In this document: positions 1 to 64,000 of the stretch, in pieces
Layout: the number at the start of each line of letters is the position of its first letter
How positions within the stretch are numbered: the stretch's first letter is position 1
NCBI GenBank assembly: GCA_001799575.1
Contig: MGTT01000010.1
Location: forward strand, 1 to 64,000
DNA: 64,000 bases
Source: Elusimicrobia bacterium GWA2_56_46
Lineage (GTDB): Bacteria > Elusimicrobiota > Elusimicrobia > Elusimicrobiales > UBA9959
Reading direction: 5' to 3'
Position numbers and translations under genes: made by a program
The notes under the pieces: generated by a model
Database searches by the model: none
What the model was told of the DNA's origin: nothing
The model's input: the letters and a program-made list of their open reading frames with translations, nothing else

Positions 1-1196
1 TCCACGCCGCGCGTTTTAGTCTGCGCCTCTACCAGAGCAAGCGCCGATTCTACCTGGGAATTCAGATCCAGAAGCTCCTGTTTTTCGTTTTTCTGGGTGC
101 GGGAGAAAGTCAGCAGGTTCTGCACCAGATTTTTGCAGCGGACCGCTTCGCGTTCGATGGTCTTGAGCGGCAGCGCCAGGGAATCATTCTCCCCGAGCCG
201 TTTGACCGCGGTCTGGGCGAAGCCGAGGATGATGCCGAGGGGGTTGTTGATCTCGTGCGCCACGCCGGCGGCCAACTGTCCGACGGCGGACATTTTTTCT
301 GATTGCACCAGCTGTGACTGGGTCCGCTTAAGCTGTTCATAGGCGGTTTTAAGCTGGTTTTCGGCGTCCCTGCGGGCTTCCTCCACTCCGATCGCGGAGG
401 CGATTATGCCAAGCAGCATTTTGTCCTCTTCGCCGGGGATAAAATCCCGCTGATGGACGACGCACAATGAACCAAGAATATTTCCCTCGTGTTTGACCGC
501 CATGCCCATGTACGTTTTCAGTTTGTAGCGGGAGACATTGGGGTCTGTCTGCGCGTAAGGCGTGCAGGGCAGATTGGTGACGACAAAGACGTCGTCGCCG
601 CCCCGAACTATCACGTCATTGCAGATATGCCCCTCCGGCTTATCGCTGAAGTTGAAATCCGGAGGAGTGTTCCAGTGTCCCACGGAGCAGAGGAGGCCTT
701 TCTCAAGGCAGTTGTAAAGCGCGCAGGCGCCTCCCAGCAATTCGCCGCAAATGGCGGTGAGACGCTGGATGTTTTGCAAAGGATCCGCCGCAAAGCCCAG
801 AAAACAGGCGTTCAGTTTATTCAATCTTTCCTCGCGCCGCCTGCGCTGCGAAATATCGCGAAAAATGCCATAGCAGAGCGCGGGTTTTCCGTCCATGTTT
901 TTGCAGGAGCACCTCCCTTCCACGTCGATCTTTTCTCCGGTTTTGGACACAAAAACGGTTTTTATCAGCGGTTCCCCGTTTCCCGCCAGGAGATTAGCGA
1001 ATTGCTTTACGCAGTGTTCCCGGGAGGACGGGTGGATTATGTCGAAGATCGACAGCTTTTTAATTTCCTCGTTGTCGTAGCCGAGGGCGCGGCGCCAGGC
1101 GCTATTAACGAAGCGGAAGCGTCCGTCGGGAGCCAGAATCTGGATCAGGTCGGCGGTGTTCTCCACGATATCGCGAAAGTATTCTTCAGTTTCCAT
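1..1196 (-). CDS. PAS-GAF sensor histidine kinase, C-terminus outside the window
   Basis: The ORF track misses this gene because its stop codon lies beyond base 1; I translated the minus strand directly. About 398 residues are visible. A PAS-like domain (about 1-125, opening [18 protein letters not shown]) is followed by a GAF-like region (about 130-285), a short coiled coil and a HisKA domain with an intact H-box ([12 protein letters not shown]). The ATPase domain is cut off. The ATG at 1196 lies 65 nt after the previous stop codon; no better in-frame start is seen and the Shine-Dalgarno is weak. It should autophosphorylate on the H-box histidine and signal to one of the receivers in this block. 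There is no membrane segment, so it is probably cytoplasmic. The HisKA region closely resembles that of the next gene, which suggests duplication. Confidence 0.9.
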
Positions 1197-1260
1197 AAAG
1201 AAGTCATTCCTGAGTGCGGCGTAATCGTCCCGATCCCCGCCTGCCGCGTCATACCGATGA

Positions 1261-3117
1261 TTATAACATTGTTTCCCTGTCCGCGGCCGCCTGCTGGGCC
1301 GGTAAAGTGACGATGAAAACGGTGCCTTTCCCCTCTTCGCTCTCCAGCGTGATGGCGCCGCCGTGTTTGTTCACTATTTCGTGTACCAGCGACAGGCCGA
1401 GTCCGGTGCCTTTGCCCACTTCTTTGGTGGTGAAGAAAGGCTCGAATATCTTCTGCCGGATCTCTGGCGTAATGCCGATCCCGGTGTCCCGCACCTGAAT
1501 TTCCACGTACCCCGGACGGTTGAGCGAAAGCGAGGTCTTAACGCTGAGGGTTCCGCCTTCGGGCATAGCGTCAACGGCGTTGTTGGCCAGATTTATTATG
1601 AGCTGCTGGATCTGGATCTTGTTGGCGTAAATTTTGGGTAGTCCGGCCCCCGGTTCCCTGATAAGTTCCACGCTGCGTGTTTTTGTCTGCGCCTCGACCA
1701 GGGCGAGCGCCGAATCCACCGGGGAGTTCAGTTCCATGAGTTCCCGTTGCTCATTTTTATAGGAACGGGAGAACACCAGCAGATTCTGCACCAGATCCTT
1801 GCAGCGTACTGCCTCCCGTTCTATCGTTTTCAGCGGAGCCGTCAACGGATCGGTTTCTTTAAGTCGTTTTGTCACGCTCTGGGAGAACCCGAGTATTATC
1901 CCCAGGGGATTATTGATCTCATGGGCCACGCCCGCGGCAAGCTGGCCCACGGCCGCGAGTTTATCCGATTGCCGCAGCATGGCCTGTATTTTTCTGTGTT
2001 GGCGCATATCTTTGGCCGAAATGATCGTTCCGCCGGCGTTTTCTCCGCCGTTGTGAATATGCGAGAACCCGGCCATCACGGGGATCTTTTCTCCTGATCT
2101 CGCGATAAGCACGGCGTCGATGTTGGACGCGGTGTCCCCGGACGGGGGCAGTTTGGCGACGGAACCGGAGACCCCGCCCGGCGCAAGCAGCTCATGATAA
2201 GAACGCCCTATTATTTCGCTTTCCGAAAAATCGGTCATGGCGAGCATGGCGTTGTTGACCATTTGTATTTTGCCTTCCGTGTCGGCCACTATCAGCGCGT
2301 CCAGCATATTGCCGAGCACCGTATTAAGGAAATCCCTGGAGACCATGGTGGTCGCGAGCTGGCGGCTCATTTTATTGAACCCGGACGCCAGCTCGCCTAT
2401 TTCATCCGCCAGCAGAACCGGCACGTCCGCGCACACGCCGCTGCGTCCCACCTGCGCGGTGGCCGCGATCAGCATATCCAGCTGTTTGAGGGTTCTGCCG
2501 GTAAAAAAGAATATAAAACCTATCCCGGCGAGACAAATGCCGCCCAGAGCCGCGAATATCAGCATCAGGATCCGGCGCGTGGTGTCCAGGGCCTCTTCCA
2601 GCGAGATTCCAACGCGCAAGATCCCCGCTTTGGATCTGGAGGCCGCTCCGGGACCGCCGGTGAGGAGAAATTCCTCTCCCTCGTCAGATTCCTGTTCCGC
2701 CCATACGGGGCAGGTGATTATCAGCACGGGTTTTCCATACAAAACGTCACGTTTATAGACCGGGATATTGCCCTCAACGGCCAGGCGGAGTTCCGGGTCG
2801 TCGCGGACGCCTCCTTTTTCGGCCACATTGGTGCGGGCTATGACGGAACCATCCAGTAATAGAGCCTCTACGTATATGGCGTTTATGTTGCTGAGAATGT
2901 TGTTCAGGTGGGGCAGGAGAGCTTTTTCCGAACGCGATTTTAAAGCGTCTTTCAGTTGAAGTTTGAACGAGTTTTCCGTGACAAGAGCTATCCCTCTTTT
3001 AGCCACTTCGGATATTATGGCGTTTGAGACGCCCCAATAGACAAGGGGTCCCATGGCCAGTCCCAGGATTATGGACATGGCCGCCAGAAATATCAAAAGT
3101 TTAAGTCTGAGTTTCAT
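1261..3117 (-). CDS. Membrane sensor histidine kinase (extracytoplasmic sensor-HAMP-PAS-HisKA-HATPase)
   Basis: This is a 618-residue two-component sensor. A membrane segment at about 8-28 and another at about 183-206 enclose a periplasmic sensor of about 150 residues resembling a CACHE-type domain. HAMP (about 207-260), PAS (about 265-375), HisKA with H-box [14 protein letters not shown], and HATPase_c follow (N-box [30 protein letters not shown]). All catalytic motifs are intact. It starts 9 nt after the TonB-dependent receptor stop, so it is probably translated from the same mRNA. The receptor and the substrate-binding protein upstream suggest that it senses the ligand they handle; that is inference from context. 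Confidence 0.93.
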
Positions 3118-3126
3118 GGCGGGAGT

Positions 3127-5082
3127 TTAGAAGCGATAGGAAACATCCGCCGCGTACCGGGCGCCTATTATTTCTCCGTTCTGACCCGGCTGGGAGGAGC
3201 TTTCTCCGGGCAGCGTTTCGTAGTGCCTGTCGTTCAGCAGATTAAAAGCGCTGAAACCCGCCTGCAGGCCCTCCAGTTTCCCTTTGAAGCGGTACCCGGT
3301 GCGGGCGTTAAGAACGGCGTAGCTGCCGACGCGTTTTAAAAGCTCTTCAGCTCCGGGCGAGTTGAGGTTCCAGAAAGTTTTATATACCCAATTCGCCCAG
3401 AAATCGGCCGTGAGACGGCCATCGGCGTATTTTATTCCGCCGTTGGCTTTGTGTTTCGGCGAATTGGAGTAGTTCTGTACGCTGAGAAAAGTATAGTTAG
3501 CGAATGAGCGCAGCCGCCTGGTCATGGCCAGTTCCGCTCCGGTTTCCGCTCCCCACCCCCGGGCGCTGCCCTGGTTGGTGAAAACGGCTTCGGTCTTAAC
3601 GGCGGGAATGCAAGCTACGGTGCAGGTGGTTCTTGAGTCCGACATCTTCACGATATCCTTGAGCAAGTAGGTATAAACGGCCGTGGTCGTTTTCAGTTTC
3701 CCGAATATTCCGTTATGCGCCGCTTCCAGGGAATAAATTTTTTCCGTGTCCAGTTTTCTGCTGCCCAGGAGGGTCGATTCGATCGTGGTGAAGGGGGGAT
3801 TGGGGAGCTGGGCGCCGTCGTTGGGCAAGGTCTGGATCAGGGCCAGATAGTTCTCGACCAGCGAGGGATTTCTGAACGCCGTGCCGGCCGACAGCCGGAA
3901 AGTTTGGCTGGGGGTCAGGGAATATACGGTGCCGGCCCGCGGAGAGAAAGCGTAGCCGGTGAGCGAGTGGTGATCCAGCCTGGCGCTCGCGACAAAGGCC
4001 CAGGCGTCGGAAGGCTCCCATTTGTTCTCCATGGACAAAGCCCATAATTCCTGCTTATTTCTTTCCGGAGAAAAAACCCTGGAATTAATGGTGTTTCTTG
4101 TGTACCCCCCGCCCAGCGTCAGTATGTCCCCGGGGAAAAGATCCACGCTCTTTTCGAGATTGAAGTCGTAACTGTCGCTGTACATATTGGGATCGTTAAA
4201 AGCCGTGAAATCCCTGACGTCCAGCCTGTCCCTGTTCCAGAAAAAACGGGCCTTGGCGCCGGAGCGGGTAAAATCAGTTCTCAAGTAAGAAGTGTAACCG
4301 TCAACGTTTCCTGTGCCCGCGGGGCCCAGCGATACGATATAATTCGTGTCCGAATAGCCCCCGGAAAAACTGGCGGTGGTTTCGGGGCCGTAGTCGTAAG
4401 ATACCAGGGCGTGGACTTTCCCCACGCGTTCGGCCGGTTTGTCCGGATCCTCAAAGCGGTTGGCCCTGCGCTGATCCGCGCCTATTTTATAGGCGAGATT
4501 CCCCTTTTTTGTTCCGTAGAGCGCGGAGCCAAGGAATGTGTCCCTGCTCCCGGCCGAATAAGTTATCGTTCCGCCGCCGAGCTGTTCCGGCTTTTTTGTG
4601 ATAATATTTATCACTCCCTGGATAGCGTTCGCGCCGTAAAGGGCGGAAACCGGACCCGCCACTATTTCGATCCGGTCTATTTCGGACATGCTTACCGGGA
4701 TGTCCTCCCAGTTGACGATCCCGTAAAACGGATGGAGAACGGTCTTTCCGTCCAGCATGACCAGGGTTCTGTTGTTTAGAGGTTCGTTAAGGCCCCGTAT
4801 GCTTACGTTCCCGTAAAAAGAACGGGACTCGATCACATCCACCCCCGGCACGTTCTTTATGAGATCCCAGAGTCTTACGGCTCCCCCGGCCGTTTCTATG
4901 TCTTCCGAGGTTATCACATACACGGAGGCCGGCGCTTTACGCGCGGGAACGGCCTGTCTTGACGCGGTTATAACCCGGGCCTCTTCTTCAAAAAAACTGA
5001 TATCGTCGGCCGTCTGCGCGGAGAGCGGGGCGGCGCACCCCGGCAAGATAGACAATCCCAGCGCCAGTTTAATGATTTTCAT
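3127..5082 (-). CDS. TonB-dependent outer-membrane receptor
   Basis: This 651-residue protein has a signal peptide (MKIIKLALGLSILPGC), a plug domain at about 45-155 (VYVITSEDIETAGG, SIRGLNEPLNNRTLVMLDG, GPVSALYGANAIQGVINI) and a long beta-barrel ending in an aromatic YRF. It should move a ligand across the outer membrane using energy from TonB-ExbB-ExbD; a candidate set is encoded at 25.0-26.7 kb. I chose the ATG at 5082 over the longer ORF because GGAG lies 9 nt upstream and the signal peptide begins there. The substrate cannot be read from the sequence. A cysteine near the signal-peptide end (LPGCAAP) could also act as a lipobox-like site, but AQTADD fits ordinary signal peptidase I cleavage better. 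Confidence 0.93.
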   Translation of the reverse strand: MKIIKLALGLSILPGCAAPLSAQTADDISFFEEEARVITASRQAVPARKAPASVYVITSEDIETAGGAVRLWDLIKNVPGVDVIESRSFYGNVSIRGLNEPLNNRTLVMLDGKTVLHPFYGIVNWEDIPVSMSEIDRIEIVAGPVSALYGANAIQGVINIITKKPEQLGGGTITYSAGSRDTFLGSALYGTKKGNLAYKIGADQRRANRFEDPDKPAERVGKVHALVSYDYGPETTASFSGGYSDTNYIVSLGPAGTGNVDGYTSYLRTDFTRSGAKARFFWNRDRLDVRDFTAFNDPNMYSDSYDFNLEKSVDLFPGDILTLGGGYTRNTINSRVFSPERNKQELWALSMENKWEPSDAWAFVASARLDHHSLTGYAFSPRAGTVYSLTPSQTFRLSAGTAFRNPSLVENYLALIQTLPNDGAQLPNPPFTTIESTLLGSRKLDTEKIYSLEAAHNGIFGKLKTTTAVYTYLLKDIVKMSDSRTTCTVACIPAVKTEAVFTNQGSARGWGAETGAELAMTRRLRSFANYTFLSVQNYSNSPKHKANGGIKYADGRLTADFWANWVYKTFWNLNSPGAEELLKRVGSYAVLNARTGYRFKGKLEGLQAGFSAFNLLNDRHYETLPGESSSQPGQNGEIIGARYAADVSYRF

Positions 5083-5108
5083 ATTCACACGCTCCATTTT
5101 AGTTGATT

Positions 5109-6014
5109 TCAGCGGATTAATCTGAACCCCGGTATCTTGATCCCGGAAAGATCTATTCCGCATTGCCTGGCTGAGGCGGCGTTTATGACTATTTCCAGTT
5201 TTTCGGGATAGATATTGTCCGGTACGGATCTTCCCTCCAAAAGTGAAATTGACGCCTCTCCGGCCAGGCGTCCGATTTCTTCGAAACTCGGCGCAATGGA
5301 GACCGTGCCGCCGTTGCCGGCGAGACCTTCGGTCGGGACATAGAGCGGAACCGAATTTTTCACGGAATAACCGCGCAGGATCTCGAAGTTCTCGGAATTT
5401 ATCAGCAGCGGATCCGGCGGTATCCAGATCGAACTGCCGATTACAACCCCGGTTCTGAGCGCCGAGGAAAGCACGCTGCCATCCGCTGTTTGGTATGATC
5501 TTACTTCAAGCCCCGCCGTCCGGCCGGAGTCGGTCATTTGTTTGATGTAGTCCCGGGACGTTTCCGAGGCCCAGAACGCTACCAGAACACGCAATTCCGG
5601 CTGTATCCCGCGGATCCTTGCTACCATTTCCCCGGCTTCCGGCAGCATCTCTATGCGGATCTCGCGGTTTGCGCGCGGAGTTGGAAGCATGGCGGGCGCT
5701 ATTGCGATGATATGCGCGGTTTTTCCGGGCAGCGCCGTCTGGGCGGCCCTGGCGCCGAAAGTTACGGCTATGCGGATATTCTGCGGGAGGATCGTTTCGG
5801 TGTCTTTTGCCAGGGTATAACGCAGGATAGCGCGTCCGGCAAGCGTTTTTTCAAGTCCCTGACGGGCTTTTTGGTAAGGGGTCAGTTCGGAGCTCAGTAT
5901 CGCCGCTATCAGCGGGGCCTCCCCGGCCCGGGCTGGAGTCGGCCGTCCGCTCTGGAACATGAACAGGACGGCCGCGGCGGTACTGATAAAGTTTGCATTT
6001 TGACGGTAGCTCAT
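5109..6014 (-). CDS. ABC-type substrate-binding protein (ABC_sub_bind/DUF534-like)
   Basis: This is a secreted, periplasmic-binding-like protein of about 301 residues. It has an N-terminal hydrophobic signal (ISTAAAVLFMF, then PARAG) and a fold resembling the ABC_sub_bind family: paired Rossmann-like lobes with VTFGARAAQ, LRVLVAFWA, VVIGSSIWIPPDP and YVPTEGLAGNGG. No permease or ATPase lies beside it. In this position between kinases and a TonB-dependent receptor it may act as a ligand-presenting sensor component rather than a transporter part. The ORF can start at 6062, where a weak AAGG is present, but that adds 16 residues before the signal peptide, so 6014 is preferred with modest certainty. 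Confidence 0.8.
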   Translation of the reverse strand: MSYRQNANFISTAAAVLFMFQSGRPTPARAGEAPLIAAILSSELTPYQKARQGLEKTLAGRAILRYTLAKDTETILPQNIRIAVTFGARAAQTALPGKTAHIIAIAPAMLPTPRANREIRIEMLPEAGEMVARIRGIQPELRVLVAFWASETSRDYIKQMTDSGRTAGLEVRSYQTADGSVLSSALRTGVVIGSSIWIPPDPLLINSENFEILRGYSVKNSVPLYVPTEGLAGNGGTVSIAPSFEEIGRLAGEASISLLEGRSVPDNIYPEKLEIVINAASARQCGIDLSGIKIPGFRLIR

Positions 6015-6109
6015 CGGTTTCGCCGCATTATTTGGCCAGGGTGACACCGGCAATTCCGGCATGAAAGCCTTACGGCGGATATGCTTCCACCAGGCCGGAA
6101 GCCCGTGGC

Positions 6110-7720
6110 TTACGCCGCGGCTTCTATCGGTTTCGCCGGCTGGAACGGGAGGGAAATGATGAAAGTCGTTCCCACCCCGACCTGGCTTTCGACCCGGAGC
6201 GTTCCGTGGTGCTGCTGGACGATTCCGTACGAGATGGAAAGTCCCAGTCCCGTTCCCTGGCCCACCGGCTTGGTGGTGAAAAAGGGATCGAACACTTTGC
6301 GCAGATTTTCCGGGGGTATGCCGCAGCCGTTGTCTTCGAACCGCAGAACGACCTGGCTGCCTTCTTTGGCCGCGCTGATCTTAAGAACCCCGTCCTTTTT
6401 CCCCTCCATGGCATGCCGCGCGTTGGCGATAAGGTTAAGATAGACCTGCTCCAGCTGCGCCGGATCGCCCTGCACTGGGGGAAGATCGTCGGGAAATTGC
6501 TTTATAACCTCGATCTTGGAACGGACAAGATCGTACTTCATCAACTGCAGGCCCACTTCCAGCAGGGGGCCCAGGTTGACGGTTTCATCGTTTCCTTTTT
6601 TCCGGCGGCTGAACTGGAGGAGATTCTGCACGATCCTGCGGCAGCGCTGGCTCTGCTCCAGAATGGATTGCACGTCCTCGCGCTGGCTCGGGGAAAGTTC
6701 CTCGCTCTGGAGCATCAGCTCCGCGAACCCCATGATCCCTGTAAGCGGATTATTGATTTCATGCGCCACTCCGGCGGCCAGCTTGCCGATGGCGGCCAGT
6801 TTCTCAACCTCCACCAACTGCGACTGCATCTGCTGGATCTCCTGCACCTTGTTGTCAAGTTCCCGGTAAAGCGTGGCGTTGTGGATGGCCTGGCTGATCT
6901 GGTTGCAGAAAACCGAGGCGTATTTGAGATCGGAGGCGGCGAACGGCATTTCCCGCACGGTGCGGTTGGCGTTCAAAACCCCCAGCAGACGGCCTTCCAT
7001 AAGCAGCGGAAACACGATGGCCGAGCGGATGTCGCGAAGGCTGTCGATGTTTGCGAACCGCGGGTCTTTGTCCAGCGGCCCGTCGATGATGACCGGCCCC
7101 CTGTCCTTGGCCACTTTGCCCGCGACCCTTTCGCCCAGGGTCAGGCGCGCCTGGCCCCGCGTTTCTTCGCTGAGGCCGGAGGTCGCGGAGACGGAGAGCC
7201 GGCCTTCGGCGTCCATCAGCATTATGGAAACATCGTCGGCTTTGAGGATCTGGGTGGACAGCGCGGCCATAATGGGGAGGAGTTCGGCCAGCTTGACGGA
7301 GGAGAAGATATCCTTGCTCGCTTCGTAGACCCCGAGGAGGATCTTCAACTCGCTTCTCTCCAGCGCTTTTTCGATTATGACGAAGATCTCGTCGAGGTTG
7401 AACGGCTTCTGCACGAAATCGTACGCTCCCATTTTCATGGCGCTGACCGCCGTTTCAATGGTGCCGTACCCGGTGGACATGATGACCTCGATATCGGGAT
7501 TTATCTTTTTAATGGCGTCCAGCATTTCAAGGCCGCCCATCTTGGGCATCTTGATGTCGCTGATGACAAGGTGAAATTTCTCTTTCCTGACCTTTTCAAG
7601 GGCGTCCTCTCCGTTGACCGCCGTGACCACTTTATAATCGTGGGTGCAGAGTTCGTAGGAAAGGAGGTCGCGTATTCCGGGCTCGTCGTCCACCACCAAT
7701 ATTTTTATCTGGTCTTTCAT
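6110..7720 (-). CDS. Receiver-GAF-histidine kinase
   Basis: This 536-residue soluble protein has a receiver at about 5-120 (VVDDE, phospho-acceptor in LVISDIKMPK, MSTGYGT, VQKPF), a GAF domain at about 145-285, HisKA ([19 protein letters not shown]) and HATPase_c (NLIANARHAMEGK, DNGCGIPP, GQGTGLGLSI). The N-terminal receiver can gate the kinase, so it may relay signals between partners. Its start overlaps the stop of the upstream kinase gene by 4 nt (ATGA), a sign of translational coupling. That upstream kinase lacks the H-box histidine, so the two may work as a pair in which this protein supplies the phosphorylatable H-box. That pairing is inference. Confidence 0.93.
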   Translation of the reverse strand: MKDQIKILVVDDEPGIRDLLSYELCTHDYKVVTAVNGEDALEKVRKEKFHLVISDIKMPKMGGLEMLDAIKKINPDIEVIMSTGYGTIETAVSAMKMGAYDFVQKPFNLDEIFVIIEKALERSELKILLGVYEASKDIFSSVKLAELLPIMAALSTQILKADDVSIMLMDAEGRLSVSATSGLSEETRGQARLTLGERVAGKVAKDRGPVIIDGPLDKDPRFANIDSLRDIRSAIVFPLLMEGRLLGVLNANRTVREMPFAASDLKYASVFCNQISQAIHNATLYRELDNKVQEIQQMQSQLVEVEKLAAIGKLAAGVAHEINNPLTGIMGFAELMLQSEELSPSQREDVQSILEQSQRCRRIVQNLLQFSRRKKGNDETVNLGPLLEVGLQLMKYDLVRSKIEVIKQFPDDLPPVQGDPAQLEQVYLNLIANARHAMEGKKDGVLKISAAKEGSQVVLRFEDNGCGIPPENLRKVFDPFFTTKPVGQGTGLGLSISYGIVQQHHGTLRVESQVGVGTTFIISLPFQPAKPIEAAA

Positions 7721-9018
7721 ATTTTTTCAAGTTCTCCCTGTTCTTGCATGATCCTGGGCGAAGAAGCGGTTCTTCCGTCGTAAACGGAGCCCAGCGGAAA
7801 CTTCAGCGCGAAATTAGTTCCGCGGCCGGGTTCCGTGGTGAAACTGACGCTGCCGCAATGTCTCTGCATGATGGCGGAGACGTAACTCAGCCCCAGCCCC
7901 TTGCCGTCGCCCTCTTTTGTGGTAAAGAAAGGTTCGAAAATCAGCGGCAGGAGCGCCGGATCTATTCCCTGGCCGGTGTCTTCCACCTCGCAAATCACCT
8001 CTCCGCGCTTCGTTTCATTTGCGAGGCGCGTCCTTAAAACAAGAACGCCGCCGTTTGGCATGGCATCCAGCGAGTTTTTAATCAATTCTTTGAGGGCACG
8101 GCCCAACTGGCGTTTCTCCGCCTGGACAGGCGGCAGATCGTCCTGAAGTTCCTGGCGCAGTTCGATCTTTTTATCGCCGAAAGCCCTTTCCTCGCGCAAG
8201 GCGGATACCGTGTCGCGAACCACGGCATTAAGGTCTGTGGAGTCCAGCGGCGCCCAGGACTGGTCGGAAAGGAGAAGCAGGTTATCTATCATCTCACGGC
8301 AGCGGTTGGCGCCGTCGAGCATATGCCTGGCCGCCAGCTGCTGATGGCTGTCGGAGCCGGTCTGCTTCACGAAACTCTGGCCGAAGCCGATTATTATAGC
8401 CAGAGGGTTATTCATCGCAAAAGCTATTTTGCCGGCTATCTGACCGGTCATGCTCCGGTATCTCGCCTTGGCAAGTTCGGCCTTATGCTGTGCCGCCACG
8501 CGCTCTTCCTTTTCCTGAACCTGGCGGGCAAAATAGGCGCTGAAAAAGGAGATCAGGTAAAAGAAAGGCAGTCTGAGCAGTGTGTGCGTGTTAAGGAGAT
8601 CCTCTCCCGGCCGGGCGGCCGTCCACAGGAAAACGTAGATCAGGCTGGCCACGGTGCCGATGAGGAAGCTCTGCCAGATCTTCACCTGCAATCCGGCCAT
8701 GAATATTATAAGGAAATATATCAGGTAAATGTCGCTGTTAAAACCTTCGCCCATATAAATGATCCATGAGATCAGACCGGTGTCGAAAAGGAATATGGCT
8801 ATCGGTATCAGGGAATCGGCGAAGCGGGCGCGTTCCACCGGGAAGAGAGCCAGGTTTGAGACAAGATACAGGAGCACCAGCGCGGCCGGTTCCCACGAGA
8901 AAGTATCGCCTTTCGCGGGAGCGTAGAGCAGGAAGAAGCAAAGGAACAGGAAAACGACCCCCCGGAAAGCCAGGATGGTGGTTTTTTCATTGAGGTTCAA
9001 TGATTTTGTCTGCGTCAT
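7717..9018 (-). CDS. Membrane histidine-kinase-like protein lacking the H-box histidine
   Basis: This 433-residue protein has about five or six membrane segments in residues 15-165, with no large extracytoplasmic loop, then a coiled linker, a DHp-like domain and HATPase_c. In the DHp the usual HEINNPL is replaced by FAMNNPL (GKIAFAMNNPLAII), so the phospho-accepting His and the adjacent acid are gone. I checked the codons on the minus strand: they read GCT TTT GCG ATG. The ATPase motifs remain (LIKNSLDAMPNGG, DTGQGIDP, GKGLGLSY). It may still bind ATP, form heterodimers, or phosphorylate a partner kinase in trans. It is 4 nt from the gene before it and overlaps the gene after it. Confidence 0.9.
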   Translation of the reverse strand: MTQTKSLNLNEKTTILAFRGVVFLFLCFFLLYAPAKGDTFSWEPAALVLLYLVSNLALFPVERARFADSLIPIAIFLFDTGLISWIIYMGEGFNSDIYLIYFLIIFMAGLQVKIWQSFLIGTVASLIYVFLWTAARPGEDLLNTHTLLRLPFFYLISFFSAYFARQVQEKEERVAAQHKAELAKARYRSMTGQIAGKIAFAMNNPLAIIIGFGQSFVKQTGSDSHQQLAARHMLDGANRCREMIDNLLLLSDQSWAPLDSTDLNAVVRDTVSALREERAFGDKKIELRQELQDDLPPVQAEKRQLGRALKELIKNSLDAMPNGGVLVLRTRLANETKRGEVICEVEDTGQGIDPALLPLIFEPFFTTKEGDGKGLGLSYVSAIMQRHCGSVSFTTEPGRGTNFALKFPLGSVYDGRTASSPRIMQEQGELEKI

Positions 9019-9022
9019 AAGG

Positions 9023-10534
9023 TCAATTCACCACGACTCTCGACACTTCCTCCACTGTCGTCAGCCCTTTAAAGACCAGTTCCATCCCGCTTTCACGCAG
9101 TGATTTTAAGCCCTGGGAAGCCAGGATTTTACGGATCCCCTCAAGGTTCTGGCCGTCGTGAATGAGCTGTTTCAATTCGTCGGACATCACCAGAAGCTCG
9201 AAAATCCCGTGCCGGCCCAGGTACCCCGTTCCCTGGCAGCGCGGGCAGCCTTTGGCTCTGTAGAAAACCGCGCTTTCAAGGTTCTGTTTTCCGGGGAACA
9301 TGTTTTTAAGGGCCCTGAGAGGCGGCTGGTATTTTTCCTTGCAGGAGGTGCACAGGACGCGCAGCAGGCGCTGTGCCAGAACGCCCAGCACGGTGGCGGA
9401 CATCAGGTACGACTCGATACCCATATCCAGCAGCCTTCCCAGGGCGCTGGGAGCGTCGTTGGTATGCAGTGTGGAAAGGACAAGATGGCCGGTCATCGCG
9501 GCGGTCATGGCCGTTTCGGCGGTTTCCTTGTCCCGTATCTCCCCGACCATTATGACGTCCGGATCCTGCCGGAGCGCGGATCTCAGACCCGCGGCGAAAG
9601 TGAGTCCTATCTTGGGGTGCACCTGCACCTGCGTGATGCCCATTTCATTGGCGCTGCCGCACAGAAGCTCGTACTCTATGGGATCTTCAAGCGTTATAAT
9701 GTTTTTGAGCGGGGATCTGATCTTGCTTAAAACCGAGTAAAGCGAGGTGGTTTTTCCGCTGCCGGTCGGCCCGGTCACCAGGATGATGCCGTGGGGGCTT
9801 TCGATCAGGGCCTCGAACGTGCTCTGCATATCCGGTTCCAGGCCCAGAGTTTCCAGGCCCAAAGCCGTCCCAGATTTGTCCAGTATGCGGATCACGATCT
9901 TTTCCCCGTATTTGGCCGGCAGCGTGGATACCCGCAGGTCGATATTCTTGCCCTCGCGTTCGATATTTATCTGGCCGTCCTGGGGCAGCCGTTTTTCCGA
10001 GATGTCCAGGTTGGCCATGATCTTTATGCGGGAAATGACGGCGGCCTGGACCTGTTTGGGAAATTCATGTACCGTGTTCAGCACGCCGTCCACGCGGAAA
10101 CGCACGAAAAAACCATGGCGCTGGGGTTCCAGGTGAATGTCGCTGGCGCGCATGATGAGGGCGAAATTAAAGAGCTTGTCGACGGTGCGGACGGCAAAGG
10201 AGTCTTCCGGACGGAAAGATCCATTCCCGTCTTTCGCCGGCTCCACCACCAGCGCCGGGCAGACGGGGTGGTCGGACGGGTCATGAAAATTTTTCTGTAA
10301 AAGGGCCGCCAGTTCCGCCGGGGATACTTTGACCGTTTCGATCTCATATCCGGATCGCAGGCGGATGTCGTCCAGCGCGGCCAGATTGCCGGGGTTAACC
10401 ATGGCGACGAGAAGTTTCTCCCCCCGCAGTTCAAGCGGGACAAGGCTGTGGCGCCGGGCGGTTTCATAGGACACCAGATGCAGTATTTCATCGGGTATCC
10501 TGTGTGTAATTCTGCTTTCCGTGTTCCCGTTCAT
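9023..10534 (-). CDS. GspE/PilB-family secretion or pilus assembly ATPase
   Basis: This 503-residue hexameric-ATPase subunit has a T2SSE/MshEN-like N-terminal domain (about 15-85), Walker A GPTGSGKTTSLYS, an Asp-box region (LEDPIEYELL), Walker B with DPDVIMVGEIRD, and a His-box region around TGHLVLSTLHTND. A tetracysteine zinc site follows (CTSC and CPRC separated by about 35 residues). This composition fits PilB/GspE rather than PilT. It powers type IV pilus or type II secretion pseudopilus assembly at the inner membrane. No other pilus or secretion gene is in the window. It lies 4 nt from receiver and kinase genes on both sides, which suggests co-expression with the signalling proteins. Confidence 0.93.
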   Translation of the reverse strand: MNGNTESRITHRIPDEILHLVSYETARRHSLVPLELRGEKLLVAMVNPGNLAALDDIRLRSGYEIETVKVSPAELAALLQKNFHDPSDHPVCPALVVEPAKDGNGSFRPEDSFAVRTVDKLFNFALIMRASDIHLEPQRHGFFVRFRVDGVLNTVHEFPKQVQAAVISRIKIMANLDISEKRLPQDGQINIEREGKNIDLRVSTLPAKYGEKIVIRILDKSGTALGLETLGLEPDMQSTFEALIESPHGIILVTGPTGSGKTTSLYSVLSKIRSPLKNIITLEDPIEYELLCGSANEMGITQVQVHPKIGLTFAAGLRSALRQDPDVIMVGEIRDKETAETAMTAAMTGHLVLSTLHTNDAPSALGRLLDMGIESYLMSATVLGVLAQRLLRVLCTSCKEKYQPPLRALKNMFPGKQNLESAVFYRAKGCPRCQGTGYLGRHGIFELLVMSDELKQLIHDGQNLEGIRKILASQGLKSLRESGMELVFKGLTTVEEVSRVVVN

Positions 10535-10538
10535 AAGC

Positions 10539-10910
10539 TCAGCTTTTGGCGTTCAGAAGCCGCGTTATAATCTCCAGCAGGTTCCGATGGTCGCAGGGCT
10601 TGGCCAGATATTCGTCAGCTCCGGCTTCCCAGCCCCGGAGTTCTTCCATCTGCTGGGTGCGCGCCGTCAGCATTACCACGGGAATGTTTTTTGTTTTCGG
10701 ATCCGCTTTCAGTGTGCGGCAGGCCGCCCGCCCGTCGATCTTGGGCATCATCACATCCATAACAATGAGATCCGGCGCGAGGTCTCCAGCCATTTTGATC
10801 CCCGCTTCCCCGTTGCCGGCTTCGGCCACGGTGTGGCCGGCCGCTTCCAGCCGTGTTTTCAGGATGTCGCGGTTGGAGACATCGTCGTCAACGATCAGTA
10901 TTTTCGCCAT
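10539..10910 (-). CDS. Stand-alone response regulator receiver (CheY-like)
   Basis: This is a single-domain receiver of 123 residues with all the expected positions: the acidic pocket (VDDD), the phospho-acceptor Asp in LIVMDVMMPKIDG, Thr in VMLTART and Lys in YLAKPC. There is no output domain, so it acts by protein contact or as a phosphorelay intermediate. It is 4 nt upstream of the PilB/GspE-like ATPase and follows another receiver gene. Because the ATPase gene is so close, control of that machine is a plausible output, but this is inferred from position only. Confidence 0.92.
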   Translation of the reverse strand: MAKILIVDDDVSNRDILKTRLEAAGHTVAEAGNGEAGIKMAGDLAPDLIVMDVMMPKIDGRAACRTLKADPKTKNIPVVMLTARTQQMEELRGWEAGADEYLAKPCDHRNLLEIITRLLNAKS

Positions 10911-10944
10911 ATTAGTTTGCCGTCGCTATAACGCTGATCTTTCA

Positions 10945-11328
10945 TCACCCATCACTCGCCCCTCCTTTAAGGCAGTCGCGCACTTTTTGCAGGACTTCGC
11001 GGGGGACGCAGGGTTTTGAAATATAGTCGTTGCAACCGGCGGCTATGGCTTTTATATTGTCCCCGGCGAGCGCGTGGGCCGTGAAAGCGAATATGGGGAT
11101 GCCGGCGATTTCCGGCGTCTGCTTGATGCGCTTGGCGGCTTCCCAGCCGTTGAGTTTGGGCATGGAAAGATCCAGCAGGATCAGCGCCGGTTTTTCCGCC
11201 AGGGTTTTCTCGACGGCCTCCAGGCCGTTGACGGCTTCCAGCACCTGGTAGCCGGCGGCCTCCAGCACCTGCCTGATTATCGTGCGGTTATCGTAATCGT
11301 CGTCGGCGACCAGGATCTTAGCGCTCAT
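10945..11328 (-). CDS. Stand-alone response regulator receiver
   Basis: This 127-residue single receiver has an acidic cluster in VADDD, the phospho-acceptor Asp in LILLDLSMPKLNG, Thr in FAFTAHA and Lys in YISKPC. It overlaps the end of the upstream three-receiver hybrid kinase gene by 11 nt, suggesting translational coupling and a close functional link. The pattern (FTAHAL, CNDYISKP) resembles receivers that serve hybrid-kinase phosphorelays. It has no DNA-binding or enzymatic output domain. Confidence 0.92.
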   Translation of the reverse strand: MSAKILVADDDYDNRTIIRQVLEAAGYQVLEAVNGLEAVEKTLAEKPALILLDLSMPKLNGWEAAKRIKQTPEIAGIPIFAFTAHALAGDNIKAIAAGCNDYISKPCVPREVLQKVRDCLKGGASDG

Positions 11329-13294
11329 CGGCGGCCTCCAGCGTTTTTAGCCGTTTTTTAACCAGTCCAAGAATGTCGGACAGGTTCTGGGATCCTTTCT
11401 GTATGACAGCCTCGGTCCTCTTTTGCAGATAATCGGTTTCTTCCGGGGTCAGGTGCCTGGCCGTCAGGATAAAGATGGAAACGTTCTTCAATTTAGGATC
11501 TTTTTCCATCTTCGCGATCAGTTCGAAACCGTTTATTTCCGGCATCATCAGATCCAGAAACAGGATATCCGGCGGAGAAACGCTCATGCTTTTCAGCGCG
11601 GCGGCGCCGTCCTCCGCGGTTTCCACCGCGTAGCCCTCGCCCCCGAGAGTCTCCTTAAGATAATCAGCCACCGGTTTTTCATCATCGGCGACGAGTATCG
11701 TGTGCGGCGTTTTTTTCGGGGAACTTCCCTCCGGCGCGCCGCGATCCAGCGTTTTGAGCTTTTTCAGGAGTTCGACGCGCTCGAACGGTTTCAGGATATA
11801 ATCGGTGACCCCGAGCGCATAGCCCAGGGTCTTATTGTCCATGATTGAGAGTATGATCACGGGGATCTTGCGCAGTTCGGGATCGTTTTTCATGATCTGC
11901 AGGGCGGACCAGCCGTCCTTATGCGGCATCATGATGTCAAGGGTGATGGCGAAAGGCTTGAGCTCGCGCGCCATGGCGATCCCTTCCTCGGCGCCCAGCG
12001 CGCCGGCAAACTCGTAGCCGCTGCCCTGGAGGCTGTCCCTGAGAAGCGTCAGAACCTCGGGGTCGTCGTCTATGGCCAGGAATACTTTCCCCCTGCGGAC
12101 GGCCGCCGCGGGCTGGAAGATGTTTTCCGCGGCCTGTTCCTGCTGTCCGCTTTCCAGCGGCAGCGTGACGGTGAAAGTGGAGCCGGTTCCCGCGGCGCTT
12201 TCAACCACGATGTCTCCCCCCATAAGTTGGGCGAATTTCCGGCTGATGACCAGCCCCAGGCCGGTTCCTCCGTATTCCCGCGTCGGAGAAGCGTCCAGTT
12301 GCTTAAACTCCTGGAATAAAACAGGCAGGTCGTCGGCTTTTATTCCTATTCCGGTGTCCCGCACCCGGATATTGAAAAACGGCTGATCCAGGCTGCGATC
12401 CACCGCTATAAAGATGCCGCCGGAGGAGGTGAATTTGATCCCGTTATTCACAAGGTTGATCAGGATCTGCTTGAGTTTCGTCTTATCGCTCCGCACCCGC
12501 ATATCCTTCGGCACATAGGCCTCCAGCTTCAGCTGTTTGGCCCTGGCCAGGCAGTCCATCATGCTCGTAACCTCGTCGATCAGATCCTTTACGTGGAATT
12601 CTTCCAGATAAACCGGCATGCGTCCGGCGGAGATTTTGGAGAGGTCGAGGATGCTGTTGATGAGATGCAGAAGATTCTTCCCCGCCGCCTCCACTCTTTT
12701 CAGGGCGTCCTCCTGTTTTTGCGTTATCTCCCCGTAAAGCCGGTCCAGGTGGAGAGAGGTGTAGCCCAGGATCGCGTTCATGGGGGTTCTGAGCTCATGG
12801 CTCATATTGGCGAGGAATTCAGACTTGAAGCGGTTGAGTTCCTGAAGTTCGTTCACCTGCCGGCTTAAACGGCGTTTGTCCAGCGCCCGCGCGACCAGCC
12901 TGACCAGCTCTTCGATATCGAACGGTTTGGTGATATAATCGTAGGCGCCAAGTTTCATACTTTCAATCGCGGTTTCAAGCGTGGCGTATCCTGTGACCAG
13001 GATCACTTCTATCTTCGGATCTATCTCTTTCATCGCTTTGAGCGCTTCCAGGCCGCTCAATTTGGGCATTGTCATGTCGGAGATGACCACGTCGATATCG
13101 CGCGCGCCCGCCCTGCGGACCGCCTCCTCGCCGTCGGCGGCCGTCACCACGTCGTAGTCGTCCTGAAAAACCCGGCTTACAAGTTCCCTGAAGCCGAGTT
13201 CGTCGTCCACCACCATTACTTTCGGCCTGGGGGCATCCGGTTTGGGAGCGCTTTCCGCCGGGACAGGATCCTTGTCTGTTTTAGTATCGGTCAT
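11318..13294 (-). CDS. Hybrid histidine kinase, receiver-HisKA-HATPase-receiver-receiver
   Basis: This 658-residue soluble hybrid kinase has REC1 at about 24-140 (VVDDE, ISDMTMPK, VTGYAT, ITKPF) and a HisKA of the RpfC/BarA type (FLANMSHELRTPMNAILGY). HATPase_c follows (NLVNNGIKFTSSGG, RDTGIGI, YGGTGLGLVIS), then REC2 at about 400-515 (TLDIMMPHKDG) and REC3 at about 530-645 (LFLDLMMPEING). There is no sensory or membrane domain; input probably comes through REC1. It is the second gene of the block, 13 nt after the HTH-receiver gene. REC3 ends with an unusual AVIQKGSQ stretch at the conserved lysine. Confidence 0.93.
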   Translation of the reverse strand: MTDTKTDKDPVPAESAPKPDAPRPKVMVVDDELGFRELVSRVFQDDYDVVTAADGEEAVRRAGARDIDVVISDMTMPKLSGLEALKAMKEIDPKIEVILVTGYATLETAIESMKLGAYDYITKPFDIEELVRLVARALDKRRLSRQVNELQELNRFKSEFLANMSHELRTPMNAILGYTSLHLDRLYGEITQKQEDALKRVEAAGKNLLHLINSILDLSKISAGRMPVYLEEFHVKDLIDEVTSMMDCLARAKQLKLEAYVPKDMRVRSDKTKLKQILINLVNNGIKFTSSGGIFIAVDRSLDQPFFNIRVRDTGIGIKADDLPVLFQEFKQLDASPTREYGGTGLGLVISRKFAQLMGGDIVVESAAGTGSTFTVTLPLESGQQEQAAENIFQPAAAVRRGKVFLAIDDDPEVLTLLRDSLQGSGYEFAGALGAEEGIAMARELKPFAITLDIMMPHKDGWSALQIMKNDPELRKIPVIILSIMDNKTLGYALGVTDYILKPFERVELLKKLKTLDRGAPEGSSPKKTPHTILVADDEKPVADYLKETLGGEGYAVETAEDGAAALKSMSVSPPDILFLDLMMPEINGFELIAKMEKDPKLKNVSIFILTARHLTPEETDYLQKRTEAVIQKGSQNLSDILGLVKKRLKTLEAADER

Positions 13295-13307
13295 GTGATG
13301 TCCTTTG

Positions 13308-13895
13308 TCAGGTTTTAGCGAGTAAATTTTCTATTTTCCGGAGCAGCTCCTGGACGGCGAACGGCTTGCCGAGAAAATCATCCGCGCCGGCTTTCAGTAT
13401 CCGGGCTCTTGATTCCTCTACGTCGTAGCCGGTTATGGCGAGAATTTTGATGTTGCGCAGATCAGCGTCGTCGCGCATCATCTCGCACACCTTTATCCCG
13501 TTGACTCTGGGCAATTGTATATCCAGCACGACCAGGGCCGGCCGGAGCGAGTGCAGCTTATGGCCCGCTTCAAATCCGTCCACCGCTTCCTCGATCCCGG
13601 CGCCGGGATAGGCGCCTTTGATTACCCGCGCTATGAACTTCCTGTTCTGTTCCTCGTCGTCCACGATCAGAAACACCAGTTTCCCGCGGGTCTCCAACTC
13701 CGGCGGAATGGGCATATTATGCAGACGCATGAAAGCCAGGAGATCCTTATCCCACACCCGGCGGTGTCCCCCTCCCGTGGTAAAGAAAGGCATTTTGCCC
13801 TCCTCGATCCAGTTAATGGCGGTTGGGGGCGTCACATTGCACAGGCGCGCGATATCATGGGTTCCGAAAGCTTTCTTTTGCGGACTATCTTCCAT
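13308..13895 (-). CDS. Excisionase/MerR-type HTH fused to a C-terminal receiver
   Basis: This 195-residue regulator has an N-terminal helix-turn-helix of the excisionase/BldC type (HDIARLCNVTPPTAINWIEE, GGGHRRVWDKDL) followed by a complete receiver (VDDE, LVVLDIQLPRVNG, LAITGYD, FLGKPF). In most response regulators the receiver comes first, so this order is reversed. A paralogue with the same layout is encoded at 43.2 kb. I chose the ATG at 13895 because the longer ORF adds an unconserved lysine- and isoleucine-rich stretch from the AT-rich intergenic region. It is the first gene of the minus-strand block and may control it. Confidence 0.9.
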   Translation of the reverse strand: MEDSPQKKAFGTHDIARLCNVTPPTAINWIEEGKMPFFTTGGGHRRVWDKDLLAFMRLHNMPIPPELETRGKLVFLIVDDEEQNRKFIARVIKGAYPGAGIEEAVDGFEAGHKLHSLRPALVVLDIQLPRVNGIKVCEMMRDDADLRNIKILAITGYDVEESRARILKAGADDFLGKPFAVQELLRKIENLLAKT

Positions 13896-14050
13896 AAAAT
13901 CTTTTCGGTTTAACTTTGTTAGGTTGTTTACTATTTTTATTATTATTACTTTACTTACGTATATGTTGTACCAGATGTTTTTACCGCTTGTCAAGCTTAA
14001 GAGCCCGGAAAATTAAACCGGATTTTCCGGTTATTTTGTAGAATCTATTC
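13896..14050. promoter_or_regulatory. Divergent AT-rich intergenic region with a hairpin
   Basis: This region lies between the minus-strand signalling block and the plus-strand glycosyltransferase. It contains an ACTTTACTTACGTA stretch (about 13948-13961) resembling the repeats upstream of the Fic gene and of the sigma-factor gene. An inverted repeat CCGGAAAAT/ATTTTCCGG (14005-14013 and 14022-14030, 8-nt loop) sits just before the -10-like TAGAAT of the glycosyltransferase. The hairpin could be an operator; it lacks the U-run directly after the stem that an intrinsic terminator needs. Confidence 0.45.
14039..14044 (+). promoter_or_regulatory. -10-like box TAGAAT, 6 nt before ATG (leaderless candidate)
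   Basis: TAGAAT lies exactly 6 nt before the ATG of the glycosyltransferase and no Shine-Dalgarno is present, so transcription probably starts at or next to the start codon. No good -35 hexamer is visible. Confidence 0.5.
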
Positions 14051-15163
14051 ATGCCGCGGAATCTCAGGATACTGCACTTGAGCGAGAGTTTCGGCTGGTC
14101 CGGCGGGGCCGCCCAGGCGCTGGCGCTGGCCGGCCGTCTTAAGGCTCTCGGCCATGAGAATCTTATCGCCTGTCCGCGGGGCGGCGACCTTTGGGGCAAG
14201 GCGGCCGCGGCGGGCCTTGAAGCCGCCCCGTTCAGGCCCCGCAGGGATTACGATCTGCCGTGCGCTTACCGGCTGGCGCATTTGCTTGAACGCTGGAAAC
14301 CGGACATCATAAACGCCCATCACCCGAAAGCCCACGCCATGGCCCTCATGGCAAAAGCCATCGCCCGCCGCAAGCCGGTTCTGGTGGTCACCCGGCGCGT
14401 CTCCCACCCGCTTTTAAACACCTTCTTCGCCAGGCTTAAATACAAAAGCCCGCTTGTCAACGGTTACATTACGGTCGCCGAATCCATACGCCGGATGTTC
14501 CTGGCCTATGGTCTGCCGCCCGAAAAAGTAAGAACCATTTACAGCGGGGTGGATGCCTCGCGTTTTACCCCCGCCGCCCCTTCCGAAAAGATAATAAAGG
14601 AGCTGGCGCTCCCCCCCGGCGTCCCGGTAGTAGGGCTTGTCGGCAACTACAGTTTCGACAAGGGCCAGCACGTGCTGGCAGAGGCCGCCGGACGGCTTTT
14701 CAGCGAGGGCGCAAGATTCGTCCTGCTTCTGGCGGGCCGCGATACCGATTCCGGGGCCGTAAAGGATCTGCTTGCGCGGAAAGGATTTCCTTTGGAGCGG
14801 GCGCGCCTGCTTGGTTTGAGGCAGGACGTCCCGGATCTGCTGTCCGTTATGACGGTGAGCCTTAACTGCGCGGTCAGAGGCGAGGCGCTGAGCGGATCCA
14901 TCCGTGAGTCCATGGCCATGGAGATCCCGGTCATCGCCAGCGATATTTCCGGGAACGGGGAGATAGTCCGGTCCGACAAGACCGGCATACTTTTTCCCCC
15001 GGGGGACGATACCGCCCTTTATGTCCGTCTGAAATACGCCCTCGCAAACCCCGACGCACTCCGCGGCATGGCCGGCCGCGGACTGGCCCTGGTGCGGGAA
15101 GATTTTACGGTGGATGTGATGGCCCGCAAGACTTTCCTCTATTACCGCGAACTGCTGGTGTAA
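14051..15163 (+). CDS. Glycosyltransferase family 4
   Basis: This 370-residue GT-B glycosyltransferase has an N-terminal acceptor domain starting RILHLSESFGWSGGAAQ and a glycosyl_transf_4/1 arrangement. The C-terminal nucleotide-sugar domain has VGLVGNYSFDKGQHVLAEA, LLLAGRDTDSG and the E-x7-E-type region (ESMAMEIPVIASDISGNGEIV). It would transfer a sugar from an activated donor to a lipid, polysaccharide or protein at the cytoplasmic side. The specific sugar cannot be told. It stands alone, with its own predicted leaderless promoter, and is followed by a MITE-like element. Confidence 0.92.
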   Translation: MPRNLRILHLSESFGWSGGAAQALALAGRLKALGHENLIACPRGGDLWGKAAAAGLEAAPFRPRRDYDLPCAYRLAHLLERWKPDIINAHHPKAHAMALMAKAIARRKPVLVVTRRVSHPLLNTFFARLKYKSPLVNGYITVAESIRRMFLAYGLPPEKVRTIYSGVDASRFTPAAPSEKIIKELALPPGVPVVGLVGNYSFDKGQHVLAEAAGRLFSEGARFVLLLAGRDTDSGAVKDLLARKGFPLERARLLGLRQDVPDLLSVMTVSLNCAVRGEALSGSIRESMAMEIPVIASDISGNGEIVRSDKTGILFPPGDDTALYVRLKYALANPDALRGMAGRGLALVREDFTVDVMARKTFLYYRELLV

Positions 15164-15173
15164 CTAATGCGCC

Positions 15174-15443
15174 AGTGTAGTGTCCGAGAAATAGCTGGGC
15201 ATTTGGCCTGACCGATTTTGAGCCGAGCCGAAGCGATGTGAGGCGCGCAGGCCTGAAGGCCTGTAAGCCGAACAGCGCAAAGGCGCAGGCCAAAAGCGGC
15301 TGGCCCCCTGGGGGAGGCCCATTCCCGGCCGATTTCGTCGTTGCTCCTCATTTACACTGCTAAAGCAGTGCTCAATCGTCGCGCCTAGAACTCGGCTCGG
15401 GCCTGGGCCTCCAAATGCCCAGCTATTTCTCGGACACTACACT
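15174..15443. mobile_element. MITE-like element with 33-bp perfect terminal inverted repeats
   Basis: Positions 15174-15206 and 15411-15443 are perfect 33-bp inverted repeats beginning AGTGTAGTGTCCGAGAAATA. The 204-bp interior has no convincing gene; the two minus-strand ORFs in the track read across the repeat. It contains further small palindromes (for example GCACTGCTTTAGCAGTG). No clear target-site duplication was found at the outer edges. Size, terminal repeats and lack of coding capacity fit a non-autonomous transposable element mobilised by a transposase encoded elsewhere. Confidence 0.75.
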
Positions 15444-15465
15444 AGCCAAGCGCCGGACAATGCGG

Positions 15466-15471
15466 TACAAT
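15466..15471 (+). promoter_or_regulatory. -10-like box TACAAT upstream of the radical SAM gene
   Basis: TACAAT ends 8 nt before the ATG at 15480 with no Shine-Dalgarno, so the transcript would have a leader of at most a few nucleotides. Its distance to the end of the MITE-like element is 22 bp, so the element may supply the upstream promoter sequence. Confidence 0.45.
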
Positions 15472-15479
15472 ATACCTAT

Positions 15480-17426
15480 ATGAGAAACGAACCCAGACTT
15501 TTGCTTACCAGCGTCATGAAACCGCTGGGCACGGCTTATGGCGACGCCGACAGCGTAGGTTACGAATTGCTGCACTCGCAGGTAACGCGCGCCCAGGGTA
15601 TGTTCAGCCCACGGGCCGTCCATAAACAGTTCTCACTGGATTATCTGGCCGAAAATCTGGACAACCCCGCCGCCGTCCTGCATTACCCATCCAAAAAAGA
15701 GTTTATCAGGGAGCTGAAAAAAGGTTATGACTATGTCGGGATCTCGTTCATAGTGGTAACGTACCACAAGATGAAAGAAATGTCAGCGCTGATCCGGAAA
15801 TACTCTCCCAAAAGCAAAATAATCCTGGGCGGATACGGCACCGTGCTGCCGGACGAAGCCCTGACCCCGTACGGCGATCATATCTGCCGCGGCGAGGGCG
15901 TGGCTTTTATGCGCGAACTCCTGGGCCAGCCTCCGCTGGAGCGCCACAAACATCCTGTCATAGAAAGCAGGCTCAGCGTTTTTTCCAAGAAAATTTCCTA
16001 TACCGGCATGATCTTCGCCGGCCTGGGCTGTCCCAACGGCTGCGATTTCTGCTCCACCTCCCATTTTTTTAAAAGGCAGCATCTGAAGCTGCTTTCCACC
16101 GGCGCCGACGTTTATGAAGTGGTAAAGAAGCACCTGGCCGTAAATCCGGATGCGCTGTTCACCATCCTGGACGAGGAATTCCTGCTGGACAGGAAGCGCG
16201 CGCTTGAGTTCAGGGACAAGGTGGTGGAGAACGGCCGCCCGCTTTCCATCTTCGTTTTCGCCAGCATCAAGGCGCTGAGTCTTTATGAGCCAGGCGAGCT
16301 TCTGGAGATGGGCGTGGACGGAGTGTGGATCGGTTACGAAGGCGAGCGCTCCGGCTACGACAAGCGCGCCGGCAAGTCGGCCGAAGACATTTTCCGGGCG
16401 CTGCACGCCAACGGCATCACGATACTCGCTTCCATGATCGTCGGTTTCGATTATCAGACCCCGGAAATAATAAACACGGAGCTTTCCAACCTGATGGATC
16501 TGCGGCCCGACCTGGTTCAGTTCATGATCTATAACCCGAACCCCGGCACGCCCCTGTACGAAAGGGTCCTGGCCGGCGGCACCCTGCGCGAGGAATACGC
16601 GCGCGATCCGCTGAAGTACTGGCACGACGCCAGCGGTTTCAAATCCCTGACCAGGCACCCGGTTATGTCGGCCGGGGAAATAGAGAACGCGCAGAAGCAT
16701 TGTTTCAAAAGCGATTTTCAGCGCCTTGGCCCCTCCATACACCGGGTCGTGGAGACCATGTTCGAGGGTTATATGGCGAATAAAAATTCCCCCAGCGCCT
16801 TTCTGAGAATGAAAGCCATGCGTTTTGCCAGGGAGGTGCGCGCCGCCTATTCCATTTTCCCGGCCGGGGAACTGCTGGGGCCCAATGCCTCCGTCCGCCG
16901 GAGCATAACGGAGCTGAGGAAAAGAGTTCACGCCGAGCTCGGCAAACCCGGGTTCAGGGAGCGGCTCCTGGCCTGGGCCGCGGTGGGCGCCGCGATCTGG
17001 ACCGGTTTCAAGCTGCGGTTCAACCTGTTCCAGCATCCTCAACTGGAACGCCACGCTTATCGTATGCCGCCGGAAGGCTTTATCCCGGCCTGGCTTAAGG
17101 AGAAATTCGCGGAAGACTGGAAGAAGCTCTCGATCCGGGTCTATGAAGATCCGCGCCGCCGCCAGCTCCTGGTGCGGCTCGAAGGGATCATGGAAGCCGC
17201 GCACAGCGACGCTCTCGCCCCGCGCATGCGTAAATATCTTGAGGAGAGCAAAGGAAAACTGCTGATAGATTTCGCCCGGGTCCGCGCGCTGGAAGAAAAA
17301 GCGGCCCTGGATCTGTACGCCAAGTTAAGCGATTATCGGGAACGGGTGAAGATTTCTCTTCCCGCCGGCGCGCACGCCGCGCAGTTCCTCTTCATGGCCG
17401 AGGTGTTCAAGATTTATAAAGGTTAG
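15480..17426 (+). CDS. B12-binding-type radical SAM protein with C-terminal STAS-like domain
   Basis: This is a 648-residue protein. Residues about 30-150 resemble a cobalamin-binding Rossmann domain (YVGISFIVVTYHKMKEM, KIILGGYGTVLPDEA), though the cobalamin-ligating DxHxxG motif is not evident. The radical SAM core has the 4Fe-4S motif CPNGCDFC and the usual GVDGVWIGYEG and MIVGFDYQT segments. An extended region follows, and then residues about 540-648 look like a STAS domain (LLVRLEGIMEAAHSDAL, KLLIDFARVRALEEKAAL). The Ser phosphorylated in SpoIIAA-type STAS domains is replaced here. The substrate is unknown; relatives often modify lipids or specialised metabolites. It converges with mgtE, with only 4 nt between the stop codons. 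Confidence 0.85.
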   Translation: MRNEPRLLLTSVMKPLGTAYGDADSVGYELLHSQVTRAQGMFSPRAVHKQFSLDYLAENLDNPAAVLHYPSKKEFIRELKKGYDYVGISFIVVTYHKMKEMSALIRKYSPKSKIILGGYGTVLPDEALTPYGDHICRGEGVAFMRELLGQPPLERHKHPVIESRLSVFSKKISYTGMIFAGLGCPNGCDFCSTSHFFKRQHLKLLSTGADVYEVVKKHLAVNPDALFTILDEEFLLDRKRALEFRDKVVENGRPLSIFVFASIKALSLYEPGELLEMGVDGVWIGYEGERSGYDKRAGKSAEDIFRALHANGITILASMIVGFDYQTPEIINTELSNLMDLRPDLVQFMIYNPNPGTPLYERVLAGGTLREEYARDPLKYWHDASGFKSLTRHPVMSAGEIENAQKHCFKSDFQRLGPSIHRVVETMFEGYMANKNSPSAFLRMKAMRFAREVRAAYSIFPAGELLGPNASVRRSITELRKRVHAELGKPGFRERLLAWAAVGAAIWTGFKLRFNLFQHPQLERHAYRMPPEGFIPAWLKEKFAEDWKKLSIRVYEDPRRRQLLVRLEGIMEAAHSDALAPRMRKYLEESKGKLLIDFARVRALEEKAALDLYAKLSDYRERVKISLPAGAHAAQFLFMAEVFKIYKG

Positions 17427-17430
17427 GAGC

Positions 17431-18741
17431 CTAGACCAATTTCCCCTGCAGCAGCCAGGCCATGCCGAAGAACGCCAGGAAGCCGACCACGTCGGTAATC
17501 GTGGTAAGCACGATCCCGGAGGAATGGGCCGGATCGAACCCCAGCCGTTTCATGGTAAGAGGTATGAGCGCGCCGCTCAGTCCCGCTACTATCAGATTCA
17601 CGACCATCGCCACGGCCACCACCAGGCCCAGATAAGGATTCCCTTTCCAGAGCCAGACGACGAGGCCGGTTACCAGGCCCGTGACCGCGCCGTTCACGAA
17701 GCTTACCCATACTTCCGTGAGAACCATTTTCGCGGCGCTTTTAGGCTCTATCTCCCGCATTATCATTCCCCTGAGCACCACCGCCAGCGTCTGCGTGCCG
17801 GCGTTGCCGCCCTGCCCCGCCACTACCGGCAGGAATACCGCCAGCACCGCTATTTTAGCTATCAGTCCCTCGAACATCGCGACCACGGCGCCGGCCAGGA
17901 ATACCGTGAATAGGTTGATATGCAGCCAGGGCAGGCGTTTTTTTATCTTGAACAGGGCGGGGGAATAAACCCGCTCCTCGGCGCTGGCGCCGAACAGTAT
18001 CTGGAGGTCTTCCGTCGCCTCCTCTTCGGTGGATGCGATGATATTCTTGGTGCTGACGATGCCGATTATGCGGCCGGTCTCGTTGATCACGGGTACGGCG
18101 AGGTAATGTTTCCTGGCGAACATGGACACCAGTTCCTCCCGGTCGGTGAAGGGCGAAACCTTTACGACATCCCTGATCATCACTTCTTCCACCGGCGCGT
18201 CCGGCGCGGCCAGCAGCAGATCGCGCATATTCAGGACGCCAAGCAGGACATTGGAAGCGTCCACCACGTAGCAGTAGGCGGCCGGCAGGTGTTTTTTTGC
18301 GATCTGCCTGAGTTTAAGGATCACCTCCCGCACTTTCAGATCCCCGCGGAAAGCCAGGAAGTCGGTATGCATCATGCGCCCGGCGCTTTCCTTGGGATAG
18401 GCCAGGATCTCCGCCATGTCTTTTGAAAAATCATGGGCCAGCAGGGGGATTACCGCTTTTGAAAACGCCGGGTTGAAGCGGCGGAAGATATCTGCCGCGT
18501 GATACTTGCCGGTTTTCAGCAGGATGTCGGCCGCCTCGCCGATGGAATTCTTTTCCAGCAGCTGCGCGGCCGTGAGCGGGGGCAGGTGCTCAAGGCACTG
18601 GGCCGCTACGGCGGAGGGAAGTTCTTTCAGCACCTGGGCCGCGTCGGAGACCGCCAGCGTCTCCAGCGCCTGGGCGGCTTTAAGCGGATCGCTCTGGATA
18701 AATTTCTTTACTATCTCGATAGCCGCTTCTTTTTTCTTCAT
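17431..18741 (-). CDS. mgtE: MgtE-type magnesium transporter
   Basis: This 436-residue inner-membrane Mg2+ channel/transporter has an N-terminal superhelical domain (about 1-125, with LEKNSIGEAADIL), a CBS pair (about 130-250), a connecting helix and a five-segment membrane domain. The membrane domain contains the family signature around VVAGQGGNAGTQTLAVVLRG. Cytosolic Mg2+ bound by the N and CBS domains closes the pore in the studied family members. I chose the ATG at 18741, preceded by AAGGAT, because the longer ORF reads through a repeat and the end of the upstream gene. Length fits the family. Confidence 0.95.
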   Translation of the reverse strand: MKKKEAAIEIVKKFIQSDPLKAAQALETLAVSDAAQVLKELPSAVAAQCLEHLPPLTAAQLLEKNSIGEAADILLKTGKYHAADIFRRFNPAFSKAVIPLLAHDFSKDMAEILAYPKESAGRMMHTDFLAFRGDLKVREVILKLRQIAKKHLPAAYCYVVDASNVLLGVLNMRDLLLAAPDAPVEEVMIRDVVKVSPFTDREELVSMFARKHYLAVPVINETGRIIGIVSTKNIIASTEEEATEDLQILFGASAEERVYSPALFKIKKRLPWLHINLFTVFLAGAVVAMFEGLIAKIAVLAVFLPVVAGQGGNAGTQTLAVVLRGMIMREIEPKSAAKMVLTEVWVSFVNGAVTGLVTGLVVWLWKGNPYLGLVVAVAMVVNLIVAGLSGALIPLTMKRLGFDPAHSSGIVLTTITDVVGFLAFFGMAWLLQGKLV

Positions 18742-18756
18742 AGGTGAGATCCTTGT

Positions 18757-18792
18757 GACCGGATTACTGGTTACCGAATACCGGTTACCGGG
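18757..18792. repeat. Short-unit repeat array (ACCGGT/GGTTACCG type)
   Basis: Units such as GACCGGATTACTGGTTACCG and ATACCGGTTACCG alternate and are partly self-complementary. The TAA stop of the tsaC/sua5 gene (18785-18787) lies inside the array. A closely related array occurs at 62861-62947, where two stop codons are again within or at its edge. Confidence 0.7.
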
Positions 18793-19744
18793 CCGCGGCC
18801 CGCCGCAGGCGATCCATAATGGCGAGCCCCAGGCCCCGCGCCGGCACAGGCTCGGCCAGTATGACGTCCGCACCGGCTTTGTCCAGTTCGTTAAGATGCG
18901 AAAATAAATTGGCGGCCGCTTCCGCGAGGTTTCCGGAGCGGGAGAGTATCCTGAAACAGCCGACGGCCGCGGCCGGGCGGGAAGTGAAAGCCAGGTAGCC
19001 GTATTTGATCCCTTTACGCAGTCTTACCGGCGTTTTGCCGATGATGCGAAGGGCCGCGCGCGGCGAGTAATGTTTCAGCAATTGTCCGGGCGAAGCGGGG
19101 CGCCTCCCCCCTTTCAGCGCGGCGCCCAGACGCCCGGTGACGCGCTCTATCTCTTCCCGCGGCAGCCCCCCGTGGCGCAGGATGAAGAATTTTCCGTCCC
19201 GGAGCGCCAGAACCGTGGATTCCACGCCTATACGGGTCCGGCCGGAGTCAAGAATGAGATCGGGGCCGTTTTTAAGCTGGGCGCCGGCGTGGGCCGCGGT
19301 GGTGGGGCTTAAGGAGCCGAAGCGGTTGGCGCTGGGCGCGGCCACGGGCGTCCCGGCGGCTTTGATAAGGGCCAGCGCCGTGGGATCGGCCGGCATGCGC
19401 AGGGCCACGGTGTCCAGCCCGGCCGTGACTATCTCCGGCACTATTTTCTTTTTCGGCAGCACCAGGGTCAGGGGTCCCGGCCAGAAACGCTTCATCAGCG
19501 CTTCGGCTTCGGGCCCGATATGCGCGAGCGTCCGGGCCTGCCGTATGGACGAGACATGTACGATCAGCGGGTCGAAGTGAGGTCTTTTCTTGATCTCGAA
19601 GATCCTGGCGGCCGCTTTAGCGTTCAGGGCGTCGGCCCCCAGGCCGTAAACGGTTTCCGTCGGAAAAACGACCGTTCCCCCGCCGCGGATAAAGGCGGCG
19701 GCTTTTCTTACGGCGGCCGCAGAAACTTTGGTCGGTCGTGGCAC
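18785..19744 (-). CDS. L-threonylcarbamoyladenylate synthase (Sua5/TsaC family)
   Basis: This 319-residue enzyme makes threonylcarbamoyl-AMP from threonine, bicarbonate and ATP, the first step of t6A37 tRNA modification. The YrdC domain (about 1-205) shows GGTVVFPTETVYGLGADA, KKRPHFDPLIVHV, WPGPLTLVLPKK and PSANRFGSLSPT. A C-terminal Sua5 domain follows (about 230-319, with SPGQLLKHYSPRA). The length fits Sua5 rather than the short TsaC. It starts with GTG and has a -10-like TAAAAT 6 nt upstream, so it is probably leaderless. The last codons and the stop lie in a repeat array. Confidence 0.93.
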   Translation of the reverse strand: MPRPTKVSAAAVRKAAAFIRGGGTVVFPTETVYGLGADALNAKAAARIFEIKKRPHFDPLIVHVSSIRQARTLAHIGPEAEALMKRFWPGPLTLVLPKKKIVPEIVTAGLDTVALRMPADPTALALIKAAGTPVAAPSANRFGSLSPTTAAHAGAQLKNGPDLILDSGRTRIGVESTVLALRDGKFFILRHGGLPREEIERVTGRLGAALKGGRRPASPGQLLKHYSPRAALRIIGKTPVRLRKGIKYGYLAFTSRPAAAVGCFRILSRSGNLAEAAANLFSHLNELDKAGADVILAEPVPARGLGLAIMDRLRRAAAR

Positions 19745-19750
19745 CGTACA

Positions 19751-19756
19751 ATTTTA
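19751..19756 (-). promoter_or_regulatory. -10-like box TAAAAT, 6 nt before GTG (leaderless candidate)
   Basis: On the minus strand TTGGCA, an 18-nt spacer and TAAAAT precede the GTG at 19744, with 6 nt between the -10 box and the start codon and no Shine-Dalgarno. Confidence 0.55.
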
Positions 19757-19814
19757 TGAATTTAATCCCGCAATTGCCAACGCAATAATCCGGACGCCGC
19801 CGCGGCGGATGCTT

Positions 19815-22766
19815 TCACGTCCGGGCTTCTTTGCCCTTTTTCGTTTTATTCCCCGGCTTTTTGCCGCTGAGAAGCCCGGCCATGATCTCCCCCACTTCCT
19901 GAATACGGTAGGGTTTAGGGAGGATAGTGTCGAAAGTGTGCTGGGCGCAATTGGCCATGACCGATTTGTTCGAATAGCCGCTGGAGAGCACCAGCTTTAC
20001 GTTCGGATCTATGGCCCTGAGCCGCTTCGCCGCTTCGTCTCCGCCCATGCCGCCCGGAATGGTGAGATCCATTATAACGGCGCCGAACGGCCGCTTCGCC
20101 GCCGCCGCCCTGGTGTAAGTGTCTATGGCCACCCGGCCGTCCACTGCCGTCTGCGTAGTGTAGCCCAGGCGCCGGAGCATAATTGTCAGGACATCCAGCA
20201 CAAATTTGTCGTCATCCATCACCAAGATCCGCCCCTTGCCGGTTTTCAGGGGTTTTTGCGTCTTGCGTTCATGCGCAATTCCGCGGCCTGCGGCCGGCAG
20301 GTAGATGCAGAAGATGGTGCCCTCGCCTTCCTTTGAGACGACGCCTATATGGCCGCCGTGGCGTTTGATTATGGCGTAGGCCATGGACAAACCCAGGCCG
20401 CGCCCGCTTTTTTTTGTGCTGAAATAGGGGTCGAAGATCTTCCCCGCGGCGTTCCGGGGTATGCCGGCGCCGGTGTCCGCGACGGTGATCCTGGCGTAGA
20501 CGCCCGGCTCAAGGCCCGGTGGGATCCGCTCCTGTATGGTGACGGGCGCCGTTTTTATGGTTATGGCGCCGCCGCGCGGCATGGCCTGGAGGGCGTTCAG
20601 CACCAGATTGTTGAAGACCTGCTTCAACTGGCCCTCGCTGCCTTTTACCGCCGGGGTGTCCGGTTTGAAATCGAAGACAAATTTTGTCCTGGCGCCGGAA
20701 CCAGCCAGCGCGGCCGCTTCCTTTATGACTCTGGGCAGATCCAGCACGTGCATGGCCGCCGTCTCGTTGCCTCTCGCGAAAGTCTGGAGCTGATGGGTAA
20801 GCTCCTGCGCCGCCCTCGACGCCTTGAGGGCGTTGGTGAGCAGCCGGAAAAGCTGGCTTCTGGGCGGAACGCTTTCAAGCGCCAGCGAGGTATTGCCCAG
20901 CACCGCGGTAAGCATATTGTTGAAATCATGGGCTATCCCGCCGGCCATTACTCCCAGCGACTCTATTTTCTGGACGTTCAGGAGCTCCGTCTCCATCTGT
21001 TTCCGTTCGGTTATGTCCCGGGCCATGGAAAATATGCCCATGACTTCCCCCGTTTTGCCGAAAAGCGGGCCCCTGGTCACCAGTAAAGTCTGTTTCTTCC
21101 CGCCTATGCCGGCCTCCTCTTCGAAAGTTTCAATTTTCCCGGTCGCAAGTATTCTCTTTTCCGTCTTGGAGATTTGCCGGATCTTTTCTTCCGGGAAAAG
21201 TTCCGCGTCGGTCTTGCCTACCACTTCTTCCGGTTTTTTATGCATTATGGCGGCCGCGCCCGTATTCAGCGTGGTATAGCGTCCGGAGATATCCTTGGCG
21301 GTGATGGCGTCAGGCGTGCTGTTCAGGATCGCGTTCAGGATGCACCGGTTTTTTGCGACCTCCTCTTCGGCTTTCCGGCCTTTAGACAGTTCCAGCACCG
21401 AATCCACCAGCATGGTCAGTTGGCGGGCGTCGGAGTCCGTGTACGGGCCGTCTTTACGGGTCAGTTCTATGACCGCGGTGTTTTGTTCGGGGGTGAAGAT
21501 GGGGACGGCCAGACATCCCGCGGCGTTTGCGTCTGAAGCGGATTTTGTCCGGGAAGAGGCCGCGGTGTTTCTAAGGACAGGTTTACCCAGGGCGATCGCT
21601 TCGCCCCAGATGCCGGTCTTTCTGGGAGCCGGCATAGGCGGACTGATTATCACGCGATCCTTGTTCTCCCGATCCCTTCCCCAGATCTCCAGGAAGAAAT
21701 TCTTTTTTTGGGCGTCGTAATAATGCAGATAGACTTTCCCGGCCCGGCTGGCGGTCAGCTTGAGCGACTCTTCGAGCAGGTAGTCCAATAGTTCCTTTAT
21801 GCCTTTCGCCTGGTGTTTGTAGATTTTCCAGAGACTTTCCAGACGTTCTTTGTCGTGGATCGCGGCTTGCGCCGACCTTTTGCGCCCGCTTACGTCCTTG
21901 GCCAGCGTCAGGATGGTCTGGGTTCCGTAATAATCGAAGATCCGGGAGGAAAGTTCCATGTCCAGGCGCGCGCCGTCCTTGCGCAGGCAGGCCGCTTCGA
22001 AGACAAACTCTCCCTCCGCTCTCGCCTCTTCCAGGCGGGCGGCTATCCCGGCCAGGGATTCAGGGTGCAGGATGCTTCTAATGTTTTTTCCCAGCAATTC
22101 GCTTTTGGAATATCCCAGCGTCTCGCAGGTTTTCCTGTTCACGTCCAGAAGAATACCGCGCATATCGCTCACGGCTATCGGTTCGCCCGCGTGCTCAAAA
22201 AGATCCCGGTACTGCTTCTCGCGCGCGCTGAGCATCTCCAGGCTTATGTTCCTGGCGATGGCGACAGCCGCCAGCCGGGAAAGGTCTTCGGCTTTCCTGA
22301 CGTCTTCGTCGGTGAATCCGCCCAGCTTATCGGTAAGCCCTATAAAGCCCAGTGAGCAGCTGTCCATGACCAGCGGGATGGTCATAAGATTGCGCCCGGC
22401 GGCCCCTCCCACGGAGCGTGCGCTCCCCCCCTCGCCGGATCCGGGAAGGTTGTTGCGGTAGAAAGGCTTTGAGAGGTTGTTAATATTTCTGTCCAGATCC
22501 GCAATGCAGGAAGGCAGGGAGGAGCGCATAGTGTAGTTATGGCTGGAGGGATCCCATACCGAAATTTCAGGCTTGCCGCCGGTCGGGTTGATGAGGACGG
22601 CGTAGCCGGCGCCCGCGCCGATGAGCCTGCCGGTCGTTTCGCAGAGAAGCTTGGCTAGAGATTTGAAAGATTCTTTTTCCAGGATGCTGCGCATTTCCCG
22701 GCCGGCGGTTTCCAGCGCCTGTTGAGAAATGCCGGCGGCTTTTCCGGCGGTTGAGATGTTATTCAT
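19815..22766 (-). CDS. Hybrid histidine kinase, GAF-PAS-GAF-PAS-HisKA-HATPase-receiver
   Basis: This soluble sensor of 983 residues has a GAF (about 20-185), PAS (about 190-305, DLFEHAGEPIAVSDMRG), second GAF (about 320-470), PAS (about 480-595, ILNSTPDAITAKDISG) and HisKA with H-box AGGIAHDFNNMLTAV. HATPase_c follows (NLVLNALQAMPRGG, DTGAGI, GRGLGLSM) and a C-terminal receiver (VMDDD, VIMDLTIPGGMGG, SSGYS, LPKPY). The HDFNN H-box places it with PAS-rich hybrid kinases. I chose the ATG at 22766, preceded by GGGGGG; the TTG at 22778 is inside that motif. The small gene upstream may be co-transcribed. Confidence 0.93.
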   Translation of the reverse strand: MNNISTAGKAAGISQQALETAGREMRSILEKESFKSLAKLLCETTGRLIGAGAGYAVLINPTGGKPEISVWDPSSHNYTMRSSLPSCIADLDRNINNLSKPFYRNNLPGSGEGGSARSVGGAAGRNLMTIPLVMDSCSLGFIGLTDKLGGFTDEDVRKAEDLSRLAAVAIARNISLEMLSAREKQYRDLFEHAGEPIAVSDMRGILLDVNRKTCETLGYSKSELLGKNIRSILHPESLAGIAARLEEARAEGEFVFEAACLRKDGARLDMELSSRIFDYYGTQTILTLAKDVSGRKRSAQAAIHDKERLESLWKIYKHQAKGIKELLDYLLEESLKLTASRAGKVYLHYYDAQKKNFFLEIWGRDRENKDRVIISPPMPAPRKTGIWGEAIALGKPVLRNTAASSRTKSASDANAAGCLAVPIFTPEQNTAVIELTRKDGPYTDSDARQLTMLVDSVLELSKGRKAEEEVAKNRCILNAILNSTPDAITAKDISGRYTTLNTGAAAIMHKKPEEVVGKTDAELFPEEKIRQISKTEKRILATGKIETFEEEAGIGGKKQTLLVTRGPLFGKTGEVMGIFSMARDITERKQMETELLNVQKIESLGVMAGGIAHDFNNMLTAVLGNTSLALESVPPRSQLFRLLTNALKASRAAQELTHQLQTFARGNETAAMHVLDLPRVIKEAAALAGSGARTKFVFDFKPDTPAVKGSEGQLKQVFNNLVLNALQAMPRGGAITIKTAPVTIQERIPPGLEPGVYARITVADTGAGIPRNAAGKIFDPYFSTKKSGRGLGLSMAYAIIKRHGGHIGVVSKEGEGTIFCIYLPAAGRGIAHERKTQKPLKTGKGRILVMDDDKFVLDVLTIMLRRLGYTTQTAVDGRVAIDTYTRAAAAKRPFGAVIMDLTIPGGMGGDEAAKRLRAIDPNVKLVLSSGYSNKSVMANCAQHTFDTILPKPYRIQEVGEIMAGLLSGKKPGNKTKKGKEART

Positions 22767-22891
22767 AGTACCCCCCAATAAAGATGAAAACCCGCCGGGA
22801 GGAACCGCGCGCGCTTAACCCTGATCAGGCCAGGCCGCCTCCCGTAACCAGCACCGCTTTCTTGTGAATATCTCCAGTGTTTTAGACAGCG

Positions 22892-23251
22892 TTACTGGGT
22901 TTTCAGTTTTAATAATTCCCGGTCCAACGCCATACAGAACTTTTTGCAATGGCGAACCCACGCAAAATTCCTCTTATCGTACCTGAACTGATGTGATCTG
23001 CCCTCCTCCGACAGGGTGATCAGCAAGGATAAATGTTCATCCACCACGGAACAATCTACGCCCTTATCCGTGCAGTAATCGATTATCTTTCTGGCGCATC
23101 CGGCGTTTTCACCCGGAGTACTCCCTCCCGGCATCCAGTCGGGGCTCCGCGCCAACAGCGCCGTCGTTGTCCTGTCGCAGCTTTCCGTAAGTTTTTTGCG
23201 GCCGGTATCCGCCTGAGTATTTTTATCGGTTAACATATCCGACGAAAGCAT
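22892..23251 (-). CDS. Small protein of unknown function
   Basis: This 119-residue product has no family I recognise. It is likely real because AAGGAGG lies upstream of the ATG at a good distance and a sigma70-type promoter with a leader of about 170 nt precedes it. The N-terminal 50 residues are polar and low in order. The C-terminal part (KIIDYCTDKGVDCSVV, LSLLITLSEEGRSHQFRYD) looks like a compact alpha/beta domain with four cysteines. No signal peptide or membrane segment is seen. It lies 125 nt upstream of the 983-residue hybrid kinase in the same direction and could be its partner. Confidence 0.7.
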   Translation of the reverse strand: MLSSDMLTDKNTQADTGRKKLTESCDRTTTALLARSPDWMPGGSTPGENAGCARKIIDYCTDKGVDCSVVDEHLSLLITLSEEGRSHQFRYDKRNFAWVRHCKKFCMALDRELLKLKTQ

Positions 23252-23421
23252 AAATATTCCTCCTTAAACCGTTCCACCGTGTTGATGTCCTGATGAATGG
23301 CGGTGCGACGACCCCGCCGGCCTTGTTGAACAAACAAGCGCCGGCGCGTACTGATGCGGGTCTCAGCAATTGTTGCGTTACGGTTGTGTTACTCAGCCCC
23401 TACCCCTAGGAGTTTTTATCT
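23252..23421 (-). other. Long structured 5' leader of the small unknown gene
   Basis: From the predicted start near 23421 to the ATG at 23251 the mRNA would carry about 170 nt. It contains a strong hairpin at 23315-23346 (CGCCGGC/GCCGGCG, then CTTGTT/AACAAG after a one-base bulge) and a G-rich segment (CCTAGGGGTAGGGGCTGAG in the RNA sense). It does not match the TPP, cobalamin, SAM or c-di-GMP riboswitch consensus motifs I know. Confidence 0.45.
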
Positions 23422-23427
23422 GAAAGT

Positions 23428-23456
23428 ATTCTATTGCTTATTTTTTTTCAAGTCAA
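23428..23456 (-). promoter_or_regulatory. Sigma70-type promoter TTGACT-N17-TAGAAT
   Basis: On the minus strand TTGACT (23456-23451), a 17-nt spacer and TAGAAT (23433-23428) form a near-consensus promoter upstream of the small unknown gene. Confidence 0.7.
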
Positions 23457-23478
23457 GCACAAATTCGCGGTTCAAAGC

Positions 23479-23502
23479 AAAAACCCGCAAAAGCGGGTTT
23501 TT
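23479..23502. terminator. Bidirectional intrinsic terminator
   Basis: AAAAACCCGC AAAA GCGGGTTTTT is a perfect stem with runs of A and T on both sides. On the minus strand it lies downstream of tRNA-Ser and separates it from the promoter of the next gene. Confidence 0.75.
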
Positions 23503-23688
23503 ATCAAAGCTTCGGGGTCGACTACGCTAGCCTGTATCGCTCCGCTGCTCTCCATGAGTGTGAACACGAAAGCGTAGTCGAGTCGTGTGTTACCGGAGAC
23601 TGCGCCAGTTTTCCGGAGGGCGGGGTCGACTACGCTGCTGTTAAGTTTTACTGGGGAGACAAGACGAGTTTTTTGTGAGCAAAAAACT
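23503..23688. repeat. Non-coding stretch with short direct and inverted repeats beside the tRNA
   Basis: GGGGTCGACTACGCT occurs near 23514 and again near 23622, with an inverted AGCGTAGTCGA near 23571. A perfect 10-bp stem CGAGTTTTTT/AAAAAACTCG (23665-23674, 23681-23690) touches the last acceptor-stem base of the tRNA and may help its 3' processing. No gene is seen. Confidence 0.5.
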
Positions 23689-23778
23689 CGGAGAGGAAGG
23701 GATTCGAACCCTTGATACAGGTTTACCCTGTATGCCGGTTTAGCAAACCGGTGCCTTCAACCACTCGGCCACCTCTCC
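23689..23778 (-). tRNA. tRNA-Ser (anticodon GCU)
   Basis: The minus strand folds as a 90-nt type II tRNA: acceptor stem GGAGAGG/CCTCTCC, D-arm GGCCGAGTGGTTGAAGGC, anticodon stem ACCGGTTTGCTAAACCGG with GCT in the loop, a long variable arm (ATACAGGGTAAACCTGTAT), T-arm AAGGGTTCGAATCCCTT, and discriminator G. CCA is not encoded. It reads the AGC and AGU serine codons. Confidence 0.97.
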
Positions 23779-24051
23779 CTCTGATCCGCGCCCCTCCGCT
23801 TACGCTCCGGGGGCTAACCCGCCCTGGCCTCTAGAGGAACTTCGGCCAGGCGCTATACAAGGGGGGCTCTGCCCCCCATTTCATCGTCGCTTGCTCCCTG
23901 CGCTTCGCTTGGTCGCCGCGCTGAACCCCCCGGAGAGGAAATTCTCCTGAAAAATAAGGAAACTGTGTTTTTAAATATTCAACACTGTTCGCGCAATTAT
24001 CAGTATATAAAACTTTTGAGCGGGGACGCTCTTGGTTAATTAGTTTTATTC
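23779..24051. other. Non-coding region with several GC hairpins upstream of the tRNA
   Basis: There is no credible gene: the 135-residue minus ORF here is out of frame with the epimerase gene it overlaps. The stretch has CCTGGCC/GGCCAGG and GGGGGGC/GCCCCCC hairpins. A TCGTCGCTTGCTCC segment resembles part of the MITE-like element at 15.2-15.4 kb. It may be a decayed repeat. Confidence 0.4.
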
Positions 24052-25008
24052 TCAGGAGAAAGTTTTTTTTATGCCTTCTTCCAGCGTGGTCCAGGCTTTC
24101 CAGCCGGTGTCGCGCTCCCATTTTGAAGAGGAGGCCGTCCAACTGCCGGCGGCGCCTTCCCTGGCTTTGTCCCGGTTGAGAACCGGTTCCGCGCCGGCCA
24201 GCCGGGAAACTCCTTCGTATACCAGTCCAAGGAACCACAGTAAATTTCCAGGCAGGTTAAGCATATACGGCATTCTGACTTTCATGGCGGCGGCAAGCAG
24301 CGCTATGAAGTCGCGCCAGACGTAAGTCCTGTTTTCGCAGACATAGTAGGTTTGGCTGTCAGTGGCCGGGTTTTCCAGGGCGGTGATGATCGCGGCGGTG
24401 AGGTCGTCCACATAGATAAAGCTGAACGCTCCCTCGCTTGAACCGGCGTTGACCATGAAGCCTTTCCTGACCCAGTTCGCTATCTGCGAGATCCCGAATT
24501 CGTTTTTGCCGTAAACTATGGGCGGCCTCAGAACCGTGCGGCGGATAGCGGCCGGAAGTTTTTTTATTTCCTGTTCCCCGCCCAGCTTGGAGGCCCCGTA
24601 ATTTGAGACCGGGGCATCGGTCATGAGCTCGTTCCGTGGGGCCGAAGCGGGGGCGGACGGCCCGCCGGCGGATAAGCTGGAGATATAAATAAATTTTTCC
24701 GGAGGCTTTGAAAGGGCGCAGGCCGCTTTAACGAGATTGGCCGTGCCGGTTATATTCGCTTTTTCAAAGCCGGCGCGCGTCCTTGAGAACAGCTTCGCCG
24801 CCAGGTGTATGATGAAATCCGAGCCTTCCGCCGCTTTCCGCAGCGAAAGTTCGTCGTCAAAGGAAACTATCGCGTATTCCGCGTTGTCCAGTTTTTTTGC
24901 CGGCATTTTGCGGGTGAAGATCCTTACTCTGTAACCCCGGGCCAGCAGCGCCCGGGCGAGCGCCCCGCCTATAAACCCGGTTCCGCCGGTTATCGCCGCT
25001 GTTTTCAT
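24052..25008 (-). CDS. NAD(P)-dependent extended SDR (epimerase/dehydratase family)
   Basis: This 318-residue Rossmann-fold enzyme has the dinucleotide-binding motif TGGTGFIGGALA, DFIIHLAAKLFSRT, the Ser region in YISSLSAGG and the YxxxK catalytic pair in YGASK. Such proteins act on nucleotide sugars, hopanoid precursors or sterol-like molecules; the substrate cannot be assigned. Its start overlaps the end of the tonB-like gene by 4 nt, making it the last gene of the exbB-exbD-tonB operon. A functional link with TonB is not expected from its chemistry. Confidence 0.9.
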   Translation of the reverse strand: MKTAAITGGTGFIGGALARALLARGYRVRIFTRKMPAKKLDNAEYAIVSFDDELSLRKAAEGSDFIIHLAAKLFSRTRAGFEKANITGTANLVKAACALSKPPEKFIYISSLSAGGPSAPASAPRNELMTDAPVSNYGASKLGGEQEIKKLPAAIRRTVLRPPIVYGKNEFGISQIANWVRKGFMVNAGSSEGAFSFIYVDDLTAAIITALENPATDSQTYYVCENRTYVWRDFIALLAAAMKVRMPYMLNLPGNLLWFLGLVYEGVSRLAGAEPVLNRDKAREGAAGSWTASSSKWERDTGWKAWTTLEEGIKKTFS

Positions 25009-25652
25009 AAAGTTTTAAACTCCACGTGGACCGTAAGGTTGTCTTCGTAAAAATCGGCCGGCAGGGGCGGGAACGGAGCGGCGCTCTCAACGGAGGTCTC
25101 GGCGGCGTAGTCGAACAGCCGGTTGCCGGAGGAACGCTCGACGCTGACGCCCTGTACGGCCCCGTTGCGCTGGATCTCGAATTTGACCGTGCACTTGAAT
25201 ACGCCGCTGGACGGCATTTTCTTCGTCCAGGAGTCCCACAACGCCTCGCGCACCTGGGCGATATACCAGGGGTAGGGAAAATTAGCGAAGTCCGCCAGCA
25301 CCGGGGTTCCGTTTTCCCCCCCGGCTTTTTCCTCTTGCCGCTGTTCAAGGAAGCCGGCGGTTCCGTTCAGGACGCTGGGTTTGGGCAGCGGTTCCGCGCC
25401 CCGCTTTGAAAAGAGGTTCTCGTCCGCCGGCTCCCCCGCTTTTGTTTTAGGGGCTTTGGCGGTTTCCGCTTTCGCTCGTTCGGCGCCCGGCGCGGCACCG
25501 GCTTTTTCCATCGTTACGACGCGGGCCTGGCCTATAAAATCTATGTAGTAGGGAGTCTGCTTTTTCATCGTGAAAGAGTTGCGCGCCAGGAGGAAAAAAA
25601 GAGCCAGAAGCAGAAAGTGCGCCGAAGACGAATAAACGAGGTAAGACCGCAT
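25005..25652 (-). CDS. TonB-family energy transducer
   Basis: This protein of about 215 residues has one N-terminal membrane anchor (YLVYSSSAHFLLLALFFLLA), a linker rich in Ala, Lys and Glu, and a C-terminal TonB domain (WYIAQVREALWDSW, KCTVKFEIQRNGAVQGVSV, SGNRLFDYAAETSVESAAPFP). It transmits proton-motive force from ExbB/ExbD to outer-membrane receptors. I chose the ATG at 25652, with AAGGAG 9 nt upstream; the longer ORF start is in exbD. It directly follows exbD and slightly overlaps the SDR gene. Confidence 0.92.
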   Translation of the reverse strand: MRSYLVYSSSAHFLLLALFFLLARNSFTMKKQTPYYIDFIGQARVVTMEKAGAAPGAERAKAETAKAPKTKAGEPADENLFSKRGAEPLPKPSVLNGTAGFLEQRQEEKAGGENGTPVLADFANFPYPWYIAQVREALWDSWTKKMPSSGVFKCTVKFEIQRNGAVQGVSVERSSGNRLFDYAAETSVESAAPFPPLPADFYEDNLTVHVEFKTL

Positions 25653-25665
25653 CTTGGGAGGCTCC

Positions 25666-26082
25666 TTATTTATCCAGGGGAGAGACGCCGATGCCCACCT
25701 TGCTGGCGCCAAGTTTTTTGGCGATGTCCAGCGCGGCCACCACCCGCTCTATGCTTACGGTTCTGTCCGCCTGCACAAGGACGGTCTTTTTATAAGATTT
25801 TGCGAGCCGCAAAGTGAGTTCCCGTTCCAGTCTGCCGAACTTGAGAGGCTTGCCTTCCACGGTCACGTCTCCGTTCTCGGCGAGCTGCACGGTGATCACG
25901 TTCTCGTCCGTCCCTTTGGAAGCTTCCGAGGCCTTGGGCAGGTTGACCTGGATCTGTGACTGGACCAGAAAAGGGGTGATAACCATGAAGATGATCAGCA
26001 GGATCAGCGATACGTCTATAAGCGGTATCATGTTGATATCGGCTATGACGCCTTTTTTTACGTTATGTATCCGCATAATCAA
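25666..26082 (-). CDS. ExbD/TolR-family biopolymer transport protein
   Basis: This 138-residue protein has one membrane segment (ADINMIPLIDVSLILLIIFMV) that carries the conserved Asp of the proton path, and a periplasmic ExbD domain (VNLPKASEASKG, LVQADRTVSIERVVAALD). With ExbB it forms the proton channel that drives TonB. It lies 2 nt after exbB and 13 nt before tonB, so the set is one operon. Confidence 0.94.
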   Translation of the reverse strand: MIMRIHNVKKGVIADINMIPLIDVSLILLIIFMVITPFLVQSQIQVNLPKASEASKGTDENVITVQLAENGDVTVEGKPLKFGRLERELTLRLAKSYKKTVLVQADRTVSIERVVAALDIAKKLGASKVGIGVSPLDK

Positions 26083-26084
26083 TC

Positions 26085-26714
26085 TTACAGTACGCCGGTG
26101 TATTCCCTGGAAGCGGTTTTGTCTATGAGCTGTTCCGTCATCCAGTTCATCTCGCTTGAAAAATCATTGGCTTTATGTACGAAGTAGTTGTAAGCGACGA
26201 TGGCCGGGATGGCCACGAAAAGGCCCGCCGCGGTGTTGACCAGGGCTTCCGCGATTCCCATGGCGACCACGGAAGGGCCGGCCCCCGCGTACAGCGAAAG
26301 ATCCCGGAACGCCCTGATGACGCCCACCACCGTGCCGAACAGTCCGATGAAAGGGCTGATGCTGCCTATAGTGGCTATGGCGGTCAGGCTTTTGTTAAGG
26401 TGGGAACCGTGCCATTCTATGGCCTTTTCGGCGAGTTCGCGCTTTTCAAGCGGGCTTCCATAGTGGGTAAGCACCTTGTGGATGATGTCGGCCGCCGGGC
26501 TTTTAAGCTTGGAGCAGAGTTCGGCTATCTGGCGGGTTTCCCCGCTTTTTATCATCAGATGCACCTTGTGCAGGAGATCGTCCATGCCTTTAAAGGTTCT
26601 GGCGTAAGCCGACCAGCGTTCCCAGATGAGGGCTATGGAATAGATGGACAGGGCCGCGAGGACGAAAAGGACGGGGCCGCCGGCCATGACCAGCTGTTTA
26701 AACGTGATATTCAT
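26085..26714 (-). CDS. ExbB/TolQ/MotA-family proton channel subunit
   Basis: This protein of about 209 residues has three membrane segments: one near the N-terminus (LVMAGGPVLFVLAALSIYSI) and two at about 110-190 holding the family motif (TIGSISPFIGLFGTVVGV, EALVNTAAGLFVAIPAIVAYN). It is the stator subunit for TonB energising. I chose the ATG at 26714, preceded by GGAG; the TTG 15 nt upstream is within the leader. A TATAAT on the minus strand at 26756-26751 may be its -10 box. Confidence 0.94.
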   Translation of the reverse strand: MNITFKQLVMAGGPVLFVLAALSIYSIALIWERWSAYARTFKGMDDLLHKVHLMIKSGETRQIAELCSKLKSPAADIIHKVLTHYGSPLEKRELAEKAIEWHGSHLNKSLTAIATIGSISPFIGLFGTVVGVIRAFRDLSLYAGAGPSVVAMGIAEALVNTAAGLFVAIPAIVAYNYFVHKANDFSSEMNWMTEQLIDKTASREYTGVL

Positions 26715-26796
26715 GATTTCTCCACGCAAAAAGAATAAATCAGCAGAGTTATTATAGCAATTTGGATGTGCGGCAATTTAGAGCCCTTGCCGCTCT

Positions 26797-27822
26797 CTAT
26801 GCTTTCTTGAAAGCGTATTTCAGGCGTGACTCCAGGTTCTCGAAATAACCGGAAAGGATCCTTACCTTGGAGTGGATGACGCTGTAGAGTTCTTCCTGCT
26901 CGCGGGATTTCAGTTCGTCCACGGATTCATATTCTTTTATTTTGTTCAGAGTTTCGGATAATTCGGCGTTAAGGCGGTCAAGCTCGGCTTGCTTCCATTT
27001 AACTTCTCCTTTCAGCCTGCCGATCTCTTCGCAGAACCGGGTAGTCTGTTCTTCATGCTCTTTTCTTTCATCCAGCATGATGCGCTGGAACTCCTCGGTT
27101 TTCCCCAGAACTCCCTGCATACTCTCGGTTACGGCCGTGACGGCCATTTCCTTTTCTTCCAGTTCCGAACGCAGCGCTTTTAGCTCGTTTTCCGTCTCAA
27201 GGCGTTCCCTGGCGTCTTTTTCCAGGAGGTTCCGCTTTGAATTTTCATAGGCGTCCACCATGTTCTGGATCTGGTTCCGGAGCCGCAGATTCTCCTCGCT
27301 TTTCTCGGAGAGCGTCTGGGTGGCTTCGAAAAGTTTTTCTCCCGCCTGTTTTTTCAGGGTCTTGTACAAGTGTTCCCAGGAGGGATGTTCCGCCTGGGCT
27401 GCATGGGCCGAGGAAACCCGCTTGAACTTTTCGGCCAGCGCCCTTATTTCAACGTCCTTTTTTTTCAGATCCTCTTCAAAACGCCGCTTCTCATGGGAAT
27501 ATTCCCGCTTCATGCTTTTCACTTCGCTTTCAAGCTGGGAGTTTTTCAGGATGGCTTTTTCCAGCAGCGCCCGGACGGCTCTGTCATCCGCCGCCTCCGG
27601 GGTCAGCGCCGGCCCGGGCCTGGCCGGGCCCTGAGGGGCGGCCTCAAGCAGCGTTTGAAAGGCGCTGTCGAGATAAGCTTCTTTCCACTGGCCCAGCGCC
27701 GCTTCGGGGCATACGAGAGTGTTCCTGCCGAAGCCGGGCAGCCGGGCGATGTCTTTGGGATAAAAAGGGCCTTTGATGCTCCTCTTGGTAAAAGCGAAAA
27801 AGCGTGAAACAGGTTCGGTCAT
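26797..27822 (-). CDS. Coiled-coil protein with a GYF-like N-terminal domain
   Basis: The 341 residues start with a small domain of about 45 residues (GPFYPKDIARLPGFGRNTLV, ending around QWKEAYL), reminiscent of GYF_2/DUF4339 domains that bind proline-rich or membrane partners. An alanine- and proline-rich linker and about 220 residues of charged coiled coil follow. There is no signal peptide or membrane segment. The function is unknown; the architecture suggests a scaffold or cell-organisation protein. The start codon has the -10-like box TAACAT 6 nt upstream and no Shine-Dalgarno. Confidence 0.75.
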   Translation of the reverse strand: MTEPVSRFFAFTKRSIKGPFYPKDIARLPGFGRNTLVCPEAALGQWKEAYLDSAFQTLLEAAPQGPARPGPALTPEAADDRAVRALLEKAILKNSQLESEVKSMKREYSHEKRRFEEDLKKKDVEIRALAEKFKRVSSAHAAQAEHPSWEHLYKTLKKQAGEKLFEATQTLSEKSEENLRLRNQIQNMVDAYENSKRNLLEKDARERLETENELKALRSELEEKEMAVTAVTESMQGVLGKTEEFQRIMLDERKEHEEQTTRFCEEIGRLKGEVKWKQAELDRLNAELSETLNKIKEYESVDELKSREQEELYSVIHSKVRILSGYFENLESRLKYAFKKA

Positions 27823-27828
27823 GTTTAA

Positions 27829-27834
27829 ATGTTA
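27829..27834 (-). promoter_or_regulatory. -10-like box TAACAT, 6 nt before ATG (leaderless candidate)
   Basis: On the minus strand TAACAT-TTAAAC-ATG precedes the coiled-coil gene; no Shine-Dalgarno is present and the -35 region is weak. Confidence 0.45.
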
Positions 27835-27867
27835 GCAAAGAGGTGTTACAAAGAGATTGCGGAACTC

Positions 27868-28923
27868 TTAAAATTGTTTTTTAATACTGGCTCGGTTGAC
27901 CGGCCGGATCACGCCTTTTTCCGTGACTATGGCAGTTATCAGTTTCGCGGGAGTAACGTCAAAGCCGGGATGCCTGGCCCTGACCCCTTTCGGCGCCACA
28001 AGGCGGCCGTTTATGAAAGTGACTTCTTCGGAAGAGCGCTCCTCTATTTTTATCTCTTCCCCCGTCCTGAGCGAAGCGTCTATGGTGGGCGTGGGGGCAA
28101 TGACGTAAAAGGGTATTTTGTGGTATCCGGCCAGCACGGCCAGGGCGTAGGTGCCGATCTTGTTGGCCGTGTCGCCGTTGGCGGCGATCCTGTCCGCCCC
28201 CACGATAATGGCGTTGATGCCGGCCGTCTTCATGAGGTGGGCGGCCATATTGTCGGTGATGAGTTCGGAAGGCACTTTGCTCCGCTGGAGTTCCCAGATC
28301 GTTAGCCGTGCGCCCTGCAGATAGGGCCGGGTCTCGGAGGAATAGGCGTGTTTGATCCTGTCGCGCGCGTGGGCCTCGGTTATGACGCCGACCGCGGTGC
28401 CGATGCCCATCGTGGCCAGAGCGCCGGCGTTGCAGTGGGTGAGGACTATGGAATTTTTTTTGAGCAGATCCGCGCCGAGTGCGCCCATGCGGGCGCAGGC
28501 CAGCCGGTCTTCTTCGGTCACCTTCGCGGCCTCGCGCTCAAGAGCGCGGACGAGCAGCCTGTATTTTTTTGGAGAAAACTCTTTCTGCCCGGCGATGATG
28601 GCGGCGGCTTTTTCCTGCATACGGTCCGCGGCGTAGAACAGCGCTAAAGCGGTGGGCCTGGCCGCCTTGATGATCCGGGCGGCGTTTTTGATCAGGGTAA
28701 GGGTTTCTTTCCAGGAAGACGGGCGGCGCGTCCTGAGCTCCAGCGGGAAGCCCCAGGCGGCGGCGCAGCCTATGAGCGGAGCGCCGCGCAGAACCATATC
28801 TTTTATAGCTTTGGCCGTTTGGGCCGCGTTGCGAACCGTCAGATAGGCGACCCTGTGCGGCAAAAGGCGCTGATCCAGGACTTTTAATTTGCCTTTTTTG
28901 TAAATGAGACGGGGAGGTATCAT
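27868..28923 (-). CDS. mtnA: S-methyl-5-thioribose-1-phosphate isomerase
   Basis: This 351-residue enzyme converts methylthioribose-1-phosphate to methylthioribulose-1-phosphate in methionine salvage, or in related shunts where downstream mtn genes are missing. The family motifs are RGAPLIGCAAAWG, the catalytic Cys in LTHCNAGALAT, the catalytic Asp in VGADRIAANGDTANKIGTY, and YVIAPTPTID. Length fits MtnA rather than eIF2B regulatory subunits, and the Cys/Asp pair supports an active isomerase. No other mtn genes are in the window. The start codon touches a short-repeat array and has no clear Shine-Dalgarno. Confidence 0.94.
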   Translation of the reverse strand: MIPPRLIYKKGKLKVLDQRLLPHRVAYLTVRNAAQTAKAIKDMVLRGAPLIGCAAAWGFPLELRTRRPSSWKETLTLIKNAARIIKAARPTALALFYAADRMQEKAAAIIAGQKEFSPKKYRLLVRALEREAAKVTEEDRLACARMGALGADLLKKNSIVLTHCNAGALATMGIGTAVGVITEAHARDRIKHAYSSETRPYLQGARLTIWELQRSKVPSELITDNMAAHLMKTAGINAIIVGADRIAANGDTANKIGTYALAVLAGYHKIPFYVIAPTPTIDASLRTGEEIKIEERSSEEVTFINGRLVAPKGVRARHPGFDVTPAKLITAIVTEKGVIRPVNRASIKKQF

Positions 28924-28924
28924 G

Positions 28925-29012
28925 CCAGTGGTCAGTGATCAGTGGTCAGTGGTCAGTGGTCAGTGAGGAGCCTTTCAGTTGCTGTTCACCGGCCACTGTA
29001 CACTAACCACTG
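28925..29012. repeat. Short-unit repeat array (CAGTGGT type) with inverted copy
   Basis: Five to six copies of GTCAGTG/ATCAGTG (28925-28965) are followed by inverted CCACTG units (28992-29012), so the RNA or single strand could fold into a hairpin. The array fills the gap between mtnA and the DUF167 gene. Confidence 0.8.
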
Positions 29013-29015
29013 CTG

Positions 29016-29279
29016 TTATGGGATCGAGTCCAGCAGATTCTTGAGTTCTTCCTCGGTTTTGCCGGTTATTTCAACGGTTTTTTCCCTGCCCTTGGCGCCC
29101 CGGATGATATTGACCATCTTTATGGAGACTTCAAAGAATTCCGAGAGGTAGTCGCGGAGCATGCTGTTTATCTGGAGATCCGCCGAGGAGGCGCAGATCC
29201 TGACGCGCAGGACGCTTCCTATCCTGGAGACGACTTCGTTGTCTTCGCAATTAGGTATCACTCTGACTTTAACGATCAT
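29016..29279 (-). CDS. DUF167 (YggU-type) family protein
   Basis: This 87-residue protein matches the DUF167 pattern: an opening beta strand (MIVKVRVIPNCEDNEVV), the central LRVRICASSADLQINSML and the terminal GREKTVEITG. The function of the family is unsettled. In many genomes it lies next to a YggS homologue, as here, where the yggS-like gene is 15 nt upstream. GGGAGG precedes the start. It is probably translated from the same mRNA as the YggS-like gene. Confidence 0.9.
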   Translation of the reverse strand: MIVKVRVIPNCEDNEVVSRIGSVLRVRICASSADLQINSMLRDYLSEFFEVSIKMVNIIRGAKGREKTVEITGKTEEELKNLLDSIP

Positions 29280-29294
29280 TTGCCCTCCCGTAGA

Positions 29295-30020
29295 TTACGC
29301 AAACAGCAGGCGCCCTATTCTGGGCAGATTGGATCCTTCCTGCACCGCCTCCTCAAAATCCCCGCTCATGCCGAGCGAGAGGTAGTTCTTAAAACCGTAG
29401 GCGTTCACTTCGCCGGGGAAATCTCTGTCGAATATGCGTTTTACTTCCCTGAACAGGGGCTTCAGGGTTTCGGGATCTTTGTCCGCCGGCGCTATGGCCA
29501 TGTATCCCGAAGGGGCCAGGAAAGGAAGTTTCCGTATCTCTTCCAGGAGTCCGGGGGCTTGCGCCGGGTCTATTCCGCCCTGCGTGTCCGAGGCCGTCAG
29601 TTTCAGCTGGATAAGGACGGGCATCTTTTTCCCTTTCAGACCGGCGTGACGGTTGATCTGAACGGCGAGTTTGAGGCTGTCTACGGAGTCTATCCAGTCG
29701 AACAGCTCCACCGCGTCCGCCGCTTTATTCGATTGGAGCCGGCCTATAAAATGTAATCTGACCAGCGGTCTCGCTTCGGAAAGTTCCCCCTCAACCCACT
29801 TCTTTGCCGCGTCCTGCACCCTGCTCTCGCCGGCCGTCCGCAGTTTCCCGCTTTCCACTAGGTATTTCACATCGTCGGTATCCGCGTACTTTGTGACGGC
29901 CAAAAAATCCACTTCCGAAACGTTTCTGCCGCCCTTAAGGCAGGCGGCGGCGATTTTCTCGGTTATTAACTGGAAATTTTCCAGGAGTTTTATTTTTCGT
30001 GCGGATTCGATGACCGGCAT
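29295..30020 (-). CDS. YggS/PROSC-type pyridoxal-phosphate homeostasis protein
   Basis: This 241-residue single-domain PLP protein has the fold of the alanine racemase N-domain. The PLP lysine lies in FLAVTKYADTDDV; GESRVQDAAKKW, LHFIGRLQSNKAADAV and LSLGMSGDFEEAVQEGSN are family hallmarks. It buffers PLP and affects amino-acid and keto-acid pools; no enzymatic activity is known. TAGAAT lies 11 nt before the ATG with no Shine-Dalgarno, so the leader is very short. It forms a pair with the DUF167 gene. Confidence 0.94.
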   Translation of the reverse strand: MPVIESARKIKLLENFQLITEKIAAACLKGGRNVSEVDFLAVTKYADTDDVKYLVESGKLRTAGESRVQDAAKKWVEGELSEARPLVRLHFIGRLQSNKAADAVELFDWIDSVDSLKLAVQINRHAGLKGKKMPVLIQLKLTASDTQGGIDPAQAPGLLEEIRKLPFLAPSGYMAIAPADKDPETLKPLFREVKRIFDRDFPGEVNAYGFKNYLSLGMSGDFEEAVQEGSNLPRIGRLLFA

Positions 30021-30189
30021 TCAGTAGCTACATTCTAGCAAAAAACAGCCGCCTTTCATAGGAAAAAACCACGCCTACGGCATGATCAGGCGCGCCTGTC
30101 CCAATCAATCCGGCAAAAAACTAATTATCTAAGGGCGTCCCCAAGTCAGCCCTGGCGAAGCCCGTACCGTCACCCCGGAGAATTGGCGC

Positions 30190-30220
30190 GGCCCCCGCGC
30201 AGATACACCACGCGGGGGCC
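30190..30220. terminator. GC-rich hairpin downstream of the secreted-protein gene
   Basis: GGCCCCCGCG and CGCGGGGGCC form a perfect 10-bp stem with an 11-nt loop, 37 nt past the stop codon of the gene at 30257. No U-run follows on the minus strand, so it may stabilise the 3' end or act with Rho rather than terminate on its own. The rest of 30021-30256 shows no gene. Confidence 0.45.
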
Positions 30221-30256
30221 GAGACTACCGCCATGAGACCGCATTTACTGCCGGAT

Positions 30257-30928
30257 CTATGGGTAAGGCGATGCATACGCCATATAGAAATAAGTGTACC
30301 TGACCCATTTCGCTGCCCAAGTGTTCCATGTAGATCGTTGCACGATATACGCCTTATACCCATCTACTACGGCGACACGGTATTCATCTTCTATGCTCAA
30401 ACCCTCCGACTCGTTCATGGTTTTCCGTTTAGCGCCCGGGAATATCACCGCCTGCGGGGTTAGATTACATTCCAATGTGGACAGTTCATCGTATGACAGA
30501 TGATCATATGCGGCAGGAAAGGATGCATTATAGCCCTCGGAGATGGTGAAGTTGATGTCTGAATCAAATAAGGGACCACCTAAATCAGGCTGATCTTTAC
30601 CAATAAGTATTGCGGCCATAAACCTGTTCTCGTTTAACGAATCCACCCCTCTTCCCACATGCCGGCCGCGCAGGCTGTCCTTGGTGGCGGGGGATCCTGA
30701 CTTAAACAGATTTTCCAGTTTTTTATATGCAGTCCCACCGCTCAGACCCGCAAGTCTTGCGGAATCATCTGCGGATTTATCCGCGGCTTTGAACTTCACG
30801 ATTGCTGTGTCGTTTGCAGAGGCCGCTTTGAGCTCGTTGACGCTGACATCCAGGTCGCCGAAGTCAGGGGCGGCATAGGCCGCGCTTGCAGAAATAACCA
30901 TAACTACAGCCATCATTATTTTTTTCAT
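30257..30928 (-). CDS. Secreted protein of unknown function
   Basis: This 223-residue protein has a clear signal peptide (MKKIMMAVVMVISASAAYAA) and a mature domain I do not recognise. Visible features are LDVSVNELKAASAND, a conserved-looking LRGRHVGRGVDSLNENRFM and a C-terminus rich in Trp and Tyr (NTWAAKWVRYTYFYM). The start at 30928 has GGGGAG upstream; the longer ORF adds residues from the leader. It stands alone between the YggS-like gene and an insertion sequence. It is probably periplasmic or extracellular. Confidence 0.75.
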   Translation of the reverse strand: MKKIMMAVVMVISASAAYAAPDFGDLDVSVNELKAASANDTAIVKFKAADKSADDSARLAGLSGGTAYKKLENLFKSGSPATKDSLRGRHVGRGVDSLNENRFMAAILIGKDQPDLGGPLFDSDINFTISEGYNASFPAAYDHLSYDELSTLECNLTPQAVIFPGAKRKTMNESEGLSIEDEYRVAVVDGYKAYIVQRSTWNTWAAKWVRYTYFYMAYASPYP

Positions 30929-31311
30929 TTTTCTCCCCTCTAATATCTGTCCGCCGAGTGTTTGCTGTCTTGTGTACAAAGCTTGCTGCGTTACTATAGT
31001 TTAGCCGATAAAGAGGTCGTCACCAAGGGGCATAATACCCATTTCGTTTTTTTTTTTTTTGACCCATTTTGCATAGGTCTTTTGCCCGAAAAATTTAGGC
31101 ACATAGGCCCGTTCGGAATCTGCGGCGGGTAAAGAGGATGTTTATTGGATCCCCGCCTACGGATTGCGGGGATGACAGAGGCGGAAAGTTTTACCTTAAC
31201 CTGAAAAATGCAGTTACCCGTGCTTTTGCCAATGAAAGCCGGGAATAATTCTGTGCCTGATTTTTCGACCTGTTTTATCGTTCCATAGCGCCTCCTTTTC
31301 CCTGTTTTCTT
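30929..31311. other. Non-coding region with a T12 run and a REP-like hairpin
   Basis: It contains a run of 12 T residues near 31050-31061, two ACCTATG/GCCTATG repeats (minus sense) and, at 31147-31178, a small hairpin repeat (listed separately). No open frame looks like a gene. One end of the insertion sequence is probably in this stretch, but I could not identify its terminal repeat. Confidence 0.4.
31147..31178. repeat. REP-like hairpin repeat, copy 1
   Basis: ATCCCCGC and GCGGGGAT flank CTACGGATT and are followed by GACAG. The copy at 60367-60398 has the same layout with compensated stem changes (ATTCCTGC/GCAGGAAT). Confidence 0.65.
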
Positions 31312-32650
31312 TTATCCGTTTTCAACTGCAACACCATTGAATTTCTCCCAATGGAAAACCCTCCCGCAATAGTCCCGGAACCGCTCTCTCCGTTTGCCGG
31401 CCAGCGATAGTCTCAGCACCATTTTATGCCCATCCCTGCCCAACTCGGCTCCGCAGGCAATAACCATCGTCCGTATAACTCCGAGCGTCTTTTTCGTCTT
31501 TATGCCGATCGCCTTCTGGAACTGCTGCATCAGATTATAAGCGAAACACACCACGCGGAACGCCGCCTCCGTCGCATAAAACTTCTTCATACAAAACCCG
31601 TCTATCCCGTAGTCCCATTTCAATTCGTATGCGGGTTTCAAGAATAGCCCGCTTACGGTAAAACCGCCACACTTCATCCGGCGCGGCCGGCATATCCGTG
31701 AAGATGCCCTGATACAGATATGCTTTGTCATCGAACAGTTCCTTGCCTTTCACGAAATCGTTCGGCCGGTCACGCTGCCGTATAACCACCAGCCTGCGCC
31801 CCCTGCTCCAGCTTTTGGCCTGGAATATGATTTCGCTCACCGAAACATCCTCGTCCAAAGCCCGCCAGTCACTTATTGTCCGCACTTCTCTTTTTACGCC
31901 CCTGGTGAACCTGGCTGATACGGCGTAACGCAGTTTCCCACTTTCAAGAAAAGCAAACACTTTCTCGCTGTCAAAGCCGGAATCGCCCCTGATGATTTTA
32001 ACCCTCGCGCCCGCGGGCAGCGCCGACATGGCCTCGCTCATAAAATCTATGGCCCCGGTTACGCTTGCCGTGTTGCCGCTGCGCAGCCATGAATGGATAA
32101 CAGCGTCGTTCTCGGCAAGTGTTGCAAGCAACGGGTGATGGCTGGGCCGACGGTGCTTCTTCGGGTTGTAACCCAATAACGCGCCTTCCTGCTTCCCGTA
32201 ACGCTCGAATACGGACGAATCCAGATCCAGCGTGTAGTCGCCGGGCGGCGTCATCTGTTCTATCTGTACGGCGCGCAGGGGCTCAAACACCTCGTATAGC
32301 TCTTTTTGCCCGAATCGCTTGAAAAACCGCATTATCGTAATATCGGACGGGAATCGCTTCATGCCCAGCAGTTCCCTGATGACCTCGTCATGCCGTAAAG
32401 CCTCGATGTGCGCAAACCGCCGCGCGCCGGTCAGAACGCCGCTCATAAAAGCCAAGATTATGTCTATAGGCTTTGTCGCATTTGGCGAGGAGATATCAAA
32501 TGACAGATGCCGGTTAAGAGCTTCCGGCAGTTTGATGCGGGCTGCGTAACCGGCAAGCAGCGACATGCCGCCCCAAGCGGTTATGGGTTTGTCGGTGAAG
32601 GTCAGGACTATTGGATTTGCGGTTTGTAATGTGGTAGTTTGTATATGCAC
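31312..32650 (-). pseudogene. IS1380-family transposase split by a frameshift
   Basis: The N-terminal 371-codon frame carries the DDE residues of IS1380 elements: first Asp region LDLDSSVFERYGKQEG, then GYNPKKHRRPSHHPLLA, second Asp in IIRGDSGFDSE, and the YRKRAILE segment with the catalytic Glu. Just after this (near 31640) the frame is lost, and the remainder (YELKWDYGIDGFCMKKF, FAYNLMQQFQKAIGI) continues in another frame down to 31312. A one-base indel explains it; I know of no programmed frameshift in this family. The gene starts with GTG after GGAGG. The 12-bp inverted repeat around the start can hide the GTG in a hairpin. Confidence 0.85.
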
Positions 32651-32707
32651 GGTTTCGTTCCTCCATGTTAGATCGCGAGTCTAAATATAGATGATACGAA
32701 ACCGTGC
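32647..32707 (-). promoter_or_regulatory. Inverted repeat around the transposase ribosome-binding site
   Basis: GCACGGTTTCGT (32647-32658) and ACGAAACCGTGC (32696-32707) are perfect 12-bp inverted repeats. In a transcript entering from outside, the start codon would be in the stem and the GGAGG in the loop. Some insertion sequences limit translation of read-through transcripts this way. Confidence 0.5.
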
Positions 32708-32772
32708 CTTTTTTGTCATTCAAATGAACTTGAATATTGAGGAAGGATGGCGGCAGGGTAGAGCTGGAGGGG

Positions 32773-32943
32773 TGCCAGGGCCGGGCCTTTCCGTCCCGCA
32801 GGCCGCCGAGGGAAGCGGAAAGGCCCGGCCCTGGCAGGACCCCGAACCGGCAGCCTGCCGCCATCTTTCCGTGTAGTGACAGGGCGCCGATATTGCAAGC
32901 CAACTGCAACTTTCAGGCCCCCGCTTTGCTATCCTGCGGAGCA
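32773..32943. repeat. Structured dispersed repeat, copy 2 (21-bp stem, pseudoknot-like tail)
   Basis: A perfect 21-bp inverted repeat (32773-32793 and 32816-32836, starting TGCCAGGGCCGGGCC) encloses a 22-nt loop with CCCGCAGGCCGCCGAGGG. Past the stem comes CAGGACCCCG and, after about 75 nt, CGCTTTGCTATCCTGCGGAG (32924-32943), whose CCTGCGG can pair with CCGCAGG of the loop. Relatives are at 50931-51054 and 60472-60565. An outer GGCGGCAGG/CCTGCCGCC pair flanks this copy. Confidence 0.8.
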
Positions 32944-32973
32944 TAAGTTGAAATTGACCAGCCTTGCATAAAT

Positions 32974-33006
32974 AAAAACCCCCGGACTTTGGGTCCGGGG
33001 GTTTTT
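32974..33006 (-). terminator. Intrinsic terminator of groES-groEL
   Basis: AAAAACCCCCGGAC and GTCCGGGGGTTTTT form a 14-bp stem with a 5-nt loop, and the minus strand has a U-run after the stem. It lies 38 nt past the groEL stop codon. Confidence 0.9.
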
Positions 33007-33043
33007 CTGCCTACGGCTTATGGCCTAAGGCTTATGGCGTCGT

Positions 33044-34684
33044 TTAATACATGTCTCCGCCGCCGCCCATTCCGCCCATGCCGCCGGGCATCGCGGGCAT
33101 CTTGTCCTTCTTCTCGGGCAGATCCGCCACCAGCGCTTCCGTCGTCAGCAGCGTGCTCGCGATGGAGGCCGCGTTCTCAAGCGCCGTGCGGGTCACCTTG
33201 CAGGGATCCACGATGCCGGCCTTGATCATGTCCACGTATTCCAGCTTGTCGGCGTCAAAGCCGATCTCGGCGGGAGAGTTCTTGATCTTCTCGATCACGA
33301 TGGAACCGTCCATGCCGGCGTTCTCCACGATTATGCGCAGGGGCGCGTAGATGGCTTTCCGGACGATGTTGAGACCGGTCTTTTCGTCTTCGTTGTCGGT
33401 CTTGACCTTGTCCAGGGCCCTGGCGGCGCGTATTATCGCTACGCCGCCGCCGGGGAGCAGGCCTTCCTGTACCCCCGCTTTGGTGGCGTTCTTGGCGTCC
33501 TCGACCTTGGATTTTTTCGCTTTCATCTCGGTCTCGGTCGCCGCGCCGACGCGGATCACGGCCACGCCGCCGGAAAGCTTGGCGAGCCTTTCTTCCAGCT
33601 TTTCCTTGTCGTAGTCGGAGGTGGTGTCGTCTATCTGTTTGCGGATCTGGGCGGTGCGCTTTTTGATCTCGTTCTTATCCCCGCCGCCGTCCACGATGGT
33701 GGTGTTTTCCTTGTCGATGACGATGCGTTTGGCCTTGCCCAGCTGCTCTACGCCGGCCTTGTCCAGTTTCATGCCGCGCTCTTCGCTGATGACCTCGCCG
33801 CCGGTGAGGATGGCGATGTCTTCCAGCATCTCTTTGCGCCTGTCGCCGAAGCCGGGGGCTTTCACGGCGCAGCCTTTAAGGGTTCCGCGCAGCTTGTTCA
33901 CGACCAGTGTCGCCATGGCTTCGCCTTCGAGGTCTTCCGCGACGATAAGGAACTGCTTGCCGGTCTGGACGATCTTTTCGAGGACGGGCAGGAGTTCGGT
34001 CATGGCGGAGATCTTCTTATCGGTGATCACGATGAGGGCGTCTTCAAGCACGCACTCCATTCTTTCGGGATCGGTCACGAAATAAGGGGAGACGTAGCCG
34101 CGGTCGAACTGCATTCCCTCCACGACGTCCAGTTCGGTCTCGGAGGATTTGCCCTCTTCCACGGTTATCACGCCCTCGTGTCCGACCTTCTCCATCGCCT
34201 GGGCGATGAGATCGCCTATGACGCGGTCATTGGCGGAGATGGTGGCTATCTGGGCTTTTTCTTCCTTGGTTTTTACGGGCTTGGCCATTTTCTTCAGCTC
34301 TTCGACGATCGCCTGCACGGCTTTGTCGATGCCTTTCTTGAGATAGATGGAGTTGGCTCCGGCCGTGACGTTTTTCAGGCCTTCGGTGAAGATGGCCTGG
34401 GTCAGCACGGTGGCGGTGGTGGTGCCGTCGCCGGCGACATCGTTGGTCTTGGAGGCGGCTTCGCGCACCAGCTGCGCTCCCATGTCCTCGAAATTATCGT
34501 CCAGCTCTATCTCTTTGGCGATGGTCACACCGTCGTCAATGATGGTCGGCGAGCCGAATTTCTTGGAGAGTATGACCGTCTTGCCTTTCGGGCCGAGGGT
34601 CACTTTTACGGCGTTGGCCAGTTTGTCCACGCCGGCCTTGAGGCGCATCCTGCCTTCTTCCGAATATATGATTTGTTTAGCCAT
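33044..34684 (-). CDS. groL: Chaperonin GroEL (Hsp60)
   Basis: This 546-residue ATP-dependent chaperonin folds cytosolic proteins inside a 14-mer ring with GroES. Family motifs are complete: [13 protein letters not shown], the ATP-binding [10 protein letters not shown], a regular apical domain and the flexible C-terminal tail [13 protein letters not shown]. Length matches bacterial GroEL. It lies 20 nt downstream of groES in the standard order, under the promoter and CIRCE-like operator at 35.1 kb, and ends at a strong terminator. Confidence 0.98.
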
Positions 34685-34704
34685 TGTTCATTTCCTCCTG
34701 TAAG

Positions 34705-35013
34705 TTACCTGATTATGCCGAGGACGTCTTCTTCCCTCATGATGAGGTAATCCTCGTCGTTGATCTTGATCTCGGTGCCGGAATATTTTCCGTAGAGCAC
34801 CTTGTCGCCGACTTTCAGTTCCATGGCGACGAGTTTGCCGTCCTCGGTGGTTTTGCCTTTTCCGGCGGCGATGATTTCCCCTTCCTGGGGCTTTTCTTTG
34901 ACGGTCTCCGGAATGATGATCCCGCCTTTCCTGACCTCTTTGGCCTCAAGGGGTTTTACGATAACCCGGTCCCCAAGCGGCTGTATCTTTACTTTTGTCG
35001 CTGTTTCTGACAT
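34705..35013 (-). CDS. groS: Co-chaperonin GroES (Hsp10)
   Basis: This 102-residue lid protein of the GroEL ring has the typical core [22 protein letters not shown], a mobile loop ([18 protein letters not shown]) and [13 protein letters not shown]. It is first in the operon. AGGAGG precedes the ATG. Expression is probably heat-inducible through HrcA acting on the CIRCE-like element. Confidence 0.98.
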
Positions 35014-35081
35014 ATTGGTGCATCCTCCTAGTTTGAATTAAAAAAAATATTATTGGCGCTTCGATCTCTTAACTGCTAATT

Positions 35082-35110
35082 ATTTTAGCAAAAGCGGTTT
35101 CCGGTGTCAA
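35082..35110 (-). promoter_or_regulatory. groE promoter TTGACA-N17-TAAAAT
   Basis: On the minus strand TTGACA (35110-35105), a 17-nt spacer and TAAAAT (35087-35082) make a near-perfect housekeeping promoter. Its -35 box abuts the CIRCE-like operator. Confidence 0.88.
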
Positions 35111-35136
35111 TAGCAGTCTTGAGGGAGGACTGCTAA
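35110..35136. promoter_or_regulatory. Variant CIRCE operator (HrcA site)
   Basis: The minus strand reads TTAGCAGTC-N9-GACTGCTAT. The consensus is TTAGCACTC-N9-GAGTGCTAA, so the inner C/G pair is swapped on both arms while symmetry is kept. The position beside the -35 box fits HrcA repression. A half-site TTAGCAGTT lies just after the -10 box. Confidence 0.8.
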
Positions 35137-35213
35137 TATAAGGATCCGGATTCCGGCTTTGCAGGACAGTCCGCTGGATGGAATAAGATCGAAAGCTGGT
35201 CGTCACCCGTTCC

Positions 35214-35876
35214 CTATTTCTTTACGAAGAACCGGAACTTGGTTCCGCCCACGGCTATAACGTCGTCGTCCTTGAGCGCCGTTTTTTCGTTCAGCGGGTT
35301 GCCGTTATGCGTGGCGTATCCTTCCTTTATAGGGATGAGATAATAGCCTTCGGGCCGCAGCGTGATTACCGCCGCGATATCCGGCCCGGTGTTGAAGATG
35401 CCCGAGCCCTTGTACTGGATATTAGCCTGGGCGGTTTTGCCTATATAGGTGGAAAGGTTGGTCAGTTCGTGTTCATTCTTGTCGTCCGCCGGGCCTTCCA
35501 GGACTTCGAGCGAACCCTGAACCCGGGCTTTCTGCGGCGGGAGTTCGGGTTCGGGAGCTTTTTCGTCCGCCTTGGGCGCGCCGGCCCCGGTTTCGTCCAT
35601 ATATATAAGGAGATATTTAACTATGCCGATGCTGTCGTTATTACGGAGCCCGGCTTTGAGGACTTTTTTTCCGTTAACGAAAGTGCCGTTGGTGGAGTTC
35701 AGGTCTTCGACGAACCAGCCGCCTCCGGCCTCGTAAAGTTTGCAATGGTGTCCCGAGACCGTGGCGTTTTCAAGGACGATGTCGTTCTCGGGCTTGCGGC
35801 CCACGGTCAGCGCCGGTTTGTCCAGTTTTATTTCCTTTATGACGGCGGCCTCGAATTTAAGCAGTATTTTAGGCAT
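35214..35876 (-). CDS. FHA-domain protein with two FHA-like domains
   Basis: This 220-residue cytoplasmic protein has a canonical FHA domain at about 5-95 (TVGRKPENDIVLENATVSGHH, STNGTFVNGKKV), an acidic-proline linker, and a second, more divergent FHA-like domain at about 125-220 (TYIGKTAQANI, ATHNGNPLNEKTALKDDDVI). FHA domains bind phosphothreonine. As the last gene of the operon with two Ser/Thr kinases and a PP2C phosphatase it is the probable reader or substrate of that system. Confidence 0.93.
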   Translation of the reverse strand: MPKILLKFEAAVIKEIKLDKPALTVGRKPENDIVLENATVSGHHCKLYEAGGGWFVEDLNSTNGTFVNGKKVLKAGLRNNDSIGIVKYLLIYMDETGAGAPKADEKAPEPELPPQKARVQGSLEVLEGPADDKNEHELTNLSTYIGKTAQANIQYKGSGIFNTGPDIAAVITLRPEGYYLIPIKEGYATHNGNPLNEKTALKDDDVIAVGGTKFRFFVKK

Positions 35877-35899
35877 ATCGTTATTTTCACCTTTGAACT

Positions 35900-36700
35900 T
35901 TACAGTTTCAGCATGTCTCCAAGAGTCTCTTTCAGGGTCTTTTTTCTGAAAGCGGCTATCGCCACGGTAATGTTGTCCGGGCCGCCGTTGGCGTTCGCCG
36001 TCCGCACCAGGATGTCGCAGGCCTGCCGCGCGTCCGGATTGGCTTTCATTATCCCGGCTATCTGCTCTACCGGCACGGCTTTGAACAATCCGTCGGTGCA
36101 GAGCAGGAATCTGTCGTTTTCCATTATCGGGATCTCTTTAAGATCAACCGCCGGGGTTTTTTGCGCGCCGAGCGCGCGCGTGAGGATATTCTGCAACGGA
36201 GACCGCTCCGCCTGTTCCAGCGTCATCAGACCTTTGCGCACATGATCCATGACCATGGAATGATCCTCCGTCACCTGCTGCAGCACGCCGTCCCTGAAAA
36301 GATAGACGCGCGAATCTCCGATGTGCGCGATGGAAGCTTTGTCGCCGTTCAGGAACAGGACGCTCAGCGTGGTTCCCATGCCTTTGTTTCCCGGCGTGGA
36401 ATTTCCGGCCTCGTAGATGACGCTGTTCGCCAGTTGGACGGCGAAGCCCAGCTGGTTGGTTTCCAGGGCGTATTTTTCTTCGTACGCTCCGGGCTTAAGG
36501 CGGGTGTTGCGCATGGACTCGAACTTGTCGCGCGTAACTTTTACAGCCAGGGAGGAGGCCACTTCCCCGGAACTGTGTCCGCCCATGCCGTCGGCCACCA
36601 TGGCGAGGCCCAGCGCCCCGTCCGTAAGGACGTTGTCCTCGTTGTTATTTCTCATTTTTCCGGTATCCGACAGGGACGCCACTTCCATCTTAAAGCTCAT
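35900..36700 (-). CDS. PP2C-family Ser/Thr protein phosphatase
   Basis: This 266-residue metal-dependent phosphatase has all the motifs of bacterial Stp/PrpC enzymes: NNNEDNV, MVADGMGGHSSGEVAS, HIGDSRVYLFRDG, TEDHSMV, FLLCTDGLF and GGPDNITVAI. It should remove phosphate from proteins modified by the two kinases encoded just upstream. Its start overlaps the kinase stop by 4 nt. It has no membrane segment. Confidence 0.95.
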   Translation of the reverse strand: MSFKMEVASLSDTGKMRNNNEDNVLTDGALGLAMVADGMGGHSSGEVASSLAVKVTRDKFESMRNTRLKPGAYEEKYALETNQLGFAVQLANSVIYEAGNSTPGNKGMGTTLSVLFLNGDKASIAHIGDSRVYLFRDGVLQQVTEDHSMVMDHVRKGLMTLEQAERSPLQNILTRALGAQKTPAVDLKEIPIMENDRFLLCTDGLFKAVPVEQIAGIMKANPDARQACDILVRTANANGGPDNITVAIAAFRKKTLKETLGDMLKL

Positions 36701-39700
36701 TTTTTCTCCTCTTCAGGATAGATCAGCGGCAGAGTCTTTTCAAAATCGGGACCGCTCGGAATAAGCGGCGCGGGAGCGGGGGCCTGAGGCTGCGCGGCTT
36801 TGGGCGGCAGGCCGGGGAGTCCGGCCGCGGGAAGCGGGTCGTTCTCTTTCTTTTGGGGAGAGAGGGATAAGGTGGCCGGGGGCGGTTCAAGTTCTATTCC
36901 GTTGAGCGCGCGGTTAAGCGGCGCCGGCTGCGATCCGGCCGGGCCTGGCCTGGGGGCCGGGGCCGGGAGCGGCTGGGGTTCCATCTTCAAGGTTTGGGCC
37001 GGACGAGGTTCTTTTTCCAGTCCCGGCGCTTCACGCTTTTTCAGCGGCTCCTCCGCCGCGGCGGGTTGAGCCGCCGGGAGAGGCTGCGCCGCGGGCTTGG
37101 GCTGGATCGCCGGGGCTGGCGCAGGCTGCGGGGCCTGAAGCGGCTGCGCCGCTACGGGTTTAGGCTGGGCTGCCGGGGCGGGTTTAGGCTGTGAGGCCGG
37201 GAGCGGCTGCGCCGCGGCGGCGGGCTTAGGGGCCGGTTGAGCGGGAGAAAGGGGCTGCGCCGTCTGAGGCTTCGTCTCAGGCTTTGGGGCCGCCGCTCCG
37301 GATCCGGCCGGCTTGTGGAGGAGGCGTCTTATATCGGCCGCCATCTCGGCGCCGGTCTGATATCTTTCATCGGGATTTTTTTTGAGGGCCTTGTCGATTA
37401 TGGGCAGGATCTCTTTCGGCAGTTCCGGCCTGATAAGCAGGGGATCCGGATAGGGATCCGAACTGATCTGGAAGAAGAGCGTGCCGACGGCTTCCCCCCC
37501 TTTCCAGGGGCGTTCGCCGGTAAGCAGTTCGTACAGCGTCACGCCCAGCGAGAAGAGATCCGCCCGGCCGTCCACTTTTTTGCCGGCGATCTGTTCGGGG
37601 CTCATGTAATAAGGCGTGCCCAGCACGGTTCCGGTGGCGGTCTTGGAGGAGGCCTGTATGCGGGCTATGCCGAAATCCGCCACGCGCAGTTCCCCGTTCT
37701 CAAGCAGCATGATGTTGGCCGGCTTGATGTCGCGGTGTATGACCCCGTTCTTGTGGGCGTAATCCAGCGCCTCGGCGGAGGTCGCCACATAATCCAGCGC
37801 TTTTTCCACCGGCAGGAGGCTTCCTTTGGCGGTCCATTTTTTCAGATCGTCGCCCTTTAAAAGTTCCATGGCCATGTAGGCGATATCCTGTTCCTCTCCC
37901 GCGTCGTAGATCTTGATGATATTGGGATGGGAAAGGTTCCCGGCGGCCTGGGCTTCCCGGAAGAAACGTTCTTTCATCTCTTTCAGGGCTTTTTCTTCCG
38001 TCCCCTCCTCGAAGCGGAGGGTCTTTATGGCCACGATCCTGTTGATCTTGGGATCGCGCCCCAGGTAAACTATGCCCATGGCGCCCTTGCCCAGCTCTTT
38101 GGTGATCTCGTAGCGTCCCAGCGTGGGGATCGTGGAGGAGCCGGCCACCAGCATGGTCGCGTCGCCGCCTCCGGCCTTGCCGAGGGAGCCGCCGAAAACC
38201 GCGCCGTCCGAGGCTTTTGTGAGCATCGCGATCTTGTCCTGGATGTCCTTGTACTTAGGATCCTTGGACGCTATATGGCCGTAGACCGCCGCGGCTTTGT
38301 TGAACTGCCGCTTGCGTTCAAAATCCAGGGCCAGATTGTAAAGCAGTTCTTTCATGGCTCCGTCCACCGGGCAGTTTCTGAATTTTTCAAAAGCGAGATC
38401 CAGCATGCCCTGGCCCTGGAACGACAGGCCCAGCATTTTATTGGTCTCTATGGCGGAGACTTCTATCAGTTCCTTTTTCTTTTCGGTGGAGAAGAAGCGC
38501 TTGCTTACTATGAAAATATAGCCGGCCACCAGCAGGAAAGAGGGGTAGGCCGTTTTCACCCATAAGCCTTTGTCGGTGAACAGGTAGACTCCGGCTCCGC
38601 CCAGGCCGGCGAGGAGCAGGGTCGCCAGAACCGCGCCCAGGCCGGCTTTCAGCCGCGGCAGCAGGAAAGTTATAAAGAGGCCTATGAAGATTATCAGCCC
38701 CAGTTCCGTCTGCGGCGCCCAGTCGGGTCTGGCGATGAAATGCCCATGCAGGATGTTCTCCACGACATTGGCCGAGAATTCCACGGCCGGCAGATTTTTT
38801 TCCACGGGAGCGACGTAAAGGCTGCCCACGCCCTGGGCGGTAAGGCCGATCAGAACGATCTTGTCCTTGAAAGCTTCCGGAACTATCTTGCCGTTCAGCA
38901 CATCGTAGAAAGAATAGTATTTGAAAGAGGCCTTGCTTTTATTGAAAGCGAGAAGCATGGCGGAGGAATAATCCAGCGGCACCTTGCGGTTTCCGAGCGC
39001 CAGCAGGCGTCCGGGCGTGATAACGGCGTCGGAAGGCTTCAGCTTGAGATAGGTTCTGGCGAGCTCTTCGGCGAAAGACGGATAAAAACTCTGATTGTAA
39101 GGGATGAACGGATATTCTTTCCTGACTGTCCCGTCGCCGTCGTTGAAAACGTTGACATGGCCTATCCCGGCGGCGGAGGACGCCAGGATCTCCAGCGGCG
39201 CCGTAAAGCCCGAGCCTTCTATCTGCATATCGGAGGCGCCGGGGGTCTGGGCCGCCGCGGCGGAGTATTGTTTCAGCCAGTCCGGTTCGGCCGGAGGTTT
39301 GGAAACAAGCTCGTCGGTCTTGAAGTACATAGGCAGGACGACGTTCCCGGCCCCTTCGATGGCGGCCGCGAGCTTGGCGTCGTTATCCAGATCCTTTTTT
39401 GTTTCAAGCAGTATTTTATCGAACTCCGATTCCTTTGTGGTTTCCCTTATCTTTCTGGCCGCCACCAGCTCCTGATATTTCCGGCGCAGCAGCTCCGTAA
39501 TTTCCATGTCTTTGTTCGTTTCCGGTTCGGAGAACAGGATATTGAGTCCGATGACCGCCGGCCTGGCGGCGTCCGCGGCCAGCCAGACAAGCATTTCGGC
39601 CACGCGCGAGCGCGGCCAGGGCCAGCGGCCTATTTTGGAGATGCTGTCGTCGTTTATTTCTATGATGGCGATCTCGTTTTTGGCGGAGGTGCGGGCGTTA

Positions 39701-39828
39701 AGCTGGGTTCTGAAGTCGTAAAACTTAAGTTCCAGCGGCTCTATGCCGGTTCCGGAAAAATAAAAAAAGAGCGCGGCCAGAGTCATGGCCGTACCCCACA
39801 GTATATTTGAGAAGATAAATTTTTTCAC
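36697..39828 (-). CDS. CHASE2-Ser/Thr protein kinase with a long Pro/Ala/Gln tail
   Basis: The 1043 residues comprise an N-terminal membrane anchor, an extracytoplasmic CHASE2 sensor (about 30-330; IAIIEINDDSISKIGRWPWP), three membrane segments at about 370-450, a helical TPR-like region and a Hanks-type kinase at about 585-850. The kinase motifs are ELGKGAMGIVYLG, the Lys in VAIKTLRF, VIHRDIKPANIML, DFGIARI and the APE-equivalent SPEQIAG. The last 180 residues are a low-complexity tail of PAAQPKPA-like units. It would sense an external signal and phosphorylate cytosolic targets. GTG start with GGAGG upstream. Confidence 0.94.
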   Translation of the reverse strand: MKKFIFSNILWGTAMTLAALFFYFSGTGIEPLELKFYDFRTQLNARTSAKNEIAIIEINDDSISKIGRWPWPRSRVAEMLVWLAADAARPAVIGLNILFSEPETNKDMEITELLRRKYQELVAARKIRETTKESEFDKILLETKKDLDNDAKLAAAIEGAGNVVLPMYFKTDELVSKPPAEPDWLKQYSAAAAQTPGASDMQIEGSGFTAPLEILASSAAGIGHVNVFNDGDGTVRKEYPFIPYNQSFYPSFAEELARTYLKLKPSDAVITPGRLLALGNRKVPLDYSSAMLLAFNKSKASFKYYSFYDVLNGKIVPEAFKDKIVLIGLTAQGVGSLYVAPVEKNLPAVEFSANVVENILHGHFIARPDWAPQTELGLIIFIGLFITFLLPRLKAGLGAVLATLLLAGLGGAGVYLFTDKGLWVKTAYPSFLLVAGYIFIVSKRFFSTEKKKELIEVSAIETNKMLGLSFQGQGMLDLAFEKFRNCPVDGAMKELLYNLALDFERKRQFNKAAAVYGHIASKDPKYKDIQDKIAMLTKASDGAVFGGSLGKAGGGDATMLVAGSSTIPTLGRYEITKELGKGAMGIVYLGRDPKINRIVAIKTLRFEEGTEEKALKEMKERFFREAQAAGNLSHPNIIKIYDAGEEQDIAYMAMELLKGDDLKKWTAKGSLLPVEKALDYVATSAEALDYAHKNGVIHRDIKPANIMLLENGELRVADFGIARIQASSKTATGTVLGTPYYMSPEQIAGKKVDGRADLFSLGVTLYELLTGERPWKGGEAVGTLFFQISSDPYPDPLLIRPELPKEILPIIDKALKKNPDERYQTGAEMAADIRRLLHKPAGSGAAAPKPETKPQTAQPLSPAQPAPKPAAAAQPLPASQPKPAPAAQPKPVAAQPLQAPQPAPAPAIQPKPAAQPLPAAQPAAAEEPLKKREAPGLEKEPRPAQTLKMEPQPLPAPAPRPGPAGSQPAPLNRALNGIELEPPPATLSLSPQKKENDPLPAAGLPGLPPKAAQPQAPAPAPLIPSGPDFEKTLPLIYPEEEKK

Positions 39829-39884
39829 CGGTTTCCTCCGTTAGTAGTCAAATAAGCGCTGAAGCGGAACCCCGCAAACCAGCG

Positions 39885-42002
39885 CTATTCCTGCGCCGCA
39901 TCCCGCTCCCCGTAGTACGACATCGTCTCTTCCACAAAATAGATATTGGCCATGAGCAGCATAAAAAGCGCCAGGAATATCAGTCCCGAGGCGTTAAGGA
40001 GATCGCTCCTGAGCCTGGAGGCAAGCAGTTCCAGGTGCTCCGCTTTGGCGGCCCGGCCCAGTTCCTCGCGCGTGGCGGGGAGCGCCGCCGCCGGCTTTAC
40101 GACCGGTTTTTTCTCTATGGGGCGCCCGTCAGTGTCGAATTCCGGGACGGCGGCCTCCCGCTCCGTCAGCGCCAGCCGGTATGCGCGGTATGCCTCGCGG
40201 TTGAGTTCCTCCACGCGCGGTGTTTCCCGGGCGAGCCTGGCCTCCGTGAGCGCGGCGATCTGCGGGCCGGAGAACATGGCGAAGATAAAAACGTTGGCGG
40301 CCAGGAACAGTACCGGCGGGTTGAAGAGGAGGGCTCCCCGCCTCTGGATAAACGCGGCGGCCAGGCCGGACAGCGACGCGGCGGCGGCCAGGGCCAGATA
40401 GGTGGTTTCGGGCTGGACGGCCAGGCCGTTTCTAAAATAGGTATAAGTAAGCAGCAGGGAGAGTCCGTAAGCGGCCGATGCGCCGGTTTTTGCCGCCCAG
40501 TGCGGTTTGAAAGCCGATTTTGAGGCCGCGAGGAACAGAGCCAGGGAATAGGCCGGGAGGCTGGCGGGCGAGGCGATGTTTTCGGCGGCCAGTTTCAGGC
40601 AGAAAAATGCTTTTGACACCAGGTCGGTGCTTTCGGGCGAAGGGGCGTAAACGGCGCCCGCATAAGCGGCCAGCGCCGAGGCGGCCGAGAAGAGGAAATG
40701 CATCGGCGTGAGCTTCAATGGTTTGAGAAATACCGACCAGACCGCCAGGCTCAGGCCGGCTGCCGTGAATATCCACGCGGCAGCGGTTCCGGAAGAAAAA
40801 GGAGAAAGAAGCGAGGCCGGGATCGTAGATTTAGGAGTACCTGTCGAACCCGCCAGCAGAAAAAAACCCATGGCCGCCAGCGTGACCGAGGCATGACGGG
40901 CGGTTTTTATGGCGTTATGAAGCTTAGGCAGCTGCAACTCTTTGCCCGACGGCGTTTCTTTCCGGTTCACGGAGAGCCGTGGCGGCGCCGGCGGGGTATG
41001 GTCGGAGGAGAGCGGGGCCTCGCTGGGCTGGAACGGCTTAAACTCGGGCGGCGGAGGAGGCGGAGGCGGGGGAGGCGCGGGCGCGGCTTCCGCCCGGGCG
41101 GCCAGACGGGCAGACAGCTCAGGCAGCTCTATGGAGCGCTCGTTCGAGACCGCAGTGCCGTCCAGCTCGGCGGTTTTCAGGCGTTTGATCTCGTCGATCA
41201 CCTGGGCCGCGCTCTGGTAGCGGTCTTCCGGTTTTTTGCGCATCAGATGTTCCAGGACGCGGGAGATCCATAGAGGAAGGTCGGGTTTCAGGCGTATAAT
41301 GTTCGGGAAAGGTTCTCCGATATGCTTATGTATGACCTCGATGGAACTTTTACCTTCAAAGGGATATCTGGCTGTGAGCAGATAAAAATAGGTGGCGCCG
41401 GCGGAATAAAGATCGGCCCTGTGATCCACTTTAGCCGCCAAACCCTGTTCCGGCGACATGAAGTAGGCTGTGCCTACCATTTCTCCGGCGATGGTCAGCT
41501 GCTTTTCTTCGTTGATACTCCGGGCCAGGCCGAAGTCGACTATCTTCGGATGACCATCGGCGCCCAGCAGGATGTTGGAGGGCTTTATGTCCCGGTGAAT
41601 GATGGTTTTGGAATGCGCGTGGCCGAGGCCCTCCAGCACTTCCAGGATAATGCCGGTCGCGGTTTCCGCGTCAAGAGGGCCCTTTTCAGCGACCACGTCG
41701 GCCAGGCTTTTGCCGTCAATATACGACATGACGATGAAATAGGAGCCGTTTTCCAGGCCGAAATTATATATCTGGACGATATTGGGATGCTCAAGTTTGG
41801 CGGCGGAGCGGGCTTCCCGCAGAAAAAATTCCACATTGCGCGCGTCACGGGCCAGTTCGGGTGAAAGGATCTTCACGGCCACGGTTTTGTCCAGGGCCAG
41901 ATGCCTGGCCGTATAGACAGAGCCCATGCCTCCCTGCCCTATCTTCGTCATTATCCGGCAGCCCGCGAACTCGGTTCCGGAAAGGTTGTCGGTTTCAGTC
42001 AT
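39885..42002 (-). CDS. Ser/Thr protein kinase with a C-terminal multi-pass membrane domain
   Basis: This 705-residue protein has a Hanks-type kinase at about 12-275 (KIGQGGMGSVYTA, VAVKILSPEL, IIHRDIKPSNILL, DFGLARS, SPEQGLAA), a linker with an uninterrupted run of about ten prolines, and about eight hydrophobic segments at 375-690. The last segment is followed by a short acidic tail. The kinase is N-terminal and cytosolic; the membrane part resembles no family I know and may sense the bilayer or a partner. It lies 6 nt after the receiver-GGDEF gene and 56 nt before the CHASE2 kinase. Confidence 0.93.
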   Translation of the reverse strand: MTETDNLSGTEFAGCRIMTKIGQGGMGSVYTARHLALDKTVAVKILSPELARDARNVEFFLREARSAAKLEHPNIVQIYNFGLENGSYFIVMSYIDGKSLADVVAEKGPLDAETATGIILEVLEGLGHAHSKTIIHRDIKPSNILLGADGHPKIVDFGLARSINEEKQLTIAGEMVGTAYFMSPEQGLAAKVDHRADLYSAGATYFYLLTARYPFEGKSSIEVIHKHIGEPFPNIIRLKPDLPLWISRVLEHLMRKKPEDRYQSAAQVIDEIKRLKTAELDGTAVSNERSIELPELSARLAARAEAAPAPPPPPPPPPPEFKPFQPSEAPLSSDHTPPAPPRLSVNRKETPSGKELQLPKLHNAIKTARHASVTLAAMGFFLLAGSTGTPKSTIPASLLSPFSSGTAAAWIFTAAGLSLAVWSVFLKPLKLTPMHFLFSAASALAAYAGAVYAPSPESTDLVSKAFFCLKLAAENIASPASLPAYSLALFLAASKSAFKPHWAAKTGASAAYGLSLLLTYTYFRNGLAVQPETTYLALAAAASLSGLAAAFIQRRGALLFNPPVLFLAANVFIFAMFSGPQIAALTEARLARETPRVEELNREAYRAYRLALTEREAAVPEFDTDGRPIEKKPVVKPAAALPATREELGRAAKAEHLELLASRLRSDLLNASGLIFLALFMLLMANIYFVEETMSYYGERDAAQE

Positions 42003-42007
42003 CAGAT

Positions 42008-42940
42008 TTATAACCTTCTGTCTTTGATGCAGATGCTGTTTTTGCGATCCGGCAGCTCCTTTGCGTATCGCTTCAGTTCGGCCGCGGTTTCCACGAGTTT
42101 GCCGTAATGCCTCAGCGCTTTGGGTATTATGACCGCGATAGTAAGTGAAACGAGCGGGAAGCGCCGATTCTTGTTTTTTCTGTCCACTGTGACTATGTAG
42201 CCGCGCTGGCGGTCTTCATTGTTGTAAAAGTCCGGTATCGTCCTGTCGAATTCTTTCGCTATTTCGTTTCCCGCCGCCTCGATCAGCTCTGGCCTGGTCA
42301 CAAGCACAAAATCATCCCCCCCCACGTGTCCGATAAAATAATCTTTTCCGGCGTGCGTCCTGGCCGCGTCGCTGATGACCGCGGCTATATGCTTGATGAT
42401 CTCGTCGCCTTTGGCGTAGCCATAGACGTCGTTATAGGCCTTGAAATTGTCGGCGTCTATGTACGCGAACGCGAAAGGGGTTTCAGCCGCCATGCGCTTG
42501 AGGACGTCTTCCTCTATGGCCGGACTGCCCGGCAGATAGGTAAGAGGGTTCAGCGACACATCCGCGCTCTTGCGTTTCAGAATGCGGTTGATGCGCGCGC
42601 GCAATTCCCGCACGTCGAAAGGCTTGGTGATGAAATCGTCCGCGCCGAGTTCGATGGTGTTTATCTTGGCGTCCACTTCCGATACGCCGCTGAGGACGAT
42701 TATGGGGAGACCGTGCGTGGCGGGGTTGTCGCGGATGCGTTTGCAGAGGGCATAACCGTCGAGGCCCGGCATGCGCAGATCCATCAGGATGAGATCCGGC
42801 TTGTCATTGTCCAGGAAACGGAGAACCTCCTCGCCGCTGTAAAGCGTGACTACGGTGTAATTGAATTTTTTCAATACCGCCGAGATCAGCAGCCCCACAT
42901 TCGGATCGTCATCCACGACCAGTACGGTTTTATTGATCAA
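42008..42940 (-). CDS. Receiver-GGDEF protein (GGDDF variant)
   Basis: This 310-residue protein has a receiver at about 5-120 (VVDDD, LILMDLRMPGLDG, VLSGVSE, ITKPF) and a GGDEF-like domain at about 135-300 (FAYIDADNFKAYNDVYGYAKGD, then HVGGDDFVLV). The signature is GGDDF rather than GG[D/E]EF, and the region after it is shorter and less typical than in standard diguanylate cyclases. Activity is therefore possible but unproven; it may bind GTP or act as a sensor. No RxxD inhibitory site is evident. It is the first gene of the kinase operon, with GGGGGTT upstream of the ATG. Confidence 0.92.
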   Translation of the reverse strand: MINKTVLVVDDDPNVGLLISAVLKKFNYTVVTLYSGEEVLRFLDNDKPDLILMDLRMPGLDGYALCKRIRDNPATHGLPIIVLSGVSEVDAKINTIELGADDFITKPFDVRELRARINRILKRKSADVSLNPLTYLPGSPAIEEDVLKRMAAETPFAFAYIDADNFKAYNDVYGYAKGDEIIKHIAAVISDAARTHAGKDYFIGHVGGDDFVLVTRPELIEAAGNEIAKEFDRTIPDFYNNEDRQRGYIVTVDRKNKNRRFPLVSLTIAVIIPKALRHYGKLVETAAELKRYAKELPDRKNSICIKDRRL

Positions 42941-43147
42941 ACAACCCCCATTTTGCGGTCATTAACGCGCGCCGCGCGCGTTTCCGGACTTCTATCCCGG
43001 AAAGCGCCCGGCTCTCTTTCATTATAAAATATATAACTCCTTAATACAATAATACAATAATGCGGTTCGGGCGGACGCTTATGCCGGATCCGGCAGCCTC
43101 ATCTTTGCCGGCGGTTATCAAACCGGATTTAAAAAAATAAAAAAACG
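42941..43147. promoter_or_regulatory. Divergent promoter region with palindromes
   Basis: This region separates the kinase operon and the HTH-receiver gene. On the minus side a TATAAT lies near 43022-43027 with a leader of about 85 nt that contains TTTCCGG/CCGGAAA and AACGCGCGC/GCGCGCGTT hairpins. A perfect 14-bp palindrome TGCCGGATCCGGCA (43082-43095) and a tandem AATACAAT pair (about 43044-43058) are candidate operators. Confidence 0.5.
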
Positions 43148-43175
43148 TTGCGGGGGAATTTAAATGTGCTATAAT
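43148..43175 (+). promoter_or_regulatory. Promoter TTGCGG-N16-TATAAT of the HTH-receiver gene
   Basis: TTGCGG (43148-43153), a 16-nt spacer ending in TGTGC (extended -10) and TATAAT (43170-43175) precede the gene, giving a leader of about 36 nt. Confidence 0.65.
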
Positions 43176-43217
43176 ATTGAAAGGGTAAAAATCACAAAAA
43201 TACAAATCGAGGATACT

Positions 43218-43796
43218 ATGCGCATAAAAACATATTCCACTTTTGATGTCGCAAAAATGCTGGATATCGTTCCGGGAACCGTGGCCAACTGGGTAGACAG
43301 CGGCAAGCTTAAAGCGTTCGCCACTTTGGGCGGGCACAGGCGGGTTTCCCATGAGGATTTGCTGGTTTTCCTGAATGAAAATTCCATGCCGGTGCCTAAA
43401 GACCTGCTGAGCGCCTCCGGAAAGAAAAAGATCCTGGTGGTGGAGGATGATGAGAAATTCCTGAAACTGGTGATCAAGGCTTTCAAAACGCTCAAAGAGT
43501 ATACGGTCTTCACCGCGACCGACGGTTTTCAGGCCGGGCAGCTGGTAGAGGAGCATAAACCCGACCTGGTGGTGCTGGATATCATGCTCCCGGATATTAA
43601 CGGTTTTAAAGTCTGCGAACTGATCAAAGCCAAAAATAAAAACACAAAGGTCATCGCCGTGACCGGTTACGATTCCGAGGACATCAAGAAGAAGATCGTG
43701 GACGCCGGGGCCGATGTTTACCTTATGAAGCCGTTCCAGTTTAAGACGCTTTTCGAGTATGTGGATAAGTTCCTTGGCGCGAAAGCGAAAAGGTGA
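43218..43796 (+). CDS. Excisionase/MerR-type HTH fused to a C-terminal receiver
   Basis: This 192-residue regulator has the same layout as the gene at 13.3 kb: HTH (FDVAKMLDIVPGTVANWVDS, GGHRRVSHEDLLVFL), then a complete receiver (VEDDE, LVVLDIMLPDINGFKV, AVTGYD, YLMKPF). The ATG at 43218 has GAGG upstream; the longer ORF begins in the leader. It may regulate the divergent Ser/Thr kinase operon or the MoxR operon downstream. A perfect-stem terminator follows, and its 3' UTR is complementary to the loop of the predicted small RNA. Confidence 0.92.
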   Translation: MRIKTYSTFDVAKMLDIVPGTVANWVDSGKLKAFATLGGHRRVSHEDLLVFLNENSMPVPKDLLSASGKKKILVVEDDEKFLKLVIKAFKTLKEYTVFTATDGFQAGQLVEEHKPDLVVLDIMLPDINGFKVCELIKAKNKNTKVIAVTGYDSEDIKKKIVDAGADVYLMKPFQFKTLFEYVDKFLGAKAKR

Positions 43797-43846
43797 AGTT
43801 TTGCGCGAGTACGGGATTGGGTGAGGGAGGCGTTGCGCTGATCAAA

Positions 43847-43893
43847 GCCTTTCCTCCGGGACCGGGGGGTACCGGAGGAAAGGCCCGTTTTTT
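43847..43893 (+). terminator. Intrinsic terminator of the HTH-receiver gene
   Basis: GCCTTTCCTCCGG (43847-43859) pairs perfectly with CCGGAGGAAAGGC (43872-43884) and is followed by CCGTTTTTT. Confidence 0.93.
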
Positions 43894-43908
43894 GGGGCAA
43901 GATCGTGC

Positions 43909-43937
43909 TTGACAAATGTCAAAGCAGGTGCTACAAT
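43909..43937 (+). promoter_or_regulatory. Consensus promoter TTGACA-N17-TACAAT of the predicted sRNA
   Basis: TTGACA (43909-43914), a spacer of exactly 17 nt and TACAAT (43932-43937) lie directly after the terminator of the previous gene. It is one of the two strongest promoters visible in the window. Confidence 0.85.
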
Positions 43938-43943
43938 ACCTCT

Positions 43944-44009
43944 GTAAGAAATTTGTCAGGGCTGCCTCCCTCACCCTACCCCCCAAAAAGGCAGCCCTGC
44001 CTTTTTTTT
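43944..44009 (+). ncRNA. Predicted small RNA of about 66 nt with a C-rich loop
   Basis: A consensus promoter is followed only about 13 nt past the expected start by a terminator hairpin: CAGGGCTGCCT (43957-43967) pairs with AGGCAGCCCTG (43989-43999), then CC and eight T. The 21-nt loop is CCCTCACCCTACCCCCCAAAA, so it exposes C-rich, anti-Shine-Dalgarno-like sequence. GCCTCCCTCACCC (43964-43976) is perfectly complementary to GGGTGAGGGAGGC (43819-43831) in the 3' UTR of the HTH-receiver gene. There is no ORF in it. An attenuator for the MoxR operon is an alternative, but that operon has its own promoter after the hairpin. Confidence 0.7.
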
Positions 44010-44036
44010 GTCCCAAAACACGTATTTGAGTATAAT
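44008..44036 (+). promoter_or_regulatory. Promoter TTGTCC-N17-TATAAT of the MoxR operon
   Basis: TTGTCC (44008-44013), 17 nt and TATAAT (44031-44036) lie upstream of the moxR-like gene; the -35 box overlaps the end of the sRNA terminator U-run. Confidence 0.65.
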
Positions 44037-44083
44037 AAGCTGTATTTCCAGCAGGCGGCCTGAACGACCTGCGCCGGAGGCGT

Positions 44084-45070
<987 letters not shown>

Positions 45071-45075
45071 CGGCA

Positions 45076-45957
45076 ATGAAGTATCTGACTCCCGAGGCCG
45101 CCGCCAGGATCCGGGCGCTCAAAGTCCGTTCTTCTCCTTTCAGATCCGGCGGAACCCTTGAAGGCCGCCACGCGAGCGCGTTTAAAAAAGGCAGTTCGCA
45201 GGAATTTTCCCAGTACCGTCAGTACACCGCCGGTTCGGATACCCGTTTTCTGGACTGGAAAGTATACGCGCGCAGCGACCGTCTTTTCATAAAGGAATTC
45301 AGTCTTCAGAACGCGGTCAGTTTCCATCTCATCCTGGATTCCTCCGCCTCCATGGCTTTCCGGGGGCCGGACACCAGCGTCTCAAAATGGGATTACTCCG
45401 CCAGGCTGGCTCTCTACCTGGCCTGTTTTTTGATGGCGCGCGGAGACTACGCCGGCCTTACGGTATTCTCCGGCGCCGGAACCGCTTCCGTGCGGCCCTC
45501 CGGGGATCCGCGCGCGCTGACGGAGATGGATGCCCTGCTGGCCGGAACCGGGCCGTCGGGCGATTCCCTTCCGCCCGGGCCGTTCAAGAAGATAGCGGCC
45601 GGCCTGGACAGGAACTCCGCCGCGGTCGTGTTCTCCGATTTTATGGCGCCGCCGGAACGCCTCGCGGTTTTCGCCCGCCTGCTGTCTTCGTTCCGCGGCA
45701 AAACGCGGGCTTTCCGGGCGCTGGACCGCGCCGAGCTGGAGCTCCCCTGGGAAGGCAATGCCGTTTTCAAAGACATGGAGACGGGCGAGGAGATTCAGCT
45801 TTCCCCCGCCGCGCTCAGGGAGGATCACGGAAGGGAATTCGCTTTCTGGCTGAAACGCACGGAGCGGCTTTTCTCCGTCTCGGGCGTACGTTCGTTCACG
45901 GCGTTCACCGATGTCCCCCCGTTCATGTCGCTGGAGAAACTGATAGGGATATTTTAA
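45076..45957 (+). CDS. DUF58 domain protein
   Basis: This 293-residue protein has the DUF58 signature (FSQYRQYTAGSDTRFLDWKVYAR) followed by a VWA-like fold with a MIDAS-like DSSAS in HLILDSSASMAF. There is no obvious membrane segment. Such proteins partner MoxR ATPases. It lies 5 nt after moxR and 1 nt before the BatA-like gene, so translation is probably coupled. Confidence 0.94.
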   Translation: MKYLTPEAAARIRALKVRSSPFRSGGTLEGRHASAFKKGSSQEFSQYRQYTAGSDTRFLDWKVYARSDRLFIKEFSLQNAVSFHLILDSSASMAFRGPDTSVSKWDYSARLALYLACFLMARGDYAGLTVFSGAGTASVRPSGDPRALTEMDALLAGTGPSGDSLPPGPFKKIAAGLDRNSAAVVFSDFMAPPERLAVFARLLSSFRGKTRAFRALDRAELELPWEGNAVFKDMETGEEIQLSPAALREDHGREFAFWLKRTERLFSVSGVRSFTAFTDVPPFMSLEKLIGIF

Positions 45958-45958
45958 A

Positions 45959-47989
45959 ATGCGTTTTCTTGAGCCTTCTTTTTTATGGTTCCTGCCGCTG
46001 GCGCTGCTGCCGCTGCTGCTGAATTTTATCTTCCCCCTTAAGCCTTTTAAACTTCCTTTTTCAAGCGTGCTCCTGCTGCGCGCGGTCAGGGACGTCAGAC
46101 GTAAAAAAATAACGGCGGCCAAAACCCTTATCCTTTTGCTCCGGTGTCTGGCCATTCTAGCCCTTGTGGGCGCTTTTTCAAGACCGGTGTCGGTCTGGCG
46201 TTTTTTCGGCGCGTTTTCGGGGCTTACGGCGGGATCCGTCCGTCCCGTAAGCCTGGTCGTCCTGGCCGACCGTTCCCTTTCCATGAGCGCCGCTTTTGCC
46301 GGGCGTACGCGCCTGGATTTTGCCGCCGCCGCCGGGGCGCGGATACTTGGGACTTTGGGCGCCCGCGACGAGGCCGCGCTGGTTTTTTTTGATTCGGAGG
46401 CCGATAGCGGGGGGTGGACTTCGGATCTCCCGGCTGTCGCAAGTCAGCTCGCCGCCGCAAAACCGGGATTCAAAGGAACGGATTACCGCAACGTCCTGGA
46501 AAAAGCTTACGGGCTGCTGGCCTCAAGATCTCCCTCCCGCAGAAAAGCGGTGCTGCTGTTAAGCGACGGCGCCCGTAACGGTTTCGCCTCCATGCCTGGT
46601 TCCGGTTCCCTGACCGGGCTTTCCGGCTATGACCCCGCCGTGACGCTTACCGGGCTGGTTTTCCCCGAAGTTCCCAACGCCTGGATGAGCGGCGCGGGCG
46701 CGCTTGAAAGCGGCGGGCGCGCCCGGCTCTCGGTGTTTACCGGCAGTTCCGGCGGTTTCCCCGAAAAGGAGCCGCTCACCGGCCTTTACGCGCCGGTTTT
46801 TTCCGGCAGCCTGAAAGCGGGTTCCGGCGGCGCGGTTTTCCCCCTCCCCGCCGGAGGCGACCTCTCCGGCCGCGCCGAACTTCTTACGCCGGACGCGCTC
46901 GCGCTGGACAACGCCGTTTTTTTTTCCCTGGCCCGCAAAGAGACCGGCTCCCGCAAAGCGCTTGTGCTCTATACCGGGCCGGAAGAACTGAAGCCGGGGG
47001 GCGGAGCGTATTTCCTCAAAAAATTCTTTGAGACGGAGGCCGGCGCCGGCGGCGCTTTCTCCGCGGATTTCCTGGAATTGTCCGCTCTTGAGCGGCTTCC
47101 CGGACAGGATTATGGCGCGCTTATCGTTTTTGACGGCCCGGTTCCGGCCCGCCAGGCCGGACTTATCCTGAAATTTATCAGATCCGGCGGCGGCGCTTTC
47201 ATTATCGCCGGAGCCCCGGTAAAAGCGGCCGCCGAGCGGGCGGTGCTGTCCGGCCTGGGTTTCAAGGCCGGGGAAACGCTCGAAAGGGAGTTTTCCCTTG
47301 GGTTCCCGGAACCCGCCGGCGGTTTTTCAGAAGTTGAATTTTCCGGCTTCGAGCTGCGGCGCGTTTCCGCCGCGCGCGCGGCGGCTTTTGAAGCGCCCCG
47401 GGGGGTTGAAACGCTCTGGAATTTCAGGGATCCGTCCGGCGCCCCGCGTCCCGCCCTGCTCGGAGGGGTGAGCGGCAGGGGGCGGGTGCTGGTCTGGACA
47501 TCTTCATTAAGCCTGCCCGGTACGGATCTGGCCGCCAAACCCGTGTTCGCGCCTTTCATGGCCGCGATCCTCCGCCATCTTTACGGGGTCAGGCCGCCGA
47601 AGCTCCTGCAGGCGCGGGTCGGCGGCGTGTATGAAGGCGCCTTGGAAAATGCCGATACCGTCAAAGTCGAGATCACCTCTCCGTCCGGCGTAAAAAGCTA
47701 TGTCCCGGCCCGGAACGGGTTTTTTAAATACACGCTTACCGACGCTCCCGGCCTGTATTCCTGGAGCGCGCCTCCGGAAAGCGGAACTTTTGCGGTGAAC
47801 CTGGACGCCGGGAACGGAGAGAGCGATCTTTTGCCGGAGCGCTTCCCGCCCTGGATCCCGCTCCCGGGCGGCGCGCCGGTGGAGGCTTTTAAAAGCGCGG
47901 TATACGGAGTGGAGATCGGGCAGTTCCTGCTTTTCCTGGCCCTTGTGTTATTTCTGGCTGAATTCCTGCTTTCCCGGAGGGCGCTGTGA
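45959..47989 (+). CDS. BatA-like membrane protein with VWA-type domain
   Basis: This 676-residue protein has two N-terminal membrane segments matching the BatA N-terminal domain (FLEPSFLWFLPLALLPLLLN, then TLILLLRCLAILALVGAF). The VWA-type domain at about 95-230 has DRSLSMS as MIDAS and LLLSDGARNG. A long extracytoplasmic part and a C-terminal membrane segment (FLLFLALVLFLAEFLLS) follow. Together with MoxR and DUF58 it probably forms an envelope chaperone or stress complex. It overlaps the next gene by 4 nt. Confidence 0.9.
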   Translation: MRFLEPSFLWFLPLALLPLLLNFIFPLKPFKLPFSSVLLLRAVRDVRRKKITAAKTLILLLRCLAILALVGAFSRPVSVWRFFGAFSGLTAGSVRPVSLVVLADRSLSMSAAFAGRTRLDFAAAAGARILGTLGARDEAALVFFDSEADSGGWTSDLPAVASQLAAAKPGFKGTDYRNVLEKAYGLLASRSPSRRKAVLLLSDGARNGFASMPGSGSLTGLSGYDPAVTLTGLVFPEVPNAWMSGAGALESGGRARLSVFTGSSGGFPEKEPLTGLYAPVFSGSLKAGSGGAVFPLPAGGDLSGRAELLTPDALALDNAVFFSLARKETGSRKALVLYTGPEELKPGGGAYFLKKFFETEAGAGGAFSADFLELSALERLPGQDYGALIVFDGPVPARQAGLILKFIRSGGGAFIIAGAPVKAAAERAVLSGLGFKAGETLEREFSLGFPEPAGGFSEVEFSGFELRRVSAARAAAFEAPRGVETLWNFRDPSGAPRPALLGGVSGRGRVLVWTSSLSLPGTDLAAKPVFAPFMAAILRHLYGVRPPKLLQARVGGVYEGALENADTVKVEITSPSGVKSYVPARNGFFKYTLTDAPGLYSWSAPPESGTFAVNLDAGNGESDLLPERFPPWIPLPGGAPVEAFKSAVYGVEIGQFLLFLALVLFLAEFLLSRRAL

Positions 47990-48735
47990 AGAAAGGGTTT
48001 ATGTGTGTATGCATTCTTTTTTTTCCTTTTCCGCTGCGCGCCGGAGGTTTTTCGCTCACGGAACTGGATCTTGGCTCCGGCTGCGGAGTTATGGATTCCT
48101 CCAGGGTCGAAATTCTGCGCGCGTTGGCCGCTTCGACCAGCGTGGATCCGGAGCCGGCCAGAAAAACGGTTAGCCTTTCTTCCCCGGAGCTTTTTGAAGA
48201 GCCTTTTGTGGTTCTCTCTTGTTACGGCGCTCCCCGCGCCCTTGATTATGACGAAATCCGCAGTCTGCGCCTCTACCTCGCTTCCGGCGGTACGATCTTT
48301 GCCAATGACGCTTCGGGCCTGCGCCGGAGCCCGTTCGCGGCCTGGCTGACACGGGCGCTTGAGCTGGCGCTGCCCGAGGCCCCGCTTAAGCCGGCTTCCA
48401 GGGAGCATCCTCTTTTTAAAAGTTTTTTCATGAGCGTGGCGCCGGGGGGCAGATTCGATCTTGAGCGCGAACCTTCCGCCGCCGAATACGGTGGACGCTA
48501 TGCCGTGATATTTTCACGCAATGATCTGCTGGGCGTCTGGCCCAGGGACGCTATGGGGCGGTATCTTTACGAGCCTTCCTCCGGCGGAGAGCGCCGGCGG
48601 CGCGAGGGCGAAAAACTTACTATAAACATACTGATATACGCGCTGACCGGCTCCTATAAACAGGACGCCGTGCATCAGCCGTACATCATGCAGCGCCTCC
48701 GAGAACTTGATGCGGTTCCGGGAGTTAAACGGTGA
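47986..48735 (+). CDS. DUF4159-family secreted protein
   Basis: This 249-residue protein has a signal peptide (FMCVCILFFPFPLRAGG) and a DUF4159 domain with a Rossmann-like order: YDEIRSLRLYLASGGTIFAND, YAVIFSRNDLLGVWPRD and the terminal INILIYALTGSYKQDAVHQP. DUF4159 genes are usual members of MoxR-Bat operons. It overlaps both neighbours by 4 nt. Confidence 0.92.
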   Translation: MKKGFMCVCILFFPFPLRAGGFSLTELDLGSGCGVMDSSRVEILRALAASTSVDPEPARKTVSLSSPELFEEPFVVLSCYGAPRALDYDEIRSLRLYLASGGTIFANDASGLRRSPFAAWLTRALELALPEAPLKPASREHPLFKSFFMSVAPGGRFDLEREPSAAEYGGRYAVIFSRNDLLGVWPRDAMGRYLYEPSSGGERRRREGEKLTINILIYALTGSYKQDAVHQPYIMQRLRELDAVPGVKR

Positions 48736-50930
48736 AAGTATTTATCGGCGCGAACTGGTATTTTGTAGCGGCGGCGGGCCTGCTTATGGCGGCGTTTATC
48801 CGCGCTCTGAAAAGATCTTCCGGGCTCCCCCCCGCGCTGAGGGTCTTAAGATTCTCGGCCGCGGCCCTTGCGGCCCTGCTTTTAACGCGGCCGTACGCGG
48901 TTTTTTACCGCCAGGTTCCGGTGAAGCCGGTCCTGGCTGTTCTGCTGGACGCTTCGCTTTATATGCGGGAGGGCCCGGCCGGAAAGTCTTCCGGAATTTC
49001 CAAGTACGACCAGGCGGCGGCATGGCTTGGTAAATATCGCGCGGAACTGGGCGGCGTCTCCGATCCGGAGTGCTACGCTTTCTCCGACCGGCTTTACAAG
49101 GTGGATTGTTCTTCCCTCGCGGCAGCCGGTTCCGGCAGCGTCTCTTACTCCGATCTGGGCCGCGCCTTGTCGGAACTGGACGGCGGAGACGGCGCGCGCG
49201 ACGGCTCCTGCCCCGACAAAGTATGGGTGTTAAGCGACGGACTTTCCCTTTCCGGAAAAGCGCCGCCGCTGCCCGCGGGCTGCACGAAAAAAACGGATAT
49301 TGTGGCCGTGGGCGAAACCGTTCCTCCGCGCGGGATCTCCGTGACGCGGTTTTCCGGTCCGCCGTTCGCGTTCGCCCATATTCCGTTCTGGCTTTCCGCC
49401 GCGGTAAGGGTTTCGGGTATGAAAGGTTCCCGTTTTGAGCTGCGGCTTAAGGACGGCGCCGGGAATACGCTTGAGACGCGCAAATATGAGGCGGGCGGCC
49501 AGGATGAAACAGTGATCTCTTCTTTCAGCGTCAGCGCCCCTTCGGTGGGGCGGGCCGCTTATGCGGTCTGCGCCGCGCCCGGGCCGGGCGCGGGGTGTTC
49601 CGCGGCCGGGAAATTACAGGTTTCGGTCATCAGGGAAAAGCTTCGCGTTATGTACCTGGCCGGGCGTCCGTCTTTTGAGTACGCTTTTCTGCGGGATCAT
49701 CTGAAAAGTCAAAGCGGCATAGACCTGGTTTCGTTCATCATTTTGCGCAACCCGGAGGACATGCCGGGCGCGGATGAGCGCGAGCTTTCGCTCATACCTT
49801 TTCCGGTCAACGAGATCTTTCTGCGCGATATTTCGCATTTTGACGTTTTTATCCTCCAGGATTTCGATCTGCGCCGTTTCGCGGCGGACGGTAATTATGC
49901 GGCTTCGCTGGCGGAGTTCGTCAGGAAAGGCGGCGGACTGGCGGTTCTCGGAGGCCCGTCCGCGTTCGGGAGCGGGGGCTATCGCGGGATGGATTTCCTC
50001 AACGCCATGCTTCCGGCCGAAGTGGCGGGCGGGCCTGACTACCGTCAGGATCTTGAGTTCCGGGTTTCGCCCGCGTCGCATACCGCCTCCGATCTTTTCC
50101 CCGGGATGGAAAATAAAGAGCGGTTCTGGGCCGGCGCTCCTCCGCTTAAGGGCGTCAATGTTCTGGGCCCGCTGAAATCCGGGGCGAAAGCGGTCTTTTA
50201 CTATAAAGATCCGGCCGCCGGACGGGACGCTCTTTTTTCCGCAGAAAAGAGTTATGGAAAAGGGCGCGTTATGGTTCTCGCCGGGCCGTCCACCTGGCGC
50301 TGGAAGATGCTGGGCGCCGCGGACGCCAGATATGCGGGGCTTTATTCCGCGTTCTGGGGCCGCACGCTGGCCTATCTGGATGGTTCGCTCAGTCTTGAAA
50401 AAGTGGCGCTTGAATCCCTGCCGCGTTCCGGTCAAAGCCGCGCTTTCCGGTTGAAGGTGCTGAACGCCAATTATCTGCCGCCGTCGGACAGCGACGCGGT
50501 TTCGGTGGACGCTTCGCTGGAGGCGGGCGGGAAAGTGGTTCCGGTGGAGTTTTCCGCGGCGGGGCGCGGCATTTATGAGGCGGCGTTCGCGCCGGCCGAG
50601 TCCGGGCGCAACCGGCTGAGGGTTTCGGTGAAAAGCGGCAGGGAGTATCTGGGTTCGGCGGAGGCGGTGTTCGAGGCGGAGGAGTCTCCGGTTTTCACGC
50701 CGTCCGACGAGGAGGTTTTAAAGAAGACGGCGGCGGGGCTTGGCGGGGGTTATTACCGGCTGGATCCGAAAAAGGGGCCGGAGGAGCTGCTGAAGTCTTT
50801 GCCGCCGGAACGGGAAGGGCGGCGGGAGGCGTCGCGGTTCGACCCGGACGGGTCTTTGGCGGTGATGCTGCTGGCGGCGGCGCTGTTCTTCGCCAGCTGG
50901 ATCCTGGGCCGCCTGAAAGGGCTGCAATAA
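48732..50930 (+). CDS. Large membrane protein with glutamine-amidotransferase-like fold
   Basis: This 732-residue protein has two N-terminal membrane segments, a VWA-like first part (LAVLLDASLYMREG, VWVLSDGLSL), a central region like the class I GATase fold seen in this operon type (FEYAFLRDHLKSQSGIDLV, GGGLAVLGGPSAFGSGGYRG), an Ig-like region and a C-terminal membrane segment (VMLLAAALFFASWIL). The nucleophile Cys of true amidotransferases is not seen, so it is probably structural. It is the last gene of the operon. Confidence 0.88.
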   Translation: MKVFIGANWYFVAAAGLLMAAFIRALKRSSGLPPALRVLRFSAAALAALLLTRPYAVFYRQVPVKPVLAVLLDASLYMREGPAGKSSGISKYDQAAAWLGKYRAELGGVSDPECYAFSDRLYKVDCSSLAAAGSGSVSYSDLGRALSELDGGDGARDGSCPDKVWVLSDGLSLSGKAPPLPAGCTKKTDIVAVGETVPPRGISVTRFSGPPFAFAHIPFWLSAAVRVSGMKGSRFELRLKDGAGNTLETRKYEAGGQDETVISSFSVSAPSVGRAAYAVCAAPGPGAGCSAAGKLQVSVIREKLRVMYLAGRPSFEYAFLRDHLKSQSGIDLVSFIILRNPEDMPGADERELSLIPFPVNEIFLRDISHFDVFILQDFDLRRFAADGNYAASLAEFVRKGGGLAVLGGPSAFGSGGYRGMDFLNAMLPAEVAGGPDYRQDLEFRVSPASHTASDLFPGMENKERFWAGAPPLKGVNVLGPLKSGAKAVFYYKDPAAGRDALFSAEKSYGKGRVMVLAGPSTWRWKMLGAADARYAGLYSAFWGRTLAYLDGSLSLEKVALESLPRSGQSRAFRLKVLNANYLPPSDSDAVSVDASLEAGGKVVPVEFSAAGRGIYEAAFAPAESGRNRLRVSVKSGREYLGSAEAVFEAEESPVFTPSDEEVLKKTAAGLGGGYYRLDPKKGPEELLKSLPPEREGRREASRFDPDGSLAVMLLAAALFFASWILGRLKGLQ

Positions 50931-51054
50931 GGTGACGCCGGCTGGTTGGCTTTGGGCTCTGGCTCCGCAGGATAGCAAAGGCGGGGCCTGCCGACGGGCA
51001 ACCTTTTTGCTCCCCTCGGAAACCTGCGGGACAAAAAGGTTGCCCATCGTCACC
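50931..51054. repeat. Structured dispersed repeat, copy 1 (reverse orientation)
   Basis: The inner inverted repeat GGGCAACCTTTTTG (50996-51009) and CAAAAAGGTTGCCC (51032-51045) is perfect over 14 bp; outer GGTGAC/GTCACC pairs close the element. In reverse orientation the loop has CCCGCAGG and the distal tail has GCTATCCTGCGGAG, which are complementary, as in copy 2. It begins right after the stop codon of the previous operon. Confidence 0.78.
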
Positions 51055-51113
51055 CGCCGTAAAACTTACTCACTTGATGCTCGCGCGGCTTATCAATTCT
51101 CCGGCGCATCCTC

Positions 51114-51179
51114 ATCTAAAAATATGATATCTTGATCCCGCCCATATTACGATACGTCCGAATTCCCCGCCCACCAGAA
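51114..51179. repeat. 66-bp dispersed repeat (ATATCTTGATCCCGCCC type), copy 1
   Basis: This copy matches 53074-53139 with 5 mismatches in 66 bp. Shared parts are ATCTAAAAATA, ATATCTTGATCCCGCCC and GATACGTCCGAATTCCCCGC followed by CCACCAGAA. It lies between the MoxR operon and the LRV-type gene. The rest of 51055-51287 shows no gene. Confidence 0.85.
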
Positions 51180-51287
51180 AGACATAGACTATATAGCCAC
51201 AAGAAAGCCTGCGGGGATTTAGAGCGAATCCCTAAAAATTGTTCAGAACTATATTTAGAAACGGTCCCCCGTCAGTTTAAATGGATT

Positions 51288-52115
51288 CTAAAAATGGCGC
51301 TTTTTTAGTTGTAACTCCGCAAAATCGCGTACCCGTTGATCACTGTCCTGCGCCAGTTGCTCTAAAAGCGTATGTGTAGTACCGGGATGAAACGCAACAG
51401 AACGACGGACAGCCCAGGCATTATCGTGTGCAAGCAAGGGCAGCAGGTCTACAGGCGTGTTGTGATGGGCCGCGACACCCGCCCGCGTGTATTCGTTCTT
51501 ACTTAATGCTCGTTTGCGTAGTAGTTCAGGCGGGGCTTTTGGGTTTTCTACAATCCCCCAGTCAATGAGATACGAGTCTATGTCTCCAAAGGCACGCAAG
51601 ATATGTTCAGGCGTCTTGGGATTGGATAAAACGTTCATGATCACGTATTCATCCTTGCTCTGCGCGAGTCGTTCTAACGTAGCTTGGGAGACATTGGGAT
51701 GCAACGCCACCAACCGCATCACAGCAAGTCCTTTGGAGTTCTTGCCCATTGCAGTTACTGTGCCAAAAAACTTTTGATGGAGTCGGGGATCGTTTTTGCG
51801 TGAGATACGATCTAGAATCTCGGCCGTGGCCAAAGGAGATTGTGCGATGGCAGCGAGCACATACAGGTCATCGCTCCACTTCTGATCATCCAGCAACCCG
51901 TTCAGCCCATTGGCATCAAGATTCGAAACTCGGGTTACCTGCGCCTCACTCCGCACACTACTATCCTCGCAATGAAGGGCGGACAAGAGATATATGAGTA
52001 AAATAAAACTGAGAGTGATTGTCCCCCACACTTGCACTGCACGCAATAACCCGTCGGTAGTTTTATGAGCATCTAGTATTTTTTCCATAAATGACTTAAA
52101 CCTTCCGTAGAACAT
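51288..52115 (-). CDS. Membrane-anchored LRV/HEAT-type repeat protein
   Basis: This 275-residue protein has one membrane segment at about 32-48 (TITLSFILLIYLLSAL) followed by a solenoid of repeats of about 24-30 residues (LVALHPNVSQATLERLAQSKDEYV, SNPKTPEHILRAFG, HHNTPVDLLPLLAHDNAWAVRR, FHPGTTHTLLEQLAQDSD). These resemble leucine-rich-repeat-variant (LRV) or HEAT units that mediate protein contacts. The base composition looks less GC-rich than the neighbouring operon. It starts directly after the TAA of the FG-GAP-like gene (TAAATG), so the two are co-translated. Confidence 0.82.
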   Translation of the reverse strand: MFYGRFKSFMEKILDAHKTTDGLLRAVQVWGTITLSFILLIYLLSALHCEDSSVRSEAQVTRVSNLDANGLNGLLDDQKWSDDLYVLAAIAQSPLATAEILDRISRKNDPRLHQKFFGTVTAMGKNSKGLAVMRLVALHPNVSQATLERLAQSKDEYVIMNVLSNPKTPEHILRAFGDIDSYLIDWGIVENPKAPPELLRKRALSKNEYTRAGVAAHHNTPVDLLPLLAHDNAWAVRRSVAFHPGTTHTLLEQLAQDSDQRVRDFAELQLKKRHF

Positions 52116-52658
52116 TTAATCACTTATCCATATCCTCTTAAAGCGGGTGGTGGCCGCATCCCAAATAAAGAAGGAATTTGCACTTTCCGGCTTAAAATAA
52201 TCAATAGCTGCCCCTTTGACTTTCACAACCGATGGTTCATCTTTTTCGCACTTCCAATATCCCTTAGCGCATGCTGTTTTGTATTTGCCAGGCTTTACGA
52301 TGTTAATGCCCATGCTTAAATTAACCTTTGGATATTTTTTGCCCCAGTCGATAGAATCGAGCACTATCCAGCGAAACGCCTCTTTTCTATCCGACAATCT
52401 CACGAGTAATCCTTCACCACTAAACTTAGTGCTTTTCAAAAGTAAAGCCTGGTCCATACGACCATCTCCGTTGAAGTCAGCAACAACTTCCGCGTATTTT
52501 GTAGGCGAATCTTTCCTGATGGCCTCATCAGACAATTCCTCAGTAGTTGGATAACGCCAACCATCAGGCAAAGCAACATCGCTAGCCGCGCCAGGTTGCG
52601 CAATCAGTAAAAATAAAACAAGTGGAAGAACTAACCTATACGTTATATTTATTATCAT
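52116..52658 (-). CDS. Secreted FG-GAP-like protein
   Basis: This 180-residue protein has a signal peptide (YRLVLPLVLFLLIAQPGAAS) and a domain with VVADFNGDGRMDQALLLKS, which matches the calcium-binding DxNxDGxxD loop of FG-GAP/VCBS repeats. A C-terminal FFIWDAATTRFKRIWI follows. The rest is unknown. I chose the ATG at 52658 because the signal peptide starts there; the longer ORF adds 32 polar residues. It forms an apparent two-gene unit with the LRV-type protein. Confidence 0.75.
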   Translation of the reverse strand: MIINITYRLVLPLVLFLLIAQPGAASDVALPDGWRYPTTEELSDEAIRKDSPTKYAEVVADFNGDGRMDQALLLKSTKFSGEGLLVRLSDRKEAFRWIVLDSIDWGKKYPKVNLSMGINIVKPGKYKTACAKGYWKCEKDEPSVVKVKGAAIDYFKPESANSFFIWDAATTRFKRIWISD

Positions 52659-52790
52659 TGTCACATCTGCCCCATTTTGTTTTTCAGCAACCTCATTAGG
52701 CTCCGGTGCCAGGTTACTTTTGGCCCCCGCCCAATTCCTTTTCCAGTTCCGCAATAGTGGGGAGGCTGGGTTAAGAGGGGATTAAGAGGA

Positions 52791-52963
52791 GACGTTGTTG
52801 ACTTGTTGACTAACTATTTCCCTTGAGCGCATAATAGCCTCCGTTCTTTTTCAACGAGTCTTGATATCCCGCTCCGCGTCAGCCCCAATTGCCCGCATAA
52901 CGCTGCGCCGTCAAGCTCCTGCTTTCCCTTTGCCTAAAAGTTAGTCAACAAGTCAACAACGTC
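52791..52963. mobile_element. Short element with 24-bp perfect inverted repeats
   Basis: GACGTTGTTGACTTGTTGAC (extending to TAAC; 52791-52814) recurs inverted at 52940-52963. The 125-bp interior contains a 39-codon fragment with a helix-turn-helix. AAAAAGTCTGACCCCG follows closely on the right; similar motifs often flank REP-associated (RAYT) transposases. It may be the decayed end of such an element. Confidence 0.6.
52814..52933 (-). pseudogene. C-terminal HTH fragment, possibly of a RAYT-type transposase
   Basis: An open stretch of 39 codons plus stop, too short for the ORF track, encodes KQELDGAALCGQLGLTRSGI and SRLVEKERRL. This is a typical helix-turn-helix and resembles the C-terminal tail of REP-associated Y1 transposases. 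The stop codon lies partly in the inverted repeat. There is no start codon and the rest of the gene is missing. Confidence 0.5.
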
Positions 52964-53073
52964 CCCCGTTTCCGGGTCGAAAAAGTCTGACCCCGTCACC
53001 CCTCCATCTAGTCGGTGCCGACCCTCCAACCTTGTTTTGCGTACTTAATTTTCCACTAATACCGGCATTTCAA

Positions 53074-53139
53074 ATCTAAAAATAGAATATCTTGATCCCG
53101 CCCGGATTATGATACGTCCGAATTCCCCGCCCACCAGAA
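53074..53139. repeat. 66-bp dispersed repeat (ATATCTTGATCCCGCCC type), copy 2
   Basis: Direct-repeat partner of 51114-51179. GTCACCCCTCC and GCCGACCCTCC precede it, as they do near copy 3. A tRNA T-loop-like GGTTCGAATCC follows at 53146-53156. I see no gene in the remaining gap to 53323. Confidence 0.85.
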
Positions 53140-53323
53140 CACATAGGTTCGAATCCAGTTGACCGCGCTTCCACTTTCGTAAAGTTAACCCCTGTCGTAT
53201 TTTACCTATTTTCCAATGAGAAATGGGTAAATCTGCGGGGGTTTTTCTATGTCTTTTTGCACTTTTCAATCAAGGGGATTCGAACTTTTTAGTCCTATTT
53301 GGGGGTTGGTTAGGCCATACGGG

Positions 53324-54952
53324 TTATTTATCCATATGATCCAGCATTATGCGGAGATAATTTTCCTGTGGAAAAAGGAAAAAATCCGGTATAGGAGGAT
53401 TGCCTTCCAGAGCCTCACCGTCCGGCTTGTAGCCTATACCGGTTGGAAGCCGCACACTGAATTTATCACCGTTTTTTAGCACGAACTCCTCTTCCATGCC
53501 GGAAGGCATTGTTCCGCCGCGCGACGGCAGTCCGAAAACTCTGCCCATGTCATTGTATTTAAAGATGCTTACAAACTGGTCGCAGGAGCTTACACATAAC
53601 GGCCCTGATAGAACGGCTACGTCGAACTTTTTTATTTGTATGTCCGGCTGTTTTTCAGCATTCATCATATCTGCAAGGGTACATTTATGCGGACAATCAT
53701 ATGAATATTGGTAGCGGAAAGATTCTTTAGCGTTCTTATTATTTTCCATATCCTTCGCGAGAAATTCTTTTACAGGGCCTAAATTTTCCGTAGCTTTATC
53801 AAAAATATTCACATCCCCGCGCATGCGGGGCGTATAAACAAAACTGCGTGTAGCCATTCGAAACGGTTTTCTCGCGATAAACTTAAGCAATTCTTCCGGC
53901 AATCCGCCGCCTGTATTTTCTCGCACATCAATCAGCAACCTGCGCCATTTCTGTCGTGCCAGGTATTTGCGCAGTTCCGCCGCATCTATTTGTGAAAGCT
54001 GGTGTTCAGCCGGATAATTAGAGTGAGTGTCTAACACCTGCGGCTTATAGGAAAGGAACGCCGTCCTATTCCAAAGGCGCATCACGGGAAAATAGTAATA
54101 AAAAGAAAAATACCGCAATAAGATCGTCTTACTGACCGGGTCCTTGTAAACGCAATAATTTAATCCGGCAAAATCAAATTTAAATTCCTTGTAATCGCCG
54201 TCATTTTCCATATTTATGCCGCATGGCGATGATTGTTCGACGTCGGGCTTCGGCCGTTTTCTCCATTCAAGCGAAACCTGGACCGTTGTTTGCGCCTCTA
54301 AGTCATAAAATGACATCTCAACCGGCTTGGTAGAGGGCAACGGCACATCTTCGGCATCGCGGCGTGTAAGCCATTTCACTGTTTCAAATTTAAGCAGTTC
54401 GGGCGAATTACTATCGTGCCATTGCAGATATTCGTATTGCAGCGCAGGTAAATCTTTGTCGTTATACTTAATAAGTTCAAATCCCCGTTTTACCTGTGGG
54501 ATTTTGCTCTGTATCACCACTGCGCGCGGGTTATGAATAGCCGAGCCTGCCAGCGCGAGCTTAAATGGGAGTGATAAACTATCATCCTGCGGCTTAAGCT
54601 TATCCGGGACGTTAATGGCAGAATGCGTGTTATGCATGGAGTTTTTGAGAGCAACTAAAGCATAATAAACATCTTCTTTTGTCCGCGCGGATACAAAAAG
54701 CTTTTTAGCGCGTTCCAGTTCGCTGTCCCATGTTGTATCCAGCCTTTTAAAACCTTTTTGAGAAATTATTCCGTTATCGCGGATAACCTGAGCATACGAG
54801 TCGAAGAGTGCGGCCCTGGCATCTGCAACACCTAAAAAGATATCGGCTTCGTCCGCCCATAGAACGGAATGGGGTACCGCAATAACACTTAGCATGAGCA
54901 TAATACGGAATGCCGCATTGAATTTTGTTTCGATTGTGTTGCGATTCTTCAT
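53324..54952 (-). CDS. S41-family peptidase-like secreted protein
   Basis: This protein of about 542 residues has a signal peptide (FRIMLMLSVIAVPHSVLWA) and a C-terminal S41/tail-specific protease domain: LLIDVRENTGGGLPEELLKF, then the nucleophile region VAVLSGPLCVSSCDQF. The classic Ser-Lys pair (Lys about 25 residues on, in TFGKG) is not there; instead GLPSRGGTMPSG is present, as in S41B-type members that use another catalytic arrangement. A PDZ domain is not obvious. It lies 7 nt after the Fic gene; the alternative start at 54967 overlaps that gene. It looks less GC-rich than the core genes. Confidence 0.82.
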   Translation of the reverse strand: MKNRNTIETKFNAAFRIMLMLSVIAVPHSVLWADEADIFLGVADARAALFDSYAQVIRDNGIISQKGFKRLDTTWDSELERAKKLFVSARTKEDVYYALVALKNSMHNTHSAINVPDKLKPQDDSLSLPFKLALAGSAIHNPRAVVIQSKIPQVKRGFELIKYNDKDLPALQYEYLQWHDSNSPELLKFETVKWLTRRDAEDVPLPSTKPVEMSFYDLEAQTTVQVSLEWRKRPKPDVEQSSPCGINMENDGDYKEFKFDFAGLNYCVYKDPVSKTILLRYFSFYYYFPVMRLWNRTAFLSYKPQVLDTHSNYPAEHQLSQIDAAELRKYLARQKWRRLLIDVRENTGGGLPEELLKFIARKPFRMATRSFVYTPRMRGDVNIFDKATENLGPVKEFLAKDMENNKNAKESFRYQYSYDCPHKCTLADMMNAEKQPDIQIKKFDVAVLSGPLCVSSCDQFVSIFKYNDMGRVFGLPSRGGTMPSGMEEEFVLKNGDKFSVRLPTGIGYKPDGEALEGNPPIPDFFLFPQENYLRIMLDHMDK

Positions 54953-54959
54953 AGTGAAA

Positions 54960-55961
54960 TCAAACACCGTATTTTCCGGTTTTATAGCCGCCGGAGCGTT
55001 TTACTAGGTCAGCGTCCAGTAAAGGTTTCAAAATAAAATGCGCGCCGGGTTTCGTTACTTTCAGCGTGGACATTATTTCCTGTATGCCGCGGGGGGCTTC
55101 TTTCAGGAGGCCCAGCAGTCGCTCCTGATTCTTGGTTATTGAAATACCTTTGCCGCCTGTAAGCGCGCGGACGGAGTCTATACGCTTCCATGTACGCTCA
55201 AGGGCTTCAAGCACTGTCTCCGCCGAGTATTCCACCCAGCCGGAAATATCTCCCCCCTGCGTCTGAACGTTGTTCAAAGCCCGATAATAGGCCATCCTGT
55301 CTTCAAGAAAAACCTCATCTACCGCGAATATGTGGTTGGCATCAAACTGCTTGCGATAAAGTTCCCAGGTTGCAAGCGCACGGCCTACGCGGCCGTTGCC
55401 GTCGCCAAAAGGGTGGATATACTCAAATTGATAATGCAGGATGGCGGAACTTATCAGCGCGGGCCAATCCTTACCGGTGCCATTAAGCCATTCGCATAAT
55501 TCCTCGGTTAAATACGGGACAGAAGCAGGCGGAGGCGGCGTGTGGTTGCCGACAAAAACCTTATAATCCCGGAAAGCACCCACAGGCCCCCGATCCAGCG
55601 CATTTTTTTTACCTATAATAGCATGGAGCTTCAGAATTTGAGGCACCTTTATGGCCGCAATATCGGAGTTTTTTCCAATAAACCGCAGGATCTCGAAATA
55701 GTTCAGGATTTCCTGCACCGCACGCGGACTGGCCCCCGGCACGGTGCCGCCATCTGCCAGAGTTTTTACTTCATGGAGCGTCAGGGGATTGCCTTCTATG
55801 GCGGTAGAGCCATGCGTCTGCCTGGCCAAGGCCTCACGCTGCATATCGGGCAGCCAGCTAACGCCTATAACGGCTCCTTGTATCTTGGACTTGAGCTCGG
55901 CAGCCTGCTCGATTACCTTGAGAAGGTGCTGGGTTGGGCTGAATTTAGGGTTAAAAGCCAT
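54960..55961 (-). CDS. Fic-family protein with inhibitory motif and winged-helix tail
   Basis: This 333-residue protein has the Fic core motif HPFGDGNGRVGRAL, with the catalytic His and the phosphate-binding loop complete. The N-terminal inhibitory helix carries STAIEGN, matching (S/T)xxxE(G/N), so it is a class II, self-inhibited AMP-transferase. A C-terminal winged helix (about 275-333) is probably DNA-binding and may autoregulate. TATACT lies 6 nt before the ATG with no Shine-Dalgarno. The three ACTTTAC repeats just upstream are candidate operators. Confidence 0.92.
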   Translation of the reverse strand: MAFNPKFSPTQHLLKVIEQAAELKSKIQGAVIGVSWLPDMQREALARQTHGSTAIEGNPLTLHEVKTLADGGTVPGASPRAVQEILNYFEILRFIGKNSDIAAIKVPQILKLHAIIGKKNALDRGPVGAFRDYKVFVGNHTPPPPASVPYLTEELCEWLNGTGKDWPALISSAILHYQFEYIHPFGDGNGRVGRALATWELYRKQFDANHIFAVDEVFLEDRMAYYRALNNVQTQGGDISGWVEYSAETVLEALERTWKRIDSVRALTGGKGISITKNQERLLGLLKEAPRGIQEIMSTLKVTKPGAHFILKPLLDADLVKRSGGYKTGKYGV

Positions 55962-55967
55962 AAACAC

Positions 55968-55973
55968 AGTATA
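55968..55973 (-). promoter_or_regulatory. -10-like box TATACT, 6 nt before ATG (leaderless candidate)
   Basis: TATACT-GTGTTT-ATG on the minus strand precedes the Fic gene; TTACTT lies 17 nt upstream of the box inside the ACTTTAC repeats. Confidence 0.55.
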
Positions 55974-55979
55974 GTAGAT

Positions 55980-56011
55980 AGTAAAGTATAAGTAAAGTAA
56001 TACGTAAAGTC
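55980..56011 (-). promoter_or_regulatory. Three phased ACTTTAC repeats upstream of the Fic gene
   Basis: On the minus strand ACTTTAC occurs three times with a period of 11-12 bp (ACTTTACGTATT, ACTTTACTTAT, ACTTTAC), so all copies face the same side of the helix. They overlap the -35 region. Related ACTTTACTT sites occur near 13949 and 57008. Confidence 0.5.
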
Positions 56012-56067
56012 CCCTATGGGCGGGTAAATGTACGCTGTATCATAACAAAGCCAACCAGCCCGGAGTT

Positions 56068-56451
56068 TTATTTTGTTTTCAGGGCGGCGCGGAGGGAGGT
56101 GAAAAGGCGGAGATAGTCTTTCAGGCGGCCGTAAATATCTTCCGCTAATTTTTCGTTGTAGGTGTGGACGGAAAGATTTCTGTCTTCCAGCATTTTCAGC
56201 CACGAAGGATCGTCGGCGATGAGACCGAGGCTGAAGCCCTGCTCGAAACAATCCCTTGGGGAACGGCAGACTATGCCCTTGCCGCCCAAAAAATCTTTCA
56301 GGCATTTCCAGGCAAGTTCAAATGTAAGTTCAAAACGTTTGATGGCCGAGTCGCGGTTGGCCACGGTGGCGGGGGCGGTCAAGATCTCGGACAGGCGTTC
56401 CAGGGACTGGCCGAAAGAATTCAGTTTCTCACCGTCATAAAAGTTTTGCAT
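56068..56451 (-). CDS. HEPN-type nucleotidyltransferase substrate-binding protein (HI0074-like)
   Basis: This 127-residue all-helical protein has the family features FELTFELAWKCLKDFL, SPRDCFEQGFSLGLI and DRNLSVHTYNEKLAEDIY (the R-N-x3-H-x-Y segment). With the nucleotidyltransferase encoded just before it, it forms a MNT/HEPN two-component module, known in several cases as a toxin-antitoxin system. The genes overlap by 17 nt. A fragment of a second copy is present at 59122-59179. Confidence 0.9.
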   Translation of the reverse strand: MQNFYDGEKLNSFGQSLERLSEILTAPATVANRDSAIKRFELTFELAWKCLKDFLGGKGIVCRSPRDCFEQGFSLGLIADDPSWLKMLEDRNLSVHTYNEKLAEDIYGRLKDYLRLFTSLRAALKTK

Positions 56452-56725
56452 GGCTTAGAACCTCCCGGCGGAATCCGGCGTCGGTTTTGCTTAAATCCAC
56501 TATTTCTATTTTCCTCAGCGTCGGAATAGCATTAACCTCGTCGCGCAAGCGGAGCAGGGTCAGGTCATCCAGCGGTTCGGCGCCAAACAGCCCGATATCT
56601 ATGTCCGAAGCCGGATCCGCCGCGTCCCTGGCCTGTGAACCGAAAAGATAAATTTTAAAATTTCCCTCCGGCAGACGCCGCCGGAGAATGGCGACTGTTT
56701 CCGCGATTATTTCCTGGACGGTCAT
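56435..56725 (-). CDS. Minimal nucleotidyltransferase (MNT, HI0073-like)
   Basis: This 96-residue nucleotidyltransferase has the catalytic motif GSQARDAADPASDIDIGL and a second acidic position in KIEIVDLS. In MNT/HEPN modules the MNT protein can AMPylate and silence its HEPN partner. The ATG has TATAAT 8 nt upstream and no Shine-Dalgarno. Confidence 0.92.
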   Translation of the reverse strand: MTVQEIIAETVAILRRRLPEGNFKIYLFGSQARDAADPASDIDIGLFGAEPLDDLTLLRLRDEVNAIPTLRKIEIVDLSKTDAGFRREVLSHAKLL

Positions 56726-56733
56726 TGCATCTA

Positions 56734-56739
56734 ATTATA
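56734..56739 (-). promoter_or_regulatory. -10-like box TATAAT, 8 nt before ATG (leaderless candidate)
   Basis: TATAAT-TAGATGCA-ATG on the minus strand precedes the MNT gene; no Shine-Dalgarno is present. Confidence 0.55.
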
Positions 56740-56759
56740 ACAAAAAATTCCGGATCAAA

Positions 56760-57052
56760 AGGGCGGGGCGCGGACTTTTCAGCTTTGATGGGCGGGCATG
56801 GTAAAAAAAGGCTGCCCGTCGCCACCCCTCCCAAACTATCGGGGCCGACCCTCCATCCTCACTTTCCCGGGTTATGTTCCTCCGGCTAAATTCCCGGTGT
56901 TTCCTGTTTAAAAATATAATATCTTGATCCCGCCCGGACGACAAAATAACGAGAATTTGGCCATAAAACCGGGATATGTGTTTAATTGGAAGCGGCTTTT
57001 TTGTAATACTTTACTTGTTTAAACGTATTAACTACAGGAACAAGAGAACATA
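56760..57052. repeat. Gap with third copy of the composite repeat
   Basis: TAAAAAAAGGCTGCCCGTCG (about 56804) resembles one arm of the structured repeat. It is followed by GGCCGACCCTCCATCCTC and by AAAAATATAATATCTTGATC (56907-56938 with CCGCCCGGA), a truncated third copy of the 66-bp repeat. ATACTTTACTTG near 57006 may belong to the sigma-factor promoter. No gene is seen. Confidence 0.65.
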
Positions 57053-57553
57053 ATGAGTTTTGAAGAGCTTTACGATAAATACTTTGGTCGGGTTTATAAC
57101 TATATCCTTTACAGGGTCATATCCCCGGATATTGCCGATGACATGGTTTCACTGGTCTTTGAAAAGATCCTGCATAAATACTCAAGCTTCGACCCGGCAA
57201 AAGCCACCATTGCAGAAGCCTGGATATTTGCTATAGCCAGGAATACACTGAATGATTATTTTAGACGCAAAAAAATACTGAACTGGCTTTCCATGTCAGG
57301 TATGGAAGACCACATCGAATCCGGAGAATCACTGGAAACCGACGCTGAAAAGCATGAAGTAACCGCCAAAGTACTCAAAGCGGTTGAACAGCTTTCAAAT
57401 CCGGAACGGGAAATAATAGCCTTGAAGTTCACTATGGATATGACAAACCGCGCCATAGCCGGGGAAATGGGCCTGAGCGAAAGCAATGTGGGCGTAATCT
57501 TATTCAGGGCTATGCGAAAAATTAAAGAGTTGATGGAGCCGGAGATTTTATGA
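57053..57553 (+). CDS. ECF-type RNA polymerase sigma factor
   Basis: This 166-residue sigma factor has region 2 (LYDKYFGRVYNYILYRV, DIADDMVSLVFEKIL, AWIFAIARNTLNDYFRRKK) and region 4 (LSNPEREIIALKFTMDMTN, IAGEMGLSESNVGVILFRA). It would direct polymerase to a small regulon, probably including its own operon. It overlaps the next gene by 4 nt. AGGAA is upstream of the ATG at a slightly long distance. Confidence 0.95.
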   Translation: MSFEELYDKYFGRVYNYILYRVISPDIADDMVSLVFEKILHKYSSFDPAKATIAEAWIFAIARNTLNDYFRRKKILNWLSMSGMEDHIESGESLETDAEKHEVTAKVLKAVEQLSNPEREIIALKFTMDMTNRAIAGEMGLSESNVGVILFRAMRKIKELMEPEIL

Positions 57554-57885
57554 CTGATTTTAAAGAGGAAAATTTTGGCGAACACAATCGCTTGGCCGTT
57601 ATACTGAGGGCAACCGATTTCAGCAGCAAAAGTAAAATAAAAATTTCGCTAAAAAACCGGCTTTTAAGTAAAGCTGCAAATGAGGAAAAGCGGTCTTTCA
57701 CTATATGGGCATGGCTTCTCCCTGCGGCAGCGGTCACCCTGGCCGCGTTGATGCTAACGGTCAATATAAACCATAAGGAAGTTGAACAATCGCCATATTA
57801 TCAGGCGCCTGACGCTGATTATAATATTTACGGTAATTGCGGCAGACAGGGACTTGAGGACTATTTGTCCGCCCCACGCTTCTAA
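57550..57885 (+). CDS. Putative anti-sigma factor (single-pass membrane protein)
   Basis: This 111-residue protein has a cytoplasmic N-terminus of about 48 residues, a membrane segment (IWAWLLPAAAVTLAALML) and a short outer part. It overlaps the sigma-factor gene by 4 nt, the usual place for an anti-sigma factor. There is no zinc-binding HxxxCxxC motif, so it would be of a non-ZAS type. The assignment rests on position and topology rather than on similarity. Confidence 0.65.
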   Translation: MTDFKEENFGEHNRLAVILRATDFSSKSKIKISLKNRLLSKAANEEKRSFTIWAWLLPAAAVTLAALMLTVNINHKEVEQSPYYQAPDADYNIYGNCGRQGLEDYLSAPRF

Positions 57886-57896
57886 AGGAGACAGTT

Positions 57897-59024
57897 ATGA
57901 AAAAGAAAATACTGATATCGGTGGTCATGGCCTGCGCGGCTCTTATTTGCTTTCTAATTTTCGGCAATATCAAAGATGATACATCTATGTCCTTCGTAAA
58001 CGACGAATTGGTAAAAGGGAAATGGCAAACCGTGGATTATGTAAAAAGTCCGGACAACTTTAATCCGGCTGTCCAGAACTGGGACGGCGATCTTTTCCTT
58101 AAAGGCCTGACTTTCCTTGACGACGGAAAGATGTTCGAATCCTGGTGGACCTGGACCAAAGGCTTTGTAATGTGTGGAAATGAAAAAACCGCATCAAAAT
58201 ATATCATTAAAAAGCTTAATGGCGCAGAATATCTGTTTATGGAATGGAAAACCAGGGACTATACTGTTTTTCACAAACCACCGTGGTATTATGTGCTAAA
58301 AAAGGGTTCATACCTGGGTGACGGCGCGGATATAATCCGTGACAATATCGATCTCCCTTTCGTCAATGATCCAGAGGCGCTTGGCAGCTGGAAATCCGTG
58401 GATTTTGTCGAAACCCCTGATAGATTTTCCCCGCGTAAAAAAAACAGGCGCGATGATCTATACTTAAAAGAACTGGTCTTTCTTGCCGCTGGTAAGACTC
58501 TTGACGGCTGGCTGACATGGACCAAAGGTATGCTCATAGCCAAAGGCAACAAGACTGCAAGTAAATATGCGATTAAAGATATTGCCGGCAGTAAATATAT
58601 GTTCCTTGAATGGAAGAGCGGGGATTACACTATAAGGCACCGGAAACCGAATTATTATGTCCTCAAAAAAGTCTCCGATATAAGAACCGATAATATAAAT
58701 CTACCCTTCCAGAACGATCCACAGGTGGTTGGTATCTGGAAAAGTAAGGATTTTGTGGAAAAACCGGAAGATTTCGGCCCAACCACCAGGACCTGGGCCA
58801 GAGACTTATATCTGAAAGAAATGATCTTCCAGGCCGGCGGCAAAGGCGGCAATCCGTGGTGGACTTGGACCAAAGGTGTTGTTATGAACAGCGGCGATAA
58901 GACCGCCAGCGCCTACATCATCAAGGATATAGGCAGCGCGAAATATATGTTCCTTGAGTGGAAAAGCGGCGACTACATCTTCCGGGGGGCCAAGCCGTAT
59001 TACTATGTGCTCAAAAAGCAATAA
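57897..59024 (+). CDS. Secreted or membrane-anchored protein with three tandem domains of about 110 residues
   Basis: The 375 residues have an N-terminal hydrophobic segment (ILISVVMACAALICFLIFG) and three repeats, each running from FVNDP/FQNDP through GxWKSxDFVExPxxF, LYLKEL and WTWTKG to TASKYxIK, YMFLEWKSGDY and YYVLKK. Repeats 2 and 3 are most alike. Similar single units occur in some Bacillus proteins next to regulators; the function is unknown to me. AAAGGAG precedes the ATG. Position after the sigma/anti-sigma pair suggests it is the effector of that regulon. Confidence 0.8.
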   Translation: MKKKILISVVMACAALICFLIFGNIKDDTSMSFVNDELVKGKWQTVDYVKSPDNFNPAVQNWDGDLFLKGLTFLDDGKMFESWWTWTKGFVMCGNEKTASKYIIKKLNGAEYLFMEWKTRDYTVFHKPPWYYVLKKGSYLGDGADIIRDNIDLPFVNDPEALGSWKSVDFVETPDRFSPRKKNRRDDLYLKELVFLAAGKTLDGWLTWTKGMLIAKGNKTASKYAIKDIAGSKYMFLEWKSGDYTIRHRKPNYYVLKKVSDIRTDNINLPFQNDPQVVGIWKSKDFVEKPEDFGPTTRTWARDLYLKEMIFQAGGKGGNPWWTWTKGVVMNSGDKTASAYIIKDIGSAKYMFLEWKSGDYIFRGAKPYYYVLKKQ

Positions 59025-59121
59025 AACCAAGGCGACAACGTATGAATAAGAAAATAGCGGTAATAATTTTGGTGTTAATACCCCCGGTTCTTTAGCCAAA
59101 GCCGACCGGCCCGGCGTTACA

Positions 59122-59179
59122 TTATTTTGTTTTCAGGGTGGCGCGGAGTTCGGTGAAGAGGCGGAGATAGGGCTTCAGG
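59122..59179 (-). pseudogene. Fragment of a second HEPN (HI0074-like) gene
   Basis: The minus strand encodes LKPYLRLFTELRATLKTK followed by TAA, matching the end of the gene at 56068 (LKDYLRLFTSLRAALKTK) with three substitutions; the DNA is also alike (TTATTTTGTTTTCAGGG). The rest of the gene is absent. It shows that a related MNT/HEPN module was once present here or that recombination copied this end. Confidence 0.75.
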
Positions 59180-59185
59180 ATAAAT

Positions 59186-59551
59186 TTATTTGGAGGCTTC
59201 CAGCAGGGTGATGCGGCTTTCGTGGTTCTGCAGCTTGTCATTCTGTTCCATCAGCATCTGCCCGCGTTCCATGTCTTTTCTTCTGTAGTCCCTGGCTTCG
59301 CCCGCGAAACTGTCTATCGCGCCGAGTATCCTGCTGATGTCGTCTTTTGTGGCCATGGTTTCATGGATATCGCGAATGTCGTCCTTGATATGCAATATGT
59401 CAATGGTATTGGTTTTTACTATGTCTTCCAGCCGTTTAATGTCCGACTTTAATTCCGTTTTGAGAGAGCCTATTTCAGAACGCAACCCGGTTTCGGAAAG
59501 TTTTATGTCGTTTTTGGTGGCCGGCTGGTTTTCCCATTTATTATCTGCCAT
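59186..59551 (-). CDS. Small coiled-coil protein
   Basis: This 121-residue, highly charged protein is predicted to be a long coiled coil (GSLKTELKSDIKRLEDIVKT, NTIDILHIKDDIRDIHETMA) ending NHESRITLLEASK. Similar small proteins are common in bacterial accessory regions, but no function can be given. GGGGGAAAG lies upstream of the ATG. There is no membrane segment. Confidence 0.7.
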   Translation of the reverse strand: MADNKWENQPATKNDIKLSETGLRSEIGSLKTELKSDIKRLEDIVKTNTIDILHIKDDIRDIHETMATKDDISRILGAIDSFAGEARDYRRKDMERGQMLMEQNDKLQNHESRITLLEASK

Positions 59552-59656
59552 AATTTCTTTCCCCCACTCTCTTCTTCCATAATTTTACAAGATTTCAGTT
59601 AACCGCGTAAGGGCCGAAAGGCCCATCTGGGATAGAGCGCATACGTGCGCGAGGCG

Positions 59657-60313
59657 TTATCTTTCTGCTATGCCGGTTCCCAGGGCTTTGTGGAGGTTTG
59701 AGAGGAGGCGGTAGCAGGCCGCTATCGCCGCGTCAACGCAGGACAGCGAGAACGGGGTAAGAGTGTCGTCCTCGTTCAGCGGAACATGGTAAAGGCAGCA
59801 GTATTCGGCTACCTCAGCCCTTGCTTTCATAAGCGCCTCGTCTATCACCCGGTCGTTCGGCGCGGCGTTCATTTGTTCGGCCAGGGGTTGGAAGCGCAAT
59901 CTCGCGTATGTTTCCATGATCCGCCGTTCCGCATCGGCGGCTCCGGCCCCGGCTTTGCGCGCCTCGCCGGTCAGCGATACGGGCCTGAGAGCGGAGAGCC
60001 TTTTCTTTATCAGTTCTTTGCTGCCGGTCATGCCCGCGCAGACCATTCTGAAATCCTTGTCGGAGATGAGTTTGTCGAGCGCGTCCTTGAGTTTCGCTAT
60101 TTCTTTTTCTGTGATCTTCCCTTTGCCGAGTTGCACGTCGAAGCTTTCGCAAGTTTCTTTCAGCGTTTCTTTTTGTAAATTATACAGGTGTTCCGCCATG
60201 TTCTGGAGGGAAGTGATAAAGAACTCTTTCTGACTGGCATATGCCGCTGGGATTTCGCCGGTGAACGCCCTCAGGCTGGCAATAAGCATCAGTTGATGTT
60301 CCATCTTCGCCAT
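59657..60313 (-). CDS. Protein of unknown function, mainly helical
   Basis: This 218-residue protein has no recognised family. It is rich in predicted helices (LQNMAEHLYNLQKETLKETC, KITEKEIAKLKDALDKLISD) and has no signal peptide or membrane segment. A cluster of Cys and Tyr (AEYCCLYHVPLN) lies near residue 170. TATAAT is 5 nt before the ATG without a Shine-Dalgarno, which fits the leaderless pattern of other genes here and supports expression. Confidence 0.7.
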   Translation of the reverse strand: MAKMEHQLMLIASLRAFTGEIPAAYASQKEFFITSLQNMAEHLYNLQKETLKETCESFDVQLGKGKITEKEIAKLKDALDKLISDKDFRMVCAGMTGSKELIKKRLSALRPVSLTGEARKAGAGAADAERRIMETYARLRFQPLAEQMNAAPNDRVIDEALMKARAEVAEYCCLYHVPLNEDDTLTPFSLSCVDAAIAACYRLLSNLHKALGTGIAER

Positions 60314-60318
60314 ACCAC

Positions 60319-60324
60319 ATTATA
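60319..60324 (-). promoter_or_regulatory. -10-like box TATAAT, 5 nt before ATG (leaderless candidate)
   Basis: TATAAT-GTGGT-ATG on the minus strand precedes the helical unknown gene. Confidence 0.55.
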
Positions 60325-60366
60325 TCATTGCCGCGATCTATCGGCGGCAATCCATAAACGTTGTTT

Positions 60367-60398
60367 GGATTCCTGCCAACAGATTGCAGGAATGACAG
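60367..60398. repeat. REP-like hairpin repeat, copy 2
   Basis: ATTCCTGC and GCAGGAAT flank CAACAGATT, followed by GACAG; the stem changes relative to 31147-31178 are compensated on both arms. Confidence 0.65.
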
Positions 60399-60471
60399 AA
60401 AAATACGTGAGCTTTTGGGGTAATAAGGGATAAAGCCGGACGACCATCATGTGCGTAAGCTTAACGCGGGG

Positions 60472-60565
60472 TGCCGGGGTGAGGCCTTTTCGACCCAGCA
60501 GGCCGCCGATGGAACGCGAAAAGGCCTCACCCCGGCAGGACCCCGCTTTACTATCCTGCGGTACA
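60472..60565. repeat. Structured dispersed repeat, copy 3 (21-bp stem)
   Basis: A perfect 21-bp inverted repeat (60472-60492 and 60517-60537, starting TGCCGGGGTGAGGCC) encloses a 24-nt loop with AGCAGGCCGCCGATGG. CAGGACCCCGCTTTACTATC and CTGCGG follow directly. The stem differs from copy 2 by paired changes; the tail TCCTGC can pair with GCAGG in the loop. Confidence 0.82.
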
Positions 60566-60634
60566 ATAACCCAAAGCCCATTAGGCCACGCACCTTTGCC
60601 TGGCGTTACATTATATTTTGCGATTTAAAAAATA

Positions 60635-60640
60635 TAGAAT
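60635..60640 (+). promoter_or_regulatory. -10-like box TAGAAT, 6 nt before ATG (leaderless candidate)
   Basis: TAGAAT-TACGTT-ATG precedes the DUF2723 gene; no Shine-Dalgarno is present. Confidence 0.5.
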
Positions 60641-60646
60641 TACGTT

Positions 60647-62863
60647 ATGGAGCCGGGAGAGCAGGGCATTAAGAAGTGGCTTTTCGATTCGCCGTTTCCG
60701 GCGGGGGCGCTGCTGTTTGTTTCGGCCTGCCTGGTGTGGCTCTACTGCCTGCCGCCGGGACTGGCGCCTTACCGCGACGCCGGCGAAATGGCCTGCGACG
60801 TCTATACCCTGGGCATAGCCCACCAGCCCGGCTACCCGCTTTATATCCTCTCCGCCAAACTGGCCTCGCTCCTCCTGCCCGGTAATTTCGCCTATAAACT
60901 CAATCTCTTCTCCGCCCTGGCCGGCCTTGCCGCCCTGCTGTCCCTCTATTTCCCCCTCGCCGCCCGCTTCGGCGTGCTGCCCGCTTTCGCCGCCGTTCTG
61001 CTGTTCTCGCTCAATTTCACCATGCAGACGGTTTCCAGCGTTTCCGAGATGTACGCTCTTAATATTCTTCTGGCGGCGGTTTTGCTTTGGCTGGCGCTGT
61101 CGTTCGAGGACGTCTGGAGCCGGCGACGGCTGTGGCTTGGCGCCTACCTGCTGGGCCTTGCCATGACCAATCGTATGGACATCGTTCTGATGGCTCCGGC
61201 CTTGGCTCTTGCCGTCTGGCCCGGATTAAAAACCTCGCCTTTTCCGGCGGCGGTAAAAACCGTCTCCGGGGCCGCGCTATTCTGGCTGGCCGGGTTTTCG
61301 CTGTATCTCTATCTCCCGATCCGCTCCGGGACATTTCCGCTTTTTGACTGGAGCCATCCGGCCGACCTCGGGACTTTTCTTTCGGTCATCACGCGCAAAA
61401 GCTACGGTTCGACTCTGGATCTCATCTCCCGGAATTACGCCGCCGGCGAGCTGTTCTGGCCTAATATGAAACATTACGCCCTTCATCTGGTCCGGAATTT
61501 CAATTTCGCGCTTGGCTTCGCTTTAGCGGGGCTGCTCTCGGAATTCTATCAGAACCGCCGGCGCGCCTTATGGATGCTCGCGTTTTTCATAGTGCCGGGC
61601 CCGGTGTTCCTTTACATGGCCAATATGCCGCCCAATCCTCACGCTCTGGCCATCGTGGAGCCGTATTACCTCCTGCCGGATATAGCGGTGCTGTTCTGGA
61701 TCGCCGCCGGGCTGGCCTATTTTTGGAGGGATGAGGGATTAGGGATGAGGGATGAGGACCGAAAAAATCTCCCCACGTCTTTCTCCTCATCCCTCATCTT
61801 TCATCCCTCATCCTTACGGCCCTGGGCCGTCGCCGCCGCTGCGGCGGCGTGCGTCGTCCTGGCCGCCGCGCGGAACTTGCCGTACTCCAACCGGCGGACG
61901 CTTTTTGCGGCGGAAGACTGGGCGGCGGACGCCATGAAGAGCGTTCCGCCGGGAACTTCCCTTGCGGCCAAGAAAGACGTGCAGCTTTTTACGCTTTGGT
62001 ATCTTCAGACGGTGCGGGGCTTGCGGCCGGATCTGAAGATCGTGGCGCAGGGCCTCAGCGGGTCGCCGTGGTACCGTAACTCCATGGGTCTGAGCCGGCC
62101 GGAACTGAAGCTTTTTAATCTTAACTCCGGCGGAGCGGCTGAATGGGAAAATTTCAGCAAATCCAATCCCGGGGGCTTTTACGCCACCCTTGACGCCGAA
62201 CTGCCGGCCGGGTTGGAAACCGCGCAGCGCGGACTCGTGAATGCGCTTTACGATAAAAGCGGGCCGTACGATCTGTGGCGCTTTTATAATTTCAGATGGC
62301 TGAACGGGAAGTATAATGATTTTTTCGCGAAAGACCTGGGCGCCGCGTATGCGTCGGGCATTGTGGCGCGCGCGGCCTGGCTCAACGGCAGGGGCGGTTT
62401 AACCGGGGAGGAAGCCGGGCGGCTTGAACTTGCGCGCGTAATGGATCCCGATAATCCGGACGCGCCCCTTTATCTTGGCTTTTATTACGCCCGTCTTAAC
62501 GACTGGGTAAAGGCCGGAGGATATTTCCGACGATCCGCGGACGTTTATGAGCGTCTCCTCGGCCTTGCCGGGGAGTATTACGCCCTGCCGGAGGCTAAAA
62601 ACGGCCTGCGCAGGGCCGGAGCCTACGCCTGGCTCAATTACGGCGTGGCGCTGGAGAAGACTGGCGATACGCCGGGTGCCGAGAATTCCTACAGGCGGGC
62701 GCTGGCGGCCGATCCGGGAATGGCCGAGGCTCATTTCAATATGGCGATACTTTATTGGACTAAGGATCCCAACCGGGTCTATGAAGAATTGAAAGCCGCC
62801 CTGCGGCTCGACCCCAACCACCAGCGGGCGCGGTATTATCTGAACAGAACCAAACTACAGTAA
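60647..62863 (+). CDS. DUF2723 membrane protein with C-terminal TPRs
   Basis: This 738-residue protein has about ten membrane segments. The DUF2723 start is APYRDAGEMACDVYTLGIAHQPGYPLYIL, quoted here in parts (PYRDAGEMACDVYTLGIAHQ), which holds the acidic residue and HQPG typical of GT-C-type glycosyltransferases such as TMEM260. The C-terminal 230 residues are soluble with TPR units (GVALEKTGDTPGAENSYRRA, ADPGMAEAHFNMAILY). It may O-glycosylate exported proteins. Codons about 361-389 come from a short-repeat hairpin inserted in frame between two membrane segments. Confidence 0.88.
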   Translation: MEPGEQGIKKWLFDSPFPAGALLFVSACLVWLYCLPPGLAPYRDAGEMACDVYTLGIAHQPGYPLYILSAKLASLLLPGNFAYKLNLFSALAGLAALLSLYFPLAARFGVLPAFAAVLLFSLNFTMQTVSSVSEMYALNILLAAVLLWLALSFEDVWSRRRLWLGAYLLGLAMTNRMDIVLMAPALALAVWPGLKTSPFPAAVKTVSGAALFWLAGFSLYLYLPIRSGTFPLFDWSHPADLGTFLSVITRKSYGSTLDLISRNYAAGELFWPNMKHYALHLVRNFNFALGFALAGLLSEFYQNRRRALWMLAFFIVPGPVFLYMANMPPNPHALAIVEPYYLLPDIAVLFWIAAGLAYFWRDEGLGMRDEDRKNLPTSFSSSLIFHPSSLRPWAVAAAAAACVVLAAARNLPYSNRRTLFAAEDWAADAMKSVPPGTSLAAKKDVQLFTLWYLQTVRGLRPDLKIVAQGLSGSPWYRNSMGLSRPELKLFNLNSGGAAEWENFSKSNPGGFYATLDAELPAGLETAQRGLVNALYDKSGPYDLWRFYNFRWLNGKYNDFFAKDLGAAYASGIVARAAWLNGRGGLTGEEAGRLELARVMDPDNPDAPLYLGFYYARLNDWVKAGGYFRRSADVYERLLGLAGEYYALPEAKNGLRRAGAYAWLNYGVALEKTGDTPGAENSYRRALAADPGMAEAHFNMAILYWTKDPNRVYEELKAALRLDPNHQRARYYLNRTKLQ
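61727..61812. repeat. Short-unit repeat array (GGGATGA type) inserted in frame in a coding region
   Basis: GAGGGATGAGGGATTAGGGA and further GGGATGAG units (61727-61758) recur inverted as CCTCATCCCTCATCTTTCAT and CCCTCATCC (61783-61812). They encode a polar loop (RDEGLGMRDEDRKNL, FSSSLIFHPSSL) that does not resemble the flanking membrane segments. Confidence 0.8.
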
Positions 62864-62947
62864 CCGGTATTCGGTAATCAGTATCCGGTATTTAAGGAAG
62901 TTCCTTATAGTACAGGTTACCGGTTACTGAATACTGGCTACTGGCTG
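62861..62947. repeat. Short-unit repeat array (ACCGGTA/GGTAAT type) between convergent genes
   Basis: TAACCGGTATTCGGTAATCA and GTATCCGGTA are followed, after a short spacer with GGAAGTTCC, by ACAGGTTACCGGTTACTGAA and related units. The first TAA is the stop of the DUF2723 gene and the TTA at the right edge is the stop of the next gene. Confidence 0.75.
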
Positions 62948-63874
62948 TTACTTCGGGAAATATCCGTACCGGAACTGGAACATGCCGAGGGCGTCCCAGC
63001 CGCCCTTGAAAGTCAGGTAGGAAATCTCAAAATTAAGTTTCAGGAGCGTGCCGAGGTGGAAGTTGAAAAGCTTCGGATTCATAGGCGCGCCCTGCGGGAT
63101 CATTACTTCGACGCCTATCGGGGAATCCGGTTTCGGCAGCCACATCAGCCCGCCGAACAGCATGCCGGCGGGTATTGACGGATCGGTGACGCCGTTAAGG
63201 CTCATGGCCTGTTTGGAAAGAAATTCGGAAAGCTGGTAGAGGACTTTGGGCATATCCCCGTCCGAATAGCCCGCGTTAAGGATAAATTTGGGGTGAACCC
63301 TTTTCGTAAGGACCACATAGGCGTTGGCGTAGGAGGCGGTTTTTTTGCCGGTCGCTTTGATGGTCAGGTTGAAAGTTCCGTTTATAGGGGGCTGGGGCGC
63401 GTCGCGGAACTGAAAAATACCCTGCACCCCGGACGCCACGGCCGGGCGCCAGCGTCCCTCGGTCTGAACCAGCATTTTTGTGTCGGCGCTAAGCATCCAG
63501 AGGCCCACGCGATCCAGGTAATTGGTTTTCTCCACGGTCCAGTCGTACTTGTTTTTCCCGTAAAGGCGGCCGATATAGTAGGCGGCGTTGAAGTCAAGTC
63601 CCAGGCCTATCGAATTCTTTCCCCGGCCGCGGTAGGCGGTCGGCATGAGCACGATGCCGCTCAGAGGCGCCTTGGTTTCCCCGTACTGCGCGGGTTTGGA
63701 CGGCAGGCCGGGTTTTGCGGCCTTTTGAGGCGGCTGGAATAGGGAAGAGGTGGAAAGCATGAGGCCTTCAAGCGTGGAGGTGCTGGGCGCGGGGATGACC
63801 TGCATGATCTGCGCGGCGGCGGGCGCGCTTAAAACGGCGGTCAGGAGCAGCGCTGCGGAAATTGTTTTTTTCAT
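62948..63874 (-). CDS. Probable outer-membrane protein of unknown function
   Basis: This 308-residue protein has a signal peptide (KKTISAALLLTAVLSAPAAA) and alternating strands consistent with a beta-barrel or beta-sandwich (NSIGLGLDFNAAYYIGRLYG, FNLTIKATGKKTASYANAYV, LLKLNFEISYLTFKGGWD), ending in MFQFRYGYFPK. It is not a family I can name. The stop codon is at the edge of a repeat array. It follows pgpA by only 4 nt, so the two genes are probably co-transcribed. Confidence 0.78.
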   Translation of the reverse strand: MKKTISAALLLTAVLSAPAAAQIMQVIPAPSTSTLEGLMLSTSSLFQPPQKAAKPGLPSKPAQYGETKAPLSGIVLMPTAYRGRGKNSIGLGLDFNAAYYIGRLYGKNKYDWTVEKTNYLDRVGLWMLSADTKMLVQTEGRWRPAVASGVQGIFQFRDAPQPPINGTFNLTIKATGKKTASYANAYVVLTKRVHPKFILNAGYSDGDMPKVLYQLSEFLSKQAMSLNGVTDPSIPAGMLFGGLMWLPKPDSPIGVEVMIPQGAPMNPKLFNFHLGTLLKLNFEISYLTFKGGWDALGMFQFRYGYFPK

Positions 63875-63878
63875 ATGG

Positions 63879-64000
63879 TTACCTGCCGAGCCAGAACATC
63901 ATCAGAAGCCGTGTAAGCAGGTTCGCTTCGATGCCTGCGAGCGCGTCGTCGAACACTATGCCGAAACCGCCGGCGAGATTCGTCTCAAGCTTTTTTATGG
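63879..64000 (-). CDS. pgpA: Phosphatidylglycerophosphatase A, 3' end only
   Basis: Not in the ORF track because the 5' end lies beyond the window. The last 40 codons read KKLETNLAGGFGIVFDDALA and GIEANLLTRLLMMFWLGR before TAA. The G-G-x-G-I-x-x-D-D-x-x-A-G motif is characteristic of PgpA, which removes phosphate from phosphatidylglycerophosphate at the inner membrane. The hydrophobic end fits its last membrane segment. Confidence 0.85.
   Translation of the reverse strand, partial: IKKLETNLAGGFGIVFDDALAGIEANLLTRLLMMFWLGR

Follow-up and report, generated by a model that had tools for sequence, protein, structure and literature searches.

The locus studied here raises the question of what the repeats are that separate its accessory genes, and whether they mark the boundaries of gene gain. 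The window, meaning the whole stretch of DNA that was analysed, is 64,000 nt long (contig MGTT01000010.1, positions 1–64,000, forward strand, assembly GCA_001799575.1) and comes from Elusimicrobia bacterium GWA2_56_46 (Elusimicrobiota; Elusimicrobia; Elusimicrobiales; UBA9959). It was compared within the genus with the sister species G003, and with G002 and G001. An initial annotation described a composite repeat at three places, and these copies are real, as ATATCTTGATCCCGCCC has exactly three exact copies in the window, all on the plus strand (starts 51127, 53087 and 56919), far above the 0.24 matches at up to three mismatches seen in shuffled sequence. The 66-bp match between the two long copies (51114–51179 versus 53074–53139, 92%, five mismatches) was reproduced, as were the GTCACCC/GCCACCC-type motifs, which are present around 70–90 nt upstream of the repeat copies. 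The copies are, however, longer than described, the first belonging to a complete end of about 240 bp at 50925–51173 whose second module, at 50981–51056, is palindromic. A suggested likeness to a tRNA 3′ end was not upheld, since CCGCCCACCA forms the distal portion of this end module and a tRNA search at the window repeats found none; a tRNA-derived att site was rejected on this ground.

That the repeats bound gained genes is seen at two loci that are filled here and empty in G003. In the sister species 29 bp separate the core genes that flank the block, against 9.7 kb (50.93–60.65 kb) between inverted ends in the window, and because of this the whole 9.7 kb block is, from sequence comparison, an insertion bounded by these ends. 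At a second locus, C16, the genome carries 1570 bp that include a gene for 320 aa, and G003 has 23 bp. G003 is a MAG that is 68% complete and in 490 contigs, which counts against this reading. The G+C content of the block is 47% versus 59% in its surroundings, and that of its cargo is 44–52%.

Six ends lie in the block in the order + + − + − − (50.93, 52.97, 56.05, 56.81, 59.09 and 60.43 kb), which reads as two small units nested within a large one. The three copies noted earlier do all share the plus orientation, but they are left ends only, or more exactly the inner portions of such ends in a larger unit with inverted repeats; the minus-strand partners at 56046–56067, 59085–59127 and 60423–60593 had been missed. 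The complete left end of the outer unit (50925–51173, plus strand) consists of the tip GTGACGCCGGCTGGTTGGCTTTGGG (tip model R2 match at 50935–50990), the palindrome (50981–51056, a stem of about 20 bp with a conserved loop, covariance model R1 E 1.9e-12, also inverted repeat I2) and a distal module that ends in ATATCTTGATCCCGCCC...CCCCGCCC and includes the first exact copy (51127–51143); up to 68 other ends match it by BLAST. Inside the outer unit, on the minus strand, are genes for a 275 aa LRV-repeat protein (51288–52115, Pfam 8.7e-13) and a 212 aa protein (52116–52754), together 46.6% G+C. Inner unit 1 runs from a truncated left end (52970–53132, plus strand), present from the right arm of the palindrome onward and lacking the outer tip, to the minus-strand right tip CAAAGCCAACCAGCCCGG at 56046–56067 (BLAST and sequence), and encloses minus-strand genes for an S41 peptidase (53324–54967, Pfam 1.3e-7) and a Fic protein (54960–55967, Pfam 1.1e-20, PADLOC SoFic 2.7e-53). 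The next two minus-strand genes, for a HEPN-like NTase_sub_bind protein (56068–56451, Pfam 8.7e-29) and an MNT-type nucleotidyltransferase (56435–56725, Pfam Polbeta 8.7e-14), belong to the outer unit; S41-Fic and HEPN-MNT are not the single unit once proposed, because the inward-facing end at 56.05 kb separates them. Inner unit 2 lies between another truncated left end (56805–56935, plus strand, with a ATATCTTGATCCCGCCC copy and BLAST support) and a minus-strand right tip (...CCCGGCGTTACATTAT) at 59085–59127 (R2, BLAST and sequence), with plus-strand genes for a sigma-70 family factor (57053–57553, Pfam), a 111 aa protein (57550–57885, an ORF) and a 375 aa protein with three internal repeats (57897–59024, weak DUF4909). 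Minus-strand genes for a 121 aa coiled-coil-like protein and a 218 aa protein (59186–60313) complete the outer cargo before its right end (60423–60593, minus strand), which has a complete palindrome at 60468–60545 (R1 E 2.2e-18), an R2 match, the tip GGCGTTAC at about 60605 and matches to up to 71 other ends. A further palindrome copy with a tip-like stretch is located elsewhere in the window (32769–32967, minus strand, R1 and R2 models). The earlier gene calls thus stand for LRV, S41, Fic, HEPN-like and MNT, the exception being the 212 aa protein called 'FG-GAP', which has no Pfam match; likewise, the idea of cassettes added one after another holds as regards cassettes but not as a direct-repeat array, since the ends form inward inverted pairs in a nested layout.

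Ends of this family measure up to about 240 bp and comprise a tip (GTAACGCCGGGCTGGTTGGCTTTGGG...), a variable palindrome and a distal module (...TTGAYCCCGCCC...CCCGCCC). In the palindromes 97.6% of cells are paired, two-sided arm changes number 232 versus 68 in shuffles, and the unpaired-type cells include just 9 G-U versus 37 mismatched; G-U does not exceed other mismatches in frequency, and the first 20 copies have none. Because the arms change together as Watson–Crick pairs with G-U not favoured, the pattern points to structure at the level of DNA. A structured non-coding RNA or transcription terminator unconnected with gene gain might be expected from such strong covariation in an intergenic position, and is extremely improbable: besides the behaviour of G-U, Rfam returned no family at gathering level for the palindromes, on which grounds the RNA reading was rejected, and it would leave the inverted pairs around inserts and the filled and empty sites unexplained.

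A search for further copies found about 66 ends in the same genome, and 33 and 20 in two congeners. Among 28 pairs of ends within 3.5 kb, 21 face inwards (+−), four are −− and three ++, with none facing outwards (−+). Cargo at genome scale, as seen in targeted stretches around fetched loci only, consists for the most part of one to three accessory genes enclosed by inward end pairs, with families including Fic, MNT/HEPN, Bro-N, Cass2-AraC, rhomboid, M23 and methyltransferases; transposase or recombinase families were absent from the roughly 30 unit proteins scanned. The amylase of the C27 unit occurs elsewhere in relatives without ends. Since some enclosed genes do so, not every one of them need be cargo. 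Nor do the repeats always flank accessory genes, as many copies, of 0.06–0.8 kb, are gene-free; those of 0.2–0.8 kb are short, multicopy, non-coding elements with terminal inverted repeats. Variable stems kept complementary around a conserved loop, together with accessory cargo that includes a Cass2 protein, recall an integron-like array in which the palindromes would act as attC-like sites in folded single-stranded form and an integrase would insert the cassettes. We give this next to no credence, as the ends are inverted pairs rather than a single, uniformly oriented site for each cassette, the copies are scattered over many contigs and form no array, and no GTTRRRY/RYYYAAC core pair bounds the hairpin.

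Target duplications are established only for a young cargo-free subfamily. These are 5–8 bp long (GGAGAT, AATTTA, AGTTC, AGCTCCAC and GTGATT), and only one of 5040 permutations, the observed one, reaches the observed level of left/right matching. The gene-bearing GTAACGCC group yielded, on inspection by eye, one weak candidate duplication (AAGCAG, G002 C35), with a chance expectation of about 10%. No full-length element with a transposase was recognised in tip and loop searches of the genus genomes or in a GTDB loop-pattern scan, and, the former being drafts, absence there is weak evidence. Movement of REP/REPIN-type elements by a Y1 (RAYT) transposase was considered, as AAAGGTGCC(T/A)GGCACCTTT palindromes lie on both sides of a Y1 gene (C6:83386-83721), and a related REP-like hairpin (GGCAAAGGTGCCAGGC...GCCTGGCTCCTTTGCC) stands next to the tip in about ten ends; compensatory changes are also reported for REPINs (PMC3116915). 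It appears very unlikely. Most ends are without this hairpin, and the main palindrome loop and GGCTTTGGG tip are absent near either Y1 gene, with only a single GTAACGCC string, in L070, so Y1/RAYT was rejected as what moves the main element. The young subfamily has a target duplication, which Y1 transposition does not generate. An accessory AAAGGTGCCAGGC hairpin flanks one Y1 gene, and the REP-like hairpin adjoining some tips matches one of the two.

The loop pattern and models detect the family in this single Elusimicrobiota genus only. A wider distribution was rejected, as 37 genomes outside the genus gave only weak long-loop matches, GTDB hits beyond it look like single chance matches, and plasmids, phages and viral contigs had no match.

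Orthologous sites introduce the most serious rival, in which old MITEs became fixed as intergenic sockets that genes enter and leave mainly by homologous recombination through the repeats or flanking genes, the cargo never transposing as a unit. At the C20 locus, between the same conserved genes, the own genome has a peptidase, G002 no gene and G001 an unrelated gene of 509 aa, all bounded by family ends, and the three inserts have a common non-coding core placed on different sides of the cargo. In both G002 and G001 the C16 element lacks a gene, the ends bounding a unit frequently differ in subtype, unlike those of a fresh transposon, and target duplications are confined to the cargo-free subfamily, all of which suits sockets. 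Strict inward pairing (21 versus 0) and the nested layout are more natural for units, and two loci show complete filled/empty differences; we therefore hold sockets to be rather unlikely.

The best reading is that of non-autonomous elements, MITE-like or mobile-insertion-cassette-like, with a putative transposase in trans, and the block itself is probably a nest of such transposon-like gene cassettes with later recombination of ends and DNA-level matching of arms. Filled and empty sites, differing cargo at C20, inward pairing, foreign G+C, accessory families, target duplications of the young subfamily, covariation and genus restriction argue for it; against it count the lack of a transposase between ends and of an autonomous copy, duplications only in the young subfamily, mixed end subtypes per unit, two window left ends without an outer tip, enclosed genes that recur without ends in relatives and the incompleteness of G003. 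Each unit would be bounded by inward inverted ends with accessory genes of foreign composition between them, and cargo-free relatives resemble large MITEs in behaviour. The tips are most likely acted on by a transposase whose gene lies elsewhere. After insertion, cargo comes and goes at a given intergenic site, as differing content at orthologous sites shows, probably with recombination between ends of different copies. Complementarity of the arms would be kept at the DNA level through selection for a hairpin, extruded or single-stranded, or, alternatively, through arm-to-arm template correction, either being compatible with covariation in which G-U is not favoured. A bolder version, which we consider quite improbable, is a genus-specific exchange platform whose fixed palindromic sockets trade single accessory genes via a dedicated reaction on folded ends, with arms continuously corrected against each other; if true, an integron-like function would have been reached from a MITE-like element.

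Inserts of this kind place foreign genes between housekeeping genes, and here they are read as inserted inside one another. They offer an uncultured lineage one route, with no recognisable transposon involved, by which individual foreign genes (Fic, HEPN-MNT, peptidases, methyltransferases) are taken up, and a profile search for the ends allows a direct listing of the genus's mobile gene pool. The covariation data, in which G-U pairs are rare, also form a dataset on arm matching in DNA palindromes, bearing on selection versus template correction.

Gene cassettes without their own transposase are known in general; the family, its hairpin-rich ends and cargo swapping at fixed sites were not found described in the literature, nor was any description found of such repeats in Elusimicrobiota. 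Among the closest known systems are mobile insertion cassettes (MICs), in which passenger genes lie within terminal inverted repeats without their own transposase and movement is presumed to occur in trans (PMC3129680, PMC4133298). The elements described here share that arrangement but differ in that no cognate IS was identified, in their ends, which measure about 240 bp, contain a variable palindrome and fall into several subtypes, and in being nested, with many gene-free copies, within a single genus. Pairs of MITEs (TIMEs/TIME-COMP, E622 and Acinetobacter MITE-integron units) can mobilise intervening DNA (PMC4133298, PMC10969869), and the cargo-free copies are likewise non-coding inverted-repeat elements with target duplications in the young subfamily, although by our own comparison the tips are unlike the 38-bp Tn3-type repeats, and an end here corresponds not to an entire MITE but to one half of a large palindromic element. 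Neisseria minimal mobile elements hold different whole-gene cassettes per genome at one site between conserved genes (PMC3898611), just as the C20 site does across three species, but they need no specific repeat family such as bounds the cassettes here. ERIC, REP, REPIN and Correia elements are also dispersed intergenic palindromes, although in the described cases accessory genes are not as a rule enclosed, and sequence and structure are unrelated. Integron attC cassettes, finally, similarly have structured DNA sites with variable stems adjoining accessory genes, whereas the sites in this genus are dispersed inverted pairs without attC core sites.

The 17-mer ATATCTTGATCCCGCCC described in the initial annotation occurs as three perfect copies in the window, a number never reached in 100 shuffles, and its 66-bp near-copies were also as first given, with the first copy forming part of a far longer repeat. 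A 161-bp query from this copy found further copies on four other contigs of the same genome (2.66 Mb, 30 contigs, 98.8% complete), and an improved query gave 38 matches. The complete repeat, which we refer to as an end, has an outer part, (ATAAG)GTAACGCCGGGCTGGTTGGCTTTGGGTATAGAGCCGCAGGATAG...CGGGG, then a palindrome with arms of about 20 bp and the loop GCGTTCCNTCGGCGGCCTGCN'GG, and an inner part, CACCCC...CTTACGCACTTGATGGTCGCTCGG...CCCCGGCGCTTCC...ATATCTTGAYCCCGCCC...ACTTGAATTACCCGCCC; within it, the previously described GTCACCC motif corresponds to the 3' foot of the palindrome, and the 17-mer to the distal module. Subtypes carry different outer modules and different, larger palindromes, and in some ends an extra hairpin, GGCAAAGGTGCCAGGC...GCCTGGCTCCTTTGCC, adjoins the tip. 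A minimal element of ~60 bp (G000:C28:98044-98105) comprises nothing but two tips facing each other. T-arm-like strings (GGTTCGAATCC / CGTTCGAATCCG) lie 3' of the distal module in two units (window 53147-53157 and L087 about 4270), with no tRNA predicted at the window string.

Tip models and palindrome models together identified 119 ends, 66 in this genome and 33 and 20 in its congeners G002 and G001, and the tip models found none in the sister genome G003. Neighbouring ends no more than 3.5 kb apart are arranged '+-' 21 times, '--' four times, '++' three times and '-+' never, where + is a left and - a right end; 21 inward against no outward pairs has P < 1e-6 if both are equally likely. Gene-free elements, in which pairing of the two ends is a given, are among those counted, and the counts therefore show that ends occur as inward-facing pairs that define units, not that all units contain genes.

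BLAST with ends from elsewhere placed six in the window, three left (50925-51173, 52970-53132 and 56805-56935) and three right (56046-56067, 59085-59127 and 60423-60593), which we read as balanced brackets. The outer unit, containing an LRV gene, a 212-aa gene, HEPN-MNT and two small genes, encloses two inner units, one of S41-Fic and the other of a sigma factor with 111-aa and 375-aa genes. S41-Fic-HEPN-MNT had been proposed as a single unit, which does not hold, as an end separates Fic from HEPN. A 58-bp stretch (56068-56125) in the 3' part of the HEPN-like gene, beside the 56.05 kb tip, has an 86% copy at 59122-59179 beside the 59.1 kb tip, which suggests that recombination occurs at tips. 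The 375-aa gene has three internal 121-nt direct repeats, 62-70% identical (58143-58977). A separate 179-bp inverted-repeat element (52788-52966; 31-nt arms, 94% complementary; GTTAGTCAACAAGTCAACAACGTCCCC) directly abuts the truncated left end at 52970, and a single arm of it recurs near another unit (C28, L144:3118).

Six brackets fall in balanced order by chance in 5/64 of cases, so that order alone is weak and the strong evidence is the comparison of filled with empty sites. On one G003 contig the orthologue of the 732-aa gene (window 48732-50930) stops at 319 and that of the 738-aa gene (60647-62863) begins at 349, and the entire 50.93-60.65 kb block is therefore absent; its G+C content is 47.3%, against 59.2% and 58.5% in its flanks. 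In G002 the contig breaks shortly after the same stop codon, which GTAACGCCGGGCTA immediately follows, so this site looks occupied too. Within the 738-aa gene lies an in-frame GGATGAGGGATTAGGGATGAGG palindrome of about 90 bp (61726-61816), at which the alignment to the G003 orthologue breaks. In this genome the C16 locus measures 1570 bp and inverted ends enclose a single 320-aa gene; the locus has 23 bp in G003 and gene-free elements of about 360 bp in G002 and about 650 bp in G001. At C20 the three genomes differ in content, with an M23 peptidase in this genome, 824 bp of gene-free sequence in G002, and 2.1 kb carrying an unrelated 509-aa gene in G001. Element ends occur in each of these inserts, as does a short common non-coding core, which is found on differing sides of the cargo. 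Element sequence flanks the C27 site on both sides in G001 also.

In a young subfamily, whose tips are CCCAAATCCTCCG...CGGAGGATTTGGG, copies are flanked by direct repeats (GGAGAT, AATTTA, AGTTC, AGCTCCAC, GTGATT and a weak AACA); one copy lacks a clear repeat. Flank match averages 5.4 against 2.9 for mismatched flanks, and among 5040 pairings the true one alone reaches the observed sum, which supports movement of this subfamily by transposition; the GTAACGCC group offers a single candidate target duplication. No autonomous copy was found in the draft genomes searched, and because at least one contig (C10) ends within such an element, the assembly may lack a longer version present in many copies. 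At L069 1168-1910 (C6:83053-83795), AAAAGGTGCC(T/A)GGCACCTTTT palindromes flank a Y1 (RAYT-type) transposase gene, and a related hairpin adjoins the tips of about ten cassette-family ends.

Genes between inward-facing ends include Fic, MNT and HEPN-like, an AraC/Cass2 regulator, rhomboid, clostripain, M23 peptidase, methyltransferases and Bro-N (PADLOC PDC-S13, 2e-110), with several matching no family and no transposase or recombinase among those examined. The amylase of the C27 unit also occurs in G002 and G003, on other contigs with no end found beside it, and enclosure by ends is thus no proof of cargo status. Two same-facing ends on C27 bracket a gene with an ADP-ribosyltransferase domain (PF03496, 1e-9; L072 8689-9594), and C15:99045-101466 holds a 1.3 kb tandem duplication of 98.6% identity.

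The palindrome appears to be a structure at the DNA level. Twenty copies have 97% of cells paired, 60 two-sided changes and no G-U pairs. Among 58 distinct copies from three species, 97.6% of cells are paired and two-sided changes number 232, where shuffles gave 68 +/- 7 and sliding controls 7-29. Because fitting to the model biases this larger alignment (A3) towards the structure, the safer statement is the ratio of G-U (just 9 cells) to mismatches (37 cells). A structural RNA tolerates G-U, which should then exceed other mismatches, and in these arms it does not. The arms could be kept matched either by selection for perfect Watson-Crick pairing, in a single-stranded hairpin or cruciform, or by serving as templates for one another; the data favour neither.

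Strong matches in 40 relatives were confined to the same genus. The exact loop pattern, sought in 84,980 species, gave three G002 contigs and six single matches, apparently due to chance, in unrelated bacteria, and the plasmids, phages and viral contigs searched gave none. Mobile insertion cassettes (MICs) and MITE-bounded units likewise consist of ends and cargo without a transposase (PMC3129680, PMC4133298, PMC10969869), a plan common to the present family, which also shares cargo turnover at one site with minimal mobile elements (PMC3898611) and compensatory palindromes with REPINs (PMC3116915). Its cognate transposase not having been found, we do not assign it to any named family and, on these shared features, file it by structure and mode of working as a variant of the MIC/MITE kind.
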